This document shows positions 1 through 64,000 of a DNA stretch of 64,000 bases, in pieces; position 1 is the stretch's first letter; each line of letters starts with the position of its first letter. Source of the stretch: an uncultured Carboxylicivirga sp. (GTDB lineage Bacteria; Bacteroidota; Bacteroidia; Bacteroidales; Marinilabiliaceae); NCBI GenBank assembly GCA_947503525.1, contig CANNEA010000008.1, positions 186,001 to 250,000 on the forward strand, written 5' to 3'. The notes beneath the pieces were generated by a model. That model worked only from the letters and a program-made list of their open reading frames with translations, made no database searches and was not told the origin of the DNA. The position numbers were made by a program, and so were the translations under genes.

Positions 1-857
1 CGCACGGTTCGGATTGTGCAGTGATTCGCGATCTGGAAGGCCAGTTTCATATTATTGCCGAAGATTGGTCACCCATCAATGCTTCTACCCACGCCTGGGA
101 TTCGCCATTGGCAACGCGTGCCGTAAGTCCTGATGGTTTTAATGATTTTGAAATACAAGCCCCACCAGTTGATGAGCGTACAGAGCCTACAGGCGAGTTC
201 GCAGAGTATGTACATCCCCATTGGCACAAAGAAGACCCTAAAAACTACCCTGGAAAAACGGCTACCGAAGATGTGCCTCAGCACCGAGTGAAAGCTGGTG
301 AAACGCGTGCTTACGGGAGATATGAAATACACACACCGGAGCAAAATGCTTTTGGTGATTGGTCTTCCATTGCCATTGGCGAACAGTATTATCTTTTTGC
401 AGATTACGACCCAGCAGGCAAACATGGCCGACAAAATATGAGTGTTGCCTGGTTTACCTCTGATGATATTAATAAGCAGTTTACCTTTTGTGGAAATATT
501 GGACAAGGGCATCCCGATCCTGATGTGATGTTTGCAGAAGGTCAGTTTTATCTTCTAACCCAAACTAAATATGACTATATAAGTGATGGACCATGGGTAG
601 AAACAGTTGAAGTACGGGTTGGTGTAGATACTTCGAATGATGGGGCGATTGATCAATGGGGCAACTGGCAAGTAGTTAAAGAGCAATATGATTATGTAGA
701 AGGTTTTGCCAAGCAAGTGGAAAGAATTCCTGCCCAAATAGATCTATCTGAATTACCGGAAGCTTATGGTTTTCAGTTTGAAATTAAAATGATTGATGAA
801 ACAGATAATGATTCGAAGCCAATTATTGATAAGGTTCAAATAGCCTTTAACGATTAG
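1..857 (+). CDS. Beta-propeller glycosidase-like protein, 5' end missing
   Basis: The reading frame is open from the window edge (in-frame codons from base 3 read H-G-S-D-C-A-V), so the GTG at 21 is not the real start and the N-terminus lies outside the window. About 285 residues are visible. Short repeats such as HGSDCAVIRD, WDSPLA, AVSPDG, WSSIAIGEQYYLFADYD and GHPDPDVMFAEGQFYLL look like blade motifs of the five-bladed beta-propeller glycosidases (GH43/GH32/GH117 type). The last 60 residues look like a separate beta-rich tail. The gene ends 25 bp before a GH117-like gene on the same strand, so the two are probably co-transcribed and act on the same oligosaccharide. Family and substrate are not recognised; the propeller reading is inference from repeated aromatic and Asp-rich blade motifs. 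Confidence 0.6.
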   Translation, partial: HGSDCAVIRDLEGQFHIIAEDWSPINASTHAWDSPLATRAVSPDGFNDFEIQAPPVDERTEPTGEFAEYVHPHWHKEDPKNYPGKTATEDVPQHRVKAGETRAYGRYEIHTPEQNAFGDWSSIAIGEQYYLFADYDPAGKHGRQNMSVAWFTSDDINKQFTFCGNIGQGHPDPDVMFAEGQFYLLTQTKYDYISDGPWVETVEVRVGVDTSNDGAIDQWGNWQVVKEQYDYVEGFAKQVERIPAQIDLSELPEAYGFQFEIKMIDETDNDSKPIIDKVQIAFND

Positions 858-882
858 AAATTATTAAAAACTATATACAAAA

Positions 883-1899
883 ATGGGAAACAAGTATTTC
901 TTAAGTATTGCAATTGTGTTATTATTTTCAATACACATTAGCTCTTGTGGTTTAAAAAAAGGAGCAACTGAAGGTGATGTATCTACGGAAAATGATACAA
1001 TTGAATTTACCTATTCTGAAGCGAAAGGAATAGGTATTGATTCTTTATATAATCGTCGTGATCCAAGTGATATCATCAAAGTTGGCGACACCTATTATAT
1101 CTGGTATACTCGAATGATTAGTCCTCAGCGATCGGGCTATTGGGGAGATATTTGGTATGCTACTTCAAGCGATGAAGGACATACCTGGAATGAACAGGGT
1201 TTAGCCTTGGCTGTTGGCGAAAAAGGGGCTTTTGATAGCCACTCAGTATTTACACCTAATATACTCACTTACGAAGGGAAGTATTATATGTATTACACGG
1301 CTGTACAACCAACACCGGGAAATACTATGGGTAAGTTTGAAAATAATAGTGTAAATGATTTTACGGCGATAGGATTAGCCGTTGCTGATCAACCTGAAGG
1401 ACCATTTGTTAGAGTAAAAAACAATCCGATTTTAGAAATTTCACCTGACTCTGTCGATTTCGATAGTTATCGGATTGACGATGCGGCCATGTTGGTTAAA
1501 GATAATCAGATATGGATGTACTATAAGGGACGTTCAAAGGTACATGGTAAAAAGGGTGCGCATTTTACTCAAATGGGGGTAGCTTTTGCAGCACAACCAG
1601 AAGGTCCATTTAAGAAGCATCCAGAACCTTTAATTGAAAAAGGACATGAGGTGTTAATTTGGCAAGAAAAAGGTGGTGTATCTTCATTAGCATCAATTAG
1701 TCAGGCCATACATTTTGCCAAGGATGGTGTTAATTTCTCTGTGAAGCAAGAAAACCTTACAGATATTCCTAAAGCTCCGGGTTTATATCGCCCACATCTA
1801 GAAAATGGTAATCAGGCGAAGGAAATTCCTGGTTGGGGGATTTCTATGATTCAAAAAAAGGGTCTAGCTTACCTTTTAAGGTATGAAATAAGAAAATAA
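883..1899 (+). CDS. GH117-like lipoprotein, candidate alpha-1,3-3,6-anhydrogalactosidase
   Basis: 338 residues. A lipoprotein signal peptide ends in ISSC (Cys22), placing the protein in a periplasmic or outer membrane. The body has the GH117 pattern: RRDPS near the N-terminus (Asp60, position of the general base), AFDSHSVFTP, RIDDAAML with YYKGR (Asp200), and GHEVLIW followed by KGG (His255, Glu256). These match the order of catalytic and metal-site residues in agar-active GH117 enzymes, which remove 3,6-anhydro-L-galactose from the non-reducing end of neoagaro-oligosaccharides. Known GH117 clades differ in activity, so the substrate is inferred. It follows a propeller gene by 25 bp and is closed by a strong bidirectional hairpin. 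An agar-type GH117 fits a red-algal galactan locus but is at odds with the D-type AHG operon at the right of the window. Confidence 0.75.
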   Translation: MGNKYFLSIAIVLLFSIHISSCGLKKGATEGDVSTENDTIEFTYSEAKGIGIDSLYNRRDPSDIIKVGDTYYIWYTRMISPQRSGYWGDIWYATSSDEGHTWNEQGLALAVGEKGAFDSHSVFTPNILTYEGKYYMYYTAVQPTPGNTMGKFENNSVNDFTAIGLAVADQPEGPFVRVKNNPILEISPDSVDFDSYRIDDAAMLVKDNQIWMYYKGRSKVHGKKGAHFTQMGVAFAAQPEGPFKKHPEPLIEKGHEVLIWQEKGGVSSLASISQAIHFAKDGVNFSVKQENLTDIPKAPGLYRPHLENGNQAKEIPGWGISMIQKKGLAYLLRYEIRK

Positions 1900-1931
1900 A
1901 TGATTATTTGAATAATAATCTTATAATTCAT

Positions 1932-1972
1932 AAGAAAGGGGATATAAAGCACAGCTTTATATCCCCTTTCTT
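1932..1972. terminator. Bidirectional terminator hairpin
   Basis: A perfect 19-bp inverted repeat (1932-1950 with 1954-1972) has a 3-nt loop, with A-rich sequence before it and T-rich sequence after it. It lies between the converging ends of the GH117-like gene (ends 1899) and the minus-strand gene ending at 1990, so it can stop transcription from both sides. Confidence 0.85.
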
Positions 1973-1989
1973 TTAGTTCACTTTATTAC

Positions 1990-4900
1990 CTATTGAACAA
2001 GTACTTTTTTGCTGGTCGTCACACCATCAGTACCTTGGGCAACAACAATATAAATGCCCAGTTTCTCAACCGGAATAGTAGCCAAGCTTTGCTTTATGGT
2101 TTGATAATCATACAAAACGCCAGTAATGTTATAGACCTTAATATATGTTGTTTCTCCTTCAACTATAATTCGCCCAGAAGTACTGTATATTTTTAAATTA
2201 GGCTGCACTTCTTCAGAAATTGAAGTACTTAGTTCAGCTTCAAATGCTCCTATTGAAGTAGGAGTTGAGCGCAAAGCACCAGTGATGTCCAACGCAGGAA
2301 CAAAGGTGCCAACTGCACCTTGCTGTATAACTGCAGAACCTTTTGCAACAGCATACAAAATACCATTCGCAGCCATTTTGTATTCAGGAAACGAACCATC
2401 CATAACAAAGTTTATTTCCGATGAAGTGTAGGTGAAACTGGCATTTATAGTATTGCCGCTAGTCTCCAATCCACTTTGCGATTGCATGATGTTATTGCTA
2501 CAATTAGTTAAAATGATATTATTAGCATCTGTTGAAACATCCGGATCAGTATTGTTGACATTTATATCCAGATATAGGTTGCTTGCTAAGCCGTCTAGTG
2601 CAGTGCCTAGTATTAGGTTATTGGCGATGGTTGCTGTTATCTTTCCGCCGCTACCTTTACTTCCTTCATGTGGGTTATGTAAGTGAATTAAACTTTGTAC
2701 ATGTGTTATGTCCGACACATCATTTCCTTTTATAATGCCACAATTAACAAAGGTATTATTAACCAAATTCAAATCGTTGGCCACCCAATTGTATAGAGGT
2801 TTTGAATTAATTAATAAGCCTTCTTCATTACTTACTGTTGAAGTACCATCCACAATAGTGTAATCCCTAACGCAGTTGGCAAAAAAACAGTTTTCAACAG
2901 TTAAGTTACCTCTGACAATATTAAAAATTGGAAAAACTCCACCATTATTAATTGCTTTTATATCAGTGAATGAGCATTGAGAGAAGCTTAAACGAGCAAG
3001 GTGATTTGATTTTATTACTGCTCCATCTTTTGCCTGAAGGTTGCTGAATGCGCAACGTGTGGCACTAAAATATGTGTTTTTTGCGGCACCTCCTGAGAAA
3101 AAGATAATACCACCTGCAGATGTGTCATCAAAGCCGTAGTTCTCAATTTTTAAACCTTCTAGGCTTATTTTTAAGTTTTCATTTGCTGCGTTACCTGTTG
3201 GAGTGGAAAATAATCTATTTCCGCTAGGCATACTTGCTCCTCCCTGTAAAGTAGTGTTGTTGGCTCCTTCACCTTTAATCGTAATTAAAAAACCACCTAA
3301 AGAAGCTATTGCAATGTTTTTGGTTTCAAAAGTACCTGCACCAACATTTATAATGTACTCAGTATCTGATTTGTTAGCTAAAAAACTTGTCGATGCAGCA
3401 GTAAAAGCTGCATTAACAGTTAACATTGGATCTGATGCACTTAGCCCACTGTTAGCATCATCGCCTGTTTCTGATACATAATAGTTGACTTTTGCATTCA
3501 CGGCTGTGCCAGACAAGACAACTGTTTTTGTTTCTGAACCAGAGGTAATATTTAAAGTAGCTGTATAATCACCCAATGTAGTAGGTGAAAATTCAATAGA
3601 AACAGGTTCTTCATAAATCGCATCATCTTTGCTGAAGGTAGTATTTCCATTAATTGAAAATACATTTGCATTAGCTCCTGAAATTGAAATGTTTACATCG
3701 CTTGAAGGCTCTTCAACACTTAAATAAAGTGTTTCGGTTACCCCCGTGCCTGAACCAATATAAAAAGTTTCACAGTTAATTTCATCAGGTGTTGTCGAAA
3801 TCTCATCTGAAATGCTTGGTGCAGATATTTGTATAATAAACAGGTTGATGCTTTGTGCTTTTATATCGCACGAGTAGTCGTTAAAAAGATCGGGTGTAAG
3901 AATACTTGCATCTCCCTGTATCTTTGAATTAACATCCCAAACATATTGATAAACTCTTCCATTTACGCTTGCGTTATTAATATTAAGATCAAGGTTGGAG
4001 TAATCGCTTTCTGAACTATTTATTACCCACAGTGCAATTTCATCATCATTAGTAAAGGCCATGGTTTCAATATCGCTTACTCCAGATGCTACAGTTGCTA
4101 AATATTTTCGTTGGTTAATATTATTGGAAAAATTTTTCATAACATAATACGAACGCATTCTTTTGCCTTCCACCCCCGAAGTGAAGTATATGGTTCGTGT
4201 TTCAGAACTAACACCTCTTGACCAAGGCTCAAACATTAATTCTCCTTGCAACCCTGCTTCATACATAATGGCTTTTTCTGAATAAGCGGATAACAGTGAG
4301 CCTAACGTTTCAGGTTCTTCACCATTGGTGCGCCCTCCTGATCCAGTGCCACTTTCATCGCAATATGCAGGTTTGTTCAAATTGGTACAGGCATCAACAA
4401 ATTCATCCCATAAATGGGGTTGGCTGTTTAAGTTGTGACTGGAAAAAGCCGTATATTCATTAGTATAACCTGCGCTTCCAACAGCTTCTACATATGATAT
4501 GCCTTGAGAAACTCCCCACGAAGCCGGACTACCATACATGGGTTGTGGAACTCCTCTTGAGCTACACTCCGAGTTAACTTTTTGAATGATTTGATGAGCT
4601 CGTTCAACTGTTATTACACTCCATTCTTTTGATATGGAAATATAATCGATAGTAACATTGTTATCGTGCATTAATTCCAGATAATCAGCTAAAAATACAC
4701 CATATTTATCAGTGTCAAACCAAGTTGTTGGTTTATAGTCGCAAATCCAATCCGGCAGGTTGTTTTGACCGTTATATCCATTGTAATCACTTTTCATGGT
4801 AGACCAGAACTTAATATCAGGATTTGAAATTTTTACCATCTTCATACTTTCAATGGCGTTATCATAGAAGGAAAAATTAGTGGTTCCCTCTACTAGTTCT

Positions 4901-5136
4901 TGCTTTTTGTCGTAGGACACACGACAAACAGTGTTTTCAATGTCTTTATAGCACCAATTGGCAATTTCCTGGGGATTAGCAGCACTCTGTAAAAATGAAG
5001 CACTACGTTCCATGTCTCCACCAATCATAGTAATCGTTTGGTGTTGGTTTGCATAATCAACTGTAATGGATTGTGCAGAAGCCGTATGCCAAAACGAAAG
5101 GCTGGCGGCAATAAATAAAAGTAAATGTTTTTTCAT
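1990..5136 (-). CDS. Secreted GH30-like glycosidase fused to a parallel beta-helix, T9SS exported
   Basis: 1048 residues with a Sec signal peptide (cleavage after about residue 21). Residues 22-330 look like a GH30-like TIM barrel: an early GGDMERS segment, ISISKEW (Glu171, candidate acid/base at the end of strand 4) and PAYCDESG (Glu261, candidate nucleophile). Residues 340-440 resemble the beta side domain of GH30. Residues 450-547 are an Ig-like segment. From residue 550 a motif of the type YYVSETGDDANSG opens a right-handed parallel beta-helix with repeated N-N and N-x-F rungs up to about 960. The end (about 970-1048, finishing KKVLVQ) is a T9SS sorting domain. The usual GH30 QNEP acid/base motif is absent, so this is distant from characterised members. 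It stands alone, divergent from the 5621 gene. Substrate unknown; an endo-acting galactanase is plausible from context. Confidence 0.65.
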   Translation of the reverse strand: MKKHLLLFIAASLSFWHTASAQSITVDYANQHQTITMIGGDMERSASFLQSAANPQEIANWCYKDIENTVCRVSYDKKQELVEGTTNFSFYDNAIESMKMVKISNPDIKFWSTMKSDYNGYNGQNNLPDWICDYKPTTWFDTDKYGVFLADYLELMHDNNVTIDYISISKEWSVITVERAHQIIQKVNSECSSRGVPQPMYGSPASWGVSQGISYVEAVGSAGYTNEYTAFSSHNLNSQPHLWDEFVDACTNLNKPAYCDESGTGSGGRTNGEEPETLGSLLSAYSEKAIMYEAGLQGELMFEPWSRGVSSETRTIYFTSGVEGKRMRSYYVMKNFSNNINQRKYLATVASGVSDIETMAFTNDDEIALWVINSSESDYSNLDLNINNASVNGRVYQYVWDVNSKIQGDASILTPDLFNDYSCDIKAQSINLFIIQISAPSISDEISTTPDEINCETFYIGSGTGVTETLYLSVEEPSSDVNISISGANANVFSINGNTTFSKDDAIYEEPVSIEFSPTTLGDYTATLNITSGSETKTVVLSGTAVNAKVNYYVSETGDDANSGLSASDPMLTVNAAFTAASTSFLANKSDTEYIINVGAGTFETKNIAIASLGGFLITIKGEGANNTTLQGGASMPSGNRLFSTPTGNAANENLKISLEGLKIENYGFDDTSAGGIIFFSGGAAKNTYFSATRCAFSNLQAKDGAVIKSNHLARLSFSQCSFTDIKAINNGGVFPIFNIVRGNLTVENCFFANCVRDYTIVDGTSTVSNEEGLLINSKPLYNWVANDLNLVNNTFVNCGIIKGNDVSDITHVQSLIHLHNPHEGSKGSGGKITATIANNLILGTALDGLASNLYLDINVNNTDPDVSTDANNIILTNCSNNIMQSQSGLETSGNTINASFTYTSSEINFVMDGSFPEYKMAANGILYAVAKGSAVIQQGAVGTFVPALDITGALRSTPTSIGAFEAELSTSISEEVQPNLKIYSTSGRIIVEGETTYIKVYNITGVLYDYQTIKQSLATIPVEKLGIYIVVAQGTDGVTTSKKVLVQ

Positions 5137-5620
5137 GTGATAAGATTTGTGAGCATTTTTGGCAGGCCTACCTGCAGAAGGAACAAGAAATCACCTTCTA
5201 AAAAGAACTGGTGGCTTGTTATATTTTTTTAAATGCCATTTGTATCTGATTTTATTTTAATACAAAAATATTGAATGAGGTCAAGCTTGATTTAATCAAA
5301 TAATTCAAATGCTACTACTTATAGAGCTGTGTTTTTAGTGAGAAGCGTGGGTTAAGTTGTAGAATAAGAGGTGAGTAGAGATGAATTTGATGTATAATTT
5401 AAACGATATGAATGATTATTGATAGAAATTATGACAGCTTCTTTTGTGTTTGTTATGATTAGGGTTAAAATGTTTTGGACCTTGTAGCTTAAAATATTCA
5501 TTTGGTTGTTAATTTATATATTTTGATGGTCTATAAAAACGACTTAAAGGTATTAGGGGCTAAATTTGAATTTCAAGAGAACTTTTTATTTGTAACAATA
5601 ACAGCAACTAAATAATACCA
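5137..5620. promoter_or_regulatory. Divergent intergenic control region
   Basis: 484 bp without a gene, between the divergent starts of the GH30-like (-) and GH51-like (+) enzymes. On the minus strand, bases 5270-5263 read TATTTTTG, an exact TAnnTTTG -7 element, but no well-spaced -33 TTG was found. On the plus strand, 5585-5592 reads TTTATTTG (one mismatch) with a TTG at 5566-5568, a short 16-nt spacing. Both are weak candidates. The region probably carries the binding site of one of the PUL regulators. Confidence 0.4.
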
Positions 5621-8600
5621 ATGAAAAAGAAAATCTATTTAGCAATGTTAAGCTATATGTTGGGCCTCATTTTTATTCAGGCACAAACATGCGGAGAGAT
5701 AATAAATGACACTTTTGATTCAGATGGGGCACTGCCAAGTGGATGGACTGAGTACAATACATCTGGACAGGTAACGGTAAGTAATGGTGAGATGGTATTT
5801 GATTATACTTCAGCCAAACCATCTGCCAACAGAACATTTTCGGCAGTAAGTGGTGAATTCAATTATTCCTTTAAGGTAAAAAGTCAAAAGAACTGGATAA
5901 AGGCGACAATGAATTTGACATCAGCAAATGGGGATTTAATAAGCAGTATTATATTCGGTAATAATGGAAGTAAGAACATACTTTATGCTACTGCTCTTGA
6001 TGCATCAAATAATCCCACTTCTTATGTCGGCACTTTAGATTCTCCATTTAGTTCTAATACCGAATATCTTATTTTATTAGTCATTGACACGAATAGTGAT
6101 TCCTATGATATATATGTTAATGGGGAATTGAAAGCATCTTCAATTGCATTTTTAGAAAGTACTTCAGATATTGAGAAAATCGATATTCAGCAAAACGGCA
6201 TGTATGGTGGAAGTGGGAAATTATATTTCGACAATATTCTAATTGCAAAAGACGATATTAATAGAACTAATCTGGAGTCTGCCATTTCTAATGCCCAGGC
6301 CCATCTCGATAATGTAACTGTTGGAACTGGAGCCGGAGAATATCCTCAGGATGCAGTTAACTCTTTTCAAAGTAAAATTGATGAAGCATCTGACATTTAT
6401 TCGGATTGCGAAGCAAGTCAGGAAGACGTCGACAATGCTATTTTAGAATTAAAGAACGATTGGAGCACATTTGATGATTCAAGAAACTGGGGTATGCAGG
6501 ATATTACTATAAGCGTTGATCCAACAAAGGAGCTTTGCGAGAAAAACCCTTTATGGTTTGGAGGAAATAATACGTATAATGGTAGCGGACAAGGGCTATG
6601 GGATAGTAATAATTTAAGGTGTCATTACAATGTTATTGATATGGCCAATTATACCGGAGCGCAAGGCTATCGTTTTCCAGGGGGAACAATGGCCAATTTA
6701 TACCGTTGGAAAAGAGCAATTGGGCCGGTCGATCAACGAATCGATAACCTGAATAGTCACGGCTCGGCAGGACCCTTAAGCAATGAATTTGGTCCTGACG
6801 AATTTGGTCAGATGTTACTAAAAACACCTCTCGACAAAGGTGTAATTGTAGTTGCGTTTAATTGGGAAACGCCAGAGGATGCGGCAGATTATGTGGAGTA
6901 TATGAACGCTGAAGTTGGAGAAAATCCTAATGGTGGTATTGATTGGGCTCAGGTTCGTGCCGACAATGGACATTATGAACCCTACAATGTTAAATACTGG
7001 GAGATTGGTAATGAGCTGAGTGGAAATTGGGAGCTGAGTGTATGCAACTATCCTTCAAGTGGTGATGCTAACAGGGGTGGTGATGCTATTTTACATGGTT
7101 TAGTGGATGTTTATGTAAATGGTACTGCAAGGACCTTTACGAACCAAAGAGCGGCCAAAAAAACCTCATGGGTTGAATCTACCTGTGTGGTGGATGGAAC
7201 TGCTAACCAAGAGTTTTATACCAAATTCTGCCCGGTTGATTTAAACAAAGCATTCACGCTTACCATTAATGGCGTAAGCTGGAACAGGGTGGCAGATTTA
7301 ACAGCCTCGGGTTCCGGAGATATGCATTATACTGTTGATGCCGTAACTGGGAAGATTACTTTTGGTGATGGTACTAATGGTAGTATACCTTCTGGGGGTT
7401 ATAATGTAATACTCAATTATTCAACTGATAAGTTAGCAGGATTCCCAGAATATTACTCGGCAATGAAGGCTGTTGATCCAAACATTGAAGTGATCAGTTG
7501 TTGGGAAGGTGAAGCTTTTTATCGTGAAATGGCTGAAATTGATTCGCCTTTTGATGGTGTTACCAAGCATTATTACCCAGGAGGAACAGCAGAATTAGGT
7601 GATGAGTACAAAATGGTGATGAAGAAGTCAGTCAATTACAAAAACAAGATACAGAGTCACATAAATTATTTGGCAAAATACAATAATACATCGCTAAGTG
7701 GAAAAAATGTTAGACAGCATCTTACCGAATTTTTTGGAGGAAAGAATATAGATGTTATTACTCAACATTGCATAATGTGGCATGATGTTATCAATGGGTA
7801 TTCTGATATTATGGGTAACATAATGGTACATTCATATTTTAAAAACGATAATACGCCAATGGTAAATACTGGAGGTAAATTTGTTTCGGCCAAAGGTTTA
7901 CCGTACCATATATTTACTCATCTGCATCAGGATAAGTTTATTGAAGCTGACTTTCAGGGAGGCTCTTATACTTATAGCTCAACCAGTATTCAATATAGTT
8001 ATCCAACAGCCAGTACTAATGAAGAAGGTAACATACTTACTCTGGTTGTTCCAAATACCCTTGATTCAGAGCAATTAAATACCACTATCAATATTGCAAA
8101 CTACAATTTTGAAGATAACCATGTAATTGGTAAAAAATGGGTGGCTAAAGCCTATGATATTTATGCCGAGAACAGTTCTTCTTTACCTTATAATGTAAGG
8201 ATTGAAGGGCCTGTTGATATGGATTTGAGTGAAACACTTACTGATGTTATTCCACCATATTCTATTGCTATTTATCAATGGAAAGTTGAGGATCGTAGCT
8301 TTTTAAGTGATTTAAGTGAGGTGGTAGTTGGTGAGGATATTACGAAAGATGAAGGTTTTTCGTCTAGTGGCGACATGTATGTTAACGGAATAAAGTATCA
8401 AAAAGGAATTGGAATTAAAGCAGGAACTAAAGTAAGCTATGATTTAAACAATCAGTACAAGACGTTTAAAGCTGAATTTGGTTTAGACGATTCTTTTACC
8501 GGAGGTGAAGTAAATTTATTGGTTTATGTAGATGGAGACTTAGTTTACCAGAAAAACAATGTGGATTCTAATTCTCCGAGTCCTTCAGTAGATGTGGATG

Positions 8601-8971
8601 TTAGCGATGCCAATACATTAAGGATTGAAGTGTATTCAGGCTTGAATTCTAATGGCGAAGGGTATGTAATTTTAGGAAATGCGCGGTTGATTAAAGATGA
8701 TGTGGAAAATAGTATTGGTTCAGGAATAAATGTAAGTCATGACATTAATGTATCACCAAATCCTTTTGATTCAACGGTGAGCATTGAATTACCTAAAGTA
8801 GAGTCGGGTAAAGTTGTTTTAACTGATATGGCTGGAAGAACTGTATTTAGCGAGGTCTTTAGCGAATCAGCTCAATTGAATATTAGTAATATCTCAGTAC
8901 ATACCGGAACCTATGTTTTAATGGTAATAGCGGATGATACCGTTTACGTTGCTAAAATAGTAAAGAAATAA
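5621..8971 (+). CDS. Secreted LamG / GH51-like / NPCBM glycosidase, T9SS exported
   Basis: 1116 residues with a signal peptide ending near AQTC. Residues 22-215 are a LamG-like sandwich and 218-285 a helical spacer, both closely related to the N-termini of the two GH128-like enzymes at 15153-19535. Residues 290-870 form a clan GH-A (beta/alpha)8 domain resembling GH51: RFPGGTMANLYRWK, EIGNELSGNW (Glu465, acid/base) and HLTEFFGG (Glu703, nucleophile). About 110 residues of beta-rich sequence (roughly 490-600) are inserted between the acid/base strand and the next barrel strand. Residues 895-1030 look like an NPCBM carbohydrate-binding module, and 1035-1116 is a T9SS sorting domain ending in KIVKK. 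The GH2 gene follows after 9 bp, so the two form a transcription unit. Known GH51 enzymes are mostly arabinofuranosidases or glucanases; in this locus a galactan substrate is more likely. Confidence 0.7.
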   Translation: MKKKIYLAMLSYMLGLIFIQAQTCGEIINDTFDSDGALPSGWTEYNTSGQVTVSNGEMVFDYTSAKPSANRTFSAVSGEFNYSFKVKSQKNWIKATMNLTSANGDLISSIIFGNNGSKNILYATALDASNNPTSYVGTLDSPFSSNTEYLILLVIDTNSDSYDIYVNGELKASSIAFLESTSDIEKIDIQQNGMYGGSGKLYFDNILIAKDDINRTNLESAISNAQAHLDNVTVGTGAGEYPQDAVNSFQSKIDEASDIYSDCEASQEDVDNAILELKNDWSTFDDSRNWGMQDITISVDPTKELCEKNPLWFGGNNTYNGSGQGLWDSNNLRCHYNVIDMANYTGAQGYRFPGGTMANLYRWKRAIGPVDQRIDNLNSHGSAGPLSNEFGPDEFGQMLLKTPLDKGVIVVAFNWETPEDAADYVEYMNAEVGENPNGGIDWAQVRADNGHYEPYNVKYWEIGNELSGNWELSVCNYPSSGDANRGGDAILHGLVDVYVNGTARTFTNQRAAKKTSWVESTCVVDGTANQEFYTKFCPVDLNKAFTLTINGVSWNRVADLTASGSGDMHYTVDAVTGKITFGDGTNGSIPSGGYNVILNYSTDKLAGFPEYYSAMKAVDPNIEVISCWEGEAFYREMAEIDSPFDGVTKHYYPGGTAELGDEYKMVMKKSVNYKNKIQSHINYLAKYNNTSLSGKNVRQHLTEFFGGKNIDVITQHCIMWHDVINGYSDIMGNIMVHSYFKNDNTPMVNTGGKFVSAKGLPYHIFTHLHQDKFIEADFQGGSYTYSSTSIQYSYPTASTNEEGNILTLVVPNTLDSEQLNTTINIANYNFEDNHVIGKKWVAKAYDIYAENSSSLPYNVRIEGPVDMDLSETLTDVIPPYSIAIYQWKVEDRSFLSDLSEVVVGEDITKDEGFSSSGDMYVNGIKYQKGIGIKAGTKVSYDLNNQYKTFKAEFGLDDSFTGGEVNLLVYVDGDLVYQKNNVDSNSPSPSVDVDVSDANTLRIEVYSGLNSNGEGYVILGNARLIKDDVENSIGSGINVSHDINVSPNPFDSTVSIELPKVESGKVVLTDMAGRTVFSEVFSESAQLNISNISVHTGTYVLMVIADDTVYVAKIVKK

Positions 8972-8980
8972 TACATTAAT

Positions 8981-11900
8981 ATGAATCAGAAGTTAGCATT
9001 GGGGATTCTTTTGATTGGAATTCTATTTGTTCAAAAGACAATAGCACAAAGATTTGAACAGGCCTTTAATACAAACTGGAATTTTGTTTTAAATGAGGGA
9101 GATAATTCCGAAAGGCCGTCTATCAGTAGTTCAAATTGGAGAGCAATAGATATTCCTCACGATTGGGCATTTGAAGAAGGAATATCAAAAGATGGCGCAC
9201 AAAAAGGTAACGGAGGTTACTTTGGAGGTGGCATTGGATGGTATTCAAAATCATTTGAAGTGCCTGAGAATTGGATGAGTAAGAAAGTAAGCATTGAGTT
9301 TGATGGGGTTTACATGAACAGTGAAGTCTGGATAAATGAGCACTATCTGGGTAAGCGGCCATATGGTTATGTGTCTTTCGCTTATGAATTATCACCTTAT
9401 TTACAAGATGGTATAAATACGATTACTGTTAAGGTAGATAACTCAAGAGAGCCTAGTGCTCGTTGGTATCATCCGTGTGGTATCTATGCACCGGTTAAAC
9501 TGGTAGCTACTTCGGCAAATAGAATTAGCCGCCATGGAGTTTTTGTAACAACACCTGAAGTCACTAAAGAACAGGCAGATCTTAATATTAACACTACTGT
9601 TGAAAATTTAAGTAAAGGTAGCTCAACTTATGAAGTGATCAATACTGTTTGGGATAGCAATGAAAATGTAATAGGGAGGAGCTCTGATAGTTTAGTAGTA
9701 GGTGATAGTGATACGCTGGTATTAACTCAAAATATTTCAATAGACGAACCATTGTTGTGGAGTCCTGAAAGTCCAGATTTATATATTGTTAAAACGCAAC
9801 TGTTTGTTGATGGACAATTAAAAGATGAGATCAGTACACCTGTAGGAATCAGAACGATAGATTGGAAAACAGAAAGTGGTTTTTGGCTAAATGGTGAGCT
9901 TGTTAAATTATTGGGTGTTTGTGAGCATTTTGAAGGGGGACCCATTGGAGGTGCATGGACCGAGGAATGGATGCGTTGGAAACTACACCTTCTAAAAGAT
10001 ATGGGATGTAATGCCATACGCGCAGCTCACAACCCAGCTCCCGATTTCTTTTATGATTTGTGCGACGAAATGGGTTTTTTAGTAATGGATGAAATCTTTG
10101 ACGGTTGGAAAAGAAAAGCTCCTGAGGATTACGGAAAACAAGCGTTTGATGTCTGGTGGAAAAGAGACTTAAGCGAATGGATTAAAAGAAATCGAAATCA
10201 TCCTTCAATTATCATTTACAGTGTAGGTAACGAAACGGGAGGACCAGTTGCACCTAAGTTAGTTGAAACATGTCATCAGCTCGATTCAACTCGTTTGGTT
10301 ACTTCAGGTCATAGTGGCTCAAACCATATGGATGTGTACGGGGTAAATGGAGGTAGTGAGAAGAAGCAGTTCTTTGAAAAAGAGCGACCAAATAAACCGT
10401 TTGTATCTACCGAAGCTCCACACACATGGCAAACACGTGGGTATTACAGAACTAAAACTTGGTATCGCGATGGTTATTCAGTGAAAAAAGGTGTGTTTGA
10501 AGTAGAGGACTTAACTGAGAAAGAATTATTTAACTACGAATGGAGTTCGCCTGAAAATTGGAAAAATAAAAAGCAGCACTTCAATTCATCATACGATAAC
10601 GCTACTGTTCGTATCACAGCCCGAAAAAACTGGGAGCTAATGCGCGATTTGCCTTGGTATAGTGGTCACTTCCGTTGGACAGGTTTCGATTATTATGGCG
10701 AAGCTACCTATGTTCATGGTGGTTGGCCGTTTAGACTGTTTATGAGTGGAGCTATAGATGTGGCAGGATTTGAGAAGGATCTATACTATTTCTACCAAAG
10801 TCAGTGGACAAAGGAGCCAATGGTACACATTTTACCTAACTGGACACATCCTAAGTTAGAATCTGGTACTTTAATTCCGGTTTGGGTTTATTCCAATGCC
10901 GAAGAGGTTGAGTTGTTTTTGAATGGTAAATCGTTAGGAAAAGATAAGCCGGGTACAAAGTGGGACGAGATGCAATGCGAATGGATGGTGCCCTGGAATC
11001 CTGGAAAGTTAGAGGCTGTAGCATTTAGCAATAAGCAAGAAGTGTCCCGAACTGAACTCAATTCGGCCAGTTCACCTGCTAAATTAAAAGTGGATGTTGA
11101 AAGTGATAAGTTTGAAGCAAATGGTAAAGACATTGCCATTGTTACTACTTCTTTAATAGATACAAAAGGTCATTTTTATCCATATGGGGAGAATCGTATT
11201 AACTATCATTTTGATGGTCCAGTACGTTTACGTTCTCTCGAAAGTGGTTCGCCTGTTGATACATTCCCCAATGTGAATATCAATCATCGCAGGGCTTTTA
11301 TGGGTAGTACCCGAGCCTTTCTTCAAGCAACTACTGAAAAAGGGGATGTTGGCGTAGTAATGGCGGCCATTATTGGAGAACGTCAGTTGTTAACATCCAA
11401 TAAAGTGTCTATTGATGTAAGTCAGTTGACATTAAGAGGAACAATGCCAGAAGATGGAATAAAGGTGTATTATACCACTGACGGAACAAAAGCAAGTACA
11501 AATAGCAAGCGCTATAAAAAACCTTTTAAAGTGAAATTAGGTACTACAGTTAAGGCTTTAATAGTAAGAGATGGTAAAACATTATTCGAAATGGAAGAAA
11601 CATTTTCAAAGGATGCCGGACTTTATTGGGGCGATGTAACTTATGAATCTTTATCGAGTAATATTTCAGGAGGAATGCAAGCCGAAGACGCCACTTTTGA
11701 AGGCGCAAAAGTGCTTAACAAGGGTAAAGACTTTTTCGGAAAGGGCTATCTCGATTTTAATAATAAGGAAGGCTTTGTAAAATGGTATCAGGAGAATGAT
11801 GGTAGTGCAGGTGATTTTGTTGTAAAAATCAGATATGCCTCAAACGACCCCAAGAGCAAACGATCTATGGACTTAATTGTAAACGGAAAGAAAGTTGATA

Positions 11901-12046
11901 CGATTTCCTTTAAAAAAACCGGTTCATGGAATTCTAAGTGGTTAATTATCGAAAGGAAGTGTAAGCTTCAGGGAGGAGCTAATTATATTGAATTACGTAC
12001 TAACGGAGTTAGTGCGCCTAATATTGATGAGCTAAGAATTGAATAG
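8981..12046 (+). CDS. GH2 beta-galactosidase-like enzyme with CBM6/35-like tail
   Basis: 1021 residues, signal peptide (IAQ at 21-23). The order is the GH2 sugar-binding jelly roll (about 30-175), an Ig-like domain (180-290) and a TIM barrel (295-600) carrying SVGNETGG (Glu418, acid/base) and VSTEAP (Glu478, nucleophile). Further Ig-like segments follow, then a chitobiase-C-like segment around 815-870 (YYTTDG), and a CBM6/CBM35-like jelly roll at about 895-1021 beginning GMQAEDATFEG. It is not LacZ-type, since the Bgal-small domain is absent. The start lies 9 bp after the GH51-like gene, so the two enzymes probably act in series, the GH2 removing terminal beta-linked galactose or a derivative. 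Exact specificity cannot be read from sequence. Confidence 0.8.
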   Translation: MNQKLALGILLIGILFVQKTIAQRFEQAFNTNWNFVLNEGDNSERPSISSSNWRAIDIPHDWAFEEGISKDGAQKGNGGYFGGGIGWYSKSFEVPENWMSKKVSIEFDGVYMNSEVWINEHYLGKRPYGYVSFAYELSPYLQDGINTITVKVDNSREPSARWYHPCGIYAPVKLVATSANRISRHGVFVTTPEVTKEQADLNINTTVENLSKGSSTYEVINTVWDSNENVIGRSSDSLVVGDSDTLVLTQNISIDEPLLWSPESPDLYIVKTQLFVDGQLKDEISTPVGIRTIDWKTESGFWLNGELVKLLGVCEHFEGGPIGGAWTEEWMRWKLHLLKDMGCNAIRAAHNPAPDFFYDLCDEMGFLVMDEIFDGWKRKAPEDYGKQAFDVWWKRDLSEWIKRNRNHPSIIIYSVGNETGGPVAPKLVETCHQLDSTRLVTSGHSGSNHMDVYGVNGGSEKKQFFEKERPNKPFVSTEAPHTWQTRGYYRTKTWYRDGYSVKKGVFEVEDLTEKELFNYEWSSPENWKNKKQHFNSSYDNATVRITARKNWELMRDLPWYSGHFRWTGFDYYGEATYVHGGWPFRLFMSGAIDVAGFEKDLYYFYQSQWTKEPMVHILPNWTHPKLESGTLIPVWVYSNAEEVELFLNGKSLGKDKPGTKWDEMQCEWMVPWNPGKLEAVAFSNKQEVSRTELNSASSPAKLKVDVESDKFEANGKDIAIVTTSLIDTKGHFYPYGENRINYHFDGPVRLRSLESGSPVDTFPNVNINHRRAFMGSTRAFLQATTEKGDVGVVMAAIIGERQLLTSNKVSIDVSQLTLRGTMPEDGIKVYYTTDGTKASTNSKRYKKPFKVKLGTTVKALIVRDGKTLFEMEETFSKDAGLYWGDVTYESLSSNISGGMQAEDATFEGAKVLNKGKDFFGKGYLDFNNKEGFVKWYQENDGSAGDFVVKIRYASNDPKSKRSMDLIVNGKKVDTISFKKTGSWNSKWLIIERKCKLQGGANYIELRTNGVSAPNIDELRIE

Positions 12047-12098
12047 TTAAATACACATAAACATTTTGTTTTGGAAGAGAACAGAATGAAGTCTAAAT

Positions 12099-12135
12099 AA
12101 AAAGGTCAGATAATTATTAATTATCTGACCTTTTT
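12099..12135. terminator. Bidirectional terminator hairpin
   Basis: An 18-bp perfect inverted repeat (12099-12116 with 12118-12135) is flanked by A-rich and T-rich runs. It sits between the converging GH2 gene (ends 12046, +) and the sulfatase gene (ends 12176, -), ending both transcription units. With a 1-nt centre, the innermost pairs must open to form a loop. Confidence 0.85.
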
Positions 12136-12175
12136 TATTTTCATGTGTCACAAATTTTATAAACTGATTAATCGT

Positions 12176-13720
12176 TTACCGCTTCAAAGTACGATTATCT
12201 AACTTATACACTTCTCTTTCTTTATTTAAATCATCCGCATAGCTAGCTGTTTTTTTACGCAGTTTCTTTAGTATAATACTACCTTCTTGTTCTTCAATTA
12301 AGTTGTTACGTTCTTCCGGATCGTCTTCCAGGTTAAAAAGTTGTTCAAAGTCTGGCTTTCTATTACTGAAATCCAAATCTGTTTCGGAGTATTTGCCTTT
12401 TTCAATTTGAAACATGCGAATGTATTTCCATTTTCCATCAACTACTCCCTCACAAATAGGGTTGTTACGTCCGGTGTATAAGCTCTCCAAAAATAACTCT
12501 TTACGCCATTTTCTTGTTCTTCCTTCAGTTATAGGAATAAGGCTACTGCCTTGCATGTGTTTGGGTGCTTCTATGCCTGCATAATCTAATATGGTAGTTG
12601 GAATATCAAGGCTTGATACCAGTTTATTTACACTTGTACCTTTGGCTTTTTCAGGCAAGCTAGGGTCATAGATAAAGCATGGTATTTTGGTTGTTAAATC
12701 ATATAACAAAGCTTTACCACCCATGCCATATTCGCCCATTAATAATCCATGATCACTGGCAAAAATGATAATTGTATTTTCACTTAATCCTTTTTCTTCG
12801 AGTGCTTGCATCATATCGCCAATAACTTTATCCATTGCCGATATTTGTTGGTAGTAGCGTATGTGATGTTCGTAGCAAGAAGTCGTATCGTAATCGTACT
12901 TATACACTTTGGTAGCTCTACCTTTATATTGATCCAAAACATTTTCAGGAATGTAAACATAAGGATCGGTGGCCGTTTCTTCAGGAATTTGAATATTTGT
13001 GTTTCGATAAAGGGTGTCGTAAAAGGTATGACCTTTTAGCTTTTCGTATTCATTAGCCGGTATCATACAATCAGCGGCTTCTTTATTACCCGGGTACATT
13101 GATTTTATTTGGCTTCCATGCGGAACAGAGAAACTTACCGACAGACAAAAGGGCTCTTCTTTGGGTACCGAATTTAGAAACTCCTCAACACTTTCCCCCA
13201 TCACAGGCGTTATGATATCTTCACCTGAATCAAAGTATTCAGAGCAGTTTTTAGCTGTTTTAGGCCAAAACTTAGCCCAACCGTCATGCGCTTTCCAGTA
13301 GTCAAATTTTTCGTTACTACGCCCCTTGAATTCATAGTACTCAATACCAAACTTGCCAATAAAACCAGTGTAGTAGCCATTATTCCTTAAAAGTTCAGGA
13401 TAAGACATGGCCCACTGTTCTTCCGTTATTTTATAAGATGATGTAAAACCAACGCCGCTCATACGTTCATTTAAGCCCGTAAAGAAAGCGATCCTGCTTG
13501 GAGCACAAATGGGTTCAGCAATATAGGTGTTTGAATAGCGCACTCCATTTTTGATGAGTTTATCCACATTAGGGGTTTTAATATAGGGATGCCCCATGGC
13601 AGAGAATGTGTTATCTCGTTGGTCATCCGATAGAAGAAAAATGATATTTGGCTTTTGCTCTTGAGCGTAGCTACTCATCAAAGCAAAAAGCATGATGACG
13701 ACAATGTATGTTTTAAGCAT
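12176..13720 (-). CDS. S1 family sulfatase
   Basis: 514 residues with a signal peptide (SSYAQ at 16-20). The sulfatase fold shows PNIIFLLSDDQR (metal-binding Asp pair at 32-33), the maturation motif CAPSR (Cys72, converted to formylglycine), and FASDHG for the second half of the metal site. The C-terminal subdomain holds the typical GKWKYIR and EDDPEERNNL motifs. It would hydrolyse a sulfate ester on the galactan or on oligosaccharides in the periplasm. It is the last gene of the minus-strand operon, 32 bp after the previous sulfatase, and ends at a bidirectional terminator. Subfamily was not decided; the long insert near 225-290, with several Tyr-rich stretches, differs from the other five sulfatases here. 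Confidence 0.9.
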   Translation of the reverse strand: MLKTYIVVIMLFALMSSYAQEQKPNIIFLLSDDQRDNTFSAMGHPYIKTPNVDKLIKNGVRYSNTYIAEPICAPSRIAFFTGLNERMSGVGFTSSYKITEEQWAMSYPELLRNNGYYTGFIGKFGIEYYEFKGRSNEKFDYWKAHDGWAKFWPKTAKNCSEYFDSGEDIITPVMGESVEEFLNSVPKEEPFCLSVSFSVPHGSQIKSMYPGNKEAADCMIPANEYEKLKGHTFYDTLYRNTNIQIPEETATDPYVYIPENVLDQYKGRATKVYKYDYDTTSCYEHHIRYYQQISAMDKVIGDMMQALEEKGLSENTIIIFASDHGLLMGEYGMGGKALLYDLTTKIPCFIYDPSLPEKAKGTSVNKLVSSLDIPTTILDYAGIEAPKHMQGSSLIPITEGRTRKWRKELFLESLYTGRNNPICEGVVDGKWKYIRMFQIEKGKYSETDLDFSNRKPDFEQLFNLEDDPEERNNLIEEQEGSIILKKLRKKTASYADDLNKEREVYKLDNRTLKR

Positions 13721-13752
13721 TATGTGGAATTAAATCAGTTTTAAAATTTTTC

Positions 13753-15153
13753 TTATTTGGATATTTTTTTTTGTTTCCAGTTTTTGAGTTGCTTGATATC
13801 CTTCACTCTGACCTTATTATTCAGATACAGATCCTCATGAATCATCCAGGTAATTGTATCCCATGTATCTCCTTCTGTCCAGAGAGGAATCATTAAACCT
13901 TTTTCCCAATTTTTTAATTCAGATTGCATTGTCTGTAATTGCTTGTTATTGACTTCACAAAGATCTCTATCTTCCCCCAGATTATTTTCAAGATCATATA
14001 GTCTGTAGCCTAATTCGCTTACCCTTATTAATTTGTGTTCAGCATCGCGCATGGCAGCTTCATGATCTTTACGCCAAAATAATTGCTGATGTGGCGCACC
14101 TTGTTTCTCATTCTTTAAATAGGGTATAAGGTTTACGCCGTCCAGGGGCTTGTTGGGATGCGCAACTTCACCTGTTGCTGCTATTGAAGTGGCATATATA
14201 TCTAAAGCAGAACTTAAGCCGGTATAAGTGCCCTTGTTGATTTCCTTGGGCCAATGCATAAAAAATTGCACACGATGACCACCTTCGTATTTATTGCCTT
14301 TAAAGCCTTTTAAAGGTAGGTTAATGGATGCATTATTGTGTGCACCTCCGTTATCACTCAAAAAGAAAATAAGGGTGTTGTTCAGTAGATTTTCTTCTTC
14401 CAGTTTGGAGACAATGTTACCTACCGCGCGATCTAAAGCCCATGTCATGGCAGCCAAGGTTTGTCTCGGGTGATCTTCAAATAAAGCCAAGTCTTCCTTT
14501 GAAGCTTCCATTGGTGTGTGAACAGCATTGGGGGCCCAATACATAAAAAACGGATGGTCTTTGTTACCGCCAATAAACTCAACTGCTTTATCGCCTAACC
14601 TATCTGTCAGGTAACCTTCAAAAGTTGTGAAAACGTCATTCTCTCGTATGGAATGGGATTCACCTTCCCTATCATTTTTTTTGTTGCTGAAGTAACTCCT
14701 GCCACCCGAAAGAAAGCCCCAATAATAATCAAAGCCACGAACATTTGGGCGGTATTCGGGTTGATCTCCTAAATGCCATTTACCAAAGGCTGCCGTTTTG
14801 TAACCTACTTGTTGCATGGCTTCTCCTATGGTTGTTTCATCTAAACTAATACCCGTAAAGTCACGAGGTGGGTTACACTCAAAGCCAAAGCGTTGCTGAT
14901 AACGACCAGTCATTATTCCAGCTCGACTTGGTCCGCACACTGAAGCTGATACATGTGCATCAGTAAAAACAACTCCATTGGCAGCCAGTCGATCTAAATT
15001 TGGTGTTTTTAAATCCTTGGAACCAGCAAAACCAAAGTCGGCATAGCCGGCATCATCTACCAGCAATATTATGATGTTAGGTTTATTTGTTTGTCCGGTA
15101 ACAGTGATTAGACTAAACAATAATACTACACTTAGAATATTAATCTTCTTCAT
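13753..15153 (-). CDS. S1 family sulfatase, GRYQQRFGFE type
   Basis: 466 residues with a signal peptide (VTGQT near 18-22). Motifs are PNIIILLVDDAGYAD, CGPSR (Cys73, formylglycine site) followed by AGIMTGRYQQRFGFE, GKWHLG and FFLSDNGG. The GRYQQRFG block is shared with the truncated sulfatase at 63577, so the two are likely from the same or a close S1 subfamily, of the kind often met in carrageenan and agar loci. Its ATG overlaps the TAA of the upstream GH128-like gene by one base (TAATG), which suggests translational coupling. The position and ring of the sulfate removed are unknown. Confidence 0.9.
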   Translation of the reverse strand: MKKINILSVVLLFSLITVTGQTNKPNIIILLVDDAGYADFGFAGSKDLKTPNLDRLAANGVVFTDAHVSASVCGPSRAGIMTGRYQQRFGFECNPPRDFTGISLDETTIGEAMQQVGYKTAAFGKWHLGDQPEYRPNVRGFDYYWGFLSGGRSYFSNKKNDREGESHSIRENDVFTTFEGYLTDRLGDKAVEFIGGNKDHPFFMYWAPNAVHTPMEASKEDLALFEDHPRQTLAAMTWALDRAVGNIVSKLEEENLLNNTLIFFLSDNGGAHNNASINLPLKGFKGNKYEGGHRVQFFMHWPKEINKGTYTGLSSALDIYATSIAATGEVAHPNKPLDGVNLIPYLKNEKQGAPHQQLFWRKDHEAAMRDAEHKLIRVSELGYRLYDLENNLGEDRDLCEVNNKQLQTMQSELKNWEKGLMIPLWTEGDTWDTITWMIHEDLYLNNKVRVKDIKQLKNWKQKKISK

Positions 15154-17312
15154 TATTCAATTAATATTTTAGTTGTTGTCGTTTTACTTCCGGTGTTAAT
15201 ATTAAGCAGATAAAATCCCTTAGTTAAGTTGTTTACATTTATTTTGTTACCACGATGTGTAAGCAATACCTCTCCGCTTAAATTACTAATGCTAATACTA
15301 TAATTATCATTATTACTGCCTTTCTGTTTGATGTATAAAACACCGTTTTTAACCGGGTTTGGGTAAACTGTAACGTTTGATTCAAACAGATCTGTTTCAT
15401 TTACATTAGTACTTATATCCGGACCATTCACATAGGTTTCCTGAGTGTATGCCACAGGAGAATCGTGATTAGAATAATATTCTCCAATCGAATTAAGTGT
15501 TACAGGATAGCGCACAGACATAACAGTTTGAGCTGATGTTTGAGAAGGTTGCCATGTAAAAATACAATAGCGCTCTACAAATTCAGCTTCATCCATCATC
15601 TCACAGTAGGCCATAACATTTGTTAAAACCTGGGCTTCTGTTTTGTTTTTTTCATTCTCAGCCCAAATGTCTCCATAATTCCATTCTGTTACCCATATAG
15701 GTACCTGGTACTGGTCATAAAAATCTTTTAGCCAGTTTCTAAAATTGGAAGCCGTCATTATTTTATAATAATGCACCGGGATAAAATCGATTCGGTATCC
15801 GACAGCAATGGCTTTTGTCATAAACTCATCAAGCCACTCGCGTCCTTTTGTTCCATCAGTAACTGCCGGGGCACCCAATCGTAATCCTGAAGCTTGTAGA
15901 ATTTCATATTTTTCAATGGCTTTGTCTACAGTCATATTTGCCTGATTAGCACCATCAGGTTCATTAAATGCTAAATGGTGAGTAATGGCCATGTTACTTC
16001 CCATGGTGGTCATTTTATCAATGCCTGCGCCGCCACTCCAGTCCATTACCACATATTCACACTCAGTCATGCTCACATCAGCACTGCCCCAATCGTAAAA
16101 CCAATCAGACTTTAAAGCAAGCACCACATCGTTATTGTCACTTTTTCCACTGGCTCCCCGTTTCTTAGTGTCGCGCCATGGGCCAACTCTCATAAACGAA
16201 ATGCTTTGTTGTAGCTCCTCAGGAAAATTTAAATTTATAATGTTTTCTGAAGCAATATACACCTTACTTACACCGCTACCATTAATATTTTGGGCAACTG
16301 TGAGCATATAGCCTTTCTCCAAGCGAAATGAGACAGCTTTGTCGTTGAATGAGCCAAGATTACCATTGTAATAGCCACATTTAAAAGAAACTTCTTCTCC
16401 TTGTGAACCAGAAGAGGCATAAAGTGTAAGAACATCTTCGTTTATAAATGATTTCTCAAAGACTGAAATAGCTGCCTGTAAAGTTTCCGTTGAAACATCA
16501 ATCTCTTCTTGTGATGCTTCACAATTATCTAGTGTTATTTCGCTTTGTAGTTTAGCTGAATTCAATGATTCATAGGCCTCGCGGGAATATCCATACAAAG
16601 GACTTATAACCGTTGAAAAAGTTAATTCTTTGGCGCTATTGACAGCTGTAGATAGACTAGAACGATCAGGCCCAGGGTAGGATAAAGCGATGTTGTCGAA
16701 AAAGAATCGCCCTTCACTGCTATACATGGATATTTGAGTGATGCTTATTTTCGCAATATCTGTTGCTGATTCAATAAAAGGGATATTTTCAGCCCTTTTA
16801 ATCCCTGCATCATAAAAATCAAAGGTATTTGTTTCAAAGTCAAATGTCATTGCAAAACTATACTCATAGCTCTTCTGATAGACGCCATCGATAAGTGTAC
16901 CTGTAAAAGATGTTGGGGTATTAGTAGCATCCAGACTTGTAGCATATTGTACAGAGCCAGCGCCATCATTGCCAAATATAATACTGGCCAAAAACTTACC
17001 GTCTGCTGATAGGATATCGAATCGACATTTTACCCAGTTGCGTGTGCTTTCTTCATTAAAAGATAAAGTAACTTTTTCACTCACAGGAGTAAATGTCCGA
17101 TACGCCCCTGGTTGATCTGCAGTGTAGTCAAACTTTAAGCGTCCTGCATCAACTGTAACACGTCCACTTGTATTGAATTCTGTCCATTCTGAAGGCAAGC
17201 TTCCATCCGTAGAGAATTCATCTATAAATATATTGGTTCCACATGTTTGTGCATTGGTATAAGAGGATATGCTCCAGAGTATTGAAATAATTATTAGCGA
17301 TTTTGTTATCAT
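15153..17312 (-). CDS. Secreted LamG / crystallin-like / GH128-like glycosidase, T9SS exported (paralogue B)
   Basis: 719 residues, signal peptide to about residue 22. Residues 25-213 are a LamG-like sandwich ending YPGPDRS; 216-290 is a helical spacer with an ASQEEID motif; 295-380 resembles a beta-gamma-crystallin Greek-key module (KCGYYNGNLG, GSGVSKVYI, ISFMRVGPW). Residues 385-620 fit the glycosyl hydrolase catalytic core (Asl1/GH128-like): HHLAFNEPDG (Glu451, acid/base) and PIWVTEWNYG (Glu543, nucleophile), with PVHYY between them. The last 75 residues are a T9SS sorting domain. Characterised GH128 enzymes cleave beta-1,3-glucans; this locus points to a galactan instead. It lies 48 bp after a paralogue and overlaps the next sulfatase by one base, so it belongs to the minus-strand operon. 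Confidence 0.7.
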   Translation of the reverse strand: MITKSLIIISILWSISSYTNAQTCGTNIFIDEFSTDGSLPSEWTEFNTSGRVTVDAGRLKFDYTADQPGAYRTFTPVSEKVTLSFNEESTRNWVKCRFDILSADGKFLASIIFGNDGAGSVQYATSLDATNTPTSFTGTLIDGVYQKSYEYSFAMTFDFETNTFDFYDAGIKRAENIPFIESATDIAKISITQISMYSSEGRFFFDNIALSYPGPDRSSLSTAVNSAKELTFSTVISPLYGYSREAYESLNSAKLQSEITLDNCEASQEEIDVSTETLQAAISVFEKSFINEDVLTLYASSGSQGEEVSFKCGYYNGNLGSFNDKAVSFRLEKGYMLTVAQNINGSGVSKVYIASENIINLNFPEELQQSISFMRVGPWRDTKKRGASGKSDNNDVVLALKSDWFYDWGSADVSMTECEYVVMDWSGGAGIDKMTTMGSNMAITHHLAFNEPDGANQANMTVDKAIEKYEILQASGLRLGAPAVTDGTKGREWLDEFMTKAIAVGYRIDFIPVHYYKIMTASNFRNWLKDFYDQYQVPIWVTEWNYGDIWAENEKNKTEAQVLTNVMAYCEMMDEAEFVERYCIFTWQPSQTSAQTVMSVRYPVTLNSIGEYYSNHDSPVAYTQETYVNGPDISTNVNETDLFESNVTVYPNPVKNGVLYIKQKGSNNDNYSISISNLSGEVLLTHRGNKINVNNLTKGFYLLNINTGSKTTTTKILIE

Positions 17313-17360
17313 TGGATTATTAGTGTTAGTCGATAATTATGCTAATCGTAGCTAATAGCA

Positions 17361-19535
17361 TTAGTTTTGAATAAGTACTTTATGTACAATGTTTACTTTT
17401 GTACTCTTGATATGGAGTATATATACTCCATTTTTTAGATGACTAACCTCCAGCTGTGTTGTATTTTGCTTTGCCAGTATTTCGTTACCACCTAGGTCGT
17501 AAAGGAGTATGTTGCACTCTTCTGATATATCATTGGGTATTGACAAGTTAATCTTTCCTTTTGTAACAGGATTAGGGTATACTTCAACTTGTCCGGCTGA
17601 ATTTAATTGATCATCAATATTGGTTGGGATTTCCGGCCCTTGTGCATATACTTGCTGTATATAGGAAGGTGCTGGAGATACGAGATTGCGGTAGTAAATG
17701 CCGCGTTCGTTTAGCTCGCCATTGGTGTAAGCTCCCAAATTATTTGTACCACTAAAAAAATAGTACCAGGCATAACGTTCAATAAAGTCTGTCTCTTCAA
17801 ACTTTTCGGTCATGGCCTTAATTTTTGCGAGTGTAACATCTGCTTCTAGGTCTGGCGAGCCCATTCCAGGATTACCGTAGTTGTACTCGGTTACCCAAAT
17901 CGGCACATTATACAGATCGTATAACTCTTCAAAACGACTAATGTATGCAGCTGGCGAACGACGCACATAATCATGAATAGCAATAAAATCAACGCGGTAA
18001 CCTCTTTCGATACATCCATCCATGAATTCTTTAATCCAGGTCATACCGCCATGTGAAACTGCTGGTGAACCGATGCGAAGACCAGAAGCTAGAAGACTTG
18101 GGTAAACCTCAAGTGCTCTTTCAACGGTCATATTCGATTGTTCTTCCAGATCGGGTTCATTAAAAGCCAAATGATGATTAAAAGCCATATTCTGACCAAT
18201 ACTAGTGACCTTATCCAGTCCACAAAAATTATCACCACCGCTCCATGACATTGGCGCAAATTCTATCTCTGAGGTACTGTATCCTGAAGTTTGATATGGC
18301 TGACCCAATCCCCACGTATAGTACCATTCAGTTTCTAGCTTTTCTTGATGAGTAGCATTGCCTAAGCCCCCTTTCTTGCCTACTTCGAACCAGGGACTCA
18401 CTCGCATAAATGAAATACTCTTTTGTAATTCTGCGGGTAAATTAATTTCAAGTGCATTATCCTGAGCAATGTATACCTTACTAAAACCCAATCCATTTAT
18501 ATCTTGGGCAAAAGTGGCCATGTAGCCCTTTGCTAACTTAAATGAAACCGGGATGTCTTCAAAGTCATTAAGGTTCCCGTTGTAATGCCCACATTTATAT
18601 TCGCGTTCAGTCCCGGTAAAATCATATCCAGAATATAGGCTTATCACATTTTCATCTATGTAAGCGCTTTCAAAATCAGTAATCGCAGTTTCCAGTGTTA
18701 AACTGGCAATGTCAATTTCGGCTTGTGTTGCATCGCAATTATCCAAAACGATGTTACTTTGTTCTATTGAAAATTTTAATGCTTCATAGGATTCTTCAGT
18801 ATAGCCATATAGAGGGCTAATTATTGCTGTTCGAATAAGACCATTGGCATTGCTAATTGCAGTAGATAGTCCAGAACGATCAGGCCCAGGGTAGGATAAG
18901 GCAATGTTGTCAAAAAAGAAACGTCCTTCGCTGCTATACATGGATATTTGCGTTATACTCACCTTTGCTATATCAGTAGAGGATTGCAAGAATGGTATAT
19001 CATCAGCTTTTATTATGCCGTCGTTATAAAAATCAAAGGTGTGGTTTGAAAAGTCGAATGTAATGGCAAAACTATATTCGTAATTTTTTTGATAAGCACC
19101 GTCCACAAGTGCTCCGGTAAAAGAAGTTGGGGTATTGGAAGCATCCAGGCTTAAAGCATATTGTACAGTGCCTGCCCCATCATTTCCAAAAATGATACTG
19201 GCTAGGTATTTATTGTCGGATGACAATATATCGAATCGACATTTAACCCAGTTACGAGTGCTTTCTTCGGTAAATGAAAGGCTTACATTTTCGCTTACCG
19301 GTGTAAAAGTCCGATATGCCCCTGGTTGATCTGCTGTGTAGTCAAATTTTAATCGACCTCCATCAACCGTTACACGTCCATTGGTATTAAACTCAGTCCA
19401 TTCTACAGGAAGGCTTCCATCGGTATTAAATTCATCAATAAATATTGTTGTACCACAATTTTGCGCATTACACCAAAAGACACTCGCAAAAAGAATTGTG
19501 ATAATTGTAGTTGTAGTTTTTATAGATTTTTTCAT
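17361..19535 (-). CDS. Secreted LamG / crystallin-like / GH128-like glycosidase, T9SS exported (paralogue A)
   Basis: 724 residues with the same module order as the next gene: signal peptide (to about 25), LamG-like (28-216), helical spacer, beta-gamma-crystallin-like module (KCGHYNGNLN, ISFMRVSPW), GH128-like catalytic core and T9SS tail. Catalytic motifs are HHLAFNEPDL and PIWVTEYNYG. The LamG part is clearly more similar to its neighbour than the catalytic part. Active-site surroundings differ (AIHDYV here, PVHYYK in the partner; WVTEYN versus WVTEWN). This looks like a tandem duplication followed by specialisation of the catalytic domain, perhaps for differently sulfated stretches of one polymer. 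It lies 76 bp downstream of the GH29-like gene in the same operon. Confidence 0.7.
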   Translation of the reverse strand: MKKSIKTTTTIITILFASVFWCNAQNCGTTIFIDEFNTDGSLPVEWTEFNTNGRVTVDGGRLKFDYTADQPGAYRTFTPVSENVSLSFTEESTRNWVKCRFDILSSDNKYLASIIFGNDGAGTVQYALSLDASNTPTSFTGALVDGAYQKNYEYSFAITFDFSNHTFDFYNDGIIKADDIPFLQSSTDIAKVSITQISMYSSEGRFFFDNIALSYPGPDRSGLSTAISNANGLIRTAIISPLYGYTEESYEALKFSIEQSNIVLDNCDATQAEIDIASLTLETAITDFESAYIDENVISLYSGYDFTGTEREYKCGHYNGNLNDFEDIPVSFKLAKGYMATFAQDINGLGFSKVYIAQDNALEINLPAELQKSISFMRVSPWFEVGKKGGLGNATHQEKLETEWYYTWGLGQPYQTSGYSTSEIEFAPMSWSGGDNFCGLDKVTSIGQNMAFNHHLAFNEPDLEEQSNMTVERALEVYPSLLASGLRIGSPAVSHGGMTWIKEFMDGCIERGYRVDFIAIHDYVRRSPAAYISRFEELYDLYNVPIWVTEYNYGNPGMGSPDLEADVTLAKIKAMTEKFEETDFIERYAWYYFFSGTNNLGAYTNGELNERGIYYRNLVSPAPSYIQQVYAQGPEIPTNIDDQLNSAGQVEVYPNPVTKGKINLSIPNDISEECNILLYDLGGNEILAKQNTTQLEVSHLKNGVYILHIKSTKVNIVHKVLIQN

Positions 19536-19611
19536 ACATAGAATTTAATGTTTGGCAGCTTGTTATTGTGAGTAACAAACTACCAAAAAAACTATCTGGT
19601 TTATATCATCG

Positions 19612-20736
19612 CTAGAGTTCAGATGTCAACAAATTATCCCAACCTTGTGTGCGAATCATCTGACCAACTTCACGCAGTACCTTAACGTCTTCAGGGTGCA
19701 TCTCACCAGATGGAAGAGGTCCAGTATTTAGCAATAGATTGGCCGGATACTTACTGGCTCGTTGTAACATCTTAACCACTTCTTTACTGGTTTTGTGTTT
19801 ACCATCCTGTCCTTTAGCATATCCCCATTTATTGCGCTGCAAATGGTCACAAATTTCTAAGGGTTTGGCAGGTATTCCATCAGGCTTGTATTTACGTTCC
19901 GGTGCCAAAAAGTCTTCGTTATTCAATACACCCTCTTTATATGATACCAACATATGTGGTTGTTTAGCATGTATCATATCGTACAGTTCTTGTAGTCTAA
20001 ACTGTTCAAAGTCACCTGAAACAGGTACTTTGTGTCCATCTAACCATATACTCCCAACATCTGGAAACATATCAAGCAGTTCCTCAACCTGATTGTATAA
20101 GAAATCAACGTAAATATTTATATCCTGCTCATCGTCGTATTTGTAATAAGGCTCTTTTGTTTCGTATTTCGGTCGAGCATGTCCGCCCCATTTATCATTG
20201 TTAGGTGCATGAGGGTGACGCCAATCACGACCATGAGAGTAGTACAGATGAAAAGCTAGACCTTTTTTATTACATTGTTCATATAATTCAGCTATCAAGT
20301 CACGCTTTGCAGGAGTATTAGTGCTTTTAAAATCTGTATATTTTGTATCCCACAAACAAAAACTATCGTGATGACGGGTAGTGATATTGATGTATTTCAT
20401 TTCTGCCTCTAAAGCCAGGTCGGTAATGAAATCTGCATCAAATTTGTCAGCCGTAAAACGATCAGCCAGTTTGGCATATTCCGCTACATGAATCTTATCA
20501 GATAATTGAACCCATTCACCTCTGCCCAATAGCGAATACAAACCATAATGAATAAACATTCCATAGCGTGCATTACGGAACCAATCAGTAGCCGCAGCAC
20601 GAGGATCTACTTTCCAGGCTTCTTGCATATCTTTCATGAAAGCTGGGATATCCTGTTGGTTAGAATTACATCCTGGCATCAATAGCATACCTGCACTGGC
20701 CAATGCGCTTAATTTTAAAAAGTCTCTTCTTTCCAT
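19612..20736 (-). CDS. GH29-like alpha-L-fucosidase/galactosidase lipoprotein
   Basis: 374 residues from the ATG at 20736. A longer frame to 20793 exists, but its extra 19 residues precede a normal signal MERRDFLKLSALASAG and overlap the end of the upstream gene region, so the shorter start is preferred. The signal has an RR pair (Tat-like) and ends in a lipobox, LMPGC. GH29 motifs are YGMFIHYGLYS, TTRHHDSFCLWDTKYTDF and SIWLDGH (Asp233, nucleophile). At 374 residues it has the catalytic barrel but little of the C-terminal beta-sandwich. GH29 enzymes remove alpha-L-fucose; some relatives in porphyran loci remove alpha-L-galactose, which fits a red-algal galactan better. It sits 25 bp after the esterase gene. 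Confidence 0.8.
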   Translation of the reverse strand: MERRDFLKLSALASAGMLLMPGCNSNQQDIPAFMKDMQEAWKVDPRAAATDWFRNARYGMFIHYGLYSLLGRGEWVQLSDKIHVAEYAKLADRFTADKFDADFITDLALEAEMKYINITTRHHDSFCLWDTKYTDFKSTNTPAKRDLIAELYEQCNKKGLAFHLYYSHGRDWRHPHAPNNDKWGGHARPKYETKEPYYKYDDEQDINIYVDFLYNQVEELLDMFPDVGSIWLDGHKVPVSGDFEQFRLQELYDMIHAKQPHMLVSYKEGVLNNEDFLAPERKYKPDGIPAKPLEICDHLQRNKWGYAKGQDGKHKTSKEVVKMLQRASKYPANLLLNTGPLPSGEMHPEDVKVLREVGQMIRTQGWDNLLTSEL

Positions 20737-20761
20737 ATTATAGTTCTTTATCTGTTCTAGT

Positions 20762-21604
20762 TTATTTATTCGGTGCTTCATCCATAAAACCAATGGCTTC
20801 TAAAAACACTTGAGTATCGAATAGTGTGCTTTTAAAGAAATACATATCCTTTTTATTATAGTTAAAAAAGCCATGTTTGCCACCATCGTATACTTTTAAA
20901 ATGCACTTACTCTTAACTTTATCCATGGCTAGTTTATAGTAGTCATAGGTAGTAACCGGAATTAAATGATCTTTAGTGCCCAGGAAAAGAATGGTTGGAG
21001 GTGCACCTTTTTCTATATTATGAAGTGGCGAAAAAGCTTTGTATTCATCACCAATTCTTTCATATCCATAACCTGCTGGACCATTATCTACAACGGCATT
21101 GTATAAAACCAAAGCATTCGGTTTACAACTATAATTTAAGTCGTCGGTAACTTCAAAATATTCTTCAGTTAATGCTGTAGCTGCTGCCAGATGGCCACCT
21201 GCCGAACCTCCGGAAGCTATGATTTTTGATGTGTCAATCTGCCACTTATCAGCGTGTTCTCTAATATAACGAATGGCAGATTTGGCATCCTTTACAGCTT
21301 CAAAAGGCCTTGACTTATGTTTGTTTTTAATGCGGTAATCCGCAAGAAAGCAAATTATATCTTTCTCAGCAAAATATTGTGCTTGATGTATAAATTGCTT
21401 TCTTGTACCAGAATTCCATCCTCCCCCAAAGAAGAACACCATAGCCGGATAGCTCCGACTGGTGTCTATTTTTTGGGGTTGGTATATCTCCAGAAAAAGT
21501 TGAGTTGTGTCAATTTGCTTGTAAAGTTCTAATGTTTGAGCATTTGATTCAACATCAAGAAATAGCAACAGGAGTATGGTAACTATGGTCATTTTTGCCT
21601 TCAT
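20762..21604 (-). CDS. Alpha/beta-hydrolase, acetyl-esterase-like
   Basis: 280 residues with a signal peptide (ESNAQ near 19-23), so probably periplasmic. It has the hormone-sensitive-lipase/esterase pattern: an oxyanion motif FFGGGW, nucleophile elbow GGSAGGH (Ser134), TKDHLIP (Asp212) and GGKHGFF (His244). Enzymes of this type remove acyl groups such as acetate from sugars or from small esters. It lies between the LacZ-type GH2 gene (18 bp upstream) and the GH29-like gene (25 bp downstream), within one operon. That suggests it removes an ester decoration that would block those glycosidases. The actual ester is unknown; red-algal galactans can also be methylated or carry pyruvate acetals, which this enzyme would not be expected to remove. 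Confidence 0.8.
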   Translation of the reverse strand: MKAKMTIVTILLLLFLDVESNAQTLELYKQIDTTQLFLEIYQPQKIDTSRSYPAMVFFFGGGWNSGTRKQFIHQAQYFAEKDIICFLADYRIKNKHKSRPFEAVKDAKSAIRYIREHADKWQIDTSKIIASGGSAGGHLAAATALTEEYFEVTDDLNYSCKPNALVLYNAVVDNGPAGYGYERIGDEYKAFSPLHNIEKGAPPTILFLGTKDHLIPVTTYDYYKLAMDKVKSKCILKVYDGGKHGFFNYNKKDMYFFKSTLFDTQVFLEAIGFMDEAPNK

Positions 21605-21622
21605 AGCTGGACATTTTCAATT

Positions 21623-24739
<3,117 letters not shown>

Positions 24740-24899
24740 TTATTTATATGAAACAAATTTTATAAATATTTCTATTCTTTCTTCTTTGCTATTTGACTAA
24801 AAGTATAAGCTAGATTGAATTTGCACTACGAAGACCGCCTTTCAGAGGATAAGGAACGATAATTTAGATTGATTGAACGATATCTTACATGCTGAATTC

Positions 24900-24929
24900 T
24901 TGTGAAGTCGATTCGAAATCGGATATTTG
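24900..24929 (+). promoter_or_regulatory. Candidate promoter of hybrid regulator 1
   Basis: TTG at 24900-24902, a 19-nt spacer and GATATTTG at 24922-24929 match the Bacteroidota -33/-7 pattern (TTG-N19-TAnnTTTG) with one mismatch. It lies 56 bp before the ATG at 24986. The 258-bp region between 24728 and 24985 must also hold the promoter of the minus-strand operon, for which no clear match was seen. Confidence 0.5.
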
Positions 24930-24985
24930 TAATCTCAGCTAAAATTAGTTTCTTGCAGCTATAAATCGGTTTTGTGAACAGGGTT

Positions 24986-27900
24986 ATGGGAAGAATTTGT
25001 CTTGTTGTTATACTATGCTTGTACGTATCTTTATTAAGAGGACAAGATTATAATAATCTACATTTTGAAGGCCTAAATAACACGGTTGGACTTTTGTCAG
25101 ATGAAGTTTATACAACTGCACAGGACCAGTACGGTTTCATCTGGTTTGGTACGAGTGAAGGAATAGTTCGTTATGATGGATACGAATTTAACTCCTTCAA
25201 AACGCACCCCCATTTGGGAAAAATGTATGGAGTTGGCATCAACAAAATTCATGTTGATGAGGAAGGCAACTTTTATGTAACTACAGAAGTTGGTTTTTTT
25301 GCCTTTAATAAATATTTTGAAAACATTTTGGATTCTGTTGAGAATCATTTTGCAGGCGTAAGGCTTGCTGATGTTATCAAAGCTTCGGATGGTTATATTT
25401 ATATCACCTCAAATCATGGCTTTCATATTGTTAATCCTATAGATGAGCGGGTGAAAACCCTGCTATCGACAGCTGAAAGTAAAATGCCTAGTAATGTTAC
25501 CAGACATGTAATCGAGGATTATAAACAAGGTATATGGGTCAGTGTGTGGAGCAATCATTTGCTGAAATTAAATTCAGATAGAAATTCGTTTGCTAGTTTT
25601 GAACTCAATACGGAAGGTGTAAGTGAAGGCCTTGAAGTAGCAACTAATTCTCTTTTTATAGATAGTAGAGGCTATTTGTGGTTAGGAGGCTGGGAAAATG
25701 GCTTGTTCGTTTTAGATATAAGTTCGGATAATGAGGCACATGTTATTAAGACGTTTAAACATGATCCGAAAAAAAACAATTCTATTCCAGGTGATATAAT
25801 ACACAGTATTGGCGAGGATAAATATGGGGGTATGTGGATAGGAACGCCCTACGGCTTATCTGTTATTCAATATCCTTTAAGTAAAAACCACAAAGTTATA
25901 GCTTACAAACCTGATGAATCAAATACCACTTTGAATAGCACCGTGGTGATGAATTTATTAAATGATAATTCTGATATATTATGGATTGCTACGCGAGGTG
26001 GTGGAATTTATAAATTGGTAATTGAACGAAATAAGTTCAAGCATCTAAAAATACCAAACCTCAATCCGCAAAGGCGTAATCAGGCTGTTCATGGTTTTAG
26101 TACTGACCATAAAGGGCGATTGCTGGCTGGAGTATTGAGTATCGGTTTTGTAGTGTATGATAAAGCAACAGGTCAGTTTAATCATTATAATGAAGTCCCG
26201 GAATTCCAAGTTCTGGATGAACACATTAATTTGAATACAGTATTTAACTTTATGTGGGATCGTGATTCTTTACTTTGGCTAGGGACTCGATATAATGGCC
26301 TGGTCCTTTTGGATGTTAATAAAAGGAAGGTCGATGTTGTACGCAAGAAGTTTAAAAGGGCAGAATATAGAGGGCGTGATGTTAAAGTAATGCATGAGTT
26401 GCGAAACGGATCCGTACTCGTCGGTACAGACGAAGGTTTAAACATGTTTAGTCGTGGTGTTGGTGGAGAGTGGCAGAGTCGCTATATTAATGCATTTAGA
26501 CAGGCCGCTGAAGTGAAGCAAGGGAATTTTGTGATTGTAGGTATAGAAGATTACACTGGTTCTTCTGTTTTGGTTGCGACAGAAAAGTATGGCATTTTTG
26601 AAATTGATTTTAATAATGGTAAGGCAGATATTAAAAAATGGAACCATACCAAGGCTAGAGTTATTTCTTTATTTAAAGATAAGCAGGAACGTATTTGGGT
26701 AGGAACGAAAGGGCAAGGATTGTTGTATTCAAGCATACATGATGGCGTCTTGCACCATGTAGATGCAAATTTAAGTCAGATTGGCGATATTGTTTATGGA
26801 ATTAATCAGGATCGTTACGATAATATATGGGCAACAACCAATAATGGACTGACTAAAGTTACCGTTAATGATGGGGCTTGTTTTTTTGAAAGTTATTCAA
26901 AACGTGACGGTTTACAAGGGAATGTATTTCTGCCAAGATCCTTTTATAAAGATGAGAATGGTCTTTTTTATGTAGGCGGTTTTAACGGATTTAATAAGTT
27001 TGAACCTCATAGAGTGAAATCGAGTTACGTTCAATCTCCTGTGGCAATAACAGAGATTCGGATTGAAGGAATGGAGATAGACTTATCGGAACTTAAGGAT
27101 AGTTCTATCTTGATGGATCATGAGAATAACGACCTTTCTATAGAATTTGCTTCTTTATGCTATACTTCACCTGAAGCCAATCAATATCAATATAAAATTG
27201 AAGGATTAGACAGTGATTGGAAATTTGTGAGTTCAAAGATGCGAAGTGCAAATTATAGCAATATACCGCCGGGCGATTATGTGTTTATGCTTAAGGGCTC
27301 CAATAGTCAAGGAATATGGAATGATGAGGTGTTAAAAATGAATGTGAGTGTAGCTCCTGCACCATATAAAAGCTGGTGGGCTATTTGTTTATATGTAATT
27401 GCGATTTCCGGTATTATTGGATTTATTTTCAGGCAACGCCTAAGATTGGAGCGTTTTAAGCAGAAAATGGAACTGGAGCATATGGCGCGAGTGAAATCCG
27501 ATAAATTAAACCAATATAAGTTAAGTTTTTTCACTAATATTTCTCATGAGTTACTTACACCTGTCTCAATATTGTCTACTTCACTATTTAATGTTCGTAA
27601 GCAAAAGGTTTATTCAGAAGAAAATCTTGAGGTGCTGGAGCGCAATGTTAGTGGCCTGGAGCGTATAATACGGCAGTTGTTAACATTTCGAAAGATTGAA
27701 GCCAATCGAATGACTGTGTCTTTGGGAGATTGGGATGTAAGTCAGGTTGTAGAGGATTGTGTTCGTGATTTTATACCGCAATCAGAAAAGAAAGGTATAG
27801 CATTGAAGTCAAGTATAGAACCAAACATCAATGGCACCATTGATAAAGGGAAATGGGAATTGATTCTTAGAAATCTTATTTCTAATGCACTTAAATATAC

Positions 27901-29077
27901 CGAGAAAGGAAGTGTTAAATTAGTATTGAAGAAGTTGGATGACAAAACGGTGAATTTGATGATAACTGACACGGGTATGGGAGTTCCAAAGGAAGCTTTG
28001 CCTCGTCTTTTTGATCGATTCTATCGGGTGAAAGGGAATTCAAAAACAAAAGCTGATGGTATTGGTATTGGCTTAAACCTAACCAAAAGTTTGGTAGATA
28101 TTCTGGCAGGAGAAATTATAGTAGAGAGCGAGATAAATAAGGGAACAACATTTACTTTGACTTTGCCGATTGATGGTGCCTACGCTTTGCAGGATAAAAC
28201 TGGCGATACACAACAAGTTATGCCGGATGTGGAGTTTATTGGTAGTGCTGAAGATCCGGAGGTAGAAGTAGTTGCTGAACCTGTATTTAAAGATTTGGAT
28301 GTATTGAAAGGTAAGACAATCTTGATTGTTGAAGATAACGAGGAATTCAGGAAATCCTTGATGACAGCCATTGGACATTCTGCGAATATTCTGGAAGCCG
28401 AAGATGGAGAAGCTGGTATTGCCATTGCTGAGAATGAAGAAGTAGATTTGATTATCTCCGATGTGATGATGCCAAATAAAACTGGCTATGAGCTGTGCCA
28501 GATCATTAAATCTAATATTGAAACTAGCCACATTCCAGTGATTTTATTAACTGCGAAAGTAGGGGATGACAATAAATTACTGGGTTATCAATCTGGTGCT
28601 AACGCTTATGTGGAAAAGCCGGTAAATATGAACCTGCTAATGGTGCGTATTCAATCCCTACTGGGAAATATGAGGGAGATGCGTCAGGAAGCTGGTGCTA
28701 GTCTGAATCTGGAGCCTGAAAATGTAAGTGTTACACCTTTGGATGAAGCCTTTTTTAATAAGGCTAAGAAATTGGTGGAAAAAAATATGGCTAATGCAGA
28801 GTATTCAATTAAGGACTTCGGTGATGACCTGGGAGTAAGTAGTTCTATGTTGTACCGAAAAATGAAAAGTCTTGCAGATTCATCGCCGAGTGAGTTTGTA
28901 CGTAATATTAGGTTGAAACGATCGGCTCAGCTATTTGAAAACAAGTCCTTTACTATATCTGAGGTGGCTTATAATTGTGGGTTTAACGACCTGAGTTATT
29001 TTGGAGTCTGTTTTAAGAAAATGTATGGTGTAACACCCACAGCCTTCCAGGAAGGAGAGCGCTACAAAGAGACTTAG
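24986..29077 (+). CDS. Hybrid two-component regulator (HTCS) 1
   Basis: 1363 residues from the ATG at 24986; a GTG at 24974 would add four residues before a normal signal peptide (MGRICLVVILCLYVSLLRGQ), so the ATG is preferred. The periplasmic part (20-790) has two-component propeller repeats (IWFGTSEG, MWIGTPYG, IWVGTKGQG) and a Y_Y_Y domain, followed by one membrane helix near 800. The cytoplasmic part has HisKA (SHELLTP, His854), HATPase (NLISNALKY, DTGMGVP, GIGIGLNL), a receiver (LIVEDNEE, SDVMMP with Asp1159, LLTAKVG, VEKP) and an AraC-type HTH pair at the end. Such proteins bind a specific oligosaccharide and activate their own PUL. It sits between the degradative operon and the SusCD operon and may control both. 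Confidence 0.95.
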   Translation: MGRICLVVILCLYVSLLRGQDYNNLHFEGLNNTVGLLSDEVYTTAQDQYGFIWFGTSEGIVRYDGYEFNSFKTHPHLGKMYGVGINKIHVDEEGNFYVTTEVGFFAFNKYFENILDSVENHFAGVRLADVIKASDGYIYITSNHGFHIVNPIDERVKTLLSTAESKMPSNVTRHVIEDYKQGIWVSVWSNHLLKLNSDRNSFASFELNTEGVSEGLEVATNSLFIDSRGYLWLGGWENGLFVLDISSDNEAHVIKTFKHDPKKNNSIPGDIIHSIGEDKYGGMWIGTPYGLSVIQYPLSKNHKVIAYKPDESNTTLNSTVVMNLLNDNSDILWIATRGGGIYKLVIERNKFKHLKIPNLNPQRRNQAVHGFSTDHKGRLLAGVLSIGFVVYDKATGQFNHYNEVPEFQVLDEHINLNTVFNFMWDRDSLLWLGTRYNGLVLLDVNKRKVDVVRKKFKRAEYRGRDVKVMHELRNGSVLVGTDEGLNMFSRGVGGEWQSRYINAFRQAAEVKQGNFVIVGIEDYTGSSVLVATEKYGIFEIDFNNGKADIKKWNHTKARVISLFKDKQERIWVGTKGQGLLYSSIHDGVLHHVDANLSQIGDIVYGINQDRYDNIWATTNNGLTKVTVNDGACFFESYSKRDGLQGNVFLPRSFYKDENGLFYVGGFNGFNKFEPHRVKSSYVQSPVAITEIRIEGMEIDLSELKDSSILMDHENNDLSIEFASLCYTSPEANQYQYKIEGLDSDWKFVSSKMRSANYSNIPPGDYVFMLKGSNSQGIWNDEVLKMNVSVAPAPYKSWWAICLYVIAISGIIGFIFRQRLRLERFKQKMELEHMARVKSDKLNQYKLSFFTNISHELLTPVSILSTSLFNVRKQKVYSEENLEVLERNVSGLERIIRQLLTFRKIEANRMTVSLGDWDVSQVVEDCVRDFIPQSEKKGIALKSSIEPNINGTIDKGKWELILRNLISNALKYTEKGSVKLVLKKLDDKTVNLMITDTGMGVPKEALPRLFDRFYRVKGNSKTKADGIGIGLNLTKSLVDILAGEIIVESEINKGTTFTLTLPIDGAYALQDKTGDTQQVMPDVEFIGSAEDPEVEVVAEPVFKDLDVLKGKTILIVEDNEEFRKSLMTAIGHSANILEAEDGEAGIAIAENEEVDLIISDVMMPNKTGYELCQIIKSNIETSHIPVILLTAKVGDDNKLLGYQSGANAYVEKPVNMNLLMVRIQSLLGNMREMRQEAGASLNLEPENVSVTPLDEAFFNKAKKLVEKNMANAEYSIKDFGDDLGVSSSMLYRKMKSLADSSPSEFVRNIRLKRSAQLFENKSFTISEVAYNCGFNDLSYFGVCFKKMYGVTPTAFQEGERYKET

Positions 29078-29214
29078 TCCTTATTTCGGAATTTCTGCAA
29101 ATAATCTGACATATCTTTCAAGATGAATGTGTGGTATTGATTGAATGATAATAACTACTTGCAAAACTAATAGTTAAGTAATTTAGATTTATTAATTAAT
29201 TAAAACACATTTTT

Positions 29215-30243
29215 ATGAAAAAATTATTTACTATTTGTTTGGTTTGTGCTACTTCTTTTATGATAAAGGCACAAGATGCTCAAGTATATTTAACATTTGA
29301 GAATGGCGAAATTATTCCAACTGAAGTTACTGGCGTGACAAGTGTTGATGCGGATGCTAGTATTTTAATTAAAACTCCGAATAATGGTTCTGACATTGTT
29401 CAAGGAGTTAATTCAATTGTAGATGAAGGAGGGGAAAATGTGCTTTTTACGGATTATAATGGTTATCTAAAATTTGATAAGACAATCCTTAATAAGACGT
29501 CTTTTACAATTATGAGTGATTTCAAATGGACAGGTAATTTTGCTTGGTGGATAGGAATGGCAACTTTTGTTGGTTATGATAGTGATGGTAATCCGGAGGC
29601 TGATCCAGTAGTACCAGCTGGTTACGTATTCAATCATTTAAATATTAAAGATAGAGCAGGACAATTAGATGGTTTAGGAATGGCGACGTCAGATAAGCCT
29701 TTAACCCAAGATGTTTATCATCATTTAGCACTAACATATAACTCAGGAGAATTATATCTTTATGTAGATGGTGTTGAAAAAGCTTCGGGTAGTGGTAGTG
29801 AACTTCATTTGCTAAATGATTTAGAATTATATTGGGGGGTTAAGTTAAGTGCTGATGCAAGTTCAGGTGATGTAACTCCTTGGACAGATGGTAACGGAAA
29901 TAGTAAATGTGCGCAAGTATTTATGGACAATGTCGCGCTATTTGATAACGCTTTAACTGCTCAGCAGATTGCTGATATCGCTGCAGGAACATCTATCCCA
30001 ACTGATATTGATTTGCCTGTTATTAAATCAAAGGTTTATCCAAATCCTTTCGTTAGTGAAATAAGCTTTGATAGTGATATTAAGACGGTGAAAGTTTTTG
30101 ACTTGAGTGGAAAGATGATAGTAACGAAAGCTTTGAATAATTCCAAGACCATAAATTTAAGTGAACTTACAAAAGGTGTGTACGTCGTTCAACTAGGAAA
30201 AGAAAATGGTGTTATGGAAACAGTTAAGTTGGTGAAAAAATAA
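29215..30243 (+). CDS. LamG-domain secreted protein, T9SS exported
   Basis: 342 residues: signal peptide (to about IKAQ at 20), one LamG/concanavalin-like sandwich (about 22-260, with FDNALTAQQIADI typical of LamG_3), and a T9SS sorting domain (about 265-342, VYPNPF to KLVKK). No catalytic motif was seen. It probably binds glycan at the surface or outside the cell. It is preceded by an A/T-rich leader and followed by its own hairpin terminator at 30272, so it is a monocistronic gene next to the SusCD operon. Its LamG domain is not closely related to the LamG cassette of the three glycosidases in this window. Laminin-type LamG families also occur in enzymes, so a cryptic catalytic role cannot be excluded. 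Confidence 0.75.
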   Translation: MKKLFTICLVCATSFMIKAQDAQVYLTFENGEIIPTEVTGVTSVDADASILIKTPNNGSDIVQGVNSIVDEGGENVLFTDYNGYLKFDKTILNKTSFTIMSDFKWTGNFAWWIGMATFVGYDSDGNPEADPVVPAGYVFNHLNIKDRAGQLDGLGMATSDKPLTQDVYHHLALTYNSGELYLYVDGVEKASGSGSELHLLNDLELYWGVKLSADASSGDVTPWTDGNGNSKCAQVFMDNVALFDNALTAQQIADIAAGTSIPTDIDLPVIKSKVYPNPFVSEISFDSDIKTVKVFDLSGKMIVTKALNNSKTINLSELTKGVYVVQLGKENGVMETVKLVKK

Positions 30244-30271
30244 ATTAGATCACAGAATAGAAAAATGATTT

Positions 30272-30307
30272 AAAAGGATGTTATTTGATGACATCCTTTT
30301 TTTATTA
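30272..30307 (+). terminator. Rho-independent terminator
   Basis: A 10-bp stem (30272-30281 with 30291-30300), a 9-nt loop and a following T run (TTTTTTTATT) lie 28 bp after the LamG gene stop. This isolates that gene from the SusCD operon downstream. Confidence 0.8.
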
Positions 30308-30488
30308 ATACTTTTTAAGTTTTCATAGGCTTCTTATTTTTGAAAATATCCATAAAAATGCATTTCAAAACTTATGAATTATAATTCATAAGATTTTGTA
30401 AGGGTCAGGAATAAAGTGGTTTGGGGCTTATGCTTAATGAGTGATAGGATATGGTTTTTGTTTTAGAACAAGAATGTAACCGATTCAA

Positions 30489-30496
30489 TACTTTTG
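30489..30496 (+). promoter_or_regulatory. Candidate -7 element for the SusCD operon
   Basis: TACTTTTG is an exact TAnnTTTG match 52 bp before the SusC start. No TTG lies at the usual 19-21 nt upstream, which is common for activator-dependent PUL promoters. The rest of 30308-30548 shows no gene. Confidence 0.4.
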
Positions 30497-30548
30497 TTAA
30501 CGGATGTAAAATATCTATAGGTAAAAATATTAATAACTTAAATCAGCT

Positions 30549-33500
30549 ATGCGAAAAATCGGAATGATAGTGTTAATGTGTCTGATTACAACTATAAGTT
30601 GGGCACAGCAAATAACGGTTAGCGGTTTGGTCTATGACGAGCAGGGACCCATACCCGGGGCTTCTGTAATATTAAAAGGATCGGAAGCTACTAACTTGGT
30701 TGGTACAATTACTGATATTGATGGAAAGTTTGTGCTTTCACTGCAACCCGGATCAGTATTAGTAGTTTCCTTCGTTGGATACGAAGACCAAGAGATAACT
30801 GTAAGCGGACAAGAAGAGGTTCGTGTGCAACTGGTAAGTGAATCTACGAAATTAGATGATGTTGTTGTTGTTGGGTACGGAGCTCAAAAGAAAGCTTCGA
30901 TGGTTGCTGCCATTTCTCAGACTAAGGGAGAAGAACTACTAACGGTTGGAAGTGTGAATTCGATAACGGAAGCCCTACAGGGGATGATGCCGGGTGTAAC
31001 CTCTATTTCAAGTGGAACTGGTAAACCAGGAGCCGATGCCGGTTCAATCCTTATTCGAGGTATGGCTTCGTGGCAAGGAAATGATCCCTTAGTATTGGTT
31101 GACGGAGTAGAACGTGATATGAATGATGTTGATCCCAATGAGATTGAAAGTATTTCAGTTCTGAAAGATGGATCTGCAACAGCTGTATTTGGTGTGAAAG
31201 GAGCTAACGGTGTTATCCTGGTAACAACAAAACGAGGAACCCTGTCTGCACCGAAGATTGGGTTTTCTGCCAATTTTGGTTTGAAACAACCAACAGCATC
31301 TCCGGAGTTTGCCGATTATATTACTTCAATGAATATGTGGAATGAGGCAGTTAGCAATGATCTTTTGTGGGATCAGCTCATTCCAGAGCATCGTATCAAT
31401 GCATGGGAGAATGCTTTTGCATCTGGGAACTATGGTCCTAATAATGATTATTATCCTCAGGTAGATTGGTGGGATGAGGTGATGAAGAAGGTAGGTTACC
31501 AACAACAGTATAATGTAAATGTGCGTGGTGGTACTCAATTCATGAAATATTTTGCATCATTGGGCTACTTGCACGATGGTGATGTATATAATGGTCAAAA
31601 AAATGCAGATTTTGATCCTTCATTTAGTTACAAACGTTACAACTGGCGTGTCAACCTTGACCTTAACTTAACTAAAACCACGGTTGTTTCAGCTAATATG
31701 GCTGGTAAAGTAGCTTATCGACATCAGCCGGGTTACCGTATTGATGGTGGTGGTGAAGATGGATATGGTCAAGAACAGTTTTTCCAGGGACTATATACTG
31801 CCAGCCGAAATCAATATCCGGCTTATTGGTCAAATGGGACATATGCTGCCGATCAAGGTGGTGGAGGTAATCCTATTGTAGCACTTAATACAGGTGGTGA
31901 GCGTGAATACAAATACTTTCAGGGTTTTCTTGATTTTAAAGTGAACCAGAAGTTGGATTTCATTACGAAAGGTTTAAGTGCAAAAGGATCTTTCTCTTTT
32001 ACTAACAGTTCTAATTGGGAATCAAGAGTAACAGCAGGTGGTTGGGCTTTTTCATCTAATGCTATTTTATATAGTAGGGCCTATGATTATGCAAATCCTA
32101 ATTTAGATGGAACTTTACCATTACTCAACGAAGCACGTTGGCCTAGCGATGAATCACGTCTTGGACCTGTATCAGCAACTTATGATACTTTTAAAAGCTA
32201 CGAGAAGAAAATATATTATGAGGTAGCCTTAAATTATGCACGTACATTCGGTGATCATGCGGTAACTGGTTTGGGTCTTTTTAGTCGTCGCGAACGTAAG
32301 CCTGGATCTTATGAAGTGCAGTTTCGTCAAGAGGATTGGGTAGGCCGTATCACCTATGGATTCAAAGATCGTTACCTATTAGAGGCGAACGGTTCTTATA
32401 ACGGTTCTGAGGCTTTTGCTCCCGGACTTCGCTTTGGTCTGTTTTATTCCGGATCTTTGGGATGGCGTATATCTGAAGAGCCGCTTGTGAAGCATGCAGT
32501 TGGTTCCTGGTTAGACAATCTGAAAGTTCGATATTCGTATGGTACATCAGGTTTAGATGGATCTCAACGCTTTTTATATTTACAAGATTATAGCGAAGCC
32601 AGAAATAATAATTTTTGGCGTGGAGGAGTATATTTTGGGGATACTCAAACTAACTTGCAATCACCGCTTTATCGTGAAGGTGACGCGGCAAATGATTTAG
32701 CAACCTGGGAAACTTCAACTAAGCAGAATCTGGGAATTGAATTTGGAGTATTCAACAGACTATCCGGATCATTGGATTTATATAATGAAAAGCGTGAAGG
32801 TATTTTAATGGATGTATGGGCACCGCTATGGTATTTACCTACAGGTAGTGTAGCCTCAGGAAATATGGGTGAAACAAAGAACCATGGATTTGAGGTTGAG
32901 TTGAAATGGAACCATAGTCTTAGTAATGGTTTACGTTATTGGATTACTGGTAATACATCTTTCAACGAAAGTAGAATTGTATATCGAAATGACGGAGTAA
33001 ATACTGCCGACCATCTAAGACAAGCAGGTAAACCGATTAACTGGACTACAGCATACATTAATAATGGTTATTATACCAGTCTTGATGATATTTACAATTA
33101 TTCAACAGCAACCAGTAATGCCGAACAAGGTAAATTGGTGCCAGGGGATCAACTCTATGTTGATTATAATGGAGATGGAGTTATAACTGCTGATGATAAA
33201 GTGGTTGCTGAAGATTTAAAATATCCTTTAAATACTTATACCATTACAGGTGGTTTATCCTTTAAAGGATGGTCACTTAATATGAGGTTTTACGGAGTAT
33301 CCAGTGTAAGTAAAGTAGTGCCAGATTATATTCTTTACGATAACTTAGGTGGTGAAAGCGGTATTTATTCTGCAGGGCCTGATGTTACTGGTCGTTGGAC
33401 GTATGATAACCAAGTTAATGCCGTTAAACCGGCTTTACATACTTCTCAGTATCGCGGTTATAGTCAAAAAGAAAGTACTTATTCTTACCGTAATGCATCG

Positions 33501-33710
33501 TACTGGCGATTGAAGAATGTTGAATTAAGCTATAGTTTCAAGTCAAGCTCCCTGGAGCGATTTAAGATGAGTAAACTTCAGTTATATGTAAATGGTAATA
33601 ATTTAATCACATTTACAGATTTGGATAAACGATTAGATCCGGAGGCCACTAAACTAGGTGTGTTCCCAATGGTGAAACGTTATAATTTGGGTCTAAGAGC
33701 TTCGTTTTAA
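30549..33710 (+). CDS. susC: SusC-like TonB-dependent oligosaccharide transporter 1
   Basis: 1053 residues, signal peptide (ISWAQQ near 16-21). Residues 22-105 are a carboxypeptidase-D-like regulatory domain (VSGLVYDEQGPIPGASV). A TonB box follows (DDVVVVGYG), then the plug (RGMASWQGNDPLVLVDGVE, GSATAVFGVKGANGVILVTT) and the 22-strand barrel ending in an aromatic Phe (RASF). A calcium-binding type DYNGDGVITADDK loop lies late in the barrel, as in other SusC proteins. It would import oligosaccharides across the outer membrane with the SusD partner encoded 35 bp downstream. It opens the five-gene surface operon and is separated from the upstream LamG gene by a terminator. Confidence 0.95.
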   Translation: MRKIGMIVLMCLITTISWAQQITVSGLVYDEQGPIPGASVILKGSEATNLVGTITDIDGKFVLSLQPGSVLVVSFVGYEDQEITVSGQEEVRVQLVSESTKLDDVVVVGYGAQKKASMVAAISQTKGEELLTVGSVNSITEALQGMMPGVTSISSGTGKPGADAGSILIRGMASWQGNDPLVLVDGVERDMNDVDPNEIESISVLKDGSATAVFGVKGANGVILVTTKRGTLSAPKIGFSANFGLKQPTASPEFADYITSMNMWNEAVSNDLLWDQLIPEHRINAWENAFASGNYGPNNDYYPQVDWWDEVMKKVGYQQQYNVNVRGGTQFMKYFASLGYLHDGDVYNGQKNADFDPSFSYKRYNWRVNLDLNLTKTTVVSANMAGKVAYRHQPGYRIDGGGEDGYGQEQFFQGLYTASRNQYPAYWSNGTYAADQGGGGNPIVALNTGGEREYKYFQGFLDFKVNQKLDFITKGLSAKGSFSFTNSSNWESRVTAGGWAFSSNAILYSRAYDYANPNLDGTLPLLNEARWPSDESRLGPVSATYDTFKSYEKKIYYEVALNYARTFGDHAVTGLGLFSRRERKPGSYEVQFRQEDWVGRITYGFKDRYLLEANGSYNGSEAFAPGLRFGLFYSGSLGWRISEEPLVKHAVGSWLDNLKVRYSYGTSGLDGSQRFLYLQDYSEARNNNFWRGGVYFGDTQTNLQSPLYREGDAANDLATWETSTKQNLGIEFGVFNRLSGSLDLYNEKREGILMDVWAPLWYLPTGSVASGNMGETKNHGFEVELKWNHSLSNGLRYWITGNTSFNESRIVYRNDGVNTADHLRQAGKPINWTTAYINNGYYTSLDDIYNYSTATSNAEQGKLVPGDQLYVDYNGDGVITADDKVVAEDLKYPLNTYTITGGLSFKGWSLNMRFYGVSSVSKVVPDYILYDNLGGESGIYSAGPDVTGRWTYDNQVNAVKPALHTSQYRGYSQKESTYSYRNASYWRLKNVELSYSFKSSSLERFKMSKLQLYVNGNNLITFTDLDKRLDPEATKLGVFPMVKRYNLGLRASF

Positions 33711-33745
33711 ACGATAGTCATTGGTTAACTTTTAATACTTAAAAG

Positions 33746-35692
33746 ATGAAACGAATATATAAATTAATTATCATCCTTCTATTAGCTCCATTTACAGCTT
33801 GTGAGGATTATCTGGACATGGTGCCATCTCAGGAATTTAGTGAAGCTGATGTGTACCAAAATTATTATACAGCCCAAAGTTATTTAGATAATTGTTACCG
33901 GGCTTTATATGATTTTTCCGGAGCTACTGCCGGAGGAATGGGAGTGAAGCAAATTGAAACCATTACCGATAATGCGTGTAATCAAGGTCCAAATGCTGCT
34001 TTTAATTTAGGCGATTGGTACAATAAGAGTGGTATGCAAGAAGTGGGTTGGAATTTAACAAATCAGAATGGCGACAATGCCACAGGATCTGGTTTACCCA
34101 TATATAATGCCTCTTTCTGTTTGCGAATTGCCAATAATTTAATTGACAATATTGAGTCGATACCGGCAATTGGTGCTAGTCAAGATCAAAAGGACTGGTT
34201 AATGGGTCAGGCTTATTTCTTTCGTGCATGGTATTATTTCGAGTGGATTCGTCGCTTAGGTGGTATGCCAGCCGTAAATAAGGTGTATACTGGAGGTGAA
34301 GATTTGGACATTCCTCGTCAATCGTATAAAAAATGCTCCGAAGATATTATTGAGGACTTGGATAAAGCTATTGCCTTATTGCCACATATATGGCCGGATG
34401 TCGATCAGGGACGTTTAGAGAAGTGTTCTGCGCACGCGCTCAAAGGTATGGTAGCATTATATGCAGCTAGTCCCCTAATGCAGAACAGCGTTGACGAAAT
34501 TGTTGAAAGAGATGATTATGATATTGCTTGGGCTACTCGTGCTGCTCAGTATTCTGCTGCTGCTCTTGATTACATTGACGCTAATCGTCCTGCCAGAAAG
34601 ATGTTTGATCCTACAGGTTTATCTGAAGAAGTAAGAGACAGCCTTTATACGGAAATCTTTTATCATTTAAACTATATTGGAAAAGAATCATTGTTTTGCC
34701 GTAGTAGTCATGGACTAACAGCCGGTGGTAATGCAAGAGATAGAGAGGCTGATCTTTCGATGTTATACCAAAGCTTACGTGTGTCAGGTCGTGCAGGATC
34801 CTGGGGTTTCTTATGTAGTATGCCTACTCAAAACTTGGTAGATGCATTTGAAATGGCTGATGGAACTGCGTTTGATTGGAATAATCCGGCACATGCAAGC
34901 GAGCCTTACAAAAATCGTGATCCACGTTTCTATAACTTTATAATTTATGCAGGACGACAGTGGGGAAAAGTTGGCCATGTTGGAACACATGATTTACCTG
35001 CGTTTCATCCAAAAGTGCCTAAACATGGTCCGTACTATTTTGAACCTTGGAGAGCAAGTGCAGCCCTAGGCGGTGGATGGGGAATGGATAATGCCTATTC
35101 TTCATATAACAAATCCATCCCAACAGGTTATATGTTCAAAAAGTTTTGGTGGAAAGAGGCTTATGGTACAACAGGTTCTAATCCTGATGGCTTTGGTACT
35201 TATCACTACAACGCTGAATTTATTCGAACAACAGGTGTGTGGTTGGATTTGGCAGAAGCTTTAAATGAAGCGGCAGGTCCATCTAGTTCGGTCAGCGGTA
35301 CTGAAGGTTATACAGCTTTAGATTGTATTAATAAAGTAAGAGCAAAAGCGGGTATGCCTGCTATTACAACTCCAGGATCGAAGGAGGATTTCCGTGAAAG
35401 AATACGTAATGAACGTCGCATTGAATTAAGTTTTGAGTATCACCGTTGGTTTGACATACGTCGTTGGATGTTGTTTGACGATTTATTTACAGAAACATAT
35501 CCTATTAAAGGAATGAGTTCAACTTTAATAGCAACTGATGGAACAGATAATCAAGAAAACTGGACATTTGAATACGAAGTAATCGATATTCAGAATTCCT
35601 TACGTGGATATACTACACGAAACTACTGGTATCCTATTCCTCAATCGCATATGGATCGTTTATATAATATTCAACAAAACCCTGGATGGTAG
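33746..35692 (+). CDS. susD: SusD-like surface glycan-binding lipoprotein 1
   Basis: 648 residues. The lipoprotein signal ends in FTAC (Cys19), followed by EDYLDMVP, the usual SusD start. Helical TPR-like segments with GQAYFFRAWYYFEWIRRLGG and the C-terminal RNERRIELSFEYHRWFDIRRWM are diagnostic of SusD (RagB/SusD domains). It forms the lid over SusC 1 and captures the glycan at the cell surface. At 648 residues it is longer than many SusD proteins (500-550), with extra Trp/Tyr/Gly-rich sequence around 410-470 that may form the binding face. Confidence 0.95.
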   Translation: MKRIYKLIIILLLAPFTACEDYLDMVPSQEFSEADVYQNYYTAQSYLDNCYRALYDFSGATAGGMGVKQIETITDNACNQGPNAAFNLGDWYNKSGMQEVGWNLTNQNGDNATGSGLPIYNASFCLRIANNLIDNIESIPAIGASQDQKDWLMGQAYFFRAWYYFEWIRRLGGMPAVNKVYTGGEDLDIPRQSYKKCSEDIIEDLDKAIALLPHIWPDVDQGRLEKCSAHALKGMVALYAASPLMQNSVDEIVERDDYDIAWATRAAQYSAAALDYIDANRPARKMFDPTGLSEEVRDSLYTEIFYHLNYIGKESLFCRSSHGLTAGGNARDREADLSMLYQSLRVSGRAGSWGFLCSMPTQNLVDAFEMADGTAFDWNNPAHASEPYKNRDPRFYNFIIYAGRQWGKVGHVGTHDLPAFHPKVPKHGPYYFEPWRASAALGGGWGMDNAYSSYNKSIPTGYMFKKFWWKEAYGTTGSNPDGFGTYHYNAEFIRTTGVWLDLAEALNEAAGPSSSVSGTEGYTALDCINKVRAKAGMPAITTPGSKEDFRERIRNERRIELSFEYHRWFDIRRWMLFDDLFTETYPIKGMSSTLIATDGTDNQENWTFEYEVIDIQNSLRGYTTRNYWYPIPQSHMDRLYNIQQNPGW

Positions 35693-35730
35693 AGCAATAT
35701 TTAGAATGATTGCTTTATCTAGAAATCAAT

Positions 35731-38700
35731 ATGAAAAATATGAAAACAAATAGATTTTTAAAATATTCAAATGTGGTTTTGTTAGCCCTGTTGCTTGTGT
35801 TTCCTTTTGGGGGCGCTATTGCGCAGAAAAATAAAGCCAAGCTTGAAGAGGTAAGTTCTATCCTTGTAGATACCTCTGGGAATGCTATAGTTGGTGCAAC
35901 GATCTATGCCAATGAAGGGTCCATAGTGGTTAACTCAGATGCAGAAGGTAAATTTGTTACCAAGGCTAAACAAGGTACAGTATTACTTATAGAAGCGGAT
36001 GGATATACAGCTAAATTATGGGATTTGGCAATGCAACCGGCGGTACAAGAAATCGTTTTAGAGAGTATTCCTTTAAAGAAAAGTGCCAAGGATATGGTCA
36101 ATTTACCGCTTGAGCATCAAGTGAGTCAGCGTAATTTAGTTGGAGCTGTTTCTAAAATTGAGGGACGAGATTTGGAACGTTATGTTGATCCATTGCTTAA
36201 AAATACACTTCAAGGAATGGCTGCGGGTCTGAATGTTCTTATGACATCGGGAGGAATGGCTAATAATCCAGCTTCGGTTTTCGTAAGAGGCTTGTCTAGA
36301 AATGATGCGAATGGCCCGATTTATATTGTGGACGGCATAGAACGTGAATTTGATGATATCAATGCAGAGGAAATTGAAACGATTGAAGTTTTAAAGGATG
36401 CTACATCCAAAATTCTTTACGGGTCCCGAGCAGCTAATGGAGCTATATTGTTAACCACACGTCGTGGAGAATCCTTTAAACGAGTTATTGATGCTAAGGT
36501 TGATTTCGGCGCTGGTCTAACTACACGCATGCCTGAATTCCTGAATTCTGCTGATTATGCTACATTATATAATGAGGCTCGTAGTAATGATGGTTTGTCT
36601 GCCATGTATTCACCTGAACAAATTCAAGGGTATAAGAATAGTACCGGCGAGAATGATTTAATCTACCCTAATGCAGATTACTATGATTATTTCTTGCGTG
36701 ATCATACAACTTATAGCAAGGCAACATTAAATGTATCTGGTGGAAATAAGAATGCAAAATATGCTTTCATGGCCGGATACATGGGCTATGGAGGGTTGCA
36801 GGATGTTGGGATTAGACCAAGTCAGGACCGATTTAATATTCGTGCGAATCTGGATATGAATATTACTAGCGATATCTCAGCGTTTATCAATATGTCAGCA
36901 ATTATTGATTCATGGAAATACAGTGGATTAGATCATTCTTCAACCTTCGGAGCACTTAGTTCACACCGTCCAAACGAATATCCATTTATTATTGGGGAAG
37001 AATATATTCCACTTACCGATAAAGGGATTCCTGGTTTAGGCGCGAGTTATGTATATGCAGATAACTTACTGGCAAGCATGAAGTACCAGGGTGATGGGAC
37101 TGATCAGTTTATTAACCAACAGATGACAACAGGCTTTAATTTTGACCTCGATGACTTAACTGAAGGATTATACAGTTCTGTTTCATTAGCCTTTGATAAT
37201 AAGTTTTTCGGAAGTCAGGTTTTGGCCCCTAAAGCGGCCACTTACATTCCTGTAGTTGATCATTCTACCTTGGCGGCAGACGGCTCACCGGTTGTAGGTT
37301 TCGAACTAGCTCGTGCTTCTGTAGGGGATACCCAGTATAACCTGACTAATAGAAGTACACTTCGTACTACAGCGATGAATGCTAAAGTAGGATACGATAA
37401 AGAATTGGGCGCTGGTACACTTAATGCTTCTGCCGGATTTTACTACTACTTAAGAGAAGTTGCAGGTTCAGCTCAAAATGTTGAAAATGACAATGTATAT
37501 GTAAGGGCCAATTATGTTCTTAAGGATAAATATATACTTGAGGGGTCTCTTTCTTATATGGGAAGTAACCGTTTTATCAAAAGCAAACGTCGTTTCTTAT
37601 CACATGCTGTTGGTGCGGCCTGGGTTTTATCTGAAGAATCATTTATGTCAAATGGTATATTTGATTATTTAAAAGCTAAAGCAAGTTTTGGTATCTTAGG
37701 TTATGATGTTGCAACTGCTCACTATCTCTATGAAAACAGATGGAGTGGTAATGGTTCTCATGCATTTGGAGAACGTAATTCAGGAGATTCGCCAGGTAAA
37801 GTAAACTTAAATACATGGGGTAATCCGGATTTGGATTGGGAAAAGTCCAGAGAATTTAATGTTGGTATCGAAGGTGTAGCTTTTAACAAACACTTATCGT
37901 TTGAAGTTAACTATTTTAACGAGCACCGTTACGATATGATTGGTCAGGTTGATGAACAATATTCATCAATGTTTGGACCTTTCAAATATTACACGAATTA
38001 TGAGGAGGTTACCAACAATGGTGTAGAGTTAGATATTGATTATGTGAATACCGCCGGAGATTTTTCATACCGTGTTGGTGCTAATCTTACCTATTCAAAA
38101 AATAAGTTTACCGTAAAAGACGAAGTTGATTATTCTGATGATCGCAGCACTCAAGGTCGCCCGACAAGTGTTGTTATGGGTTATGAATCACTTGGCTTAT
38201 ATGGTAAAGATGTTGGATTGGAAGGCGCACCAAAACAATTATTTGGCCCTTATGGTGAAGGTGATATTGCTTATAAAGATCAGAATGGCGATGGTGTTAT
38301 TGATGATCTTGATAGGGTTGATCTTGGTTTGAGTACGCCAACAACATTTATTGGATTTGATGTAGAATTAAAGTATAAAGGTTGGGGATTATATGCCCTT
38401 GGAACAGCAACCTTAGGTAGTATGAAAACTTTAAGTAATACCTACTATCGAAACAATGCCGAGAGTAAATATTCAACTTTAGCATTTGACGCTTATCATC
38501 CAAGTCGCAATCCAAATGGTAGTCAACCGGCTTTGACAACAACTAATGGTGCTAATAATACTGTTACCTCAGATTTCTGGATGGAAAGTGGGAACTTTTT
38601 TAGATTGAAAAATGTAGAGTTAAGCTATACGATTGATTTTGCGCCAGCCAGTATAGTTAAGAAATCTAAATTTTTCGTTCGTGGAAACAATTTGTTTGTC

Positions 38701-38802
38701 CTTTCGGATATTAAAGATTTGGATCCTGAAGCACCGAATGGTGGAGTTACTAATTATCCTGTGCTTAGCATGATAACAGGAGGAGTCTCAATTTCTTTCT
38801 AA
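35731..38802 (+). CDS. susC: SusC-like TonB-dependent transporter 2, no canonical TonB box
   Basis: 1023 residues from the ATG at 35731 (MKNMKTNRFLKYS); the frame opens seven codons earlier with TTG, which is unlikely to be used. A signal peptide ends near GAIAQ. A CarboxypepD_reg-like domain (SSILVDTSGNAIVGATI) leads into the plug (VRGLSRNDANGPIYIVDGIE, ILYGSRAANGAILLTTRRG) and a barrel ending SISF; a DQNGDGVIDDLDR loop is present. Unlike SusC 1, the segment before the plug has no VVVGYG-type TonB box but reads KDMVNLPLEHQVSQRNLVGAV. It starts 38 bp after SusD 1 and ends 8 bp before SusD 2, in the same operon. The two SusC proteins are clearly different, so they probably import different oligosaccharides. 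Confidence 0.93.
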   Translation: MKNMKTNRFLKYSNVVLLALLLVFPFGGAIAQKNKAKLEEVSSILVDTSGNAIVGATIYANEGSIVVNSDAEGKFVTKAKQGTVLLIEADGYTAKLWDLAMQPAVQEIVLESIPLKKSAKDMVNLPLEHQVSQRNLVGAVSKIEGRDLERYVDPLLKNTLQGMAAGLNVLMTSGGMANNPASVFVRGLSRNDANGPIYIVDGIEREFDDINAEEIETIEVLKDATSKILYGSRAANGAILLTTRRGESFKRVIDAKVDFGAGLTTRMPEFLNSADYATLYNEARSNDGLSAMYSPEQIQGYKNSTGENDLIYPNADYYDYFLRDHTTYSKATLNVSGGNKNAKYAFMAGYMGYGGLQDVGIRPSQDRFNIRANLDMNITSDISAFINMSAIIDSWKYSGLDHSSTFGALSSHRPNEYPFIIGEEYIPLTDKGIPGLGASYVYADNLLASMKYQGDGTDQFINQQMTTGFNFDLDDLTEGLYSSVSLAFDNKFFGSQVLAPKAATYIPVVDHSTLAADGSPVVGFELARASVGDTQYNLTNRSTLRTTAMNAKVGYDKELGAGTLNASAGFYYYLREVAGSAQNVENDNVYVRANYVLKDKYILEGSLSYMGSNRFIKSKRRFLSHAVGAAWVLSEESFMSNGIFDYLKAKASFGILGYDVATAHYLYENRWSGNGSHAFGERNSGDSPGKVNLNTWGNPDLDWEKSREFNVGIEGVAFNKHLSFEVNYFNEHRYDMIGQVDEQYSSMFGPFKYYTNYEEVTNNGVELDIDYVNTAGDFSYRVGANLTYSKNKFTVKDEVDYSDDRSTQGRPTSVVMGYESLGLYGKDVGLEGAPKQLFGPYGEGDIAYKDQNGDGVIDDLDRVDLGLSTPTTFIGFDVELKYKGWGLYALGTATLGSMKTLSNTYYRNNAESKYSTLAFDAYHPSRNPNGSQPALTTTNGANNTVTSDFWMESGNFFRLKNVELSYTIDFAPASIVKKSKFFVRGNNLFVLSDIKDLDPEAPNGGVTNYPVLSMITGGVSISF

Positions 38803-38810
38803 TTGCTAAA

Positions 38811-40703
38811 ATGAAAAAAATACATAATATGAAAAATATTAGATATATATTGGGGTTCATGGCTGTAGCATGCTTATTGTTTGCGTGTGAAGATTATATG
38901 GAGCCTAAAGTCGATACGCCTTATGGCGATGAATTTGCCTACACACTTCCAGGACCAGTCGAGGGTTTTCTAACTAATGCTTATGGAGCTATCCCTGGTC
39001 AGATAGACCGTTATGGAGGCGATTTTCTGGATGCAGCTACAGGAGATGCGGTTACTAATCAATTTGGTGCTGGCGTATTTGCTCTTGGAGCTGGAAAAAT
39101 GTCAAGTGTGAGTAATCCAATTGGAATTTGGGATGCAGCTTATACCAGTTTTCAATGGATACATTTATTCCAGGAAAAATCAGCTGATACTGCTACCGTA
39201 AAGTGGTGGATTTCTGATGCAGTGAATGATTCATTAGAACGCAATAGACTTATGGGTGAATCTTATTTCTTACGTGCATACTGGGGAATGGAATTGTTAA
39301 GAGTCTATGGAGGTGTTGCTGAGTCAGGTGATGTCCTAGGTTATCCAATTATTACTGAGTTTGTAAAAGAAGAAGAGAAAGACGAGGTATTAAATTGGAC
39401 GCGTAATACATATGAAGAATGTGTTGAGCAGATTTTGGTAGATTGTGACAGTGCTATATCGATTCTTCCTTTGGCCTATTCCGGATCAAGTGTGATTTTA
39501 GGTAATGCACATATAGGTCGTGCCACTGCTTCGGCTGCATATGTCTTGAAAAGTCGTGTTGCTACCTTTGCAGCAAGTCCTGCCAACAATGGAGGTGTAG
39601 ATGTACAGGCTAAATGGGAACGTGCAGCTCTGTTGAGCCAGGAAGCGATAGATAGAGTTAATATTAGCTATATGCCACTTTCCTATACGGATGTTACAAC
39701 ACCAACTTTGGCGACTACACCTAAGGATTACATATTCCGTCGTTATCACAATAATAACTCTTTAGAGAATAGAAATCTACCTCCGGCATTCTGGGGAAAT
39801 GCACGTACCAATCCATCACAGAATTTGGTAGATGCCTTTCCGATGGCCAATGGTTACCCTATTACAGATCCGGCTTCAGGTTATGATCCACAAGATCCTT
39901 TTGTAAACCGCGATCCTAGACTTCGCAATACAGTTATTTATAACAACGAGGTTATAGAAAATGGTGGCAGAGGTTTGGAAGCTTCAGATATTATTGCTGA
40001 ATACATTGTTTTGGAAGCAGATACAACTGAAGTAGATGATGGTACCGGTAATATGGTTGAAGTTATTGAAGTTATTTCTGATACCATAATATATCGTAAA
40101 GGACTTGATTCACAAGGATATGACTATCGATGTTCAAGAACTGGTTATTACCTGCGTAAGTGGATTTCGGATAAAGTGGCTATGCTTACTAATGTAAATC
40201 AAAAATTAAACGCTGAGCATATGTACCCAATTATTCGTGGAGCGGAAGCGATCTATAATTTGATGGAAGCTTCAAATGAGGCAGCCGGGCCAATGGGTAT
40301 CGTTCCGGGTTGTAGTTTGTCAGCATACGATCTTATCAAACATACACGTAGTGAATCCTTGGGACTTGGTTCAACCGATCCATACCTTGATAGTCAATCA
40401 GGTGGGGCAAATGAAATGAGAGCAATGATTCAAAATGAGCGTCGTTTAGAATTTGCTTTTGAAAATCATCGTTACTTTGATATGCGTCGTTGGATGCTTC
40501 CTTTATCAGAAACAGTTAGAGGTATGAAAGTAACTCAGGATGAAGACGGTATTTATACCTATGAAGGAACGGATCCATCCAAATCAGATGAGTTTATTGA
40601 AGTTGAGGAACGTCTGTTTGATGCTGACCGCTATTATTATCACCCATTACCTTATGGGGAGATGGCTAAGAACAAAAATCTTATTAACAATAAGGGTTGG
40701 TAG
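38811..40703 (+). CDS. susD: SusD-like surface glycan-binding lipoprotein 2
   Basis: 630 residues. Two ATGs are possible (38811 and 38829); both leave a lipoprotein signal ending LLFAC, followed by EDYMEPKVDTP. SusD features include GESYFLRAYWGMELLRVYGG, RTNPSQNLVDAFPMANG and the C-terminal QNERRLEFAFENHRYFDMRRWML. It pairs with SusC 2, encoded 8 bp upstream. An acidic insert near 395-430 (several Glu/Asp/Thr around ADTTEVDDG) is not seen in SusD 1 and could be a ligand-specific loop. Confidence 0.95.
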   Translation: MKKIHNMKNIRYILGFMAVACLLFACEDYMEPKVDTPYGDEFAYTLPGPVEGFLTNAYGAIPGQIDRYGGDFLDAATGDAVTNQFGAGVFALGAGKMSSVSNPIGIWDAAYTSFQWIHLFQEKSADTATVKWWISDAVNDSLERNRLMGESYFLRAYWGMELLRVYGGVAESGDVLGYPIITEFVKEEEKDEVLNWTRNTYEECVEQILVDCDSAISILPLAYSGSSVILGNAHIGRATASAAYVLKSRVATFAASPANNGGVDVQAKWERAALLSQEAIDRVNISYMPLSYTDVTTPTLATTPKDYIFRRYHNNNSLENRNLPPAFWGNARTNPSQNLVDAFPMANGYPITDPASGYDPQDPFVNRDPRLRNTVIYNNEVIENGGRGLEASDIIAEYIVLEADTTEVDDGTGNMVEVIEVISDTIIYRKGLDSQGYDYRCSRTGYYLRKWISDKVAMLTNVNQKLNAEHMYPIIRGAEAIYNLMEASNEAAGPMGIVPGCSLSAYDLIKHTRSESLGLGSTDPYLDSQSGGANEMRAMIQNERRLEFAFENHRYFDMRRWMLPLSETVRGMKVTQDEDGIYTYEGTDPSKSDEFIEVEERLFDADRYYYHPLPYGEMAKNKNLINNKGW

Positions 40704-40736
40704 AATTGTTTCAAGCATAAATTGAAAGGATAAAAA

Positions 40737-41654
40737 ATGAATGTTATGAAGATATATAAATTGATATTTGTGTCATGTCTTGTACTAGGCTTAACGGTTT
40801 CTTGTGAAAAGTACGAGGATTACGTGATGGATTTTGACTATTCAAATACATACTTCGGAACTCAAAAGCCATTGCGTACAATTGTGGCACGCGATGAAAT
40901 GAATTTTGAAGTTGGGGTTGTACTTGGTGGAATTAGAGAGGATAATGGAGCTCACTCGGTGGACTTTGAGGTAGATGCAGAACTATTAAATTTGATACCG
41001 GAGGCATCAGGATTCCAGATCTTACCGGAAGATTACTACACCTTAGGTCATGAGTCTAATTTTAATGTGAAAAAACAACATATGCGAGTTGTAAATGTTT
41101 CCTTGAATAGGGATGTTTTTACAGCCGATCCATTAGCATTAACAAATACTTATGCCTTGCCATTACGTATTACCGGTGCTACAGTCGACAGCATACCTGG
41201 AAGTGAATTAGAAGTGCCTACCATTGATTCTAAGGATATAACAATCCTTGTAGTCAAATTTATCAGTCCATATCATGGCACTTATTATTCAAAAGGTGTG
41301 CAGTATGAATTAGACGCTACCGGAAACCATGTTGATACAGTTGTCTTTTCTAAATCAGATTTAAGCAAAAACATGACTAAATCGTTTTCTACACTTGCTT
41401 TAAATACCATTAGTACCAATACTATTTCAGCAAGCATTAATGGAAAAATTGATTTGTCAATTGATTCTGATAATACGGTTGATATTGCCACAACGGCGGT
41501 TTCTGTATCTGAGAATAATTCGGTTTATAATTCAGATAATAAAACCATTTATATGGATTATAAGTTTGATAATGCTGGAACGATGTATCATACTTTAGAT
41601 ACTTTAATCCTTCGTCAAGCTCCGGAATTAGATCTACGTTTTGAAGAGTGGTAA
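40737..41654 (+). CDS. Surface lipoprotein of the DUF1735/DUF4361 (BT_3987-like) type
   Basis: 305 residues. A lipoprotein signal ends in VSC (about Cys22), followed by EKYEDYVMDFDY. Two beta-rich domains follow: residues 35-160 resemble DUF1735 (GGIREDNGAHSVDFEVD, LPLRITGATVDSIP) and 170-300 a lipocalin-like DUF4361 domain starting at YHGTYYSKGV. Proteins like this are encoded after SusCD pairs and serve as surface glycan-binding proteins (SusE/F-like role). It begins 33 bp after SusD 2. A short hairpin follows the stop, which may end or attenuate the operon before the sulfatases. Confidence 0.8.
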   Translation: MNVMKIYKLIFVSCLVLGLTVSCEKYEDYVMDFDYSNTYFGTQKPLRTIVARDEMNFEVGVVLGGIREDNGAHSVDFEVDAELLNLIPEASGFQILPEDYYTLGHESNFNVKKQHMRVVNVSLNRDVFTADPLALTNTYALPLRITGATVDSIPGSELEVPTIDSKDITILVVKFISPYHGTYYSKGVQYELDATGNHVDTVVFSKSDLSKNMTKSFSTLALNTISTNTISASINGKIDLSIDSDNTVDIATTAVSVSENNSVYNSDNKTIYMDYKFDNAGTMYHTLDTLILRQAPELDLRFEEW

Positions 41655-41665
41655 AAATATGTAGG

Positions 41666-41688
41666 AGAGGGGAGTAATCCCCTCTTTA
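41666..41688 (+). terminator. Short GC hairpin, terminator or attenuator
   Basis: An 8-bp GC-rich stem (AGAGGGGA with TCCCCTCT, 41666-41673 and 41678-41685) with a GTAA loop is followed by TTAT, a poor T tract. It lies between the surface lipoprotein gene and the sulfatase starting at 41702, and may reduce rather than stop readthrough into the sulfatases, or stabilise the 3' end of the SusCD message. Confidence 0.6.
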
Positions 41689-41701
41689 TAAAGAATTAAT
41701 T

Positions 41702-43165
41702 ATGAAGTTATATATATCTATTCTTGCTTCTTGTATTTGTCTGTTATTGAATGGGTGCACACAGCCTTCAAAAGAGATAAAGAAAGAAGCAAAGAAGCCT
41801 AATATTATCTATATTCTGGCAGATGACGCCGGATATGGAGATTTAAGTTGCTATGGTCAAACAAAGTATCAAACGCCAAACCTGGATAAGTTGGCTGCTA
41901 GTGGGATGAAATTTACACAGCATTATGCAGGTTCAACAGTTTGTGCTCCGAGCAGATCATCTTTGTTAACAGGTCAACATACAGGTCACACTCCCGTTAG
42001 AGGTAATAAAGAAGTAAAGCCGGAAGGCCAGCATCCACTACCTGATGCGTCCGTTACAATTGCCGAAGTTCTTAAAGGAGCGGGTTATGTAACAGGAGCA
42101 TTTGGGAAATGGGGTTTGGGATTTCCAGGCTCAGAAGGAGATCCTAATGCACAGGGATTTGATGAGTTTTATGGTTACAATTGCCAGCGGATGGCACATC
42201 GTTACTACCCTACACATTTGTGGCACAACAATGAAAAAATAGATATGCCTGGTAATGACTGGACAAAGACACAGACATATGCTCAAGATTTAGTGCAGGA
42301 ACAGACATTAAAGTTTATAGAATCTAATAAAGACACGAGCTTTTTTGCTTTTGTACCAGTTTTGATTCCACATGCTGAACTTATCGTTCCAGGCGATTCA
42401 ATTTTTGAAAAGTTTGATGGTGTATATAATGAGAAATCTTATGAAGGATCTGAAGGATCTGATTATGGATCTGATGAGCTTTTAATTTATAAATATTGCT
42501 CACAAGATAAACCCAGAGCGACCTTTGCTGCAATGATGTACCGAATGGATGTTTATGTTGGTCAGATAATGGTCAAATTAAAGGAGCTGGGAATAGAGGA
42601 CAATACAATTGTAATGTTTGCGAGCGATAACGGTCCACACCAGGAAGGGGGAGCAGATCCTGATTTCTTTCAGAGTAGTGGAGGTTTACGAGGATATAAG
42701 CGTGACTTATATGAAGGTGGTATCCGCTCACCATTTATCGTATCTTGGCCTGGTACCATTTCTGCAGGAACTAATTCCGAACATATTTCTAGTTTTTGGG
42801 ATGTATTGCCTACCTGTGCTGAATTGGCCAATGTGCCTTCTCCTGAAAATATTGATGGTATTTCATTTTTGCCAGAATTATTAGGAAAGGAACAGGGCAA
42901 GCACGAATACTTATATTGGGAATTTCATGAAAAAGGTGGCCGAATAGCCATTCGAGAAGGAGATTGGAAAGCTGTAGCCTACAATGTTAGTCATCCCAAA
43001 ATAGCAAGCTTTGAATTATACAACCTAGCTGAAGATGAAGCAGAACATAAGAATGTTGCTGATCAAAATCCTCAAATGGTTGATCATATGAAGCATCTTA
43101 TGAAAACATCAAGGACGGATTCAGATATTTTTAAATTTAAAGCCAGCACTTTGGTTGGTGAGTAA
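41702..43165 (+). CDS. S1 family sulfatase, lipoprotein
   Basis: 487 residues. The lipoprotein signal ends LLNGC (Cys19), so the enzyme is membrane-anchored. Motifs are NIIYILADDAGYGDLSCYG, CAPSR (Cys81, formylglycine site), FGKWGLG, and FASDNGPHQEGG for the metal site; EFHEKGGRIAIREGDWK is in the C-terminal subdomain. This pattern is of the arylsulfatase-A-like S1 group. A repetitive EGSEGSDYGSDE loop near 247-258 is unusual. It lies 47 bp after the surface lipoprotein gene, so it can be co-transcribed with SusCD by readthrough. The sulfate it removes is unknown. Confidence 0.9.
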   Translation: MKLYISILASCICLLLNGCTQPSKEIKKEAKKPNIIYILADDAGYGDLSCYGQTKYQTPNLDKLAASGMKFTQHYAGSTVCAPSRSSLLTGQHTGHTPVRGNKEVKPEGQHPLPDASVTIAEVLKGAGYVTGAFGKWGLGFPGSEGDPNAQGFDEFYGYNCQRMAHRYYPTHLWHNNEKIDMPGNDWTKTQTYAQDLVQEQTLKFIESNKDTSFFAFVPVLIPHAELIVPGDSIFEKFDGVYNEKSYEGSEGSDYGSDELLIYKYCSQDKPRATFAAMMYRMDVYVGQIMVKLKELGIEDNTIVMFASDNGPHQEGGADPDFFQSSGGLRGYKRDLYEGGIRSPFIVSWPGTISAGTNSEHISSFWDVLPTCAELANVPSPENIDGISFLPELLGKEQGKHEYLYWEFHEKGGRIAIREGDWKAVAYNVSHPKIASFELYNLAEDEAEHKNVADQNPQMVDHMKHLMKTSRTDSDIFKFKASTLVGE

Positions 43166-43244
43166 TGTATTGACAAGGTCAAAATTGGTGCAGTTCATAT
43201 TAAATGTGACTGCACCTGTTTTATAGAGTAATTCGTAATTAGGT

Positions 43245-44708
43245 ATGGCTGAAAGAATTCTATCTTCAAAAAAAATCAATGTTGTTCTTCTTTTTTTATG
43301 CTTGACATTGGGGCAAGGATGTTCATGTAAGGTAAAGGAAAAAATATTTTTGAACGAAAAGCCCAACGTACTTTTAATTGTAGTGGATGATTTGGGATGG
43401 GCAGACTGTGGCTTTATGGGCAGTACTTTTTATGAAACACCAAATCTTGATCACCTTGCTTCTGAGAGTTTGGTATTTACTAATGCATACGCAGGAGCTG
43501 CCAATTGCGCTCCAAGCCGGGCTGCGCTAATGTCAGGCATGAATTCACCTCGTACTGGCATTTATACCGTTTCTCCGTCAGAAAGAGGCAATAAAAAAAG
43601 TAGAAAGCTAATACCTATTGAGAATAAGGATGTTTTAGCGGATAGTGTTTATACTATGGCAGAAATGTTTCGTGATGCAGGCTATGTAACAGGACACTTT
43701 GGTAAATGGCATTTAGGAAAGGATCCATTAACGCAGGGTTTTGATGTGAATATTGCCGGCGGACTTAAAGGTCACCCGAAAGCTTATTTCGCACCATATG
43801 GTTATCCTGATTTAGAGGCACCTGAAGGAGAATATTTAACTGACAGGTTAGCTAATGAGGCCATTACTTTTATTGAGAATAATGTTCATAAACCTTTTTT
43901 TCTTTACATGCCATTTTATACTGTGCATACACCTATTCAGGGTAAAGAAGCTATTATTCAAAAGTATAAAAAGAAATCACCCACTAATACTCATTATATT
44001 GCAGAGTATGCTGCGATGATTGAAAGTATGGATTACAATGTTGGTAGACTTTTAGATAAGTTGAATGCTTTGAACCTGGAGAATACCATTGTTGTATTTA
44101 CATCTGATAATGGTGGTATTTATGCCATCAGCAAACAGCTACCATTAAGGGCTGGTAAAGGCTCTTATTATGAAGGAGGTATTCGTGTACCTTTAGCTGT
44201 GAAATGGAGCAATAAAATTAAGCCTCGAAAATCTATAGTTCCCGTGAGTAATCTTGATTTATACCCAACTTTCAGCTCGATTTTAGGAACTACTGTTCCG
44301 GAGAATAAAATACTAGATGGAGTTGATTTAAAGGACTATTTGATAAAGGGTGAGCAAATACAGGAACGAGCTCTGTTTTTTCATTTTCCAATTTATTTAC
44401 AAGCGTATTCAAAACAATCTGGTGTAAATAGAGATCCTTTATTTCGGACGCGTCCTGGCTCCGTTATTATTGATGGTGACTGGAAACTTATCTGGTATTA
44501 TGAAGACCAAGAAGGAGAGTTATTCAATATTAAGAAAGATATTGGTGAAAGTTTAAACCTGATTAAAGTACACCCGGAAAAAACTAAGGAAATGAAGCAA
44601 AAGTTGGAACAATGGTTACAAGAAACTAATGCTCCAATACCGACTACGTTAAATCCTTTATTCGATAGCGAGTGGCAGCAGAAACAAATTAACAAATACC
44701 GTAATTAA
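43245..44708 (+). CDS. S1 family sulfatase
   Basis: 487 residues. The N-terminus has a hydrophobic segment (INVVLLFLCLTLGQGC) with a Cys at 26 that is an imperfect lipobox. Motifs are PNVLLIVVDDLGWADCG, NCAPSR (Cys88, formylglycine site), FGKWHLG and FTSDNGG; the C-terminal part has GDWKLIWYYED and KKDIGESLNL. It follows another sulfatase by 79 bp and closes the surface operon; the next 630 bp contain no clear gene. Together with the preceding gene it supplies two different exo- or endo-sulfatases for the SusCD-imported oligosaccharides. Confidence 0.9.
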   Translation: MAERILSSKKINVVLLFLCLTLGQGCSCKVKEKIFLNEKPNVLLIVVDDLGWADCGFMGSTFYETPNLDHLASESLVFTNAYAGAANCAPSRAALMSGMNSPRTGIYTVSPSERGNKKSRKLIPIENKDVLADSVYTMAEMFRDAGYVTGHFGKWHLGKDPLTQGFDVNIAGGLKGHPKAYFAPYGYPDLEAPEGEYLTDRLANEAITFIENNVHKPFFLYMPFYTVHTPIQGKEAIIQKYKKKSPTNTHYIAEYAAMIESMDYNVGRLLDKLNALNLENTIVVFTSDNGGIYAISKQLPLRAGKGSYYEGGIRVPLAVKWSNKIKPRKSIVPVSNLDLYPTFSSILGTTVPENKILDGVDLKDYLIKGEQIQERALFFHFPIYLQAYSKQSGVNRDPLFRTRPGSVIIDGDWKLIWYYEDQEGELFNIKKDIGESLNLIKVHPEKTKEMKQKLEQWLQETNAPIPTTLNPLFDSEWQQKQINKYRN

Positions 44709-44826
44709 TCCGTTCTAATAATTTAGAGACCATTTGGTAATTGAATGAAGAGTTTATTTGGGCTATCATGGGCGGGTTTAATTATGTTAGAGTAATTGTT
44801 TTCAAACTAGATATGTAGACGATTGA

Positions 44827-45018
44827 ATTGACATAACTATAGCTCTGAAAAATTATGCAAGAAAGTCCTCGTATTCTTCAGCGGTTCTTTATAAACTTAA
44901 TGCCAATAAAACTTATATTCTAAGTACTGAAGATAAGAAGTTGTTTAAAGGCTGCTTTAGATTATTTATGAACTGTAGAAAAGCCTTGGAAAAACATTTG
45001 GTTGTTAAGGATTTATAG
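44827..45018 (+). pseudogene. Possible remnant of a small gene
   Basis: 63 codons are open between a TGA and a TAG with no usable start. The translation has a balanced composition (for example SSAVLYKLNANKTYILSTED, then KKLFKGCFRLFMNCRKALEK) that looks more protein-like than the A/T-rich surroundings. No family is recognised. It could be a decayed gene end or chance; codon statistics would be needed to decide. Confidence 0.2.
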
Positions 45019-45249
45019 CTTGTTGTTGTGATAATGTGTAGAACAAAGAAGAGAGAGAAAAAAACTCGCCATTATCATTCCAATGACTCAATTTGTTGGA
45101 ATTCATGCATAAAAAGCTTATTAATATTTAGATATACAAGTGGTTATAAGTATGGCGTGCGAAGTGATCTCAGATAAAGTGAGTTTATAACAAGAAGAAA
45201 ATAAGCGTTTTTACAAGATAGGAGTATCGTCCTACTATCCCGACAGAAT

Positions 45250-45288
45250 AAGCTCATAAGTCGAAAGATTTATGAGCTTTTTATTTAA
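45250..45288 (+). terminator. Rho-independent terminator
   Basis: A 10-bp perfect stem (45250-45259 with 45270-45279), a 10-nt loop and TTTATTT after it lie 54 bp before the HTCS 2 start. It shields the regulator from transcription of the surface operon or of a short RNA made in the preceding 500 bp. Confidence 0.8.
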
Positions 45289-45341
45289 TAGTATTTGATT
45301 ATCTTTCTGATTGCAAAAATACCTCCAATGACAGGAATAAG

Positions 45342-48300
45342 ATGATCAATATGCGTTTTCTAATCATTGTAATAATTTGTCTGAAATCTTTAGTTGTCTT
45401 TTCATCAACAAATAATTTTAGAGTCAGTTATTTGTCGGTTAAAGATGGATTATCTCACAATGAAGTAACTTCTATTGTACAAGATCAATATGGTTTTATG
45501 TGGTTTGGTACAAGGGGTGGGCTAAATCGCTATGATGGATATGAATTTAAGCATTTCAAACCATCAACTTTAGATACAACTGGCATATCTAATCCTTCAA
45601 TAGAAGCTTTGTTTTTAAATTCAAATGATGAAATATGTATTGGTCTTAAGTCGTCGGGGCCATTACGATATATTAATTCTCAAGAAGTATTTAAAGGATT
45701 CCGGCAGACAATGCAATATGGTCTAAACAGAGTGCTGTCCTTTTATGAAGATAGTAAGGGGAATTTATGGATTGGTTCATGGGACAATGGTATGGTGTGC
45801 ATTAATAATGATACAATAATTCATTATAAAGCACTTGGTCAGATTAGGGATTTTGCAGAGACGGAAGATGGCAAAATTTGGATAGCTTCTAGTACAGGCT
45901 TAAAATACATAGATGAAAGTGGAAAACTGCTTACTATTAGTGGAAAAAGTATTACATCAATTTCGACAGATAAGCAGAATAAATGTATCTGGGCCTTGGG
46001 TTGGACGCAGGAACTACTAAAGGTCAATAATGAAACTCTTGAATCAAAGACATACAAAAATATTCTAACTAACAACGCTCGAAACTATAGTTTGCTCAAT
46101 GATAGCAAAGGCCGATTGTGGATAGGTACATGGGGAGAAGGTTTTTATTACTTTGATAAAGAAAAAGAATTGTTTAATAAAATTGAACTCTATCCGGAAC
46201 ATGCACAAGCAGCACATGTTGACTATCGCATTATTAGAGATATTTATGAAGATAAAAGAGGAGACATATGGTTAGCTACTCAGGCAGGCATTGCTCGAAT
46301 ATCCGCCAAAAACAATTTTAATAGCGTAAATATTATTGATCCTGGCGATCAGAATATCAGTCATATTAACGCTGTTTTTGTTGATGATAAAGGAATGACT
46401 TGGGCTGGAACAAATGGAAACGGACTTTTTTATTCAATGGATAACAAAGAGTTCCAGCGCATTAATTCAAATTATAAATTAGATAACGGTACCGTGAAGA
46501 CGATTAGTAAGGGACCGGATAATCGTGTGTGGGTTTGTTTTGAAGAAGGAATTTTTACAATAGAGAAAATATCCGGCAGTTTTCAATCCAACACTGCTAA
46601 AGAATTTTTCCAGGATGACGAGTTTAATCAAATCAGAAAAGTACATCAATTATTCTTTGATGAAAACAAACTTTGGATTGGAACGCAGCAGAGAGGTGTG
46701 TTTCTGTTTGAAAAGCAAGAATCCAAATATCGATTGATAAAAAACTTTATAAGTGGAGACCAAGAGGGAATGCTTGGTGATAATAGGGTAACTGCTATTC
46801 GTAAGGATTTATCTGGTAATTTATGGTTTGCCACTTATCAAGGGCTTTTTCAATTTAATGTACATGATTCAACATTTTTATCTTTAAGTGACTTGAGAAT
46901 TTCGTCAGCTCTTTCATGTGATATTATATTGTGTTTGGAAATAGATGAAAAAGGGAATCTTTGGTTTGGGACACCTTGTAGCCTCCATAATATTGATTTT
47001 AGTGATTCAGATGCACCAGTTCTAAAAACCTTCAATAATAGTAAAGGATTGGCTGATGATTATATAAACGGTATTGTTGTAGATAATAATGGAATGATTT
47101 GGTGTTCGACCAATGCCGGTATTTCGTCACTGAATCCGGAGAACAACCAAGTGCTTAATTATGATAAGGTTGATGGTATTGGTGATTTTTCATATTCAGA
47201 AGGAGCACATTGGAAAGGTGCAGAAGGCACAATTTATTTTGGGGGTTATACAGCATTAACGTATTTTGATTCTAAGAAAATCACATCGAATAATTACCAA
47301 CCACCTCTGGTTATCTCAGATTTTAAGATACTAAATAAGGAGTTGAAGGTAGGCGATAAAGAGAATTTATTAACATTGAATATCAATGATCTTGATGAAT
47401 TAGAGTTATCGCATAATGAGAATGAATTTACATTTACGGTGGCGTCATTGGATTTTAAGGCACCTCACAAAAATCAATATGCCTATCGTCTTATTGGTTA
47501 TGATTCAGATTGGATAGAATTGCTTAATCAACGTGAAATATCATTCAGTAACCTAAAACCGGATGACTATAGGTTGCAAATTAAAGGTACAAACAGTAAC
47601 GGGATATGGAGCAATAACCTTAAAGAGATTAGAATAACTATTATACCAGCTCCATGGAAAAGTACTTACGCAATTATAGCCTATGTGCTTTTTATCATGC
47701 TTATTGTATTTATTATTATTCGAACGGCATTACGTCAGGAACGGCTGCAGGGAGTTATTGAAATGGAACGCGTTCAAAGTAATCAGATTAAGGAAATTAA
47801 TGATTATAAACTACGCTTTTTTACAAACATATCGCATGAGTTTCGTACACCTTTAACACTTATTCTGGGGCCGGTAAAAGAATTGAATAATAAGGAATTT
47901 TCAGAAATTAAACCAGGCTTTTTTAATGAACGAATAAGTATGATTGCTCATAATACCAAGCGCTTATATCATTTGGTAAATCAACTTCTTGAATTCAGGA
48001 AAATGGAGTCAGGAAAAATAGAATTGACAGTTGCAGAGCACAACCTGGTTGATTTAATTAACGAAAACTGTACTCCATTTAAGCAATTAGCGCGAATGCA
48101 AGAGGTTCAGTTTAATGTTAATTACAAAGCCAGGGATAAGCTTGTTTTTATTGATGCTGATAAATTATCTGTAGTACTGACTAACCTATTATCAAATGCT
48201 TTTAAACATGTATCCGAGGAAGGAGAAGTTGCGATTGATATAAGTGATGATGATGAGTTTTATACAATTGATATAAGTAATGAAGGGAAAGAAATTCCTG

Positions 48301-49343
48301 AATCTGAAATAAAACACCTATTTGAACGATTCTATCAGGTAAAAGGAAATAGTTCACTTGGTAGTAGTGGTATAGGTTTGCAGTTGGTTAAGGCCTTCAC
48401 CGAACTTCATAAAGGAAAAGTAAGTGTTTCGAGTAAGGAAGGAAAGCCTGTCGTATTCTCGGTCTGTTTAAAAAAGGGTAAGGATCATTTTTCTGAAGAA
48501 GACTTAATTGTTAACTCTCAATCGTATACCTTAAAGACAGAACTATTATTACCATTAACAAAATCATCTGTAAATAAAGCTAGTAAAGAGCATTCAGTAT
48601 TAATTGTTGAGGATAATGCAGAGGTCAGGCAATATCTTGTTCAGCTATTTAGTGAAAATTATAAAGTATTTGAAGCTACCGATGGTTTTCAAGGATTTGA
48701 CAAAGCGATTGAATTTAAGCCTGATTTGGTGTTGTCTGATGTGATGATGCCGCGTATGGATGGGTATGAGTTATGTGAAAAAATAAAAAGTAACGATATT
48801 ATTTATGATATACCAGTAGTACTTTTAACTGCAAAAGGAAGTGACAAAGAGCAGCTATTTGGTAAACAAAAAGGAGCTGATTTATATATTAAGAAGCCAT
48901 TTGTACCTGATTTATTACTCGAAGAAGTTAAACAATTAATATCCTCACGAAATAGCTTAAAGGAAAAGTACGCCAATAAAATTGTGTTGGAAGGAGAAAA
49001 GGAAGAAATAAGTTCTGCTGAGGCATTGTTTCTGAAGAGTGCCATAAAGGTGGTTGATAAGCATATTAAAATGCCTGAATTTACACATGAAGTGTTAGCC
49101 AATGAATTAGCCATGAGTTCATCGTCTTTTTATCGGAAGATTAAAAAAACGACCAATCTAACACCGGCTGGCTTTATTAAATCCATCCGATTAAAAAAAG
49201 CGGCTCAACTATTAAAGGATACTGATTTGACGGTGTCCGAAATTATTGAACATGTAGGTTATCTTGATGCTCGAAGTTTTAGGAAAAGTTTCAAAGATCA
49301 GTTTGGAGATACACCTACAGAGTATCGAAATGAAAATGCCTAG
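45342..49343 (+). CDS. Hybrid two-component regulator (HTCS) 2
   Basis: 1333 residues; the ATG at 45351 (MRFLIIVIICLKS) is an equally good start. The periplasmic sensor has propeller repeats (MWFGTRGGLNRYDG, LWIGSWDNG, IWLATQAG, LWFGTPCS) and a Y_Y_Y domain, then a membrane helix near 785. The kinase core has SHEFRTPL (His832), LLSNAFKH, a G1 box altered to ISNEGKEIPE, and GSSGIGLQL. The receiver has LIVEDNAE, SDVMMPRMDGYE (Asp1133), LLTAKGS and IKKPF. The AraC-type HTH is at 1230-1333. The sensor domain differs from HTCS 1, so it probably senses another oligosaccharide of the same polymer. It lies between the surface operon and the AHG operon. Confidence 0.95.
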   Translation: MINMRFLIIVIICLKSLVVFSSTNNFRVSYLSVKDGLSHNEVTSIVQDQYGFMWFGTRGGLNRYDGYEFKHFKPSTLDTTGISNPSIEALFLNSNDEICIGLKSSGPLRYINSQEVFKGFRQTMQYGLNRVLSFYEDSKGNLWIGSWDNGMVCINNDTIIHYKALGQIRDFAETEDGKIWIASSTGLKYIDESGKLLTISGKSITSISTDKQNKCIWALGWTQELLKVNNETLESKTYKNILTNNARNYSLLNDSKGRLWIGTWGEGFYYFDKEKELFNKIELYPEHAQAAHVDYRIIRDIYEDKRGDIWLATQAGIARISAKNNFNSVNIIDPGDQNISHINAVFVDDKGMTWAGTNGNGLFYSMDNKEFQRINSNYKLDNGTVKTISKGPDNRVWVCFEEGIFTIEKISGSFQSNTAKEFFQDDEFNQIRKVHQLFFDENKLWIGTQQRGVFLFEKQESKYRLIKNFISGDQEGMLGDNRVTAIRKDLSGNLWFATYQGLFQFNVHDSTFLSLSDLRISSALSCDIILCLEIDEKGNLWFGTPCSLHNIDFSDSDAPVLKTFNNSKGLADDYINGIVVDNNGMIWCSTNAGISSLNPENNQVLNYDKVDGIGDFSYSEGAHWKGAEGTIYFGGYTALTYFDSKKITSNNYQPPLVISDFKILNKELKVGDKENLLTLNINDLDELELSHNENEFTFTVASLDFKAPHKNQYAYRLIGYDSDWIELLNQREISFSNLKPDDYRLQIKGTNSNGIWSNNLKEIRITIIPAPWKSTYAIIAYVLFIMLIVFIIIRTALRQERLQGVIEMERVQSNQIKEINDYKLRFFTNISHEFRTPLTLILGPVKELNNKEFSEIKPGFFNERISMIAHNTKRLYHLVNQLLEFRKMESGKIELTVAEHNLVDLINENCTPFKQLARMQEVQFNVNYKARDKLVFIDADKLSVVLTNLLSNAFKHVSEEGEVAIDISDDDEFYTIDISNEGKEIPESEIKHLFERFYQVKGNSSLGSSGIGLQLVKAFTELHKGKVSVSSKEGKPVVFSVCLKKGKDHFSEEDLIVNSQSYTLKTELLLPLTKSSVNKASKEHSVLIVEDNAEVRQYLVQLFSENYKVFEATDGFQGFDKAIEFKPDLVLSDVMMPRMDGYELCEKIKSNDIIYDIPVVLLTAKGSDKEQLFGKQKGADLYIKKPFVPDLLLEEVKQLISSRNSLKEKYANKIVLEGEKEEISSAEALFLKSAIKVVDKHIKMPEFTHEVLANELAMSSSSFYRKIKKTTNLTPAGFIKSIRLKKAAQLLKDTDLTVSEIIEHVGYLDARSFRKSFKDQFGDTPTEYRNENA

Positions 49344-49616
49344 GTACATATGTGTATGGGCGTTATTAGGTGGCATAGTTGTATAAACTCCCAAGCATTT
49401 TTACTTGTTGGTATTCTTCACTTATAGATTCGTTTTTTTAGTAATATTTTTTTTGATTTCTTATTATATGTTTCATTCTTGTGCTTTTTTTTATCCTTTT
49501 TAAATCCTTGAAATTCAGTTGTTAGTGAGTTTTTATTGAATGATTTACCAACACCTTTTGAATAATACATGCAAAGAATTTTGATTAAGTGAAGCTCATA
49601 TCTTGAATGCCTGATG

Positions 49617-49632
49617 TGTTGATAAATCAACA
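49617..49632. repeat. 16-bp palindrome, possible operator
   Basis: TGTTGAT-AA-ATCAACA is a perfect 7-bp inverted repeat with a 2-nt centre, in the 488-bp gap (49344-49831) between HTCS 2 and the AraC gene. Its size suits a dimeric repressor site. It has no T tract, so it is not a terminator. No second copy was noticed near the AHG operon promoter. Confidence 0.35.
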
Positions 49633-49673
49633 TTTAACCTCAATTTGCATTTGAAATATTTACGATAATCAAG

Positions 49674-49787
49674 ATGGAAAAAAGAGAGGTTGAAATAGCA
49701 ATTAGAAAAACAAAAGTCACAAAATATTCCTTGTTCGGTGTTCTGGCGATATTGTTAGCCATCCTATTACTTATGCTGATTAATTGA
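49674..49787 (+). CDS. Possible 37-residue single-pass membrane peptide
   Basis: An ATG frame of 37 codons encodes a charged N-terminus (MEKREVEIAIRKTKVTKY) followed by about 18 hydrophobic residues (FGVLAILLAILLLMLIN) and a stop. The Lys/Arg-rich head would stay in the cytoplasm, giving an N-in helix. It ends 44 bp before the AraC gene, on the same strand, in a gap that otherwise has no gene. No family is recognised. Chance is possible because short hydrophobic frames arise in A/T-rich DNA, but the clean amphiphilic head plus helix layout is typical of real microproteins. Confidence 0.4.
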   Translation: MEKREVEIAIRKTKVTKYSLFGVLAILLAILLLMLIN

Positions 49788-49831
49788 GCAGCAATTCAGT
49801 TTTTTTGTTTATTACCTAAATCTAAATTGAC

Positions 49832-50722
49832 ATGAAGCTAAAGTATAAATCTATTAGTGGTGAGAATAAAAAGGCCGTCCTTATTGAAAGAGTAAATGAG
49901 CGACACTTTGAACAAAATTGGCATTATCATGATGAACATGAATTGATTTATTATTTAAAAGGAAATGGATCCAGAGTTGTAGGTGATAATTTATCATCCT
50001 TTAACAAGGGTGATCTAGTATTAGTAGGTGCTGGTTTGCCCCATCTCTGGAAGAATAGTGAAGAAGTAGAACGGGATGGTTTGGATGCTATTATTATTAA
50101 ATTTAATACCAATAATAAAGCATTTCATTTATTGTCTTTGCACGAGTTTGATAATGTAAGACGACTTATAAGTATAGCACAACGTGGCGTTAAGTTTAAT
50201 CATAATACGGTTAGTCAGATTCATGGGTTAATGCTGTCCATAATCAGTGCCGAACCTGCACTGCAGCTTATTCTATTTTTTCAGGTGCTAAATGTGCTGG
50301 CGCAACAAACTGATATTGAATTATTGGCAAGCCCTGAATTTTCATTGCCTAAAACAAATTCTGAAGAACAGAGATTAACTCGTATTATTGAATTTGTCTC
50401 TTTCAATTATAATAATCAGCTTACTCTTGATGATATTTCTCAAGAGGCTGCTATGACACCTAACTCTTTGTGTCGTTTTTTTAAAACGCATACCAATAAA
50501 ACTATTTTTAAGTTTTTAAGTGAATATCGAATTGGAAAAGCTTGTGAGCTCCTTATCAATGGCGATAAATCAATTTCTGATGTATGCTTTGAAACGGGTT
50601 TTAATTCATTAACAAGTTTTAATCGTGTTTTTAAAGATTTAAAAAACGTAACACCTCGAGATTTTAAAAGGAAGTATAAGGTGTTAAGTTCAGGAATCGG
50701 ATTGCACGCATATTCTGCATAA
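49832..50722 (+). CDS. AraC-family transcription regulator with cupin sensor domain
   Basis: 296 residues without signal peptide, so cytoplasmic. The N-terminal 1-120 is a cupin-like ligand domain (NWHYHDEHELIYYLKG, GDLVLVGAGLPHLW). The C-terminal 185-285 is the double HTH of AraC/XylS (LTLDDISQEAAMTPNSLCRF, ISDVCFETGFNSLTSFNRVF). It lies directly upstream of the aldehyde dehydrogenase operon, which has its own promoter match, so it probably senses a cytoplasmic sugar intermediate such as AHG and activates that operon. The same order, AraC gene followed by AHG genes, is known from the Zobellia galactanivorans carrageenan locus. Confidence 0.9.
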   Translation: MKLKYKSISGENKKAVLIERVNERHFEQNWHYHDEHELIYYLKGNGSRVVGDNLSSFNKGDLVLVGAGLPHLWKNSEEVERDGLDAIIIKFNTNNKAFHLLSLHEFDNVRRLISIAQRGVKFNHNTVSQIHGLMLSIISAEPALQLILFFQVLNVLAQQTDIELLASPEFSLPKTNSEEQRLTRIIEFVSFNYNNQLTLDDISQEAAMTPNSLCRFFKTHTNKTIFKFLSEYRIGKACELLINGDKSISDVCFETGFNSLTSFNRVFKDLKNVTPRDFKRKYKVLSSGIGLHAYSA

Positions 50723-50795
50723 TATTTATGAGTTTAATAGTTTGAGCTTAGGTCACTTTTAAGGTAATAAGAGCTCATGTTTAGGTAAATAATGG

Positions 50796-50827
50796 TTGAT
50801 TTCTGTAGAGCCTTTCGCATACATTTG
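50796..50827 (+). promoter_or_regulatory. Candidate promoter of the AHG catabolic operon
   Basis: TTG at 50796-50798, a 21-nt spacer and TACATTTG at 50820-50827 give an exact TAnnTTTG -7 element with an acceptable -33 spacing. It lies 47 bp before the aldehyde dehydrogenase start and is the clearest promoter match in the window. Confidence 0.6.
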
Positions 50828-50874
50828 TTACAAGGTAAAGTGGAACGTATTATTAACCACAAAATTAGTAAACG

Positions 50875-52311
50875 ATGAATTTTGGATATCAGAAATTATA
50901 CATAGGTGGTGAGTTAATAGACTCAAGCGAACAGTTGAAAGCAGATGTTATTTGTCCTGCAACAGGAGAGGCTGTTGCACAAATTGCTGAGGCCGCCAAA
51001 GCAGATACCTTAAATGCAATTGAGTCTGCTTGCAAAGGGTTTGAATATTGGTCTAAACTACCCCTTTCAGAGCGTACCGAGTGGATGATGAAACTGCGTC
51101 AGGCAGTATTGGATAACGAAGATCTGCTACGTCAGGCCATGGTACATGAAATGGGTAAGACCTATGAAGGTGCCTGGGAAGATATAGAGGCTGTTGTTAA
51201 TGGATTGGAGTGGTATCCCAATGCAATGAAAAACTTGCGTGACGAACAAATTCCTGATTATGAGGGGACGCATACCCATAAAATGGTGCATCAGCCTGCT
51301 GGTGTGGTAGTAGCATATTTAGCATGGAACTTTCCCTTATTAAATGTAGGTTTTAAACTCGGGCCTGCTTTAGCAGCCGGATGTAGTTTAATTATCAAGC
51401 CATCATCCCTATCTCCGCTATCAGCCTACTTGTTGGGTAAGGTAATGCACGATATTAATTTCCCAGCAGGTGTTGTTAATATTATATCCGGGAACATTGA
51501 TAATGTAGCGGATATTCTTACCAAAAGTAAAAAGACGAATGTACTGACTATGATTGGTTCAACACAAACTGGTTTACGGGTAATTGCTGACAGTACAACT
51601 TCCATTAAAAGGTTAAGTATGGAGTTGGGGGGGAATTCACCGTTTATAGTGTTTGAAGATGCTGATTTTGACAAAGCTTTGGATTTGGCAATTGGTCTGA
51701 AGTTTGGGAATAGTGGCCAGATCTGTGTGGCTGCCAATCGTATTTTCGTGCACGATTCCATCTATAATAAGTTTTTGGCGGCATATGTTGAAAGAGCGAA
51801 AGGATTAAAGCTTGGCTTTGGAAAAGAAGAAAAGCCTGATATGGGACCCGTCGTTACTCTTAAAGACCGCGACCGGATGTTCGACCTGATTAATGAAGCA
51901 GTTGAAAAAGGTGCTGTTGTAGAGGCAGGAGGTAAAATACCGGAAGGCAAAGTAAATGGTAACTGGATTGAGCCGACTGTTTTGTCAAATGTTAATGGAG
52001 ATATGCGTGTAGCCAAAGAAGAAATATTCGGCCCTGTGGCTGCACTATACAAATTCTCAACTGATGATGAGGTGTTGGAAATGGCTAACGATACAGAATA
52101 TGGTTTAGCGTCCTATATTTTTACAAATAATCATGCGCGTATTGAACGATTCTGTGCAGAGCTTGAGTTTGGAGAGGTACAAGTGAATGGTGTTAAATAT
52201 TCGATTTACCTACCTCATGGAGGGATAAAGAATAGTGGAATCGGTCATGATTGTTCCCACCTAGCACTTGACGACTACCTTGTGAAAAAGCGAATCACAG
52301 TAGCTAAGTAA
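50875..52311 (+). CDS. Aldehyde dehydrogenase, likely 3,6-anhydrogalactose dehydrogenase
   Basis: 478 residues, cytoplasmic, NAD(P)-dependent ALDH fold. Catalytic residues are WNFP (Asn152), MELGGNSP (Glu250) and GQICVAANR (Cys284); EEIFGPV is in the normal place. Open-chain 3,6-anhydrogalactose has a free aldehyde because the anhydro bridge prevents the pyranose ring, so an ALDH is the expected first enzyme, giving 3,6-anhydrogalactonate. A classical sugar dehydrogenase would instead make a lactone. It is followed after 41 bp by the permease and then the enolase-type enzyme, as in known AHG operons. Alternative substrates such as lactaldehyde or succinate semialdehyde are possible by fold but do not explain the neighbours. 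Confidence 0.85.
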   Translation: MNFGYQKLYIGGELIDSSEQLKADVICPATGEAVAQIAEAAKADTLNAIESACKGFEYWSKLPLSERTEWMMKLRQAVLDNEDLLRQAMVHEMGKTYEGAWEDIEAVVNGLEWYPNAMKNLRDEQIPDYEGTHTHKMVHQPAGVVVAYLAWNFPLLNVGFKLGPALAAGCSLIIKPSSLSPLSAYLLGKVMHDINFPAGVVNIISGNIDNVADILTKSKKTNVLTMIGSTQTGLRVIADSTTSIKRLSMELGGNSPFIVFEDADFDKALDLAIGLKFGNSGQICVAANRIFVHDSIYNKFLAAYVERAKGLKLGFGKEEKPDMGPVVTLKDRDRMFDLINEAVEKGAVVEAGGKIPEGKVNGNWIEPTVLSNVNGDMRVAKEEIFGPVAALYKFSTDDEVLEMANDTEYGLASYIFTNNHARIERFCAELEFGEVQVNGVKYSIYLPHGGIKNSGIGHDCSHLALDDYLVKKRITVAK

Positions 52312-52352
52312 TTATTATTGACTAAAACCAAAACTTAAAAAAGTATCATATT

Positions 52353-53375
52353 ATGGAAGCAATGTTTTTCCCTTTTTTATTAATAATATTTGCCAGTATT
52401 TTTCAAGGATCATTTGGTTTAGGAATGAAATATATGGCTCCTTTAAAATGGGAGGCTTGGTGGCTGGTACATGTTATTATAGCCATGATAATTTTGCCTA
52501 TGGCTTGGGCCTATCTTGCTGTACCGGATTTATGTGACGTATTGGGTACGTCCCTTTCTAATCCTGAGATGCAAAATGTTGTATTTATTGCAATGCTTTT
52601 CGGATTCCTCTGGGGAATTGGCGGAATATTATTTGGTGTCAGTGTGCCTTATATTGGTCTGTCTTTAACAATGGGGATTGTAATGGGATTAGCTGGTTCT
52701 GTTGGCGCTCTGATTCCTTTATTGCGAATGGATGATTCAACCTCTTTACCTCAGTTTCCATATGTTATTGCAGGATTGATAATAACCTTGGTCGGAGTAG
52801 CCATTACTGCCAAAGCTGGTATTGATAAAGATAAAATGACTACTGAAGAATCCGGACATAAATCCAATATATTAAAAGGAATATTGATTGCAGTTAGTTG
52901 CGGTGTTTTGTCGGCTTTGTTGAATGTAGGATTTGTTGAAGCAGCTCCAATTGCAAAACTGGCTGAAAAGATGGGTGCCATCGATAGAAATGCAAGTCTT
53001 GCAGCATGGGTTGTAGTATTAATAGGTGCATTTATTATGAATGCAGGTTATGCAATCTTTTTGTTGTTCAAAAATAAAACATGGAGTTCTTTCAGAGTTG
53101 AAGGTTCAGCTAAGGCATATCGTTGGGCCATACTGGCAAGTATCTTTTGGTTTGGTGCACTGGGTGTATATGGTCAGGGAGCTGCTTTAATCGGACCGAT
53201 TGGTGGAGTTATCGGATGGCCTATGTTATTGGGCTTATCTCTGATTGTAAGTAATTTCTGGGCATACAGAGCTGGCGAATGGAAAGGAGCGGTTAAACCG
53301 TTTAGATTGTTATTAATGGGGCTTACCGTGTTAATTATTGCAAGTATTATTCTGGGATATGCAAACCAGGTATAA
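52353..53375 (+). CDS. RhaT-like sugar permease
   Basis: 340 residues with about ten membrane segments spread over the whole chain, starting FFPFLLIIFASIFQGSFGLG and including VGVAITAKAG and a repeat-like half starting near NILKGILIAVSCGVLSALLN. Pattern and length fit the L-rhamnose-proton symporter (RhaT, DMT superfamily). In this operon it probably imports 3,6-anhydrogalactose, freed in the periplasm, into the cytoplasm. It lies 41 bp after the dehydrogenase and 36 bp before the cycloisomerase. No rhamnose isomerase, rhamnulokinase or rhamnulose-phosphate aldolase gene is nearby, so rhamnose is unlikely to be the substrate. Confidence 0.8.
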   Translation: MEAMFFPFLLIIFASIFQGSFGLGMKYMAPLKWEAWWLVHVIIAMIILPMAWAYLAVPDLCDVLGTSLSNPEMQNVVFIAMLFGFLWGIGGILFGVSVPYIGLSLTMGIVMGLAGSVGALIPLLRMDDSTSLPQFPYVIAGLIITLVGVAITAKAGIDKDKMTTEESGHKSNILKGILIAVSCGVLSALLNVGFVEAAPIAKLAEKMGAIDRNASLAAWVVVLIGAFIMNAGYAIFLLFKNKTWSSFRVEGSAKAYRWAILASIFWFGALGVYGQGAALIGPIGGVIGWPMLLGLSLIVSNFWAYRAGEWKGAVKPFRLLLMGLTVLIIASIILGYANQV

Positions 53376-53411
53376 GCAGCTACTCACCTGAATTAACAAG
53401 AAAATAGTTTG

Positions 53412-54542
53412 ATGAAGATAGTTAAAATAGAACCTTTTGTAGTCAGTCAGGAGTTAAACAAACCTTTCTATTTTTCACAATGGGAATACAAAACCAGAAC
53501 CATCTGCCTGGTAAAAGTAACCACAGAAGATGGTACCTATGGCTGGGGTGAAGGCTATGGACCTGCTTACTTGGTGAAAGCCGGAATAGAGTTCTTTGAA
53601 CCATTTATTTATGGAATGAATGCCTTGGAGCATGAAACAGTGTGGCAAATGATGTACCGTCGTTCTCTGGATTATGCCCGACGCGGTGTGATATTAGCTG
53701 CCTTAAGTGCTATTGACATAGCACTTTGGGATATTAAAGGCAAGCACTTTGGTTTATCGGTTTCAGATCTCTTAGGAGGTAGAAAACGCGAAAAGATTAA
53801 GCCCTATGCTACGGGTCTGTATTTCACACAATGTGAAAATCAGAAGCAGGAATTGGTCGACGAAGCAATTGACTATAAACAACAAGGTTTCAAAGGACTG
53901 AAAATGAAAGTGGGATTGGGTATTCCCAAAGATGTGGAGTACGTTAGCGCAATACGTCAAGCTATTGGTGACAAAATGGAGCTGATGATAGATTCTAATC
54001 ACGCCTATTCGCTGAAAGAAGCAGCTTTATTAGCACGTAAAGTAGAACACCTTAATATATCATGGTTTGAAGAGCCTGTTTCGCCAGAGCATTATAACTG
54101 CTATAAGCAATTACGCGATAAAACCTACATTCCAATCGCAGGGGGCGAATGCGAGTACTTGCGCTACGGTTTCCTGCAATTGTTCCAAAATCAGTCAGTA
54201 GATATTGCGCAGCCTGATATTGCGGCAGCCGGTGGATTAACAGAAGTGAAAAAAATTGCAGCCATGGCCAATACCTTTGGAGTTGAAGTTGTACCACATA
54301 GCTGGGGAACTGGCATTGCTCTGCATGCGGCAATGCATTTAATCGCTAACCTTGATATTATGCCGGGGCGTATGTTGGAATCAACACCATGGATGGAACT
54401 CGATCGTTCAGAAAACGAACTTAGAGATGTTATGACTGAACCACTTATTAAACCTGAGAATGGTTATTTAAAAGTACCGAATGGACCAGGTTTAGGCGTG
54501 GATGTAAATATGGATGTTCTGGCTAAATATGTTATTGATTAA
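53412..54542 (+). CDS. Enolase-superfamily enzyme, likely 3,6-anhydrogalactonate cycloisomerase
   Basis: 376 residues from the ATG at 53412 (the TTG just before is not needed). This is a mandelate-racemase-type enolase-superfamily enzyme: N-terminal capping domain (1-120), barrel with KMKVG (Lys164, Lys166), metal ligands Asp194 (MIDSNHAY), Glu220 (WFEEP) and Glu246 (GGECEY), and His296 (VPHSWGTG). Members of this group include galactonate, fuconate and rhamnonate dehydratases and the AHG-acid cycloisomerase, which opens the anhydro ring to a 2-keto-3-deoxy-galactonate. The neighbours (ALDH, KDG kinase, KDPG aldolase) favour the cycloisomerase. Dehydratase activity on galactonate is the main alternative. 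Confidence 0.8.
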   Translation: MKIVKIEPFVVSQELNKPFYFSQWEYKTRTICLVKVTTEDGTYGWGEGYGPAYLVKAGIEFFEPFIYGMNALEHETVWQMMYRRSLDYARRGVILAALSAIDIALWDIKGKHFGLSVSDLLGGRKREKIKPYATGLYFTQCENQKQELVDEAIDYKQQGFKGLKMKVGLGIPKDVEYVSAIRQAIGDKMELMIDSNHAYSLKEAALLARKVEHLNISWFEEPVSPEHYNCYKQLRDKTYIPIAGGECEYLRYGFLQLFQNQSVDIAQPDIAAAGGLTEVKKIAAMANTFGVEVVPHSWGTGIALHAAMHLIANLDIMPGRMLESTPWMELDRSENELRDVMTEPLIKPENGYLKVPNGPGLGVDVNMDVLAKYVID

Positions 54543-54553
54543 TATAAAACCTG

Positions 54554-57484
54554 ATGACAAAGTACACTACAAAGATATTGGCCTTAATGCTGTTAGTTTC
54601 AACAGTTGCATGTGCCCAAAAAAATAAAAACACCATCTCATTGAATGGAACATGGAACATTGTGTTTGACGATGTCAATGAGGGAGTAGAGAAAAAGTGG
54701 TATTTGAACGAAGAATTCTCAAAGCTTCAAAGTAAAGCTATTCAAGTACCTTCGTGTTGGGAAGAAATAGAAGAGAACTATGAAGGTGTTGGTTTTTATA
54801 CTCGAAAATTCAATATTCCGGTGAATTGGGAAGGTAAAATTGTTGAGATTGATTTTGATGCCGTAAACTATTATTCAGAAGTGTGGGTCAATGAGAAGGT
54901 GGTAGGTTTTCACGAAGGAGGTTATACTCCATTTAGTTTCCGAGTTGATAAGCTGTTGAAGTTTGGTGAAGAAAACACCATTATGGTAAGGGTGGTTAGT
55001 CCAATTATTTTAACTGATAAGCGTATTGATGGCATGGGACGCCAGGAAGTACCCATGTGGCGCGGAGCCATAACGGGTGGAATCTGGCAAGGTGTGAAGC
55101 TTAGTGCTAAAGGACATACCCATCTGGCTGATGCATTTATAGAACCAGACATTGCTTCAAATGAGGCCGTGTTTAATTTAACCATTAATAATGCTGATGC
55201 ATATCCTGCCACAAAACAAGTAGAGGTAAATATAAAAGATGCATCCGGTAAAGTAGTTACTTCCAAAAAGGAATCTATTGAAGCTTTACCCGGCAAAAAT
55301 GAATTGAGCTGGTCACTTAAAATTGATGATGCCAAATACTGGTCAGTAGATGATCCATATTTGTATAAAGCGCAGATCAAAATAATGGATGATAAAAATA
55401 TTGAAGATAAGTGGGTGCACAGGTTTGGAATGCGTGAGTTTTCTGTAAAGGATGATGTATTTATTTTAAATGGAGCGCCATTATACCTAAAGGCAACATT
55501 TTTTGAGGGTTTATATCCTGTAAAACTGGCTTATCCCGATAGTCGCGAGATGGCCATCAAAGAAATTACTTTGGCTAAAGAGGCCGGTTTTAATATGATT
55601 CGTCCATGGCGTAAACCTGCTCCGCCGATGTGGTTGGATTTATGCGATTCGTTGGGTATTTTAACTGTAGGAAGTTTGGTGACTGAGTGTATGTTACGAC
55701 CCATCTCGACGCCTCGTTTATCTCATATGGTGGAGAACGAATTGAGGGAGACGATATTGAATAATCGTAATCGTACATGTATTGTGCAATGGGAATTGTT
55801 CAACGAAATCAACCGACCTATTTTAGCGCAGATGCTAAATTCCATGTCCGTTTTAGCAAGGGAGCTAGATCCTACACGCATGATTCTGGATGAATCAGGT
55901 GGTTGGGGTGAAGGCGCTAATATCTACCTGCCTTACGAGCGTACACCAAAGAAATTCAACGATATCCACCATTACAGCGGATCACAGGTATGTGAAGAGG
56001 AATTTGATGGATATCTGGCGACTGCCAAAACTAAAGAGGAGAAGAAACAATTAGGTTTAGTAGCAGTGAAAAGTTATGGTAAGCATGTGGTTCCGGGTAT
56101 GATGACTTACCTTTCTGAAGTAGGATATGGAAGTACGCCTGATTTAACGAACAATAATAAGGAATTTAAGAAAAAGGGAAATCCGCTTGTAGCTCCGACA
56201 CTTTACCATAATGAATTGAACGATGGTTATCTGACTGCATTGAAAAAAGCAGGGTTTGATAAAATTTATCCGGATGTGCAAGACCTTTACCTGGAAGAGC
56301 AAAAGATTCATGGAATGGCTAATAAGCGCATGCTCGAAGCTATTCGATTAAACTCAACAGTTAAAGGTTATTGTGTTCATGCATTGGTAGGCGGTGATTG
56401 GGTCATTGGTGCCGGCTTGCTTGATTTATGGAGAAATCCGAAAACACTTGTGTACGATTTAACCAAGGCTGCAAATCAAACTCAAATTACTCCAATTCGT
56501 ATTTTACCACGCAATGTTTATGCGCAAAAAGGAGCCAAGTTAGAAGTGCATGGAGTGAGTGAATTAAACGATGAAAAAGTTAATTTAGAGATTCATGTGT
56601 TGGATGCAAATAAAAATGTGGTTTGGTCCGAAAACCTGAACACAACTTTTACTTCCGGTATTTCATCTTTTATAGATACACAGCTTGATACCAAAGACTA
56701 TTCCGGTTCATATGTTGTGGAGGTTAAAGTAACAAATGAGGAAGGAAGTGTGATTACTCAAAATAAACAAGCCTTTGATGTTTTTACTGCTGACCAATTG
56801 GCAAGGCCAAAAGCTCAGGTGGCTGTTGTGGATACAGAAGGAAGTTTAAAAGCATTTTTGGATGTCAAAGGAATTCAATATGTTGAGTTTAATCAAAGTT
56901 TAAATACGGATATTTCGGTTTTAGTTGGCAAAGCTCAAAAGAAGAACAAGGCATACACAAACAAAGCTCTGGAAGTAAAAGAGTTTGTTAAACAAGGAGG
57001 TTACGCGGTGTTTTTAGAAACAAGCGGTAATAGAGTGGCTGCCTTTGATCGAACTTTAAAAGAAGTAAACGAAGATGCTTTGCCATTAAATGCCGAGATG
57101 CTGGCGAAGTGGGCAACTCGTGGCGGTTGGGCTGCGAAAACGCACATTGTTACTGATCATCCTGTTTTTAATGGATTACCCATCAACATGATTATGCATG
57201 GCCTATACGAAAATGTACATCCTGTTGAAGCAATGTGTAAGCAGCAAGGTACATACATTGCCGGAATGATTGGGTATGACCATTTCCCAAATCATGATGA
57301 TATGCGACGTCATTACAACGGACCGGGTGATGTTTGGTGGGCAGCTGATGTATTGGAAGCCAATATTGGAGAAGGTCAGATGTTGATGTCAACCTTACGA
57401 ATCATCGATTTTCTGGAAAAAGATCCGGTAGCAGAAAAGCTCTTGTTTAATATAATGAACTACGCAGCAGAAAAAGCACAGTAA
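54554..57484 (+). CDS. GH2-like glycosidase lipoprotein with amidotransferase-like C-terminal domain
   Basis: 976 residues; the lipoprotein signal ends STVAC (Cys20). The GH2 order is present: jelly roll (28-185), Ig-like (190-300), and a TIM barrel (305-600) with WELFNEINRP (Glu418, acid/base) and TYLSEVGYGS (Glu522, nucleophile). After an Ig-like domain (about 650-750), residues 755-960 look like a glutamine-amidotransferase/ThuA-type fold (VAVVDTEGSLKAFLD, EVKEFVKQGGYAVFLE) without an obvious active-site Cys, a feature of some large trimming glycosidases. It starts 11 bp after the cycloisomerase gene, so it is tightly tied to AHG catabolism and may liberate AHG or its beta-galactosyl partner from disaccharides. 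The replacement of the usual GNE by FNE is unusual for GH2. Confidence 0.7.
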   Translation: MTKYTTKILALMLLVSTVACAQKNKNTISLNGTWNIVFDDVNEGVEKKWYLNEEFSKLQSKAIQVPSCWEEIEENYEGVGFYTRKFNIPVNWEGKIVEIDFDAVNYYSEVWVNEKVVGFHEGGYTPFSFRVDKLLKFGEENTIMVRVVSPIILTDKRIDGMGRQEVPMWRGAITGGIWQGVKLSAKGHTHLADAFIEPDIASNEAVFNLTINNADAYPATKQVEVNIKDASGKVVTSKKESIEALPGKNELSWSLKIDDAKYWSVDDPYLYKAQIKIMDDKNIEDKWVHRFGMREFSVKDDVFILNGAPLYLKATFFEGLYPVKLAYPDSREMAIKEITLAKEAGFNMIRPWRKPAPPMWLDLCDSLGILTVGSLVTECMLRPISTPRLSHMVENELRETILNNRNRTCIVQWELFNEINRPILAQMLNSMSVLARELDPTRMILDESGGWGEGANIYLPYERTPKKFNDIHHYSGSQVCEEEFDGYLATAKTKEEKKQLGLVAVKSYGKHVVPGMMTYLSEVGYGSTPDLTNNNKEFKKKGNPLVAPTLYHNELNDGYLTALKKAGFDKIYPDVQDLYLEEQKIHGMANKRMLEAIRLNSTVKGYCVHALVGGDWVIGAGLLDLWRNPKTLVYDLTKAANQTQITPIRILPRNVYAQKGAKLEVHGVSELNDEKVNLEIHVLDANKNVVWSENLNTTFTSGISSFIDTQLDTKDYSGSYVVEVKVTNEEGSVITQNKQAFDVFTADQLARPKAQVAVVDTEGSLKAFLDVKGIQYVEFNQSLNTDISVLVGKAQKKNKAYTNKALEVKEFVKQGGYAVFLETSGNRVAAFDRTLKEVNEDALPLNAEMLAKWATRGGWAAKTHIVTDHPVFNGLPINMIMHGLYENVHPVEAMCKQQGTYIAGMIGYDHFPNHDDMRRHYNGPGDVWWAADVLEANIGEGQMLMSTLRIIDFLEKDPVAEKLLFNIMNYAAEKAQ

Positions 57485-57565
57485 ACATTAAATGAATAGT
57501 ATAGTGCTGCAGTATAGCGAGGAGCTATTTGCAGCATTGTTTTTCTAATTATAAAATGCAGTGGA

Positions 57566-60052
57566 ATGAGAAAATTACTCATTATACTTTTATTCAACCT
57601 TAATATAGTTCAGCTATTTGCTTCTGAAAAACCATGGTCTGCCAAATGGATATGGTCTGATGAAGATGTGAAGGCTGAAGCCATTATGGCCCGCAAGCGG
57701 TTTGTACTTAATGATATGCCTGAGAATGGTGTATTGAAAATAACGGCTTCTGATTTTTACCAGCTGTACATCAATGAGCAATATATCAACCGGGGACCGG
57801 CTCGAAGTGCAGCGCATCATCAGTCCTACGATACCATTAATATTCTTCCTTACCTGAACAAAGGAGAAAACTTAATAGCTATAAGGGCTGTATTTGAGCC
57901 TGGTGCTTATTCTTATCAGTTTGAAGCACGCGCTGGATTATTAATTCAGCTAGAGTTGGACAAGCAAATCATTGTTTCGGATGATTCATGGAAATTAATT
58001 GAAGATGTTAGCTGGGATAAGAATTCACCACCAATCAGCCGCTTTCAACGTGATGTGGTCGATTGGGTTGATTTACGCACATATGAGCATGCATGGTTCA
58101 GTCGAACTTATGATGATTCGGAGTGGACGAAGGCGACAGAATTAATTCGTAACGAAGGATGGCCATCACATCAAAAAGGCGTTAGGGCATCGACCTTGAT
58201 CAATCCATGGACAAATCTGGTTAAGCGAGAACTTCCAATGTTGGCAGAGGTAATTGTTGCAAACCCTCAACTCATCCTGACAAAGCCCTATACCGAAAAG
58301 TCTAAAAATCTGGTTGCAAAAAAGATCAAGCTTGATGGTGAGGTGGATAAAGACATCAAAAAAAGGATGGGTCGACAAGAGCCTTTTGAGTTGGTTTTTA
58401 AAGATAGAGATGAAGGTCAATTATTGGTATTTGATTTCGGGGAGGTGATGAATGGTTTTCCTGTTTTGGACATTCAGGGGCAATCCGGAGGCCAGGTAAA
58501 GGTACTCTGTGCCCCATACGTATTGGATGAGCAGTTTTGTGCAACATTGGTAGATGCCAAGTATGAAGATCAAATTACTTTATCTGGCAACAGAGATATT
58601 TGGGAAGCGTCCTATTTTAAACCTTGTCGTTATATGGCTGTTTGGTTTGAAAACAGTGGGGCGCCTATTACAATTCATCAAATTGCTTTGCGTCGTATTT
58701 CTTATCCTTTTGAATTGAAAGGCAATATGGAGTCGAAAGATGCCCCATGGGTTAACAGTTACTTTTCTGCCAGTGCTAAAACCATTGACGTTTGTACCAC
58801 CGATGCCATCACCGATAATTATCGCGAGCGTCGTCAGTATGCTCAAACAGGTTATTATGGTGCCTTGGGTAACTATTACACCTTTGGCGATTTAGCCTTG
58901 CAAGGTCATTACTTGATTCAAGTTGCACAGGAGCAAATGGCTGATGGTATTATGCCGGCATATGCACCCATAGCATCAACTGATTACATGGTTATATTGG
59001 ACTCTAATTGCTTTTGGTTAAAAAGTCTGTGGAACTATTATTTGTACAGTGGTGATGTGGAAACGGTTGAGCGTTTATTACCTACCGCGGAAAGATTACT
59101 GAAGCTATTAGATGGGTTTATCAATGAAGATGGTTTAATTGATAATCCGCCTTATGCCTATTGGCTTGACCATGCTCTGAATGACAGGAGTGGTGCTAAT
59201 TTCACCTTAAATGCCCATTATTTGGAGGCTTTAGAAAATTATGTATTACTGTTAAATTCGTTGAATTCCACTCGTTCAGAGAATTACAAAGTAAAGGCAC
59301 TTACCGTAAGAAATAGTCTTGAAAAACACTTTTGGAATAAAGAGCTTGGCTTGTTTGTAGATGCCGTAGTAGAAGGAAAGCAGTCTGCCAGAATTAGTGA
59401 GCACGCCAATGCTATGGCTTTGGCTTTAGGTATTGCAAGCAAAGAACAGGGTATTGCAGTGGCAAAAAAGATAATGGAGCCCGACAATAATTTTGTGAAG
59501 CGTGCATCAGGCATGACTACGGTGACACCTGCCATGTCCTATTATTTGCATAAAGGATTATGTGAATATGGTTTTGTAAAGGAATCATTTGAGTTGTTTA
59601 ATAATCGCTTTGGACACATGTTGCATGAAGATACCAATCAAACCCTATGGGAAGAGTGGTGGTTGCATGGTAGCGGGCGTACAGGTATGTTTTTACCGCA
59701 TAAAACACGTAGCGATGCACAAACAGAAAGTGCTTTCCCACCGGTTTTGTTCGCCGAATATTTATTTGGCCTTAAACCGGTTGAACCGGGACTAAAGAAG
59801 TGGAGCCTTCAATATGTTGATTCAGGAGTTAATCACTTGAGTGGTGTAATTCCAATCGGAGATTCACAAGTGAGTATTGAATGGCTTAAAGGAAGACGAA
59901 ATAAACTACAACTGCTGGTTCCTCAGGGAGTTTCAATTGATTTAGATTTGAAAAGCTTAAATGCTGAGGGTAATATTCTGGTTAATCAGGAAATTGCTAG
60001 CAGTCAAAGTATTCTGAAGCTCAATGAAGGATCATATAATATTACATTTTAA
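57566..60052 (+). CDS. GH78-like (alpha/alpha)6 glycosidase
   Basis: 828 residues with a signal peptide (LFASEKPW near 18-25). N-terminal beta domains start SAKWIWSD and include YQLYINEQYINRGPAR, the GH78/GH106-type accessory module. From about residue 415 an (alpha/alpha)6 barrel follows, with DNYRERRQYAQTGYYG (Asp/Glu-rich catalytic loop), YAYWLDHALNDRSG and TLWEEWW. A small beta domain ends the protein. GH78 enzymes normally release alpha-L-rhamnose. Inside an AHG operon, 81 bp after a GH2 gene and 17 bp before the aldolase gene, an alpha-linked anhydrogalactose or galactose is a more logical leaving group. The substrate is therefore an open question; the fold assignment is moderately safe. 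Confidence 0.7.
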   Translation: MRKLLIILLFNLNIVQLFASEKPWSAKWIWSDEDVKAEAIMARKRFVLNDMPENGVLKITASDFYQLYINEQYINRGPARSAAHHQSYDTINILPYLNKGENLIAIRAVFEPGAYSYQFEARAGLLIQLELDKQIIVSDDSWKLIEDVSWDKNSPPISRFQRDVVDWVDLRTYEHAWFSRTYDDSEWTKATELIRNEGWPSHQKGVRASTLINPWTNLVKRELPMLAEVIVANPQLILTKPYTEKSKNLVAKKIKLDGEVDKDIKKRMGRQEPFELVFKDRDEGQLLVFDFGEVMNGFPVLDIQGQSGGQVKVLCAPYVLDEQFCATLVDAKYEDQITLSGNRDIWEASYFKPCRYMAVWFENSGAPITIHQIALRRISYPFELKGNMESKDAPWVNSYFSASAKTIDVCTTDAITDNYRERRQYAQTGYYGALGNYYTFGDLALQGHYLIQVAQEQMADGIMPAYAPIASTDYMVILDSNCFWLKSLWNYYLYSGDVETVERLLPTAERLLKLLDGFINEDGLIDNPPYAYWLDHALNDRSGANFTLNAHYLEALENYVLLLNSLNSTRSENYKVKALTVRNSLEKHFWNKELGLFVDAVVEGKQSARISEHANAMALALGIASKEQGIAVAKKIMEPDNNFVKRASGMTTVTPAMSYYLHKGLCEYGFVKESFELFNNRFGHMLHEDTNQTLWEEWWLHGSGRTGMFLPHKTRSDAQTESAFPPVLFAEYLFGLKPVEPGLKKWSLQYVDSGVNHLSGVIPIGDSQVSIEWLKGRRNKLQLLVPQGVSIDLDLKSLNAEGNILVNQEIASSQSILKLNEGSYNITF

Positions 60053-60069
60053 CGGAAAGAATTACACAG

Positions 60070-60744
60070 ATGCAACCAATTGCACAAAAGGCCATGACGC
60101 CTGAAATAATACAAAAAGTGGATGATGCCGGGGTTATAGCGGTATTAGTGATTGACGAGGTGAAGCATGCTGTACCGGTTGCCCAAGCACTTTTAGCTGG
60201 TGGCGTGTCTGCTATCGAATTAACACTTCGTACACCTGTTGCCTGGGATGCGGCTATGGCCATTAAGAATGAAGTGCCTGAAATTACATTGGGTTTTGGA
60301 ACCGTATTAACGATTGAGCAGGCTAAGAATGCCGCTAAAGTGGGAGCTGAATTTGCAGTGGCCCCAGGTTGTAATCCTAAAGTAATCGATGCTGCTCTTG
60401 ACTGTGGTTTATCTTTTGCTCCAGGCATTGTAACACCTACTGATATTGAATTAGCTCTGGAGCATGGCTGTCGTATTTTAAAATACTTTCCGGCTGAAAC
60501 ATCAGGAGGGATGAGGCATCTGACCAATATGGTTGCGCCTTATAACTATCTCAACCTTAAATTTATTCCATTGGGAGGATTGGGTATCAACAATGCAGCT
60601 GAGTACCTTAGTTCACCATTGATTGCGGCCATTGGTGGCTCGTGGATTGCCAAACAGGATTTGATTAAAGGTGAGCAATGGGATACCATTACTCAGAATG
60701 CTCAAGAAATAAGACAGTTGATAAAGGGTATCAGAGCGTTATAA
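60070..60744 (+). CDS. eda: KDPG/KDPGal aldolase
   Basis: 224 residues, cytoplasmic, class I aldolase. Motifs are GVSAIELTLRTP (Glu50, proton transfer), FAVAPGCNP and RILKYFPAE (Lys138, Schiff base), close to the canonical Eda pattern. It cleaves 2-keto-3-deoxy-6-phospho-gluconate or -galactonate to pyruvate and glyceraldehyde-3-phosphate. It starts 17 bp after the GH78-like gene and precedes the kinase by 100 bp. Sequence cannot separate gluco- from galacto-configured substrate; the operon suggests the galacto form. The first nine residues before PEIIQKV may contain a shorter start (MTPEII), with the ATG at 60094. Confidence 0.9.
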   Translation: MQPIAQKAMTPEIIQKVDDAGVIAVLVIDEVKHAVPVAQALLAGGVSAIELTLRTPVAWDAAMAIKNEVPEITLGFGTVLTIEQAKNAAKVGAEFAVAPGCNPKVIDAALDCGLSFAPGIVTPTDIELALEHGCRILKYFPAETSGGMRHLTNMVAPYNYLNLKFIPLGGLGINNAAEYLSSPLIAAIGGSWIAKQDLIKGEQWDTITQNAQEIRQLIKGIRAL

Positions 60745-60844
60745 ATAGCTTAAAGACTCAAGTAGCAAGACACAAGGTAAATAGTCCATAAATTGAACTG
60801 TAAATCATCTTGATGCTTGATACTCATATCTTGATAAAAAAAAT

Positions 60845-61933
60845 ATGAAAACAATAGTAACATTTGGAGAAATAATGGGGCGCATGGCCTCACCAGCAAA
60901 TCTAAGATTACGACAGACACGTGATTTTGAAATAACTTATGCAGGAGCAGAAGCCAGCGTAGCTGCCTCAATCTGTAATTTTGGAGGGAAATCCCGATAT
61001 GTAACAGCATTGCCAAAGCATGCCTTAGCCGAGGCATGCATGGATTCGTTACGTGCAGTGGGCATTGAAACCGATTCTGTATTACGCACCGATAAAGGTC
61101 GTCTGGGACTCTATTTTCTGGAGACAGGGGCCAACCAGCGTCCAAGTAATGTAATATATGATCGAGAAGATTCGGCAGTAGCCATTACACCTGCTGATCA
61201 GTACGATTGGGAGGGAATATTTGACGGGGCACAGTGGTTACACCTGAGTGGTATTACACCAGCCCTATCAATGAATGCTGCTGAGGCAACCTTGGTAGCT
61301 GCACAAAAGGCAAAGGCAGCCGGTGCATTGGTTTCAATTGATTTGAATTTTCGTGGTAAGTTGTGGAAGTGGGATGCATCCAAATCGACTCGTGAACTGG
61401 CTCAGGAAACAATGTGTCAGATATTACCTTTTATTGATGTTGTAATTGCCAATGAGGAAGATTGCCATGACGTCTTGGGTATTCAGGCAGGAGATACCGA
61501 TGTGCATTCTGGTTCTATTGATACATCGCGATATCCGGATGTGGCCCGTCAGCTGGTGAAACAATTTCCGAATGTGAGTAAAGTTGCTATTACCTTACGT
61601 GAGAGCCTGTCTGCCTCACATAACAACTGGGGGGCTGTACTTTACGATGCTAAATCGGATACACCACATTTCGCGCCATTAGATGGAGATGGAAATTATC
61701 AGTCTTACGAAATAAAAAACATTGTGGATCGTGTTGGAGGTGGCGATTCCTTTGCAGGCGGATTAATCTTTGCCTTAACAACGCCTGAATTAAATGAACC
61801 ATCATCAGCCATCAAATATGCTGTTGCTGCATCCTGCCTGAAACATTCTATTAAAGGCGACTTTAACTTTTCTACACGTGCAGAAGTGGAGGCCCTGATG
61901 GGAGGTAGTGCTTCGGGAAGAGTGGTGAGATAG
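60845..61933 (+). CDS. kdgK: 2-keto-3-deoxy-sugar-acid kinase (PfkB family)
   Basis: 362 residues, PfkB/ribokinase fold. Motifs are VTFGEIMGRM at the N-terminus, AGAEASVAASICNFGG (sugar site), SIDLNFRGKLW, and RVGGGDSFAGG (Asp301, catalytic base and anion hole). It phosphorylates 2-keto-3-deoxy-gluconate or -galactonate at O6 for the aldolase encoded just upstream. It is about 40-50 residues longer than many KdgK proteins, with extra sequence near 210-235. A 100-bp gap with A/T-rich sequence precedes it and 101 bp follow, so an internal promoter is possible. Confidence 0.9.
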   Translation: MKTIVTFGEIMGRMASPANLRLRQTRDFEITYAGAEASVAASICNFGGKSRYVTALPKHALAEACMDSLRAVGIETDSVLRTDKGRLGLYFLETGANQRPSNVIYDREDSAVAITPADQYDWEGIFDGAQWLHLSGITPALSMNAAEATLVAAQKAKAAGALVSIDLNFRGKLWKWDASKSTRELAQETMCQILPFIDVVIANEEDCHDVLGIQAGDTDVHSGSIDTSRYPDVARQLVKQFPNVSKVAITLRESLSASHNNWGAVLYDAKSDTPHFAPLDGDGNYQSYEIKNIVDRVGGGDSFAGGLIFALTTPELNEPSSAIKYAVAASCLKHSIKGDFNFSTRAEVEALMGGSASGRVVR

Positions 61934-62034
61934 AAATATATTCTAGTTGTTAAAAAAGTGTCATTAAATGCCTGATATATGCCTGTTTCATATAGATGAT
62001 AGGTCTATTTTTAGAAGAGAAAAAATATTAAGTT

Positions 62035-63573
62035 ATGAGATTTAAAATAGCATTGATAATGCTTCTTTCGGGTTTCTTTATTATTGGTAATAGTCAAGAA
62101 AAGAAATCCAATGTCATCTTCATCATGTGCGATGATCTGAATGATTATCAAGGAGTGTTTGGTGGCCATCCGCAGGCTTATACACCTAATATTGATGCCC
62201 TGGCAGCTAAGGGTGTTCAGTTTATGAATGCCCAGTCCAATGCACCAGTATGTCAGCCATCGCGCAATAGTTTGTTTACAGGAGTTTATCCCCACGAATC
62301 AAAAGATTTTGGATGGACAAAACGAACAAAGCAGCCGGTTTTAAAGTATAATAAAACTTTGATCCAGCTATTTAAAGATAACGGTTATTACACCCTAGGT
62401 AGCGGCAAGTTACTTCATGGAAATCATGAACCTCAATCGTGGAACGAATGGGGCATGAATACTAAGCATAATTATGGTCCTTTTCCATTCAATGGAGAAA
62501 AACGTATAGCGCATCCTAAAGTACCAATGCCCTATCAGTCTATTGGTCCTGTTGATGGGTCTTACGGCCGTTTATCAACTTGTGATAGTTGGGTGTATGG
62601 ATGGGATTCAAAACCATTCCGTTATGTGTCTGATGATGATCGTGATCTGATGCAGGATGAGTTGCATGCGCAGTGGGCTGAGCAGAAACTGAAAGAACTG
62701 GATGAGAAAGAGTATGCGCAGCCTTTCTTTATGGGTATAGGTTTTGTAAATCCTCATACGCCGCTTCATGCACCCGATCGATTTTTCGATATGTTTCCGA
62801 TTGAAGAACTGGAGCTCGCACCATGGTTAGCGGATGATGCGGCAGATACCTATCTAAAAGATAATATTAATCCGAATAACAAGGGTTTTAAATACTACCG
62901 TATGCTACTTGAATCTTATGATGGAGATCGGGAGCAGGCTCTGAAGCATTTCTTGCAAGCTTACCTGGCATGTGTGGCCTTTGTTGATGAACAGATCGGA
63001 AAGGTGCTGAGTGCATTGGAAGATAGTCGATTTAGGAATAATACCATCGTTATTTTTACAGCCGACCATGGTTGGCAGATGGGAGAGAAGAATTACCTGT
63101 TTAAGAATTCACCCTGGGATGAAAGCGCACGTGTGCCAATGGTGATTATGGCGCCTGATGCTAAAGCAGGAGCTAAAGTTAAACAGCCGGTATCTCTGGT
63201 AGATATTTATCCAACTCTCATGGATTATTGCCAGTTAGAAGGCGATAATAAGTTGAATACCCAAGGAGGAATTTTAGGTGGTAACAGCATGGTGCCTTTG
63301 TTTGATAAAAGTAAAAAGACCAAATGGCAAGGTCCGAACGGAGCATTATCCATCGTCGGCAATATTGGTACACAAACCACGGTTGAAACACAACATTATT
63401 CGTATCGAACAAAGGATTGGCGTTATATTCGATATGCTGATGGACAGGAAGAATTATATTATCATCCTGACGACCAGCAAGCATGGAATAACCTGGCTAA
63501 TGAAAAGAAATATCAGAAGATTAAAAAACAGTTATACACAGAAGTCTGCCAGATTGTTGGCCTTGAATTATAA
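62035..63573 (+). CDS. S1 family sulfatase, iduronate-2-sulfatase-like (S1_7-like)
   Basis: 512 residues with a signal peptide (IIGNSQE near 16-22). Motifs are SNVIFIMCDDLNDY, PVCQPSRNSLFTG (Cys73, formylglycine site), GSGKLLHG and FTADHGWQMGEK, and a C-terminal KDWRYIRYADG. The MCDDLND, CQPSRNSLF and DHGWQ(M)GE blocks are typical of iduronate-2-sulfatase-like sulfatases (S1_7). In Zobellia an S1_7 enzyme takes part in carrageenan breakdown, which matches its place after AHG genes here. The family-level similarity is read from motifs and should be confirmed. Confidence 0.9.
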   Translation: MRFKIALIMLLSGFFIIGNSQEKKSNVIFIMCDDLNDYQGVFGGHPQAYTPNIDALAAKGVQFMNAQSNAPVCQPSRNSLFTGVYPHESKDFGWTKRTKQPVLKYNKTLIQLFKDNGYYTLGSGKLLHGNHEPQSWNEWGMNTKHNYGPFPFNGEKRIAHPKVPMPYQSIGPVDGSYGRLSTCDSWVYGWDSKPFRYVSDDDRDLMQDELHAQWAEQKLKELDEKEYAQPFFMGIGFVNPHTPLHAPDRFFDMFPIEELELAPWLADDAADTYLKDNINPNNKGFKYYRMLLESYDGDREQALKHFLQAYLACVAFVDEQIGKVLSALEDSRFRNNTIVIFTADHGWQMGEKNYLFKNSPWDESARVPMVIMAPDAKAGAKVKQPVSLVDIYPTLMDYCQLEGDNKLNTQGGILGGNSMVPLFDKSKKTKWQGPNGALSIVGNIGTQTTVETQHYSYRTKDWRYIRYADGQEELYYHPDDQQAWNNLANEKKYQKIKKQLYTEVCQIVGLEL

Positions 63574-63576
63574 GTT

Positions 63577-64000
63577 ATGAAGTTATTGTATTTTCTTATA
63601 TTATCTTTTATAATCGTTGGCTTCAATTGGGCAAAAGTTGAAGCGAAGTCAAAAATTAAAAAGCCAAATTTAATCGTTATTATGGCTGATGATTTAGGCT
63701 ATGCAGATGTTGGTTTTAATGGAAGTACCGATATACCAACTCCTAATATTGATCGAATTGCCAATGAAGGTGTAAAGTTTACCAATGGCTATACTTCTTA
63801 TTCTGTTTGTAGCCCAAGTCGTGCTGGTTTTTTAACCGGGCGTTATCAGCAGCGCTTTGGCTTTGAACGTAACCCGCAATACCAACCTAATGATCCGAAT
63901 ATGGGTTTAACAACAGAGGAGATGACGATTGCTGAATCATTGGCAAAAGTAGCTTATAAAACATCCATAATTGGTAAATGGCACATGGGAGCGCATAAGG
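63577..64000 (+). CDS. S1 family sulfatase, GRYQQRFGFE type, 3' end beyond window
   Basis: The first 141 residues are visible. Signal peptide (hydrophobic to about 17), then PNLIVIMADDLGYADVGFNG, VCSPSR (Cys78, formylglycine site) with AGFLTGRYQQRFGFE, and IGKWHMG at the window end. It starts only 3 bp after the previous sulfatase stop, so the two are translated from one message. The core block matches the sulfatase at 13753-15153, so these two are probably relatives serving the same type of sulfate ester. Confidence 0.9.
   Translation, partial: MKLLYFLILSFIIVGFNWAKVEAKSKIKKPNLIVIMADDLGYADVGFNGSTDIPTPNIDRIANEGVKFTNGYTSYSVCSPSRAGFLTGRYQQRFGFERNPQYQPNDPNMGLTTEEMTIAESLAKVAYKTSIIGKWHMGAHK

Follow-up and report, generated by a model that had tools for sequence, protein, structure and literature searches.

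The GH78-like gene and its operon

The DNA analyzed here (the window) is a stretch of 64,000 nucleotides, positions 186001 to 250000 of contig C8 of the source genome, an uncultured Carboxylicivirga sp. Eight genes lie on the + strand between 50875 and 63573, with gaps of 11 to 101 bases between them and an AraC gene ahead of them. In order, they encode an ALDH, a RhaT-like transporter, an enolase-superfamily enzyme, a GH2, a GH78-like protein, a KDPG-type aldolase, a PfkB kinase and a sulfatase. The fifth, the GH78-like gene, is the subject of this study, and its neighbors are listed below with the evidence for each assignment, including identity to related genes on contig C4 of the same genome.

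49832..50722, + strand: AraC-family regulator, upstream of the operon (Pfam; 38% identical to its AraC counterpart in the C4 locus)
50875..52311, + strand: DauA-like 3,6-anhydro-D-galactose dehydrogenase (best PDB match 6pnu, 3.4e-152)
52353..53375, + strand: RhaT/DMT-family sugar symporter, probable AHG importer (Pfam, NCBIfam; 55% identical to the C4 paralogue)
53409..54542, + strand: DauB-like 3,6-anhydro-D-galactonate cycloisomerase (best PDB match 5olc, Zobellia DauB, 4e-166)
54554..57484, + strand: divergent GH2 (GH2a) of 976 aa, proposed beta-galactosidase for odd-numbered oligosaccharides (Pfam, PDB; homologue in 32 of 53 loci)
57566..60052, + strand: GH78-related glycoside hydrolase of 828 aa, candidate exo-alpha-1,3-(3,6-anhydro)-D-galactosidase (intact ORF, Pfam, PDB, motif, fold)
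60070..60744, + strand: DauD-like KDPGal aldolase (Pfam, TIGR01182; 69% identical to the C4 copy)
60845..61933, + strand: DauC-like KDGal kinase, PfkB (Pfam, NCBIfam; 62% identical to the C4 copy)
62035..63573, + strand: S1-type sulfatase (Pfam; homologues near the GH78-like gene in many loci)

Relatives of DauA, DauB, DauC and DauD lie together in this operon, in agreement with a preliminary description of this DNA that had placed the gene among genes for 3,6-anhydrogalactose (AHG). These neighbors are of the D-AHG type, and the case for reading the operon in this way is strong because its DauA and DauB relatives are nearest in the PDB to D-AHG enzymes. For the DauB-like protein, the L-AHG cycloisomerase 5xd7 was far behind 5olc (1.1e-41 versus 4e-166). 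The 6pnu entry is taken to be the DauA structure of Pseudoalteromonas PS47, since the code occurs once in the accessible text of PMC6923384, which describes a DauA structure.

The same description had noted that no gene for rhamnose isomerase, kinase or aldolase is near. A Pfam scan of 29 of the window's 31 non-nested ORFs of at least 120 aa (21-857 and 35710-38802 were left out) bore this out, returning none of these models, and the single RhaA match in the genome is on contig C3, ~20 to 35 kb from two GH78-type paralogues. There was likewise no GH16 model among the 29 ORFs. The transporter at 52353 belongs to the RhaT family, which is named after rhamnose.

Elsewhere in the window, two adjacent Glyco_hydro_cc (PF11790) enzymes with secretion tails are encoded on the - strand at 15153-19535, beside a GH29. 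Large proteins of the sulfatase-rich region, one of 1048 aa at 1990-5136 (- strand) and one of 925 aa at L005:10312-13089, had no Pfam match at the thresholds used.

Fold and active-site motifs of the GH78-like protein

By sequence and predicted fold, the protein is related to the GH78 alpha-L-rhamnosidases, yet appears to form a separate clade. It matched all three GH78 Pfam models above their curated cut-offs, Bac_rhamnosid6H (2.4e-16), Bac_rhamnosid_N (2.6e-6) and Bac_rhamnosid (2.6e-6) (PF17389, PF08531 and PF05592), and among its four PDB sequence matches at E<=1 the best solved relative was Bacillus RhaB (2okx; 4.8e-39), followed by 3cih. An AlphaFold (AF2) model with a mean pLDDT of 86.7 showed beta domains and an (alpha/alpha)6 barrel, and its top structural matches in the PDB were GH78 enzymes; 2okx matched with a Foldseek E of 1.2e-46 and a VIA Z of 38.9 across 746 residues. 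In a second fold comparison, GH63, GH37, GH94 and other (alpha/alpha)6 families reached Z values of ~24 to 26, below every GH78 row (31 to 39), and may be distant kin. The name GH78-like, given earlier from the letters of the sequence, therefore holds as far as fold and family resemblance are concerned. In a phylogenetic tree, all 41 family rows fell on one side of one branch (SH-aLRT 98), with outgroup branches that are very long and were flagged by the program. A signal-peptide-like stretch, read by eye at the N-terminus, suggests export, probably to the periplasm.

The families named for D-AHG release in the literature accessible to us are GH127 and GH129. DagA and DagB of Zobellia (GH127 and GH129-like exo-alpha-1,3-(3,6-anhydro)-D-galactosidases) resemble the present case in the reaction that we propose and in the accompanying dauABCD-type pathway, AraC regulator and DMT symporter, the last being the DMT sugar/H+ symporter ZGAL_3157 in the Zobellia carrageenan locus (PMC5698469). 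Unlike DagA and DagB, the GH78-like protein had no match at E<=1 to PF07944 (the GH127, DagA-type catalytic domain) or PF11308 (the GH129/DagB type), and the DagB structure 5opq was absent from its four PDB sequence matches at that threshold.

Two active-site motifs were located in the gene.

58814..58849, + strand: altered general-acid motif DNYRERRQYAQT, codons 417-428 (E421 aligned with E572 of 2okx)
59642..59653, + strand: TLWE, the GH78 general-base motif with E696, codons 693-696 (alignment; motif as given in PMC12838782)

In the published GH78 motifs, the general acid lies in DCPQRDERMGWLGD and the base in GATTLWERW (PMC12838782), and the catalytic pair of SaRha78A is named Glu636/Glu895 (PMC7263609). 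When the protein was aligned to 2okx, E421 corresponded to E572 and E696 to E841, while W576 was replaced by Y425 and D579 by T428. These residues of 2okx are described as catalytic. Conservation was counted in an alignment of 41 family members. Within the acid motif, D417, N418, Y419, E421, R423, Q424, Y425 and Q427 were present in 41/41 and R420, R422 and T428 in 40/41. The usual pattern, D..(D/E)...GD, is not retained in full: the D and E are kept, and GD is replaced by QT (Q in 41/41, T in 40/41). The D-to-E spacing is 4 in the family versus 5 in 2okx, with one residue missing ahead of the acid. The base motif TLWE is retained (T693 and E696 in 41/41, L694 in 40/41, W695 in 37/41). Model confidence was lowest (pLDDT<50) at residues 414-423, which is the altered acid motif itself. 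Since the altered acid loop is conserved in the family, it points to a changed -1 subsite instead of decay.

Compared with the GH78 alpha-L-rhamnosidases BsRhaB (2okx), BT_1001 (3cih) and SaRha78A (3w5n), the protein has the same domain plan, barrel, TLWE and Glu aligned with the general acid, but differs in its acid loop (DNYRERRQYAQT instead of DCP..E.....GD) and in its AHG instead of rhamnose context. An alpha-L-rhamnosidase, or another deoxy-hexose enzyme, that removes a decoration within a broad red-algal locus would account for the GH78 Pfam models above cut-off, for a rhamnosidase as the best PDB match and for a RhaT-family transporter in the same operon. Such an enzyme is difficult to reconcile, however, with a GD to QT change found in 40 of the 41 members, with an acid loop one residue shorter than that of 2okx, and with surroundings that gave no rhamnose-use model in the 29 scanned ORFs and, by BLAST, neither RhaA nor its three neighbors in the fetched stretch of any of 53 family loci. 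The two C3 paralogues, which were found by similarity to the target, keep the usual GH78 motif and sit on the same contig as RhaA; the target is 21-23% identical to the two aligned GH78-type paralogues of its own genome. Based on motif, context and the separate contig of RhaA, a plain rhamnosidase was rejected, and we consider this whole class of activity very improbable.

Family loci and the genomes that carry them

Contigs of ~85,000 genomes were scanned with a three-sequence alignment; the scan needs either of two short conserved stretches, so relatives that have neither are missed. It yielded 53 loci, of which 52 count as family (L084 had no family ORF in a later count), from Bacteroidota, Alteromonadales, Verrucomicrobiota, Kiritimatiellales, Planctomycetes and Acidobacteriota. 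The Bacteroidota hosts are Carboxylicivirga and Labilibacter (69-71%), Maribacter algarum, Flagellimonas algicola, Algibacter mikhailovii, Lutimonas, Lewinella and others. In samples of 393 genomes of the order and 395 of the phylum, the GH78-like protein had two close matches besides itself (E<=1e-60 and 1e-50).

Neighbors were assigned by the best BLAST match of ORFs of at least 120 aa to proteins of the window and its genome, with identity thresholds of 40 to 60%. Within the fetched stretches of the 53 loci, GH2a was found in 32, DauB in 21, DauA in 16, RhaT-like transporters in 15, and DauC and DauD in 14 each; a further 16-locus count was obtained for relatives of a single C4 sulfatase that has S1_15 enzymes among its PDB matches. 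At least one Dau gene was present in 22 of the 53 loci, including loci of genomes with no convincing GH127 or GH129; the preliminary description had proposed looking for exactly this adjacency in other Bacteroidota. The remaining 31 loci had no Dau gene at the thresholds used, many of them on short contigs. Among the 32 loci of at least 15 kb, 19 had DauB, 26 had GH2a and 13 were without any Dau gene. GH127 was found in none of the 53 fetched stretches by this BLAST comparison, which is able to see it (64 to 81% in other stretches).

The order of these genes varies (X, family gene; T, transporter; A to D, DauA to DauD). It is A-T-B-GH2-X-D-C in Carboxylicivirga, B-A-D-C-GH2-X in Maribacter, B-A-T-C-D-GH2-X in other Flavobacteriaceae (where C and D are only 29-31% like those of the window), B-GH2-X-D-C in a Cyclobacteriaceae MAG, B-GH2-X in Lewinella and X-GH2-B in an uncultured Bacteroidetes. 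Differing orders argue against a single inherited block, and the tree of the 41 family rows requires at least five changes of Dau adjacency.

Several loci carry variant neighbors. In L047, L050, L052 and L082, the kinase and aldolase beside DauA/DauB are only 29-33% identical to DauC/DauD of the window, likely a non-orthologous replacement. Verrucomicrobial relatives (36-37%) in L075 (12604-16855) and L078 (2007-6257) lie next to a RhaT-like transporter (56%) and to a member of the enolase superfamily that is only 35-37% like DauB; the sugar may be a variant one. The GH78-like gene of Colwellia piezophila (L061, 2769-6035 and 12470-13165) has as near neighbors XdhC, a molybdenum aldehyde oxidoreductase and a short-chain dehydrogenase, possibly an alternative oxidation route for the released sugar. 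In several loci, relatives (31-71% identity) of a 761-aa protein (L024:4289-6574) are again found close to the GH78-like gene.

The standing of GH2a as the most frequent partner, in 32 of the 53 loci, would also suit an arrangement in which AHG is freed by the GH2 and the GH78-like protein has another task, or is a non-catalytic or a binding protein. The usual targets of GH2 enzymes are beta-galactoside-type bonds, and an alpha-D-AHG bond is not typical of them, which makes cutting of the AHG bond by the GH2 less likely. L039 and L071 carry all four Dau genes without GH2a in the fetched stretch, in genomes that have GH127, and the catalytic-type Glu residues of the GH78-like protein are invariant in the 41 members. 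We regard this arrangement as improbable.

For the host genomes, 31 family-bearing genomes were picked from the 53 loci, leaning to long contigs and Dau neighbors, and searched for GH127 and DauB; 19 further genomes were searched for DauB only (L038 was left out, as were L066 and L081, whose record prefixes are shared with L052 and L078). At E<=1e-60, DauB was found in 26 of the 31 and 13 of the 19 genomes and not in the other 11 of 50 (5/31 and 6/19); the five include Colwellia piezophila, an Alteromonadaceae MAG and a Prolixibacteraceae MAG. At E<=1e-100, DauB was found in 35 of 50 family-bearing genomes versus 5 of 394 others from the class to which the window belongs (Fisher p ~1e-34), a comparison that is neither habitat-matched nor phylogenetically independent and that overstates the link, since the controls come from that class alone and the 50 span several phyla. 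Viewed from the DauB side, the GH78-like gene adjoins only one of the five other DauB loci in the class-wide sample.

Twenty of the genomes searched for GH127 have DauB beside the family gene. Nine of these match GH127 at between 8.6e-36 and 4.6e-120, and 11 have no GH127 match below 1e-10: the genomes of L032, L033, L048, L052, L054 and L082 gave no match at all, and those of L034, L035, L036, L037 and L050 gave weak matches (E between 6.6e-6 and 8.4e-4), with L034, L035 and L037 marked as reaching the Pfam cut-off. The L034 match (Carboxylicivirga marina), the one case of the five that was followed, is 64% identical to a DUF255 protein of the source genome and was rejected as a GH127. Each of the 11 genomes has one DauB, within or at the edge of the GH78-like locus. 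Seven of them have a size of 4.9 to 6.4 Mb; the other four, at 1.5 to 2.8 Mb, are small and probably incomplete. No GH129 Pfam match above cut-off was found in these 11; the GH129 search covered 28 of the 31 genomes and the source genome (n=29), and its positives were Pelagicoccus and a Cyclobacteriaceae MAG (2/29). These 11 genomes without a convincing GH127 or GH129 make the strongest case that the AHG-releasing step can come from this family.

The source genome itself is different: in a whole-genome search, contig C4 gave two GH127 genes (1.3e-94 and 1.0e-93). Their locus also holds sulfatases, GntP, MFS, FAD oxidoreductase, AraC and SusCD-like genes and a LacZ-type GH2, and resembles the Zobellia carrageenan locus ZGAL_3145-3159 (PMC5698469). 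A second set of DauA, DauB, DauC, DauD and RhaT-like genes, 55 to 69% identical to those of the window, lies ~16 to 24 kb further on C4. The genome has two complete D-AHG sets, at 50875-61933 of the window with the GH78-like gene and at L028:3521-9093 on C4 in the GH127 locus. A weak GH127 match on C2, seemingly a third copy, is a DUF255/thioredoxin protein with a weak GH88 match, and was rejected.

The preliminary description had suggested that the enzyme fills the role of GH127 and GH129, and had pointed to a GH127 just outside the window as evidence to the contrary. The same whole-genome search found no GH127 on the window's contig. The suggested role is supported by the Dau linkage and the altered acid motif, but simple replacement of GH127 in the source organism is rejected in view of the two C4 genes. 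In this genome the GH78-like enzyme would instead add to GH127, and it may replace GH127 in Carboxylicivirga that are free of it.

The presence of GH127 in the source genome also lends some weight to an alpha-galactosidase for alpha-1,3-linked D-galactose of the non-anhydro kind, which may carry sulfate or come from carrageenan of hybrid, mu/nu- or lambda-type; AHG genes would be adjacent because natural carrageenans are hybrids. With the GH78 active-site motif changed, galactose is as possible a substrate as AHG, and several loci keep the GH2 without Dau genes (e.g., L040, whose genome lacks DauB at E<=1e-60). The recurrent partners, however, are AHG-catabolic enzymes, and an alpha-galactosidase would leave the 11 genomes with DauB beside the gene without a recognized AHG-releasing enzyme. 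We view it as fairly unlikely.

Proposed role in carrageenan breakdown

In carrageenan, D-AHG is alpha-1,3-linked to galactose. On balance, we lean toward reading the GH78-like protein as an exported exo-hydrolase with a GH78 fold, one that acts at the non-reducing end of carrageenan-type oligosaccharides and takes off alpha-1,3-linked D-AHG there; its substrate, bond, location and mechanism are inferred from sequence and context. GH15, GH37 and GH63, whose (alpha/alpha)6 barrels are related in fold to GH78, invert alpha-D-glycosides, which makes alpha-D-AHG specificity on a GH78 scaffold reasonable. An inverting mechanism would be expected, in which E421 serves as the general acid and E696 as the base. 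Sulfatases would first trim sulfate from the oligosaccharide, the GH78-like enzyme would then free D-AHG, and the neighboring GH2 would take off the exposed beta-1,4-galactose, after which the cycle would repeat. D-AHG would enter through the RhaT-like symporter, whereupon DauA would oxidize it, DauB open it, DauC phosphorylate it and DauD split it. In Zobellia, ZGAL_3633 removes beta-1,4 galactose (PMC5698469).

A more doubtful proposal is that the clade arose from a GH78 rhamnosidase ancestor as a third, unrelated D-AHG-releasing family taking sulfated AHG or oligosaccharides beyond the reach of GH127. Sulfate would then be bound by the near-invariant arginines around E421. If true, this would explain why the source genome has one complete dau set alongside GH127 and another alongside the GH78-like enzyme.

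In the open-access literature as available to us (subscription papers and CAZy lay outside its scope), no assignment of anhydro-D-galactosidase activity to a GH78-like protein was found; accessible papers on new Marinilabiliales and phycosphere species yielded nothing on a GH78-like AHG enzyme, and the sole GH78 mention in the accessible text of PMC5698469 concerns gut PULs. Pseudoalteromonas PS47 and Colwellia echini are described as growing on carrageenan without GH127 or GH129 (PMC6923384, PMC6952198), which implies that other families must exist. The gap is alike, in that their anhydro-D-galactosidase is not accounted for by GH127/GH129, but the PS47 candidates are predicted beta-propellers (PMC6923384), unlike the GH78-like protein. 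Pseudoalteromonas and C. echini are absent from the 53 loci, as returned by a scan that needs one of the two short conserved stretches.

AHG is a main carrageenan sugar, and an enzyme that frees it performs a necessary step. By context and motif, the GH78-like protein is a well-supported candidate for a new D-AHG-releasing hydrolase family on the GH78 fold. If this is true, a rhamnosidase scaffold would have been reshaped for a bicyclic sugar, and the family would offer a further catalyst for D-AHG production. It would also be a marker by which to find candidate users of carrageenan that escape GH127/GH129 searches, several Carboxylicivirga among them.
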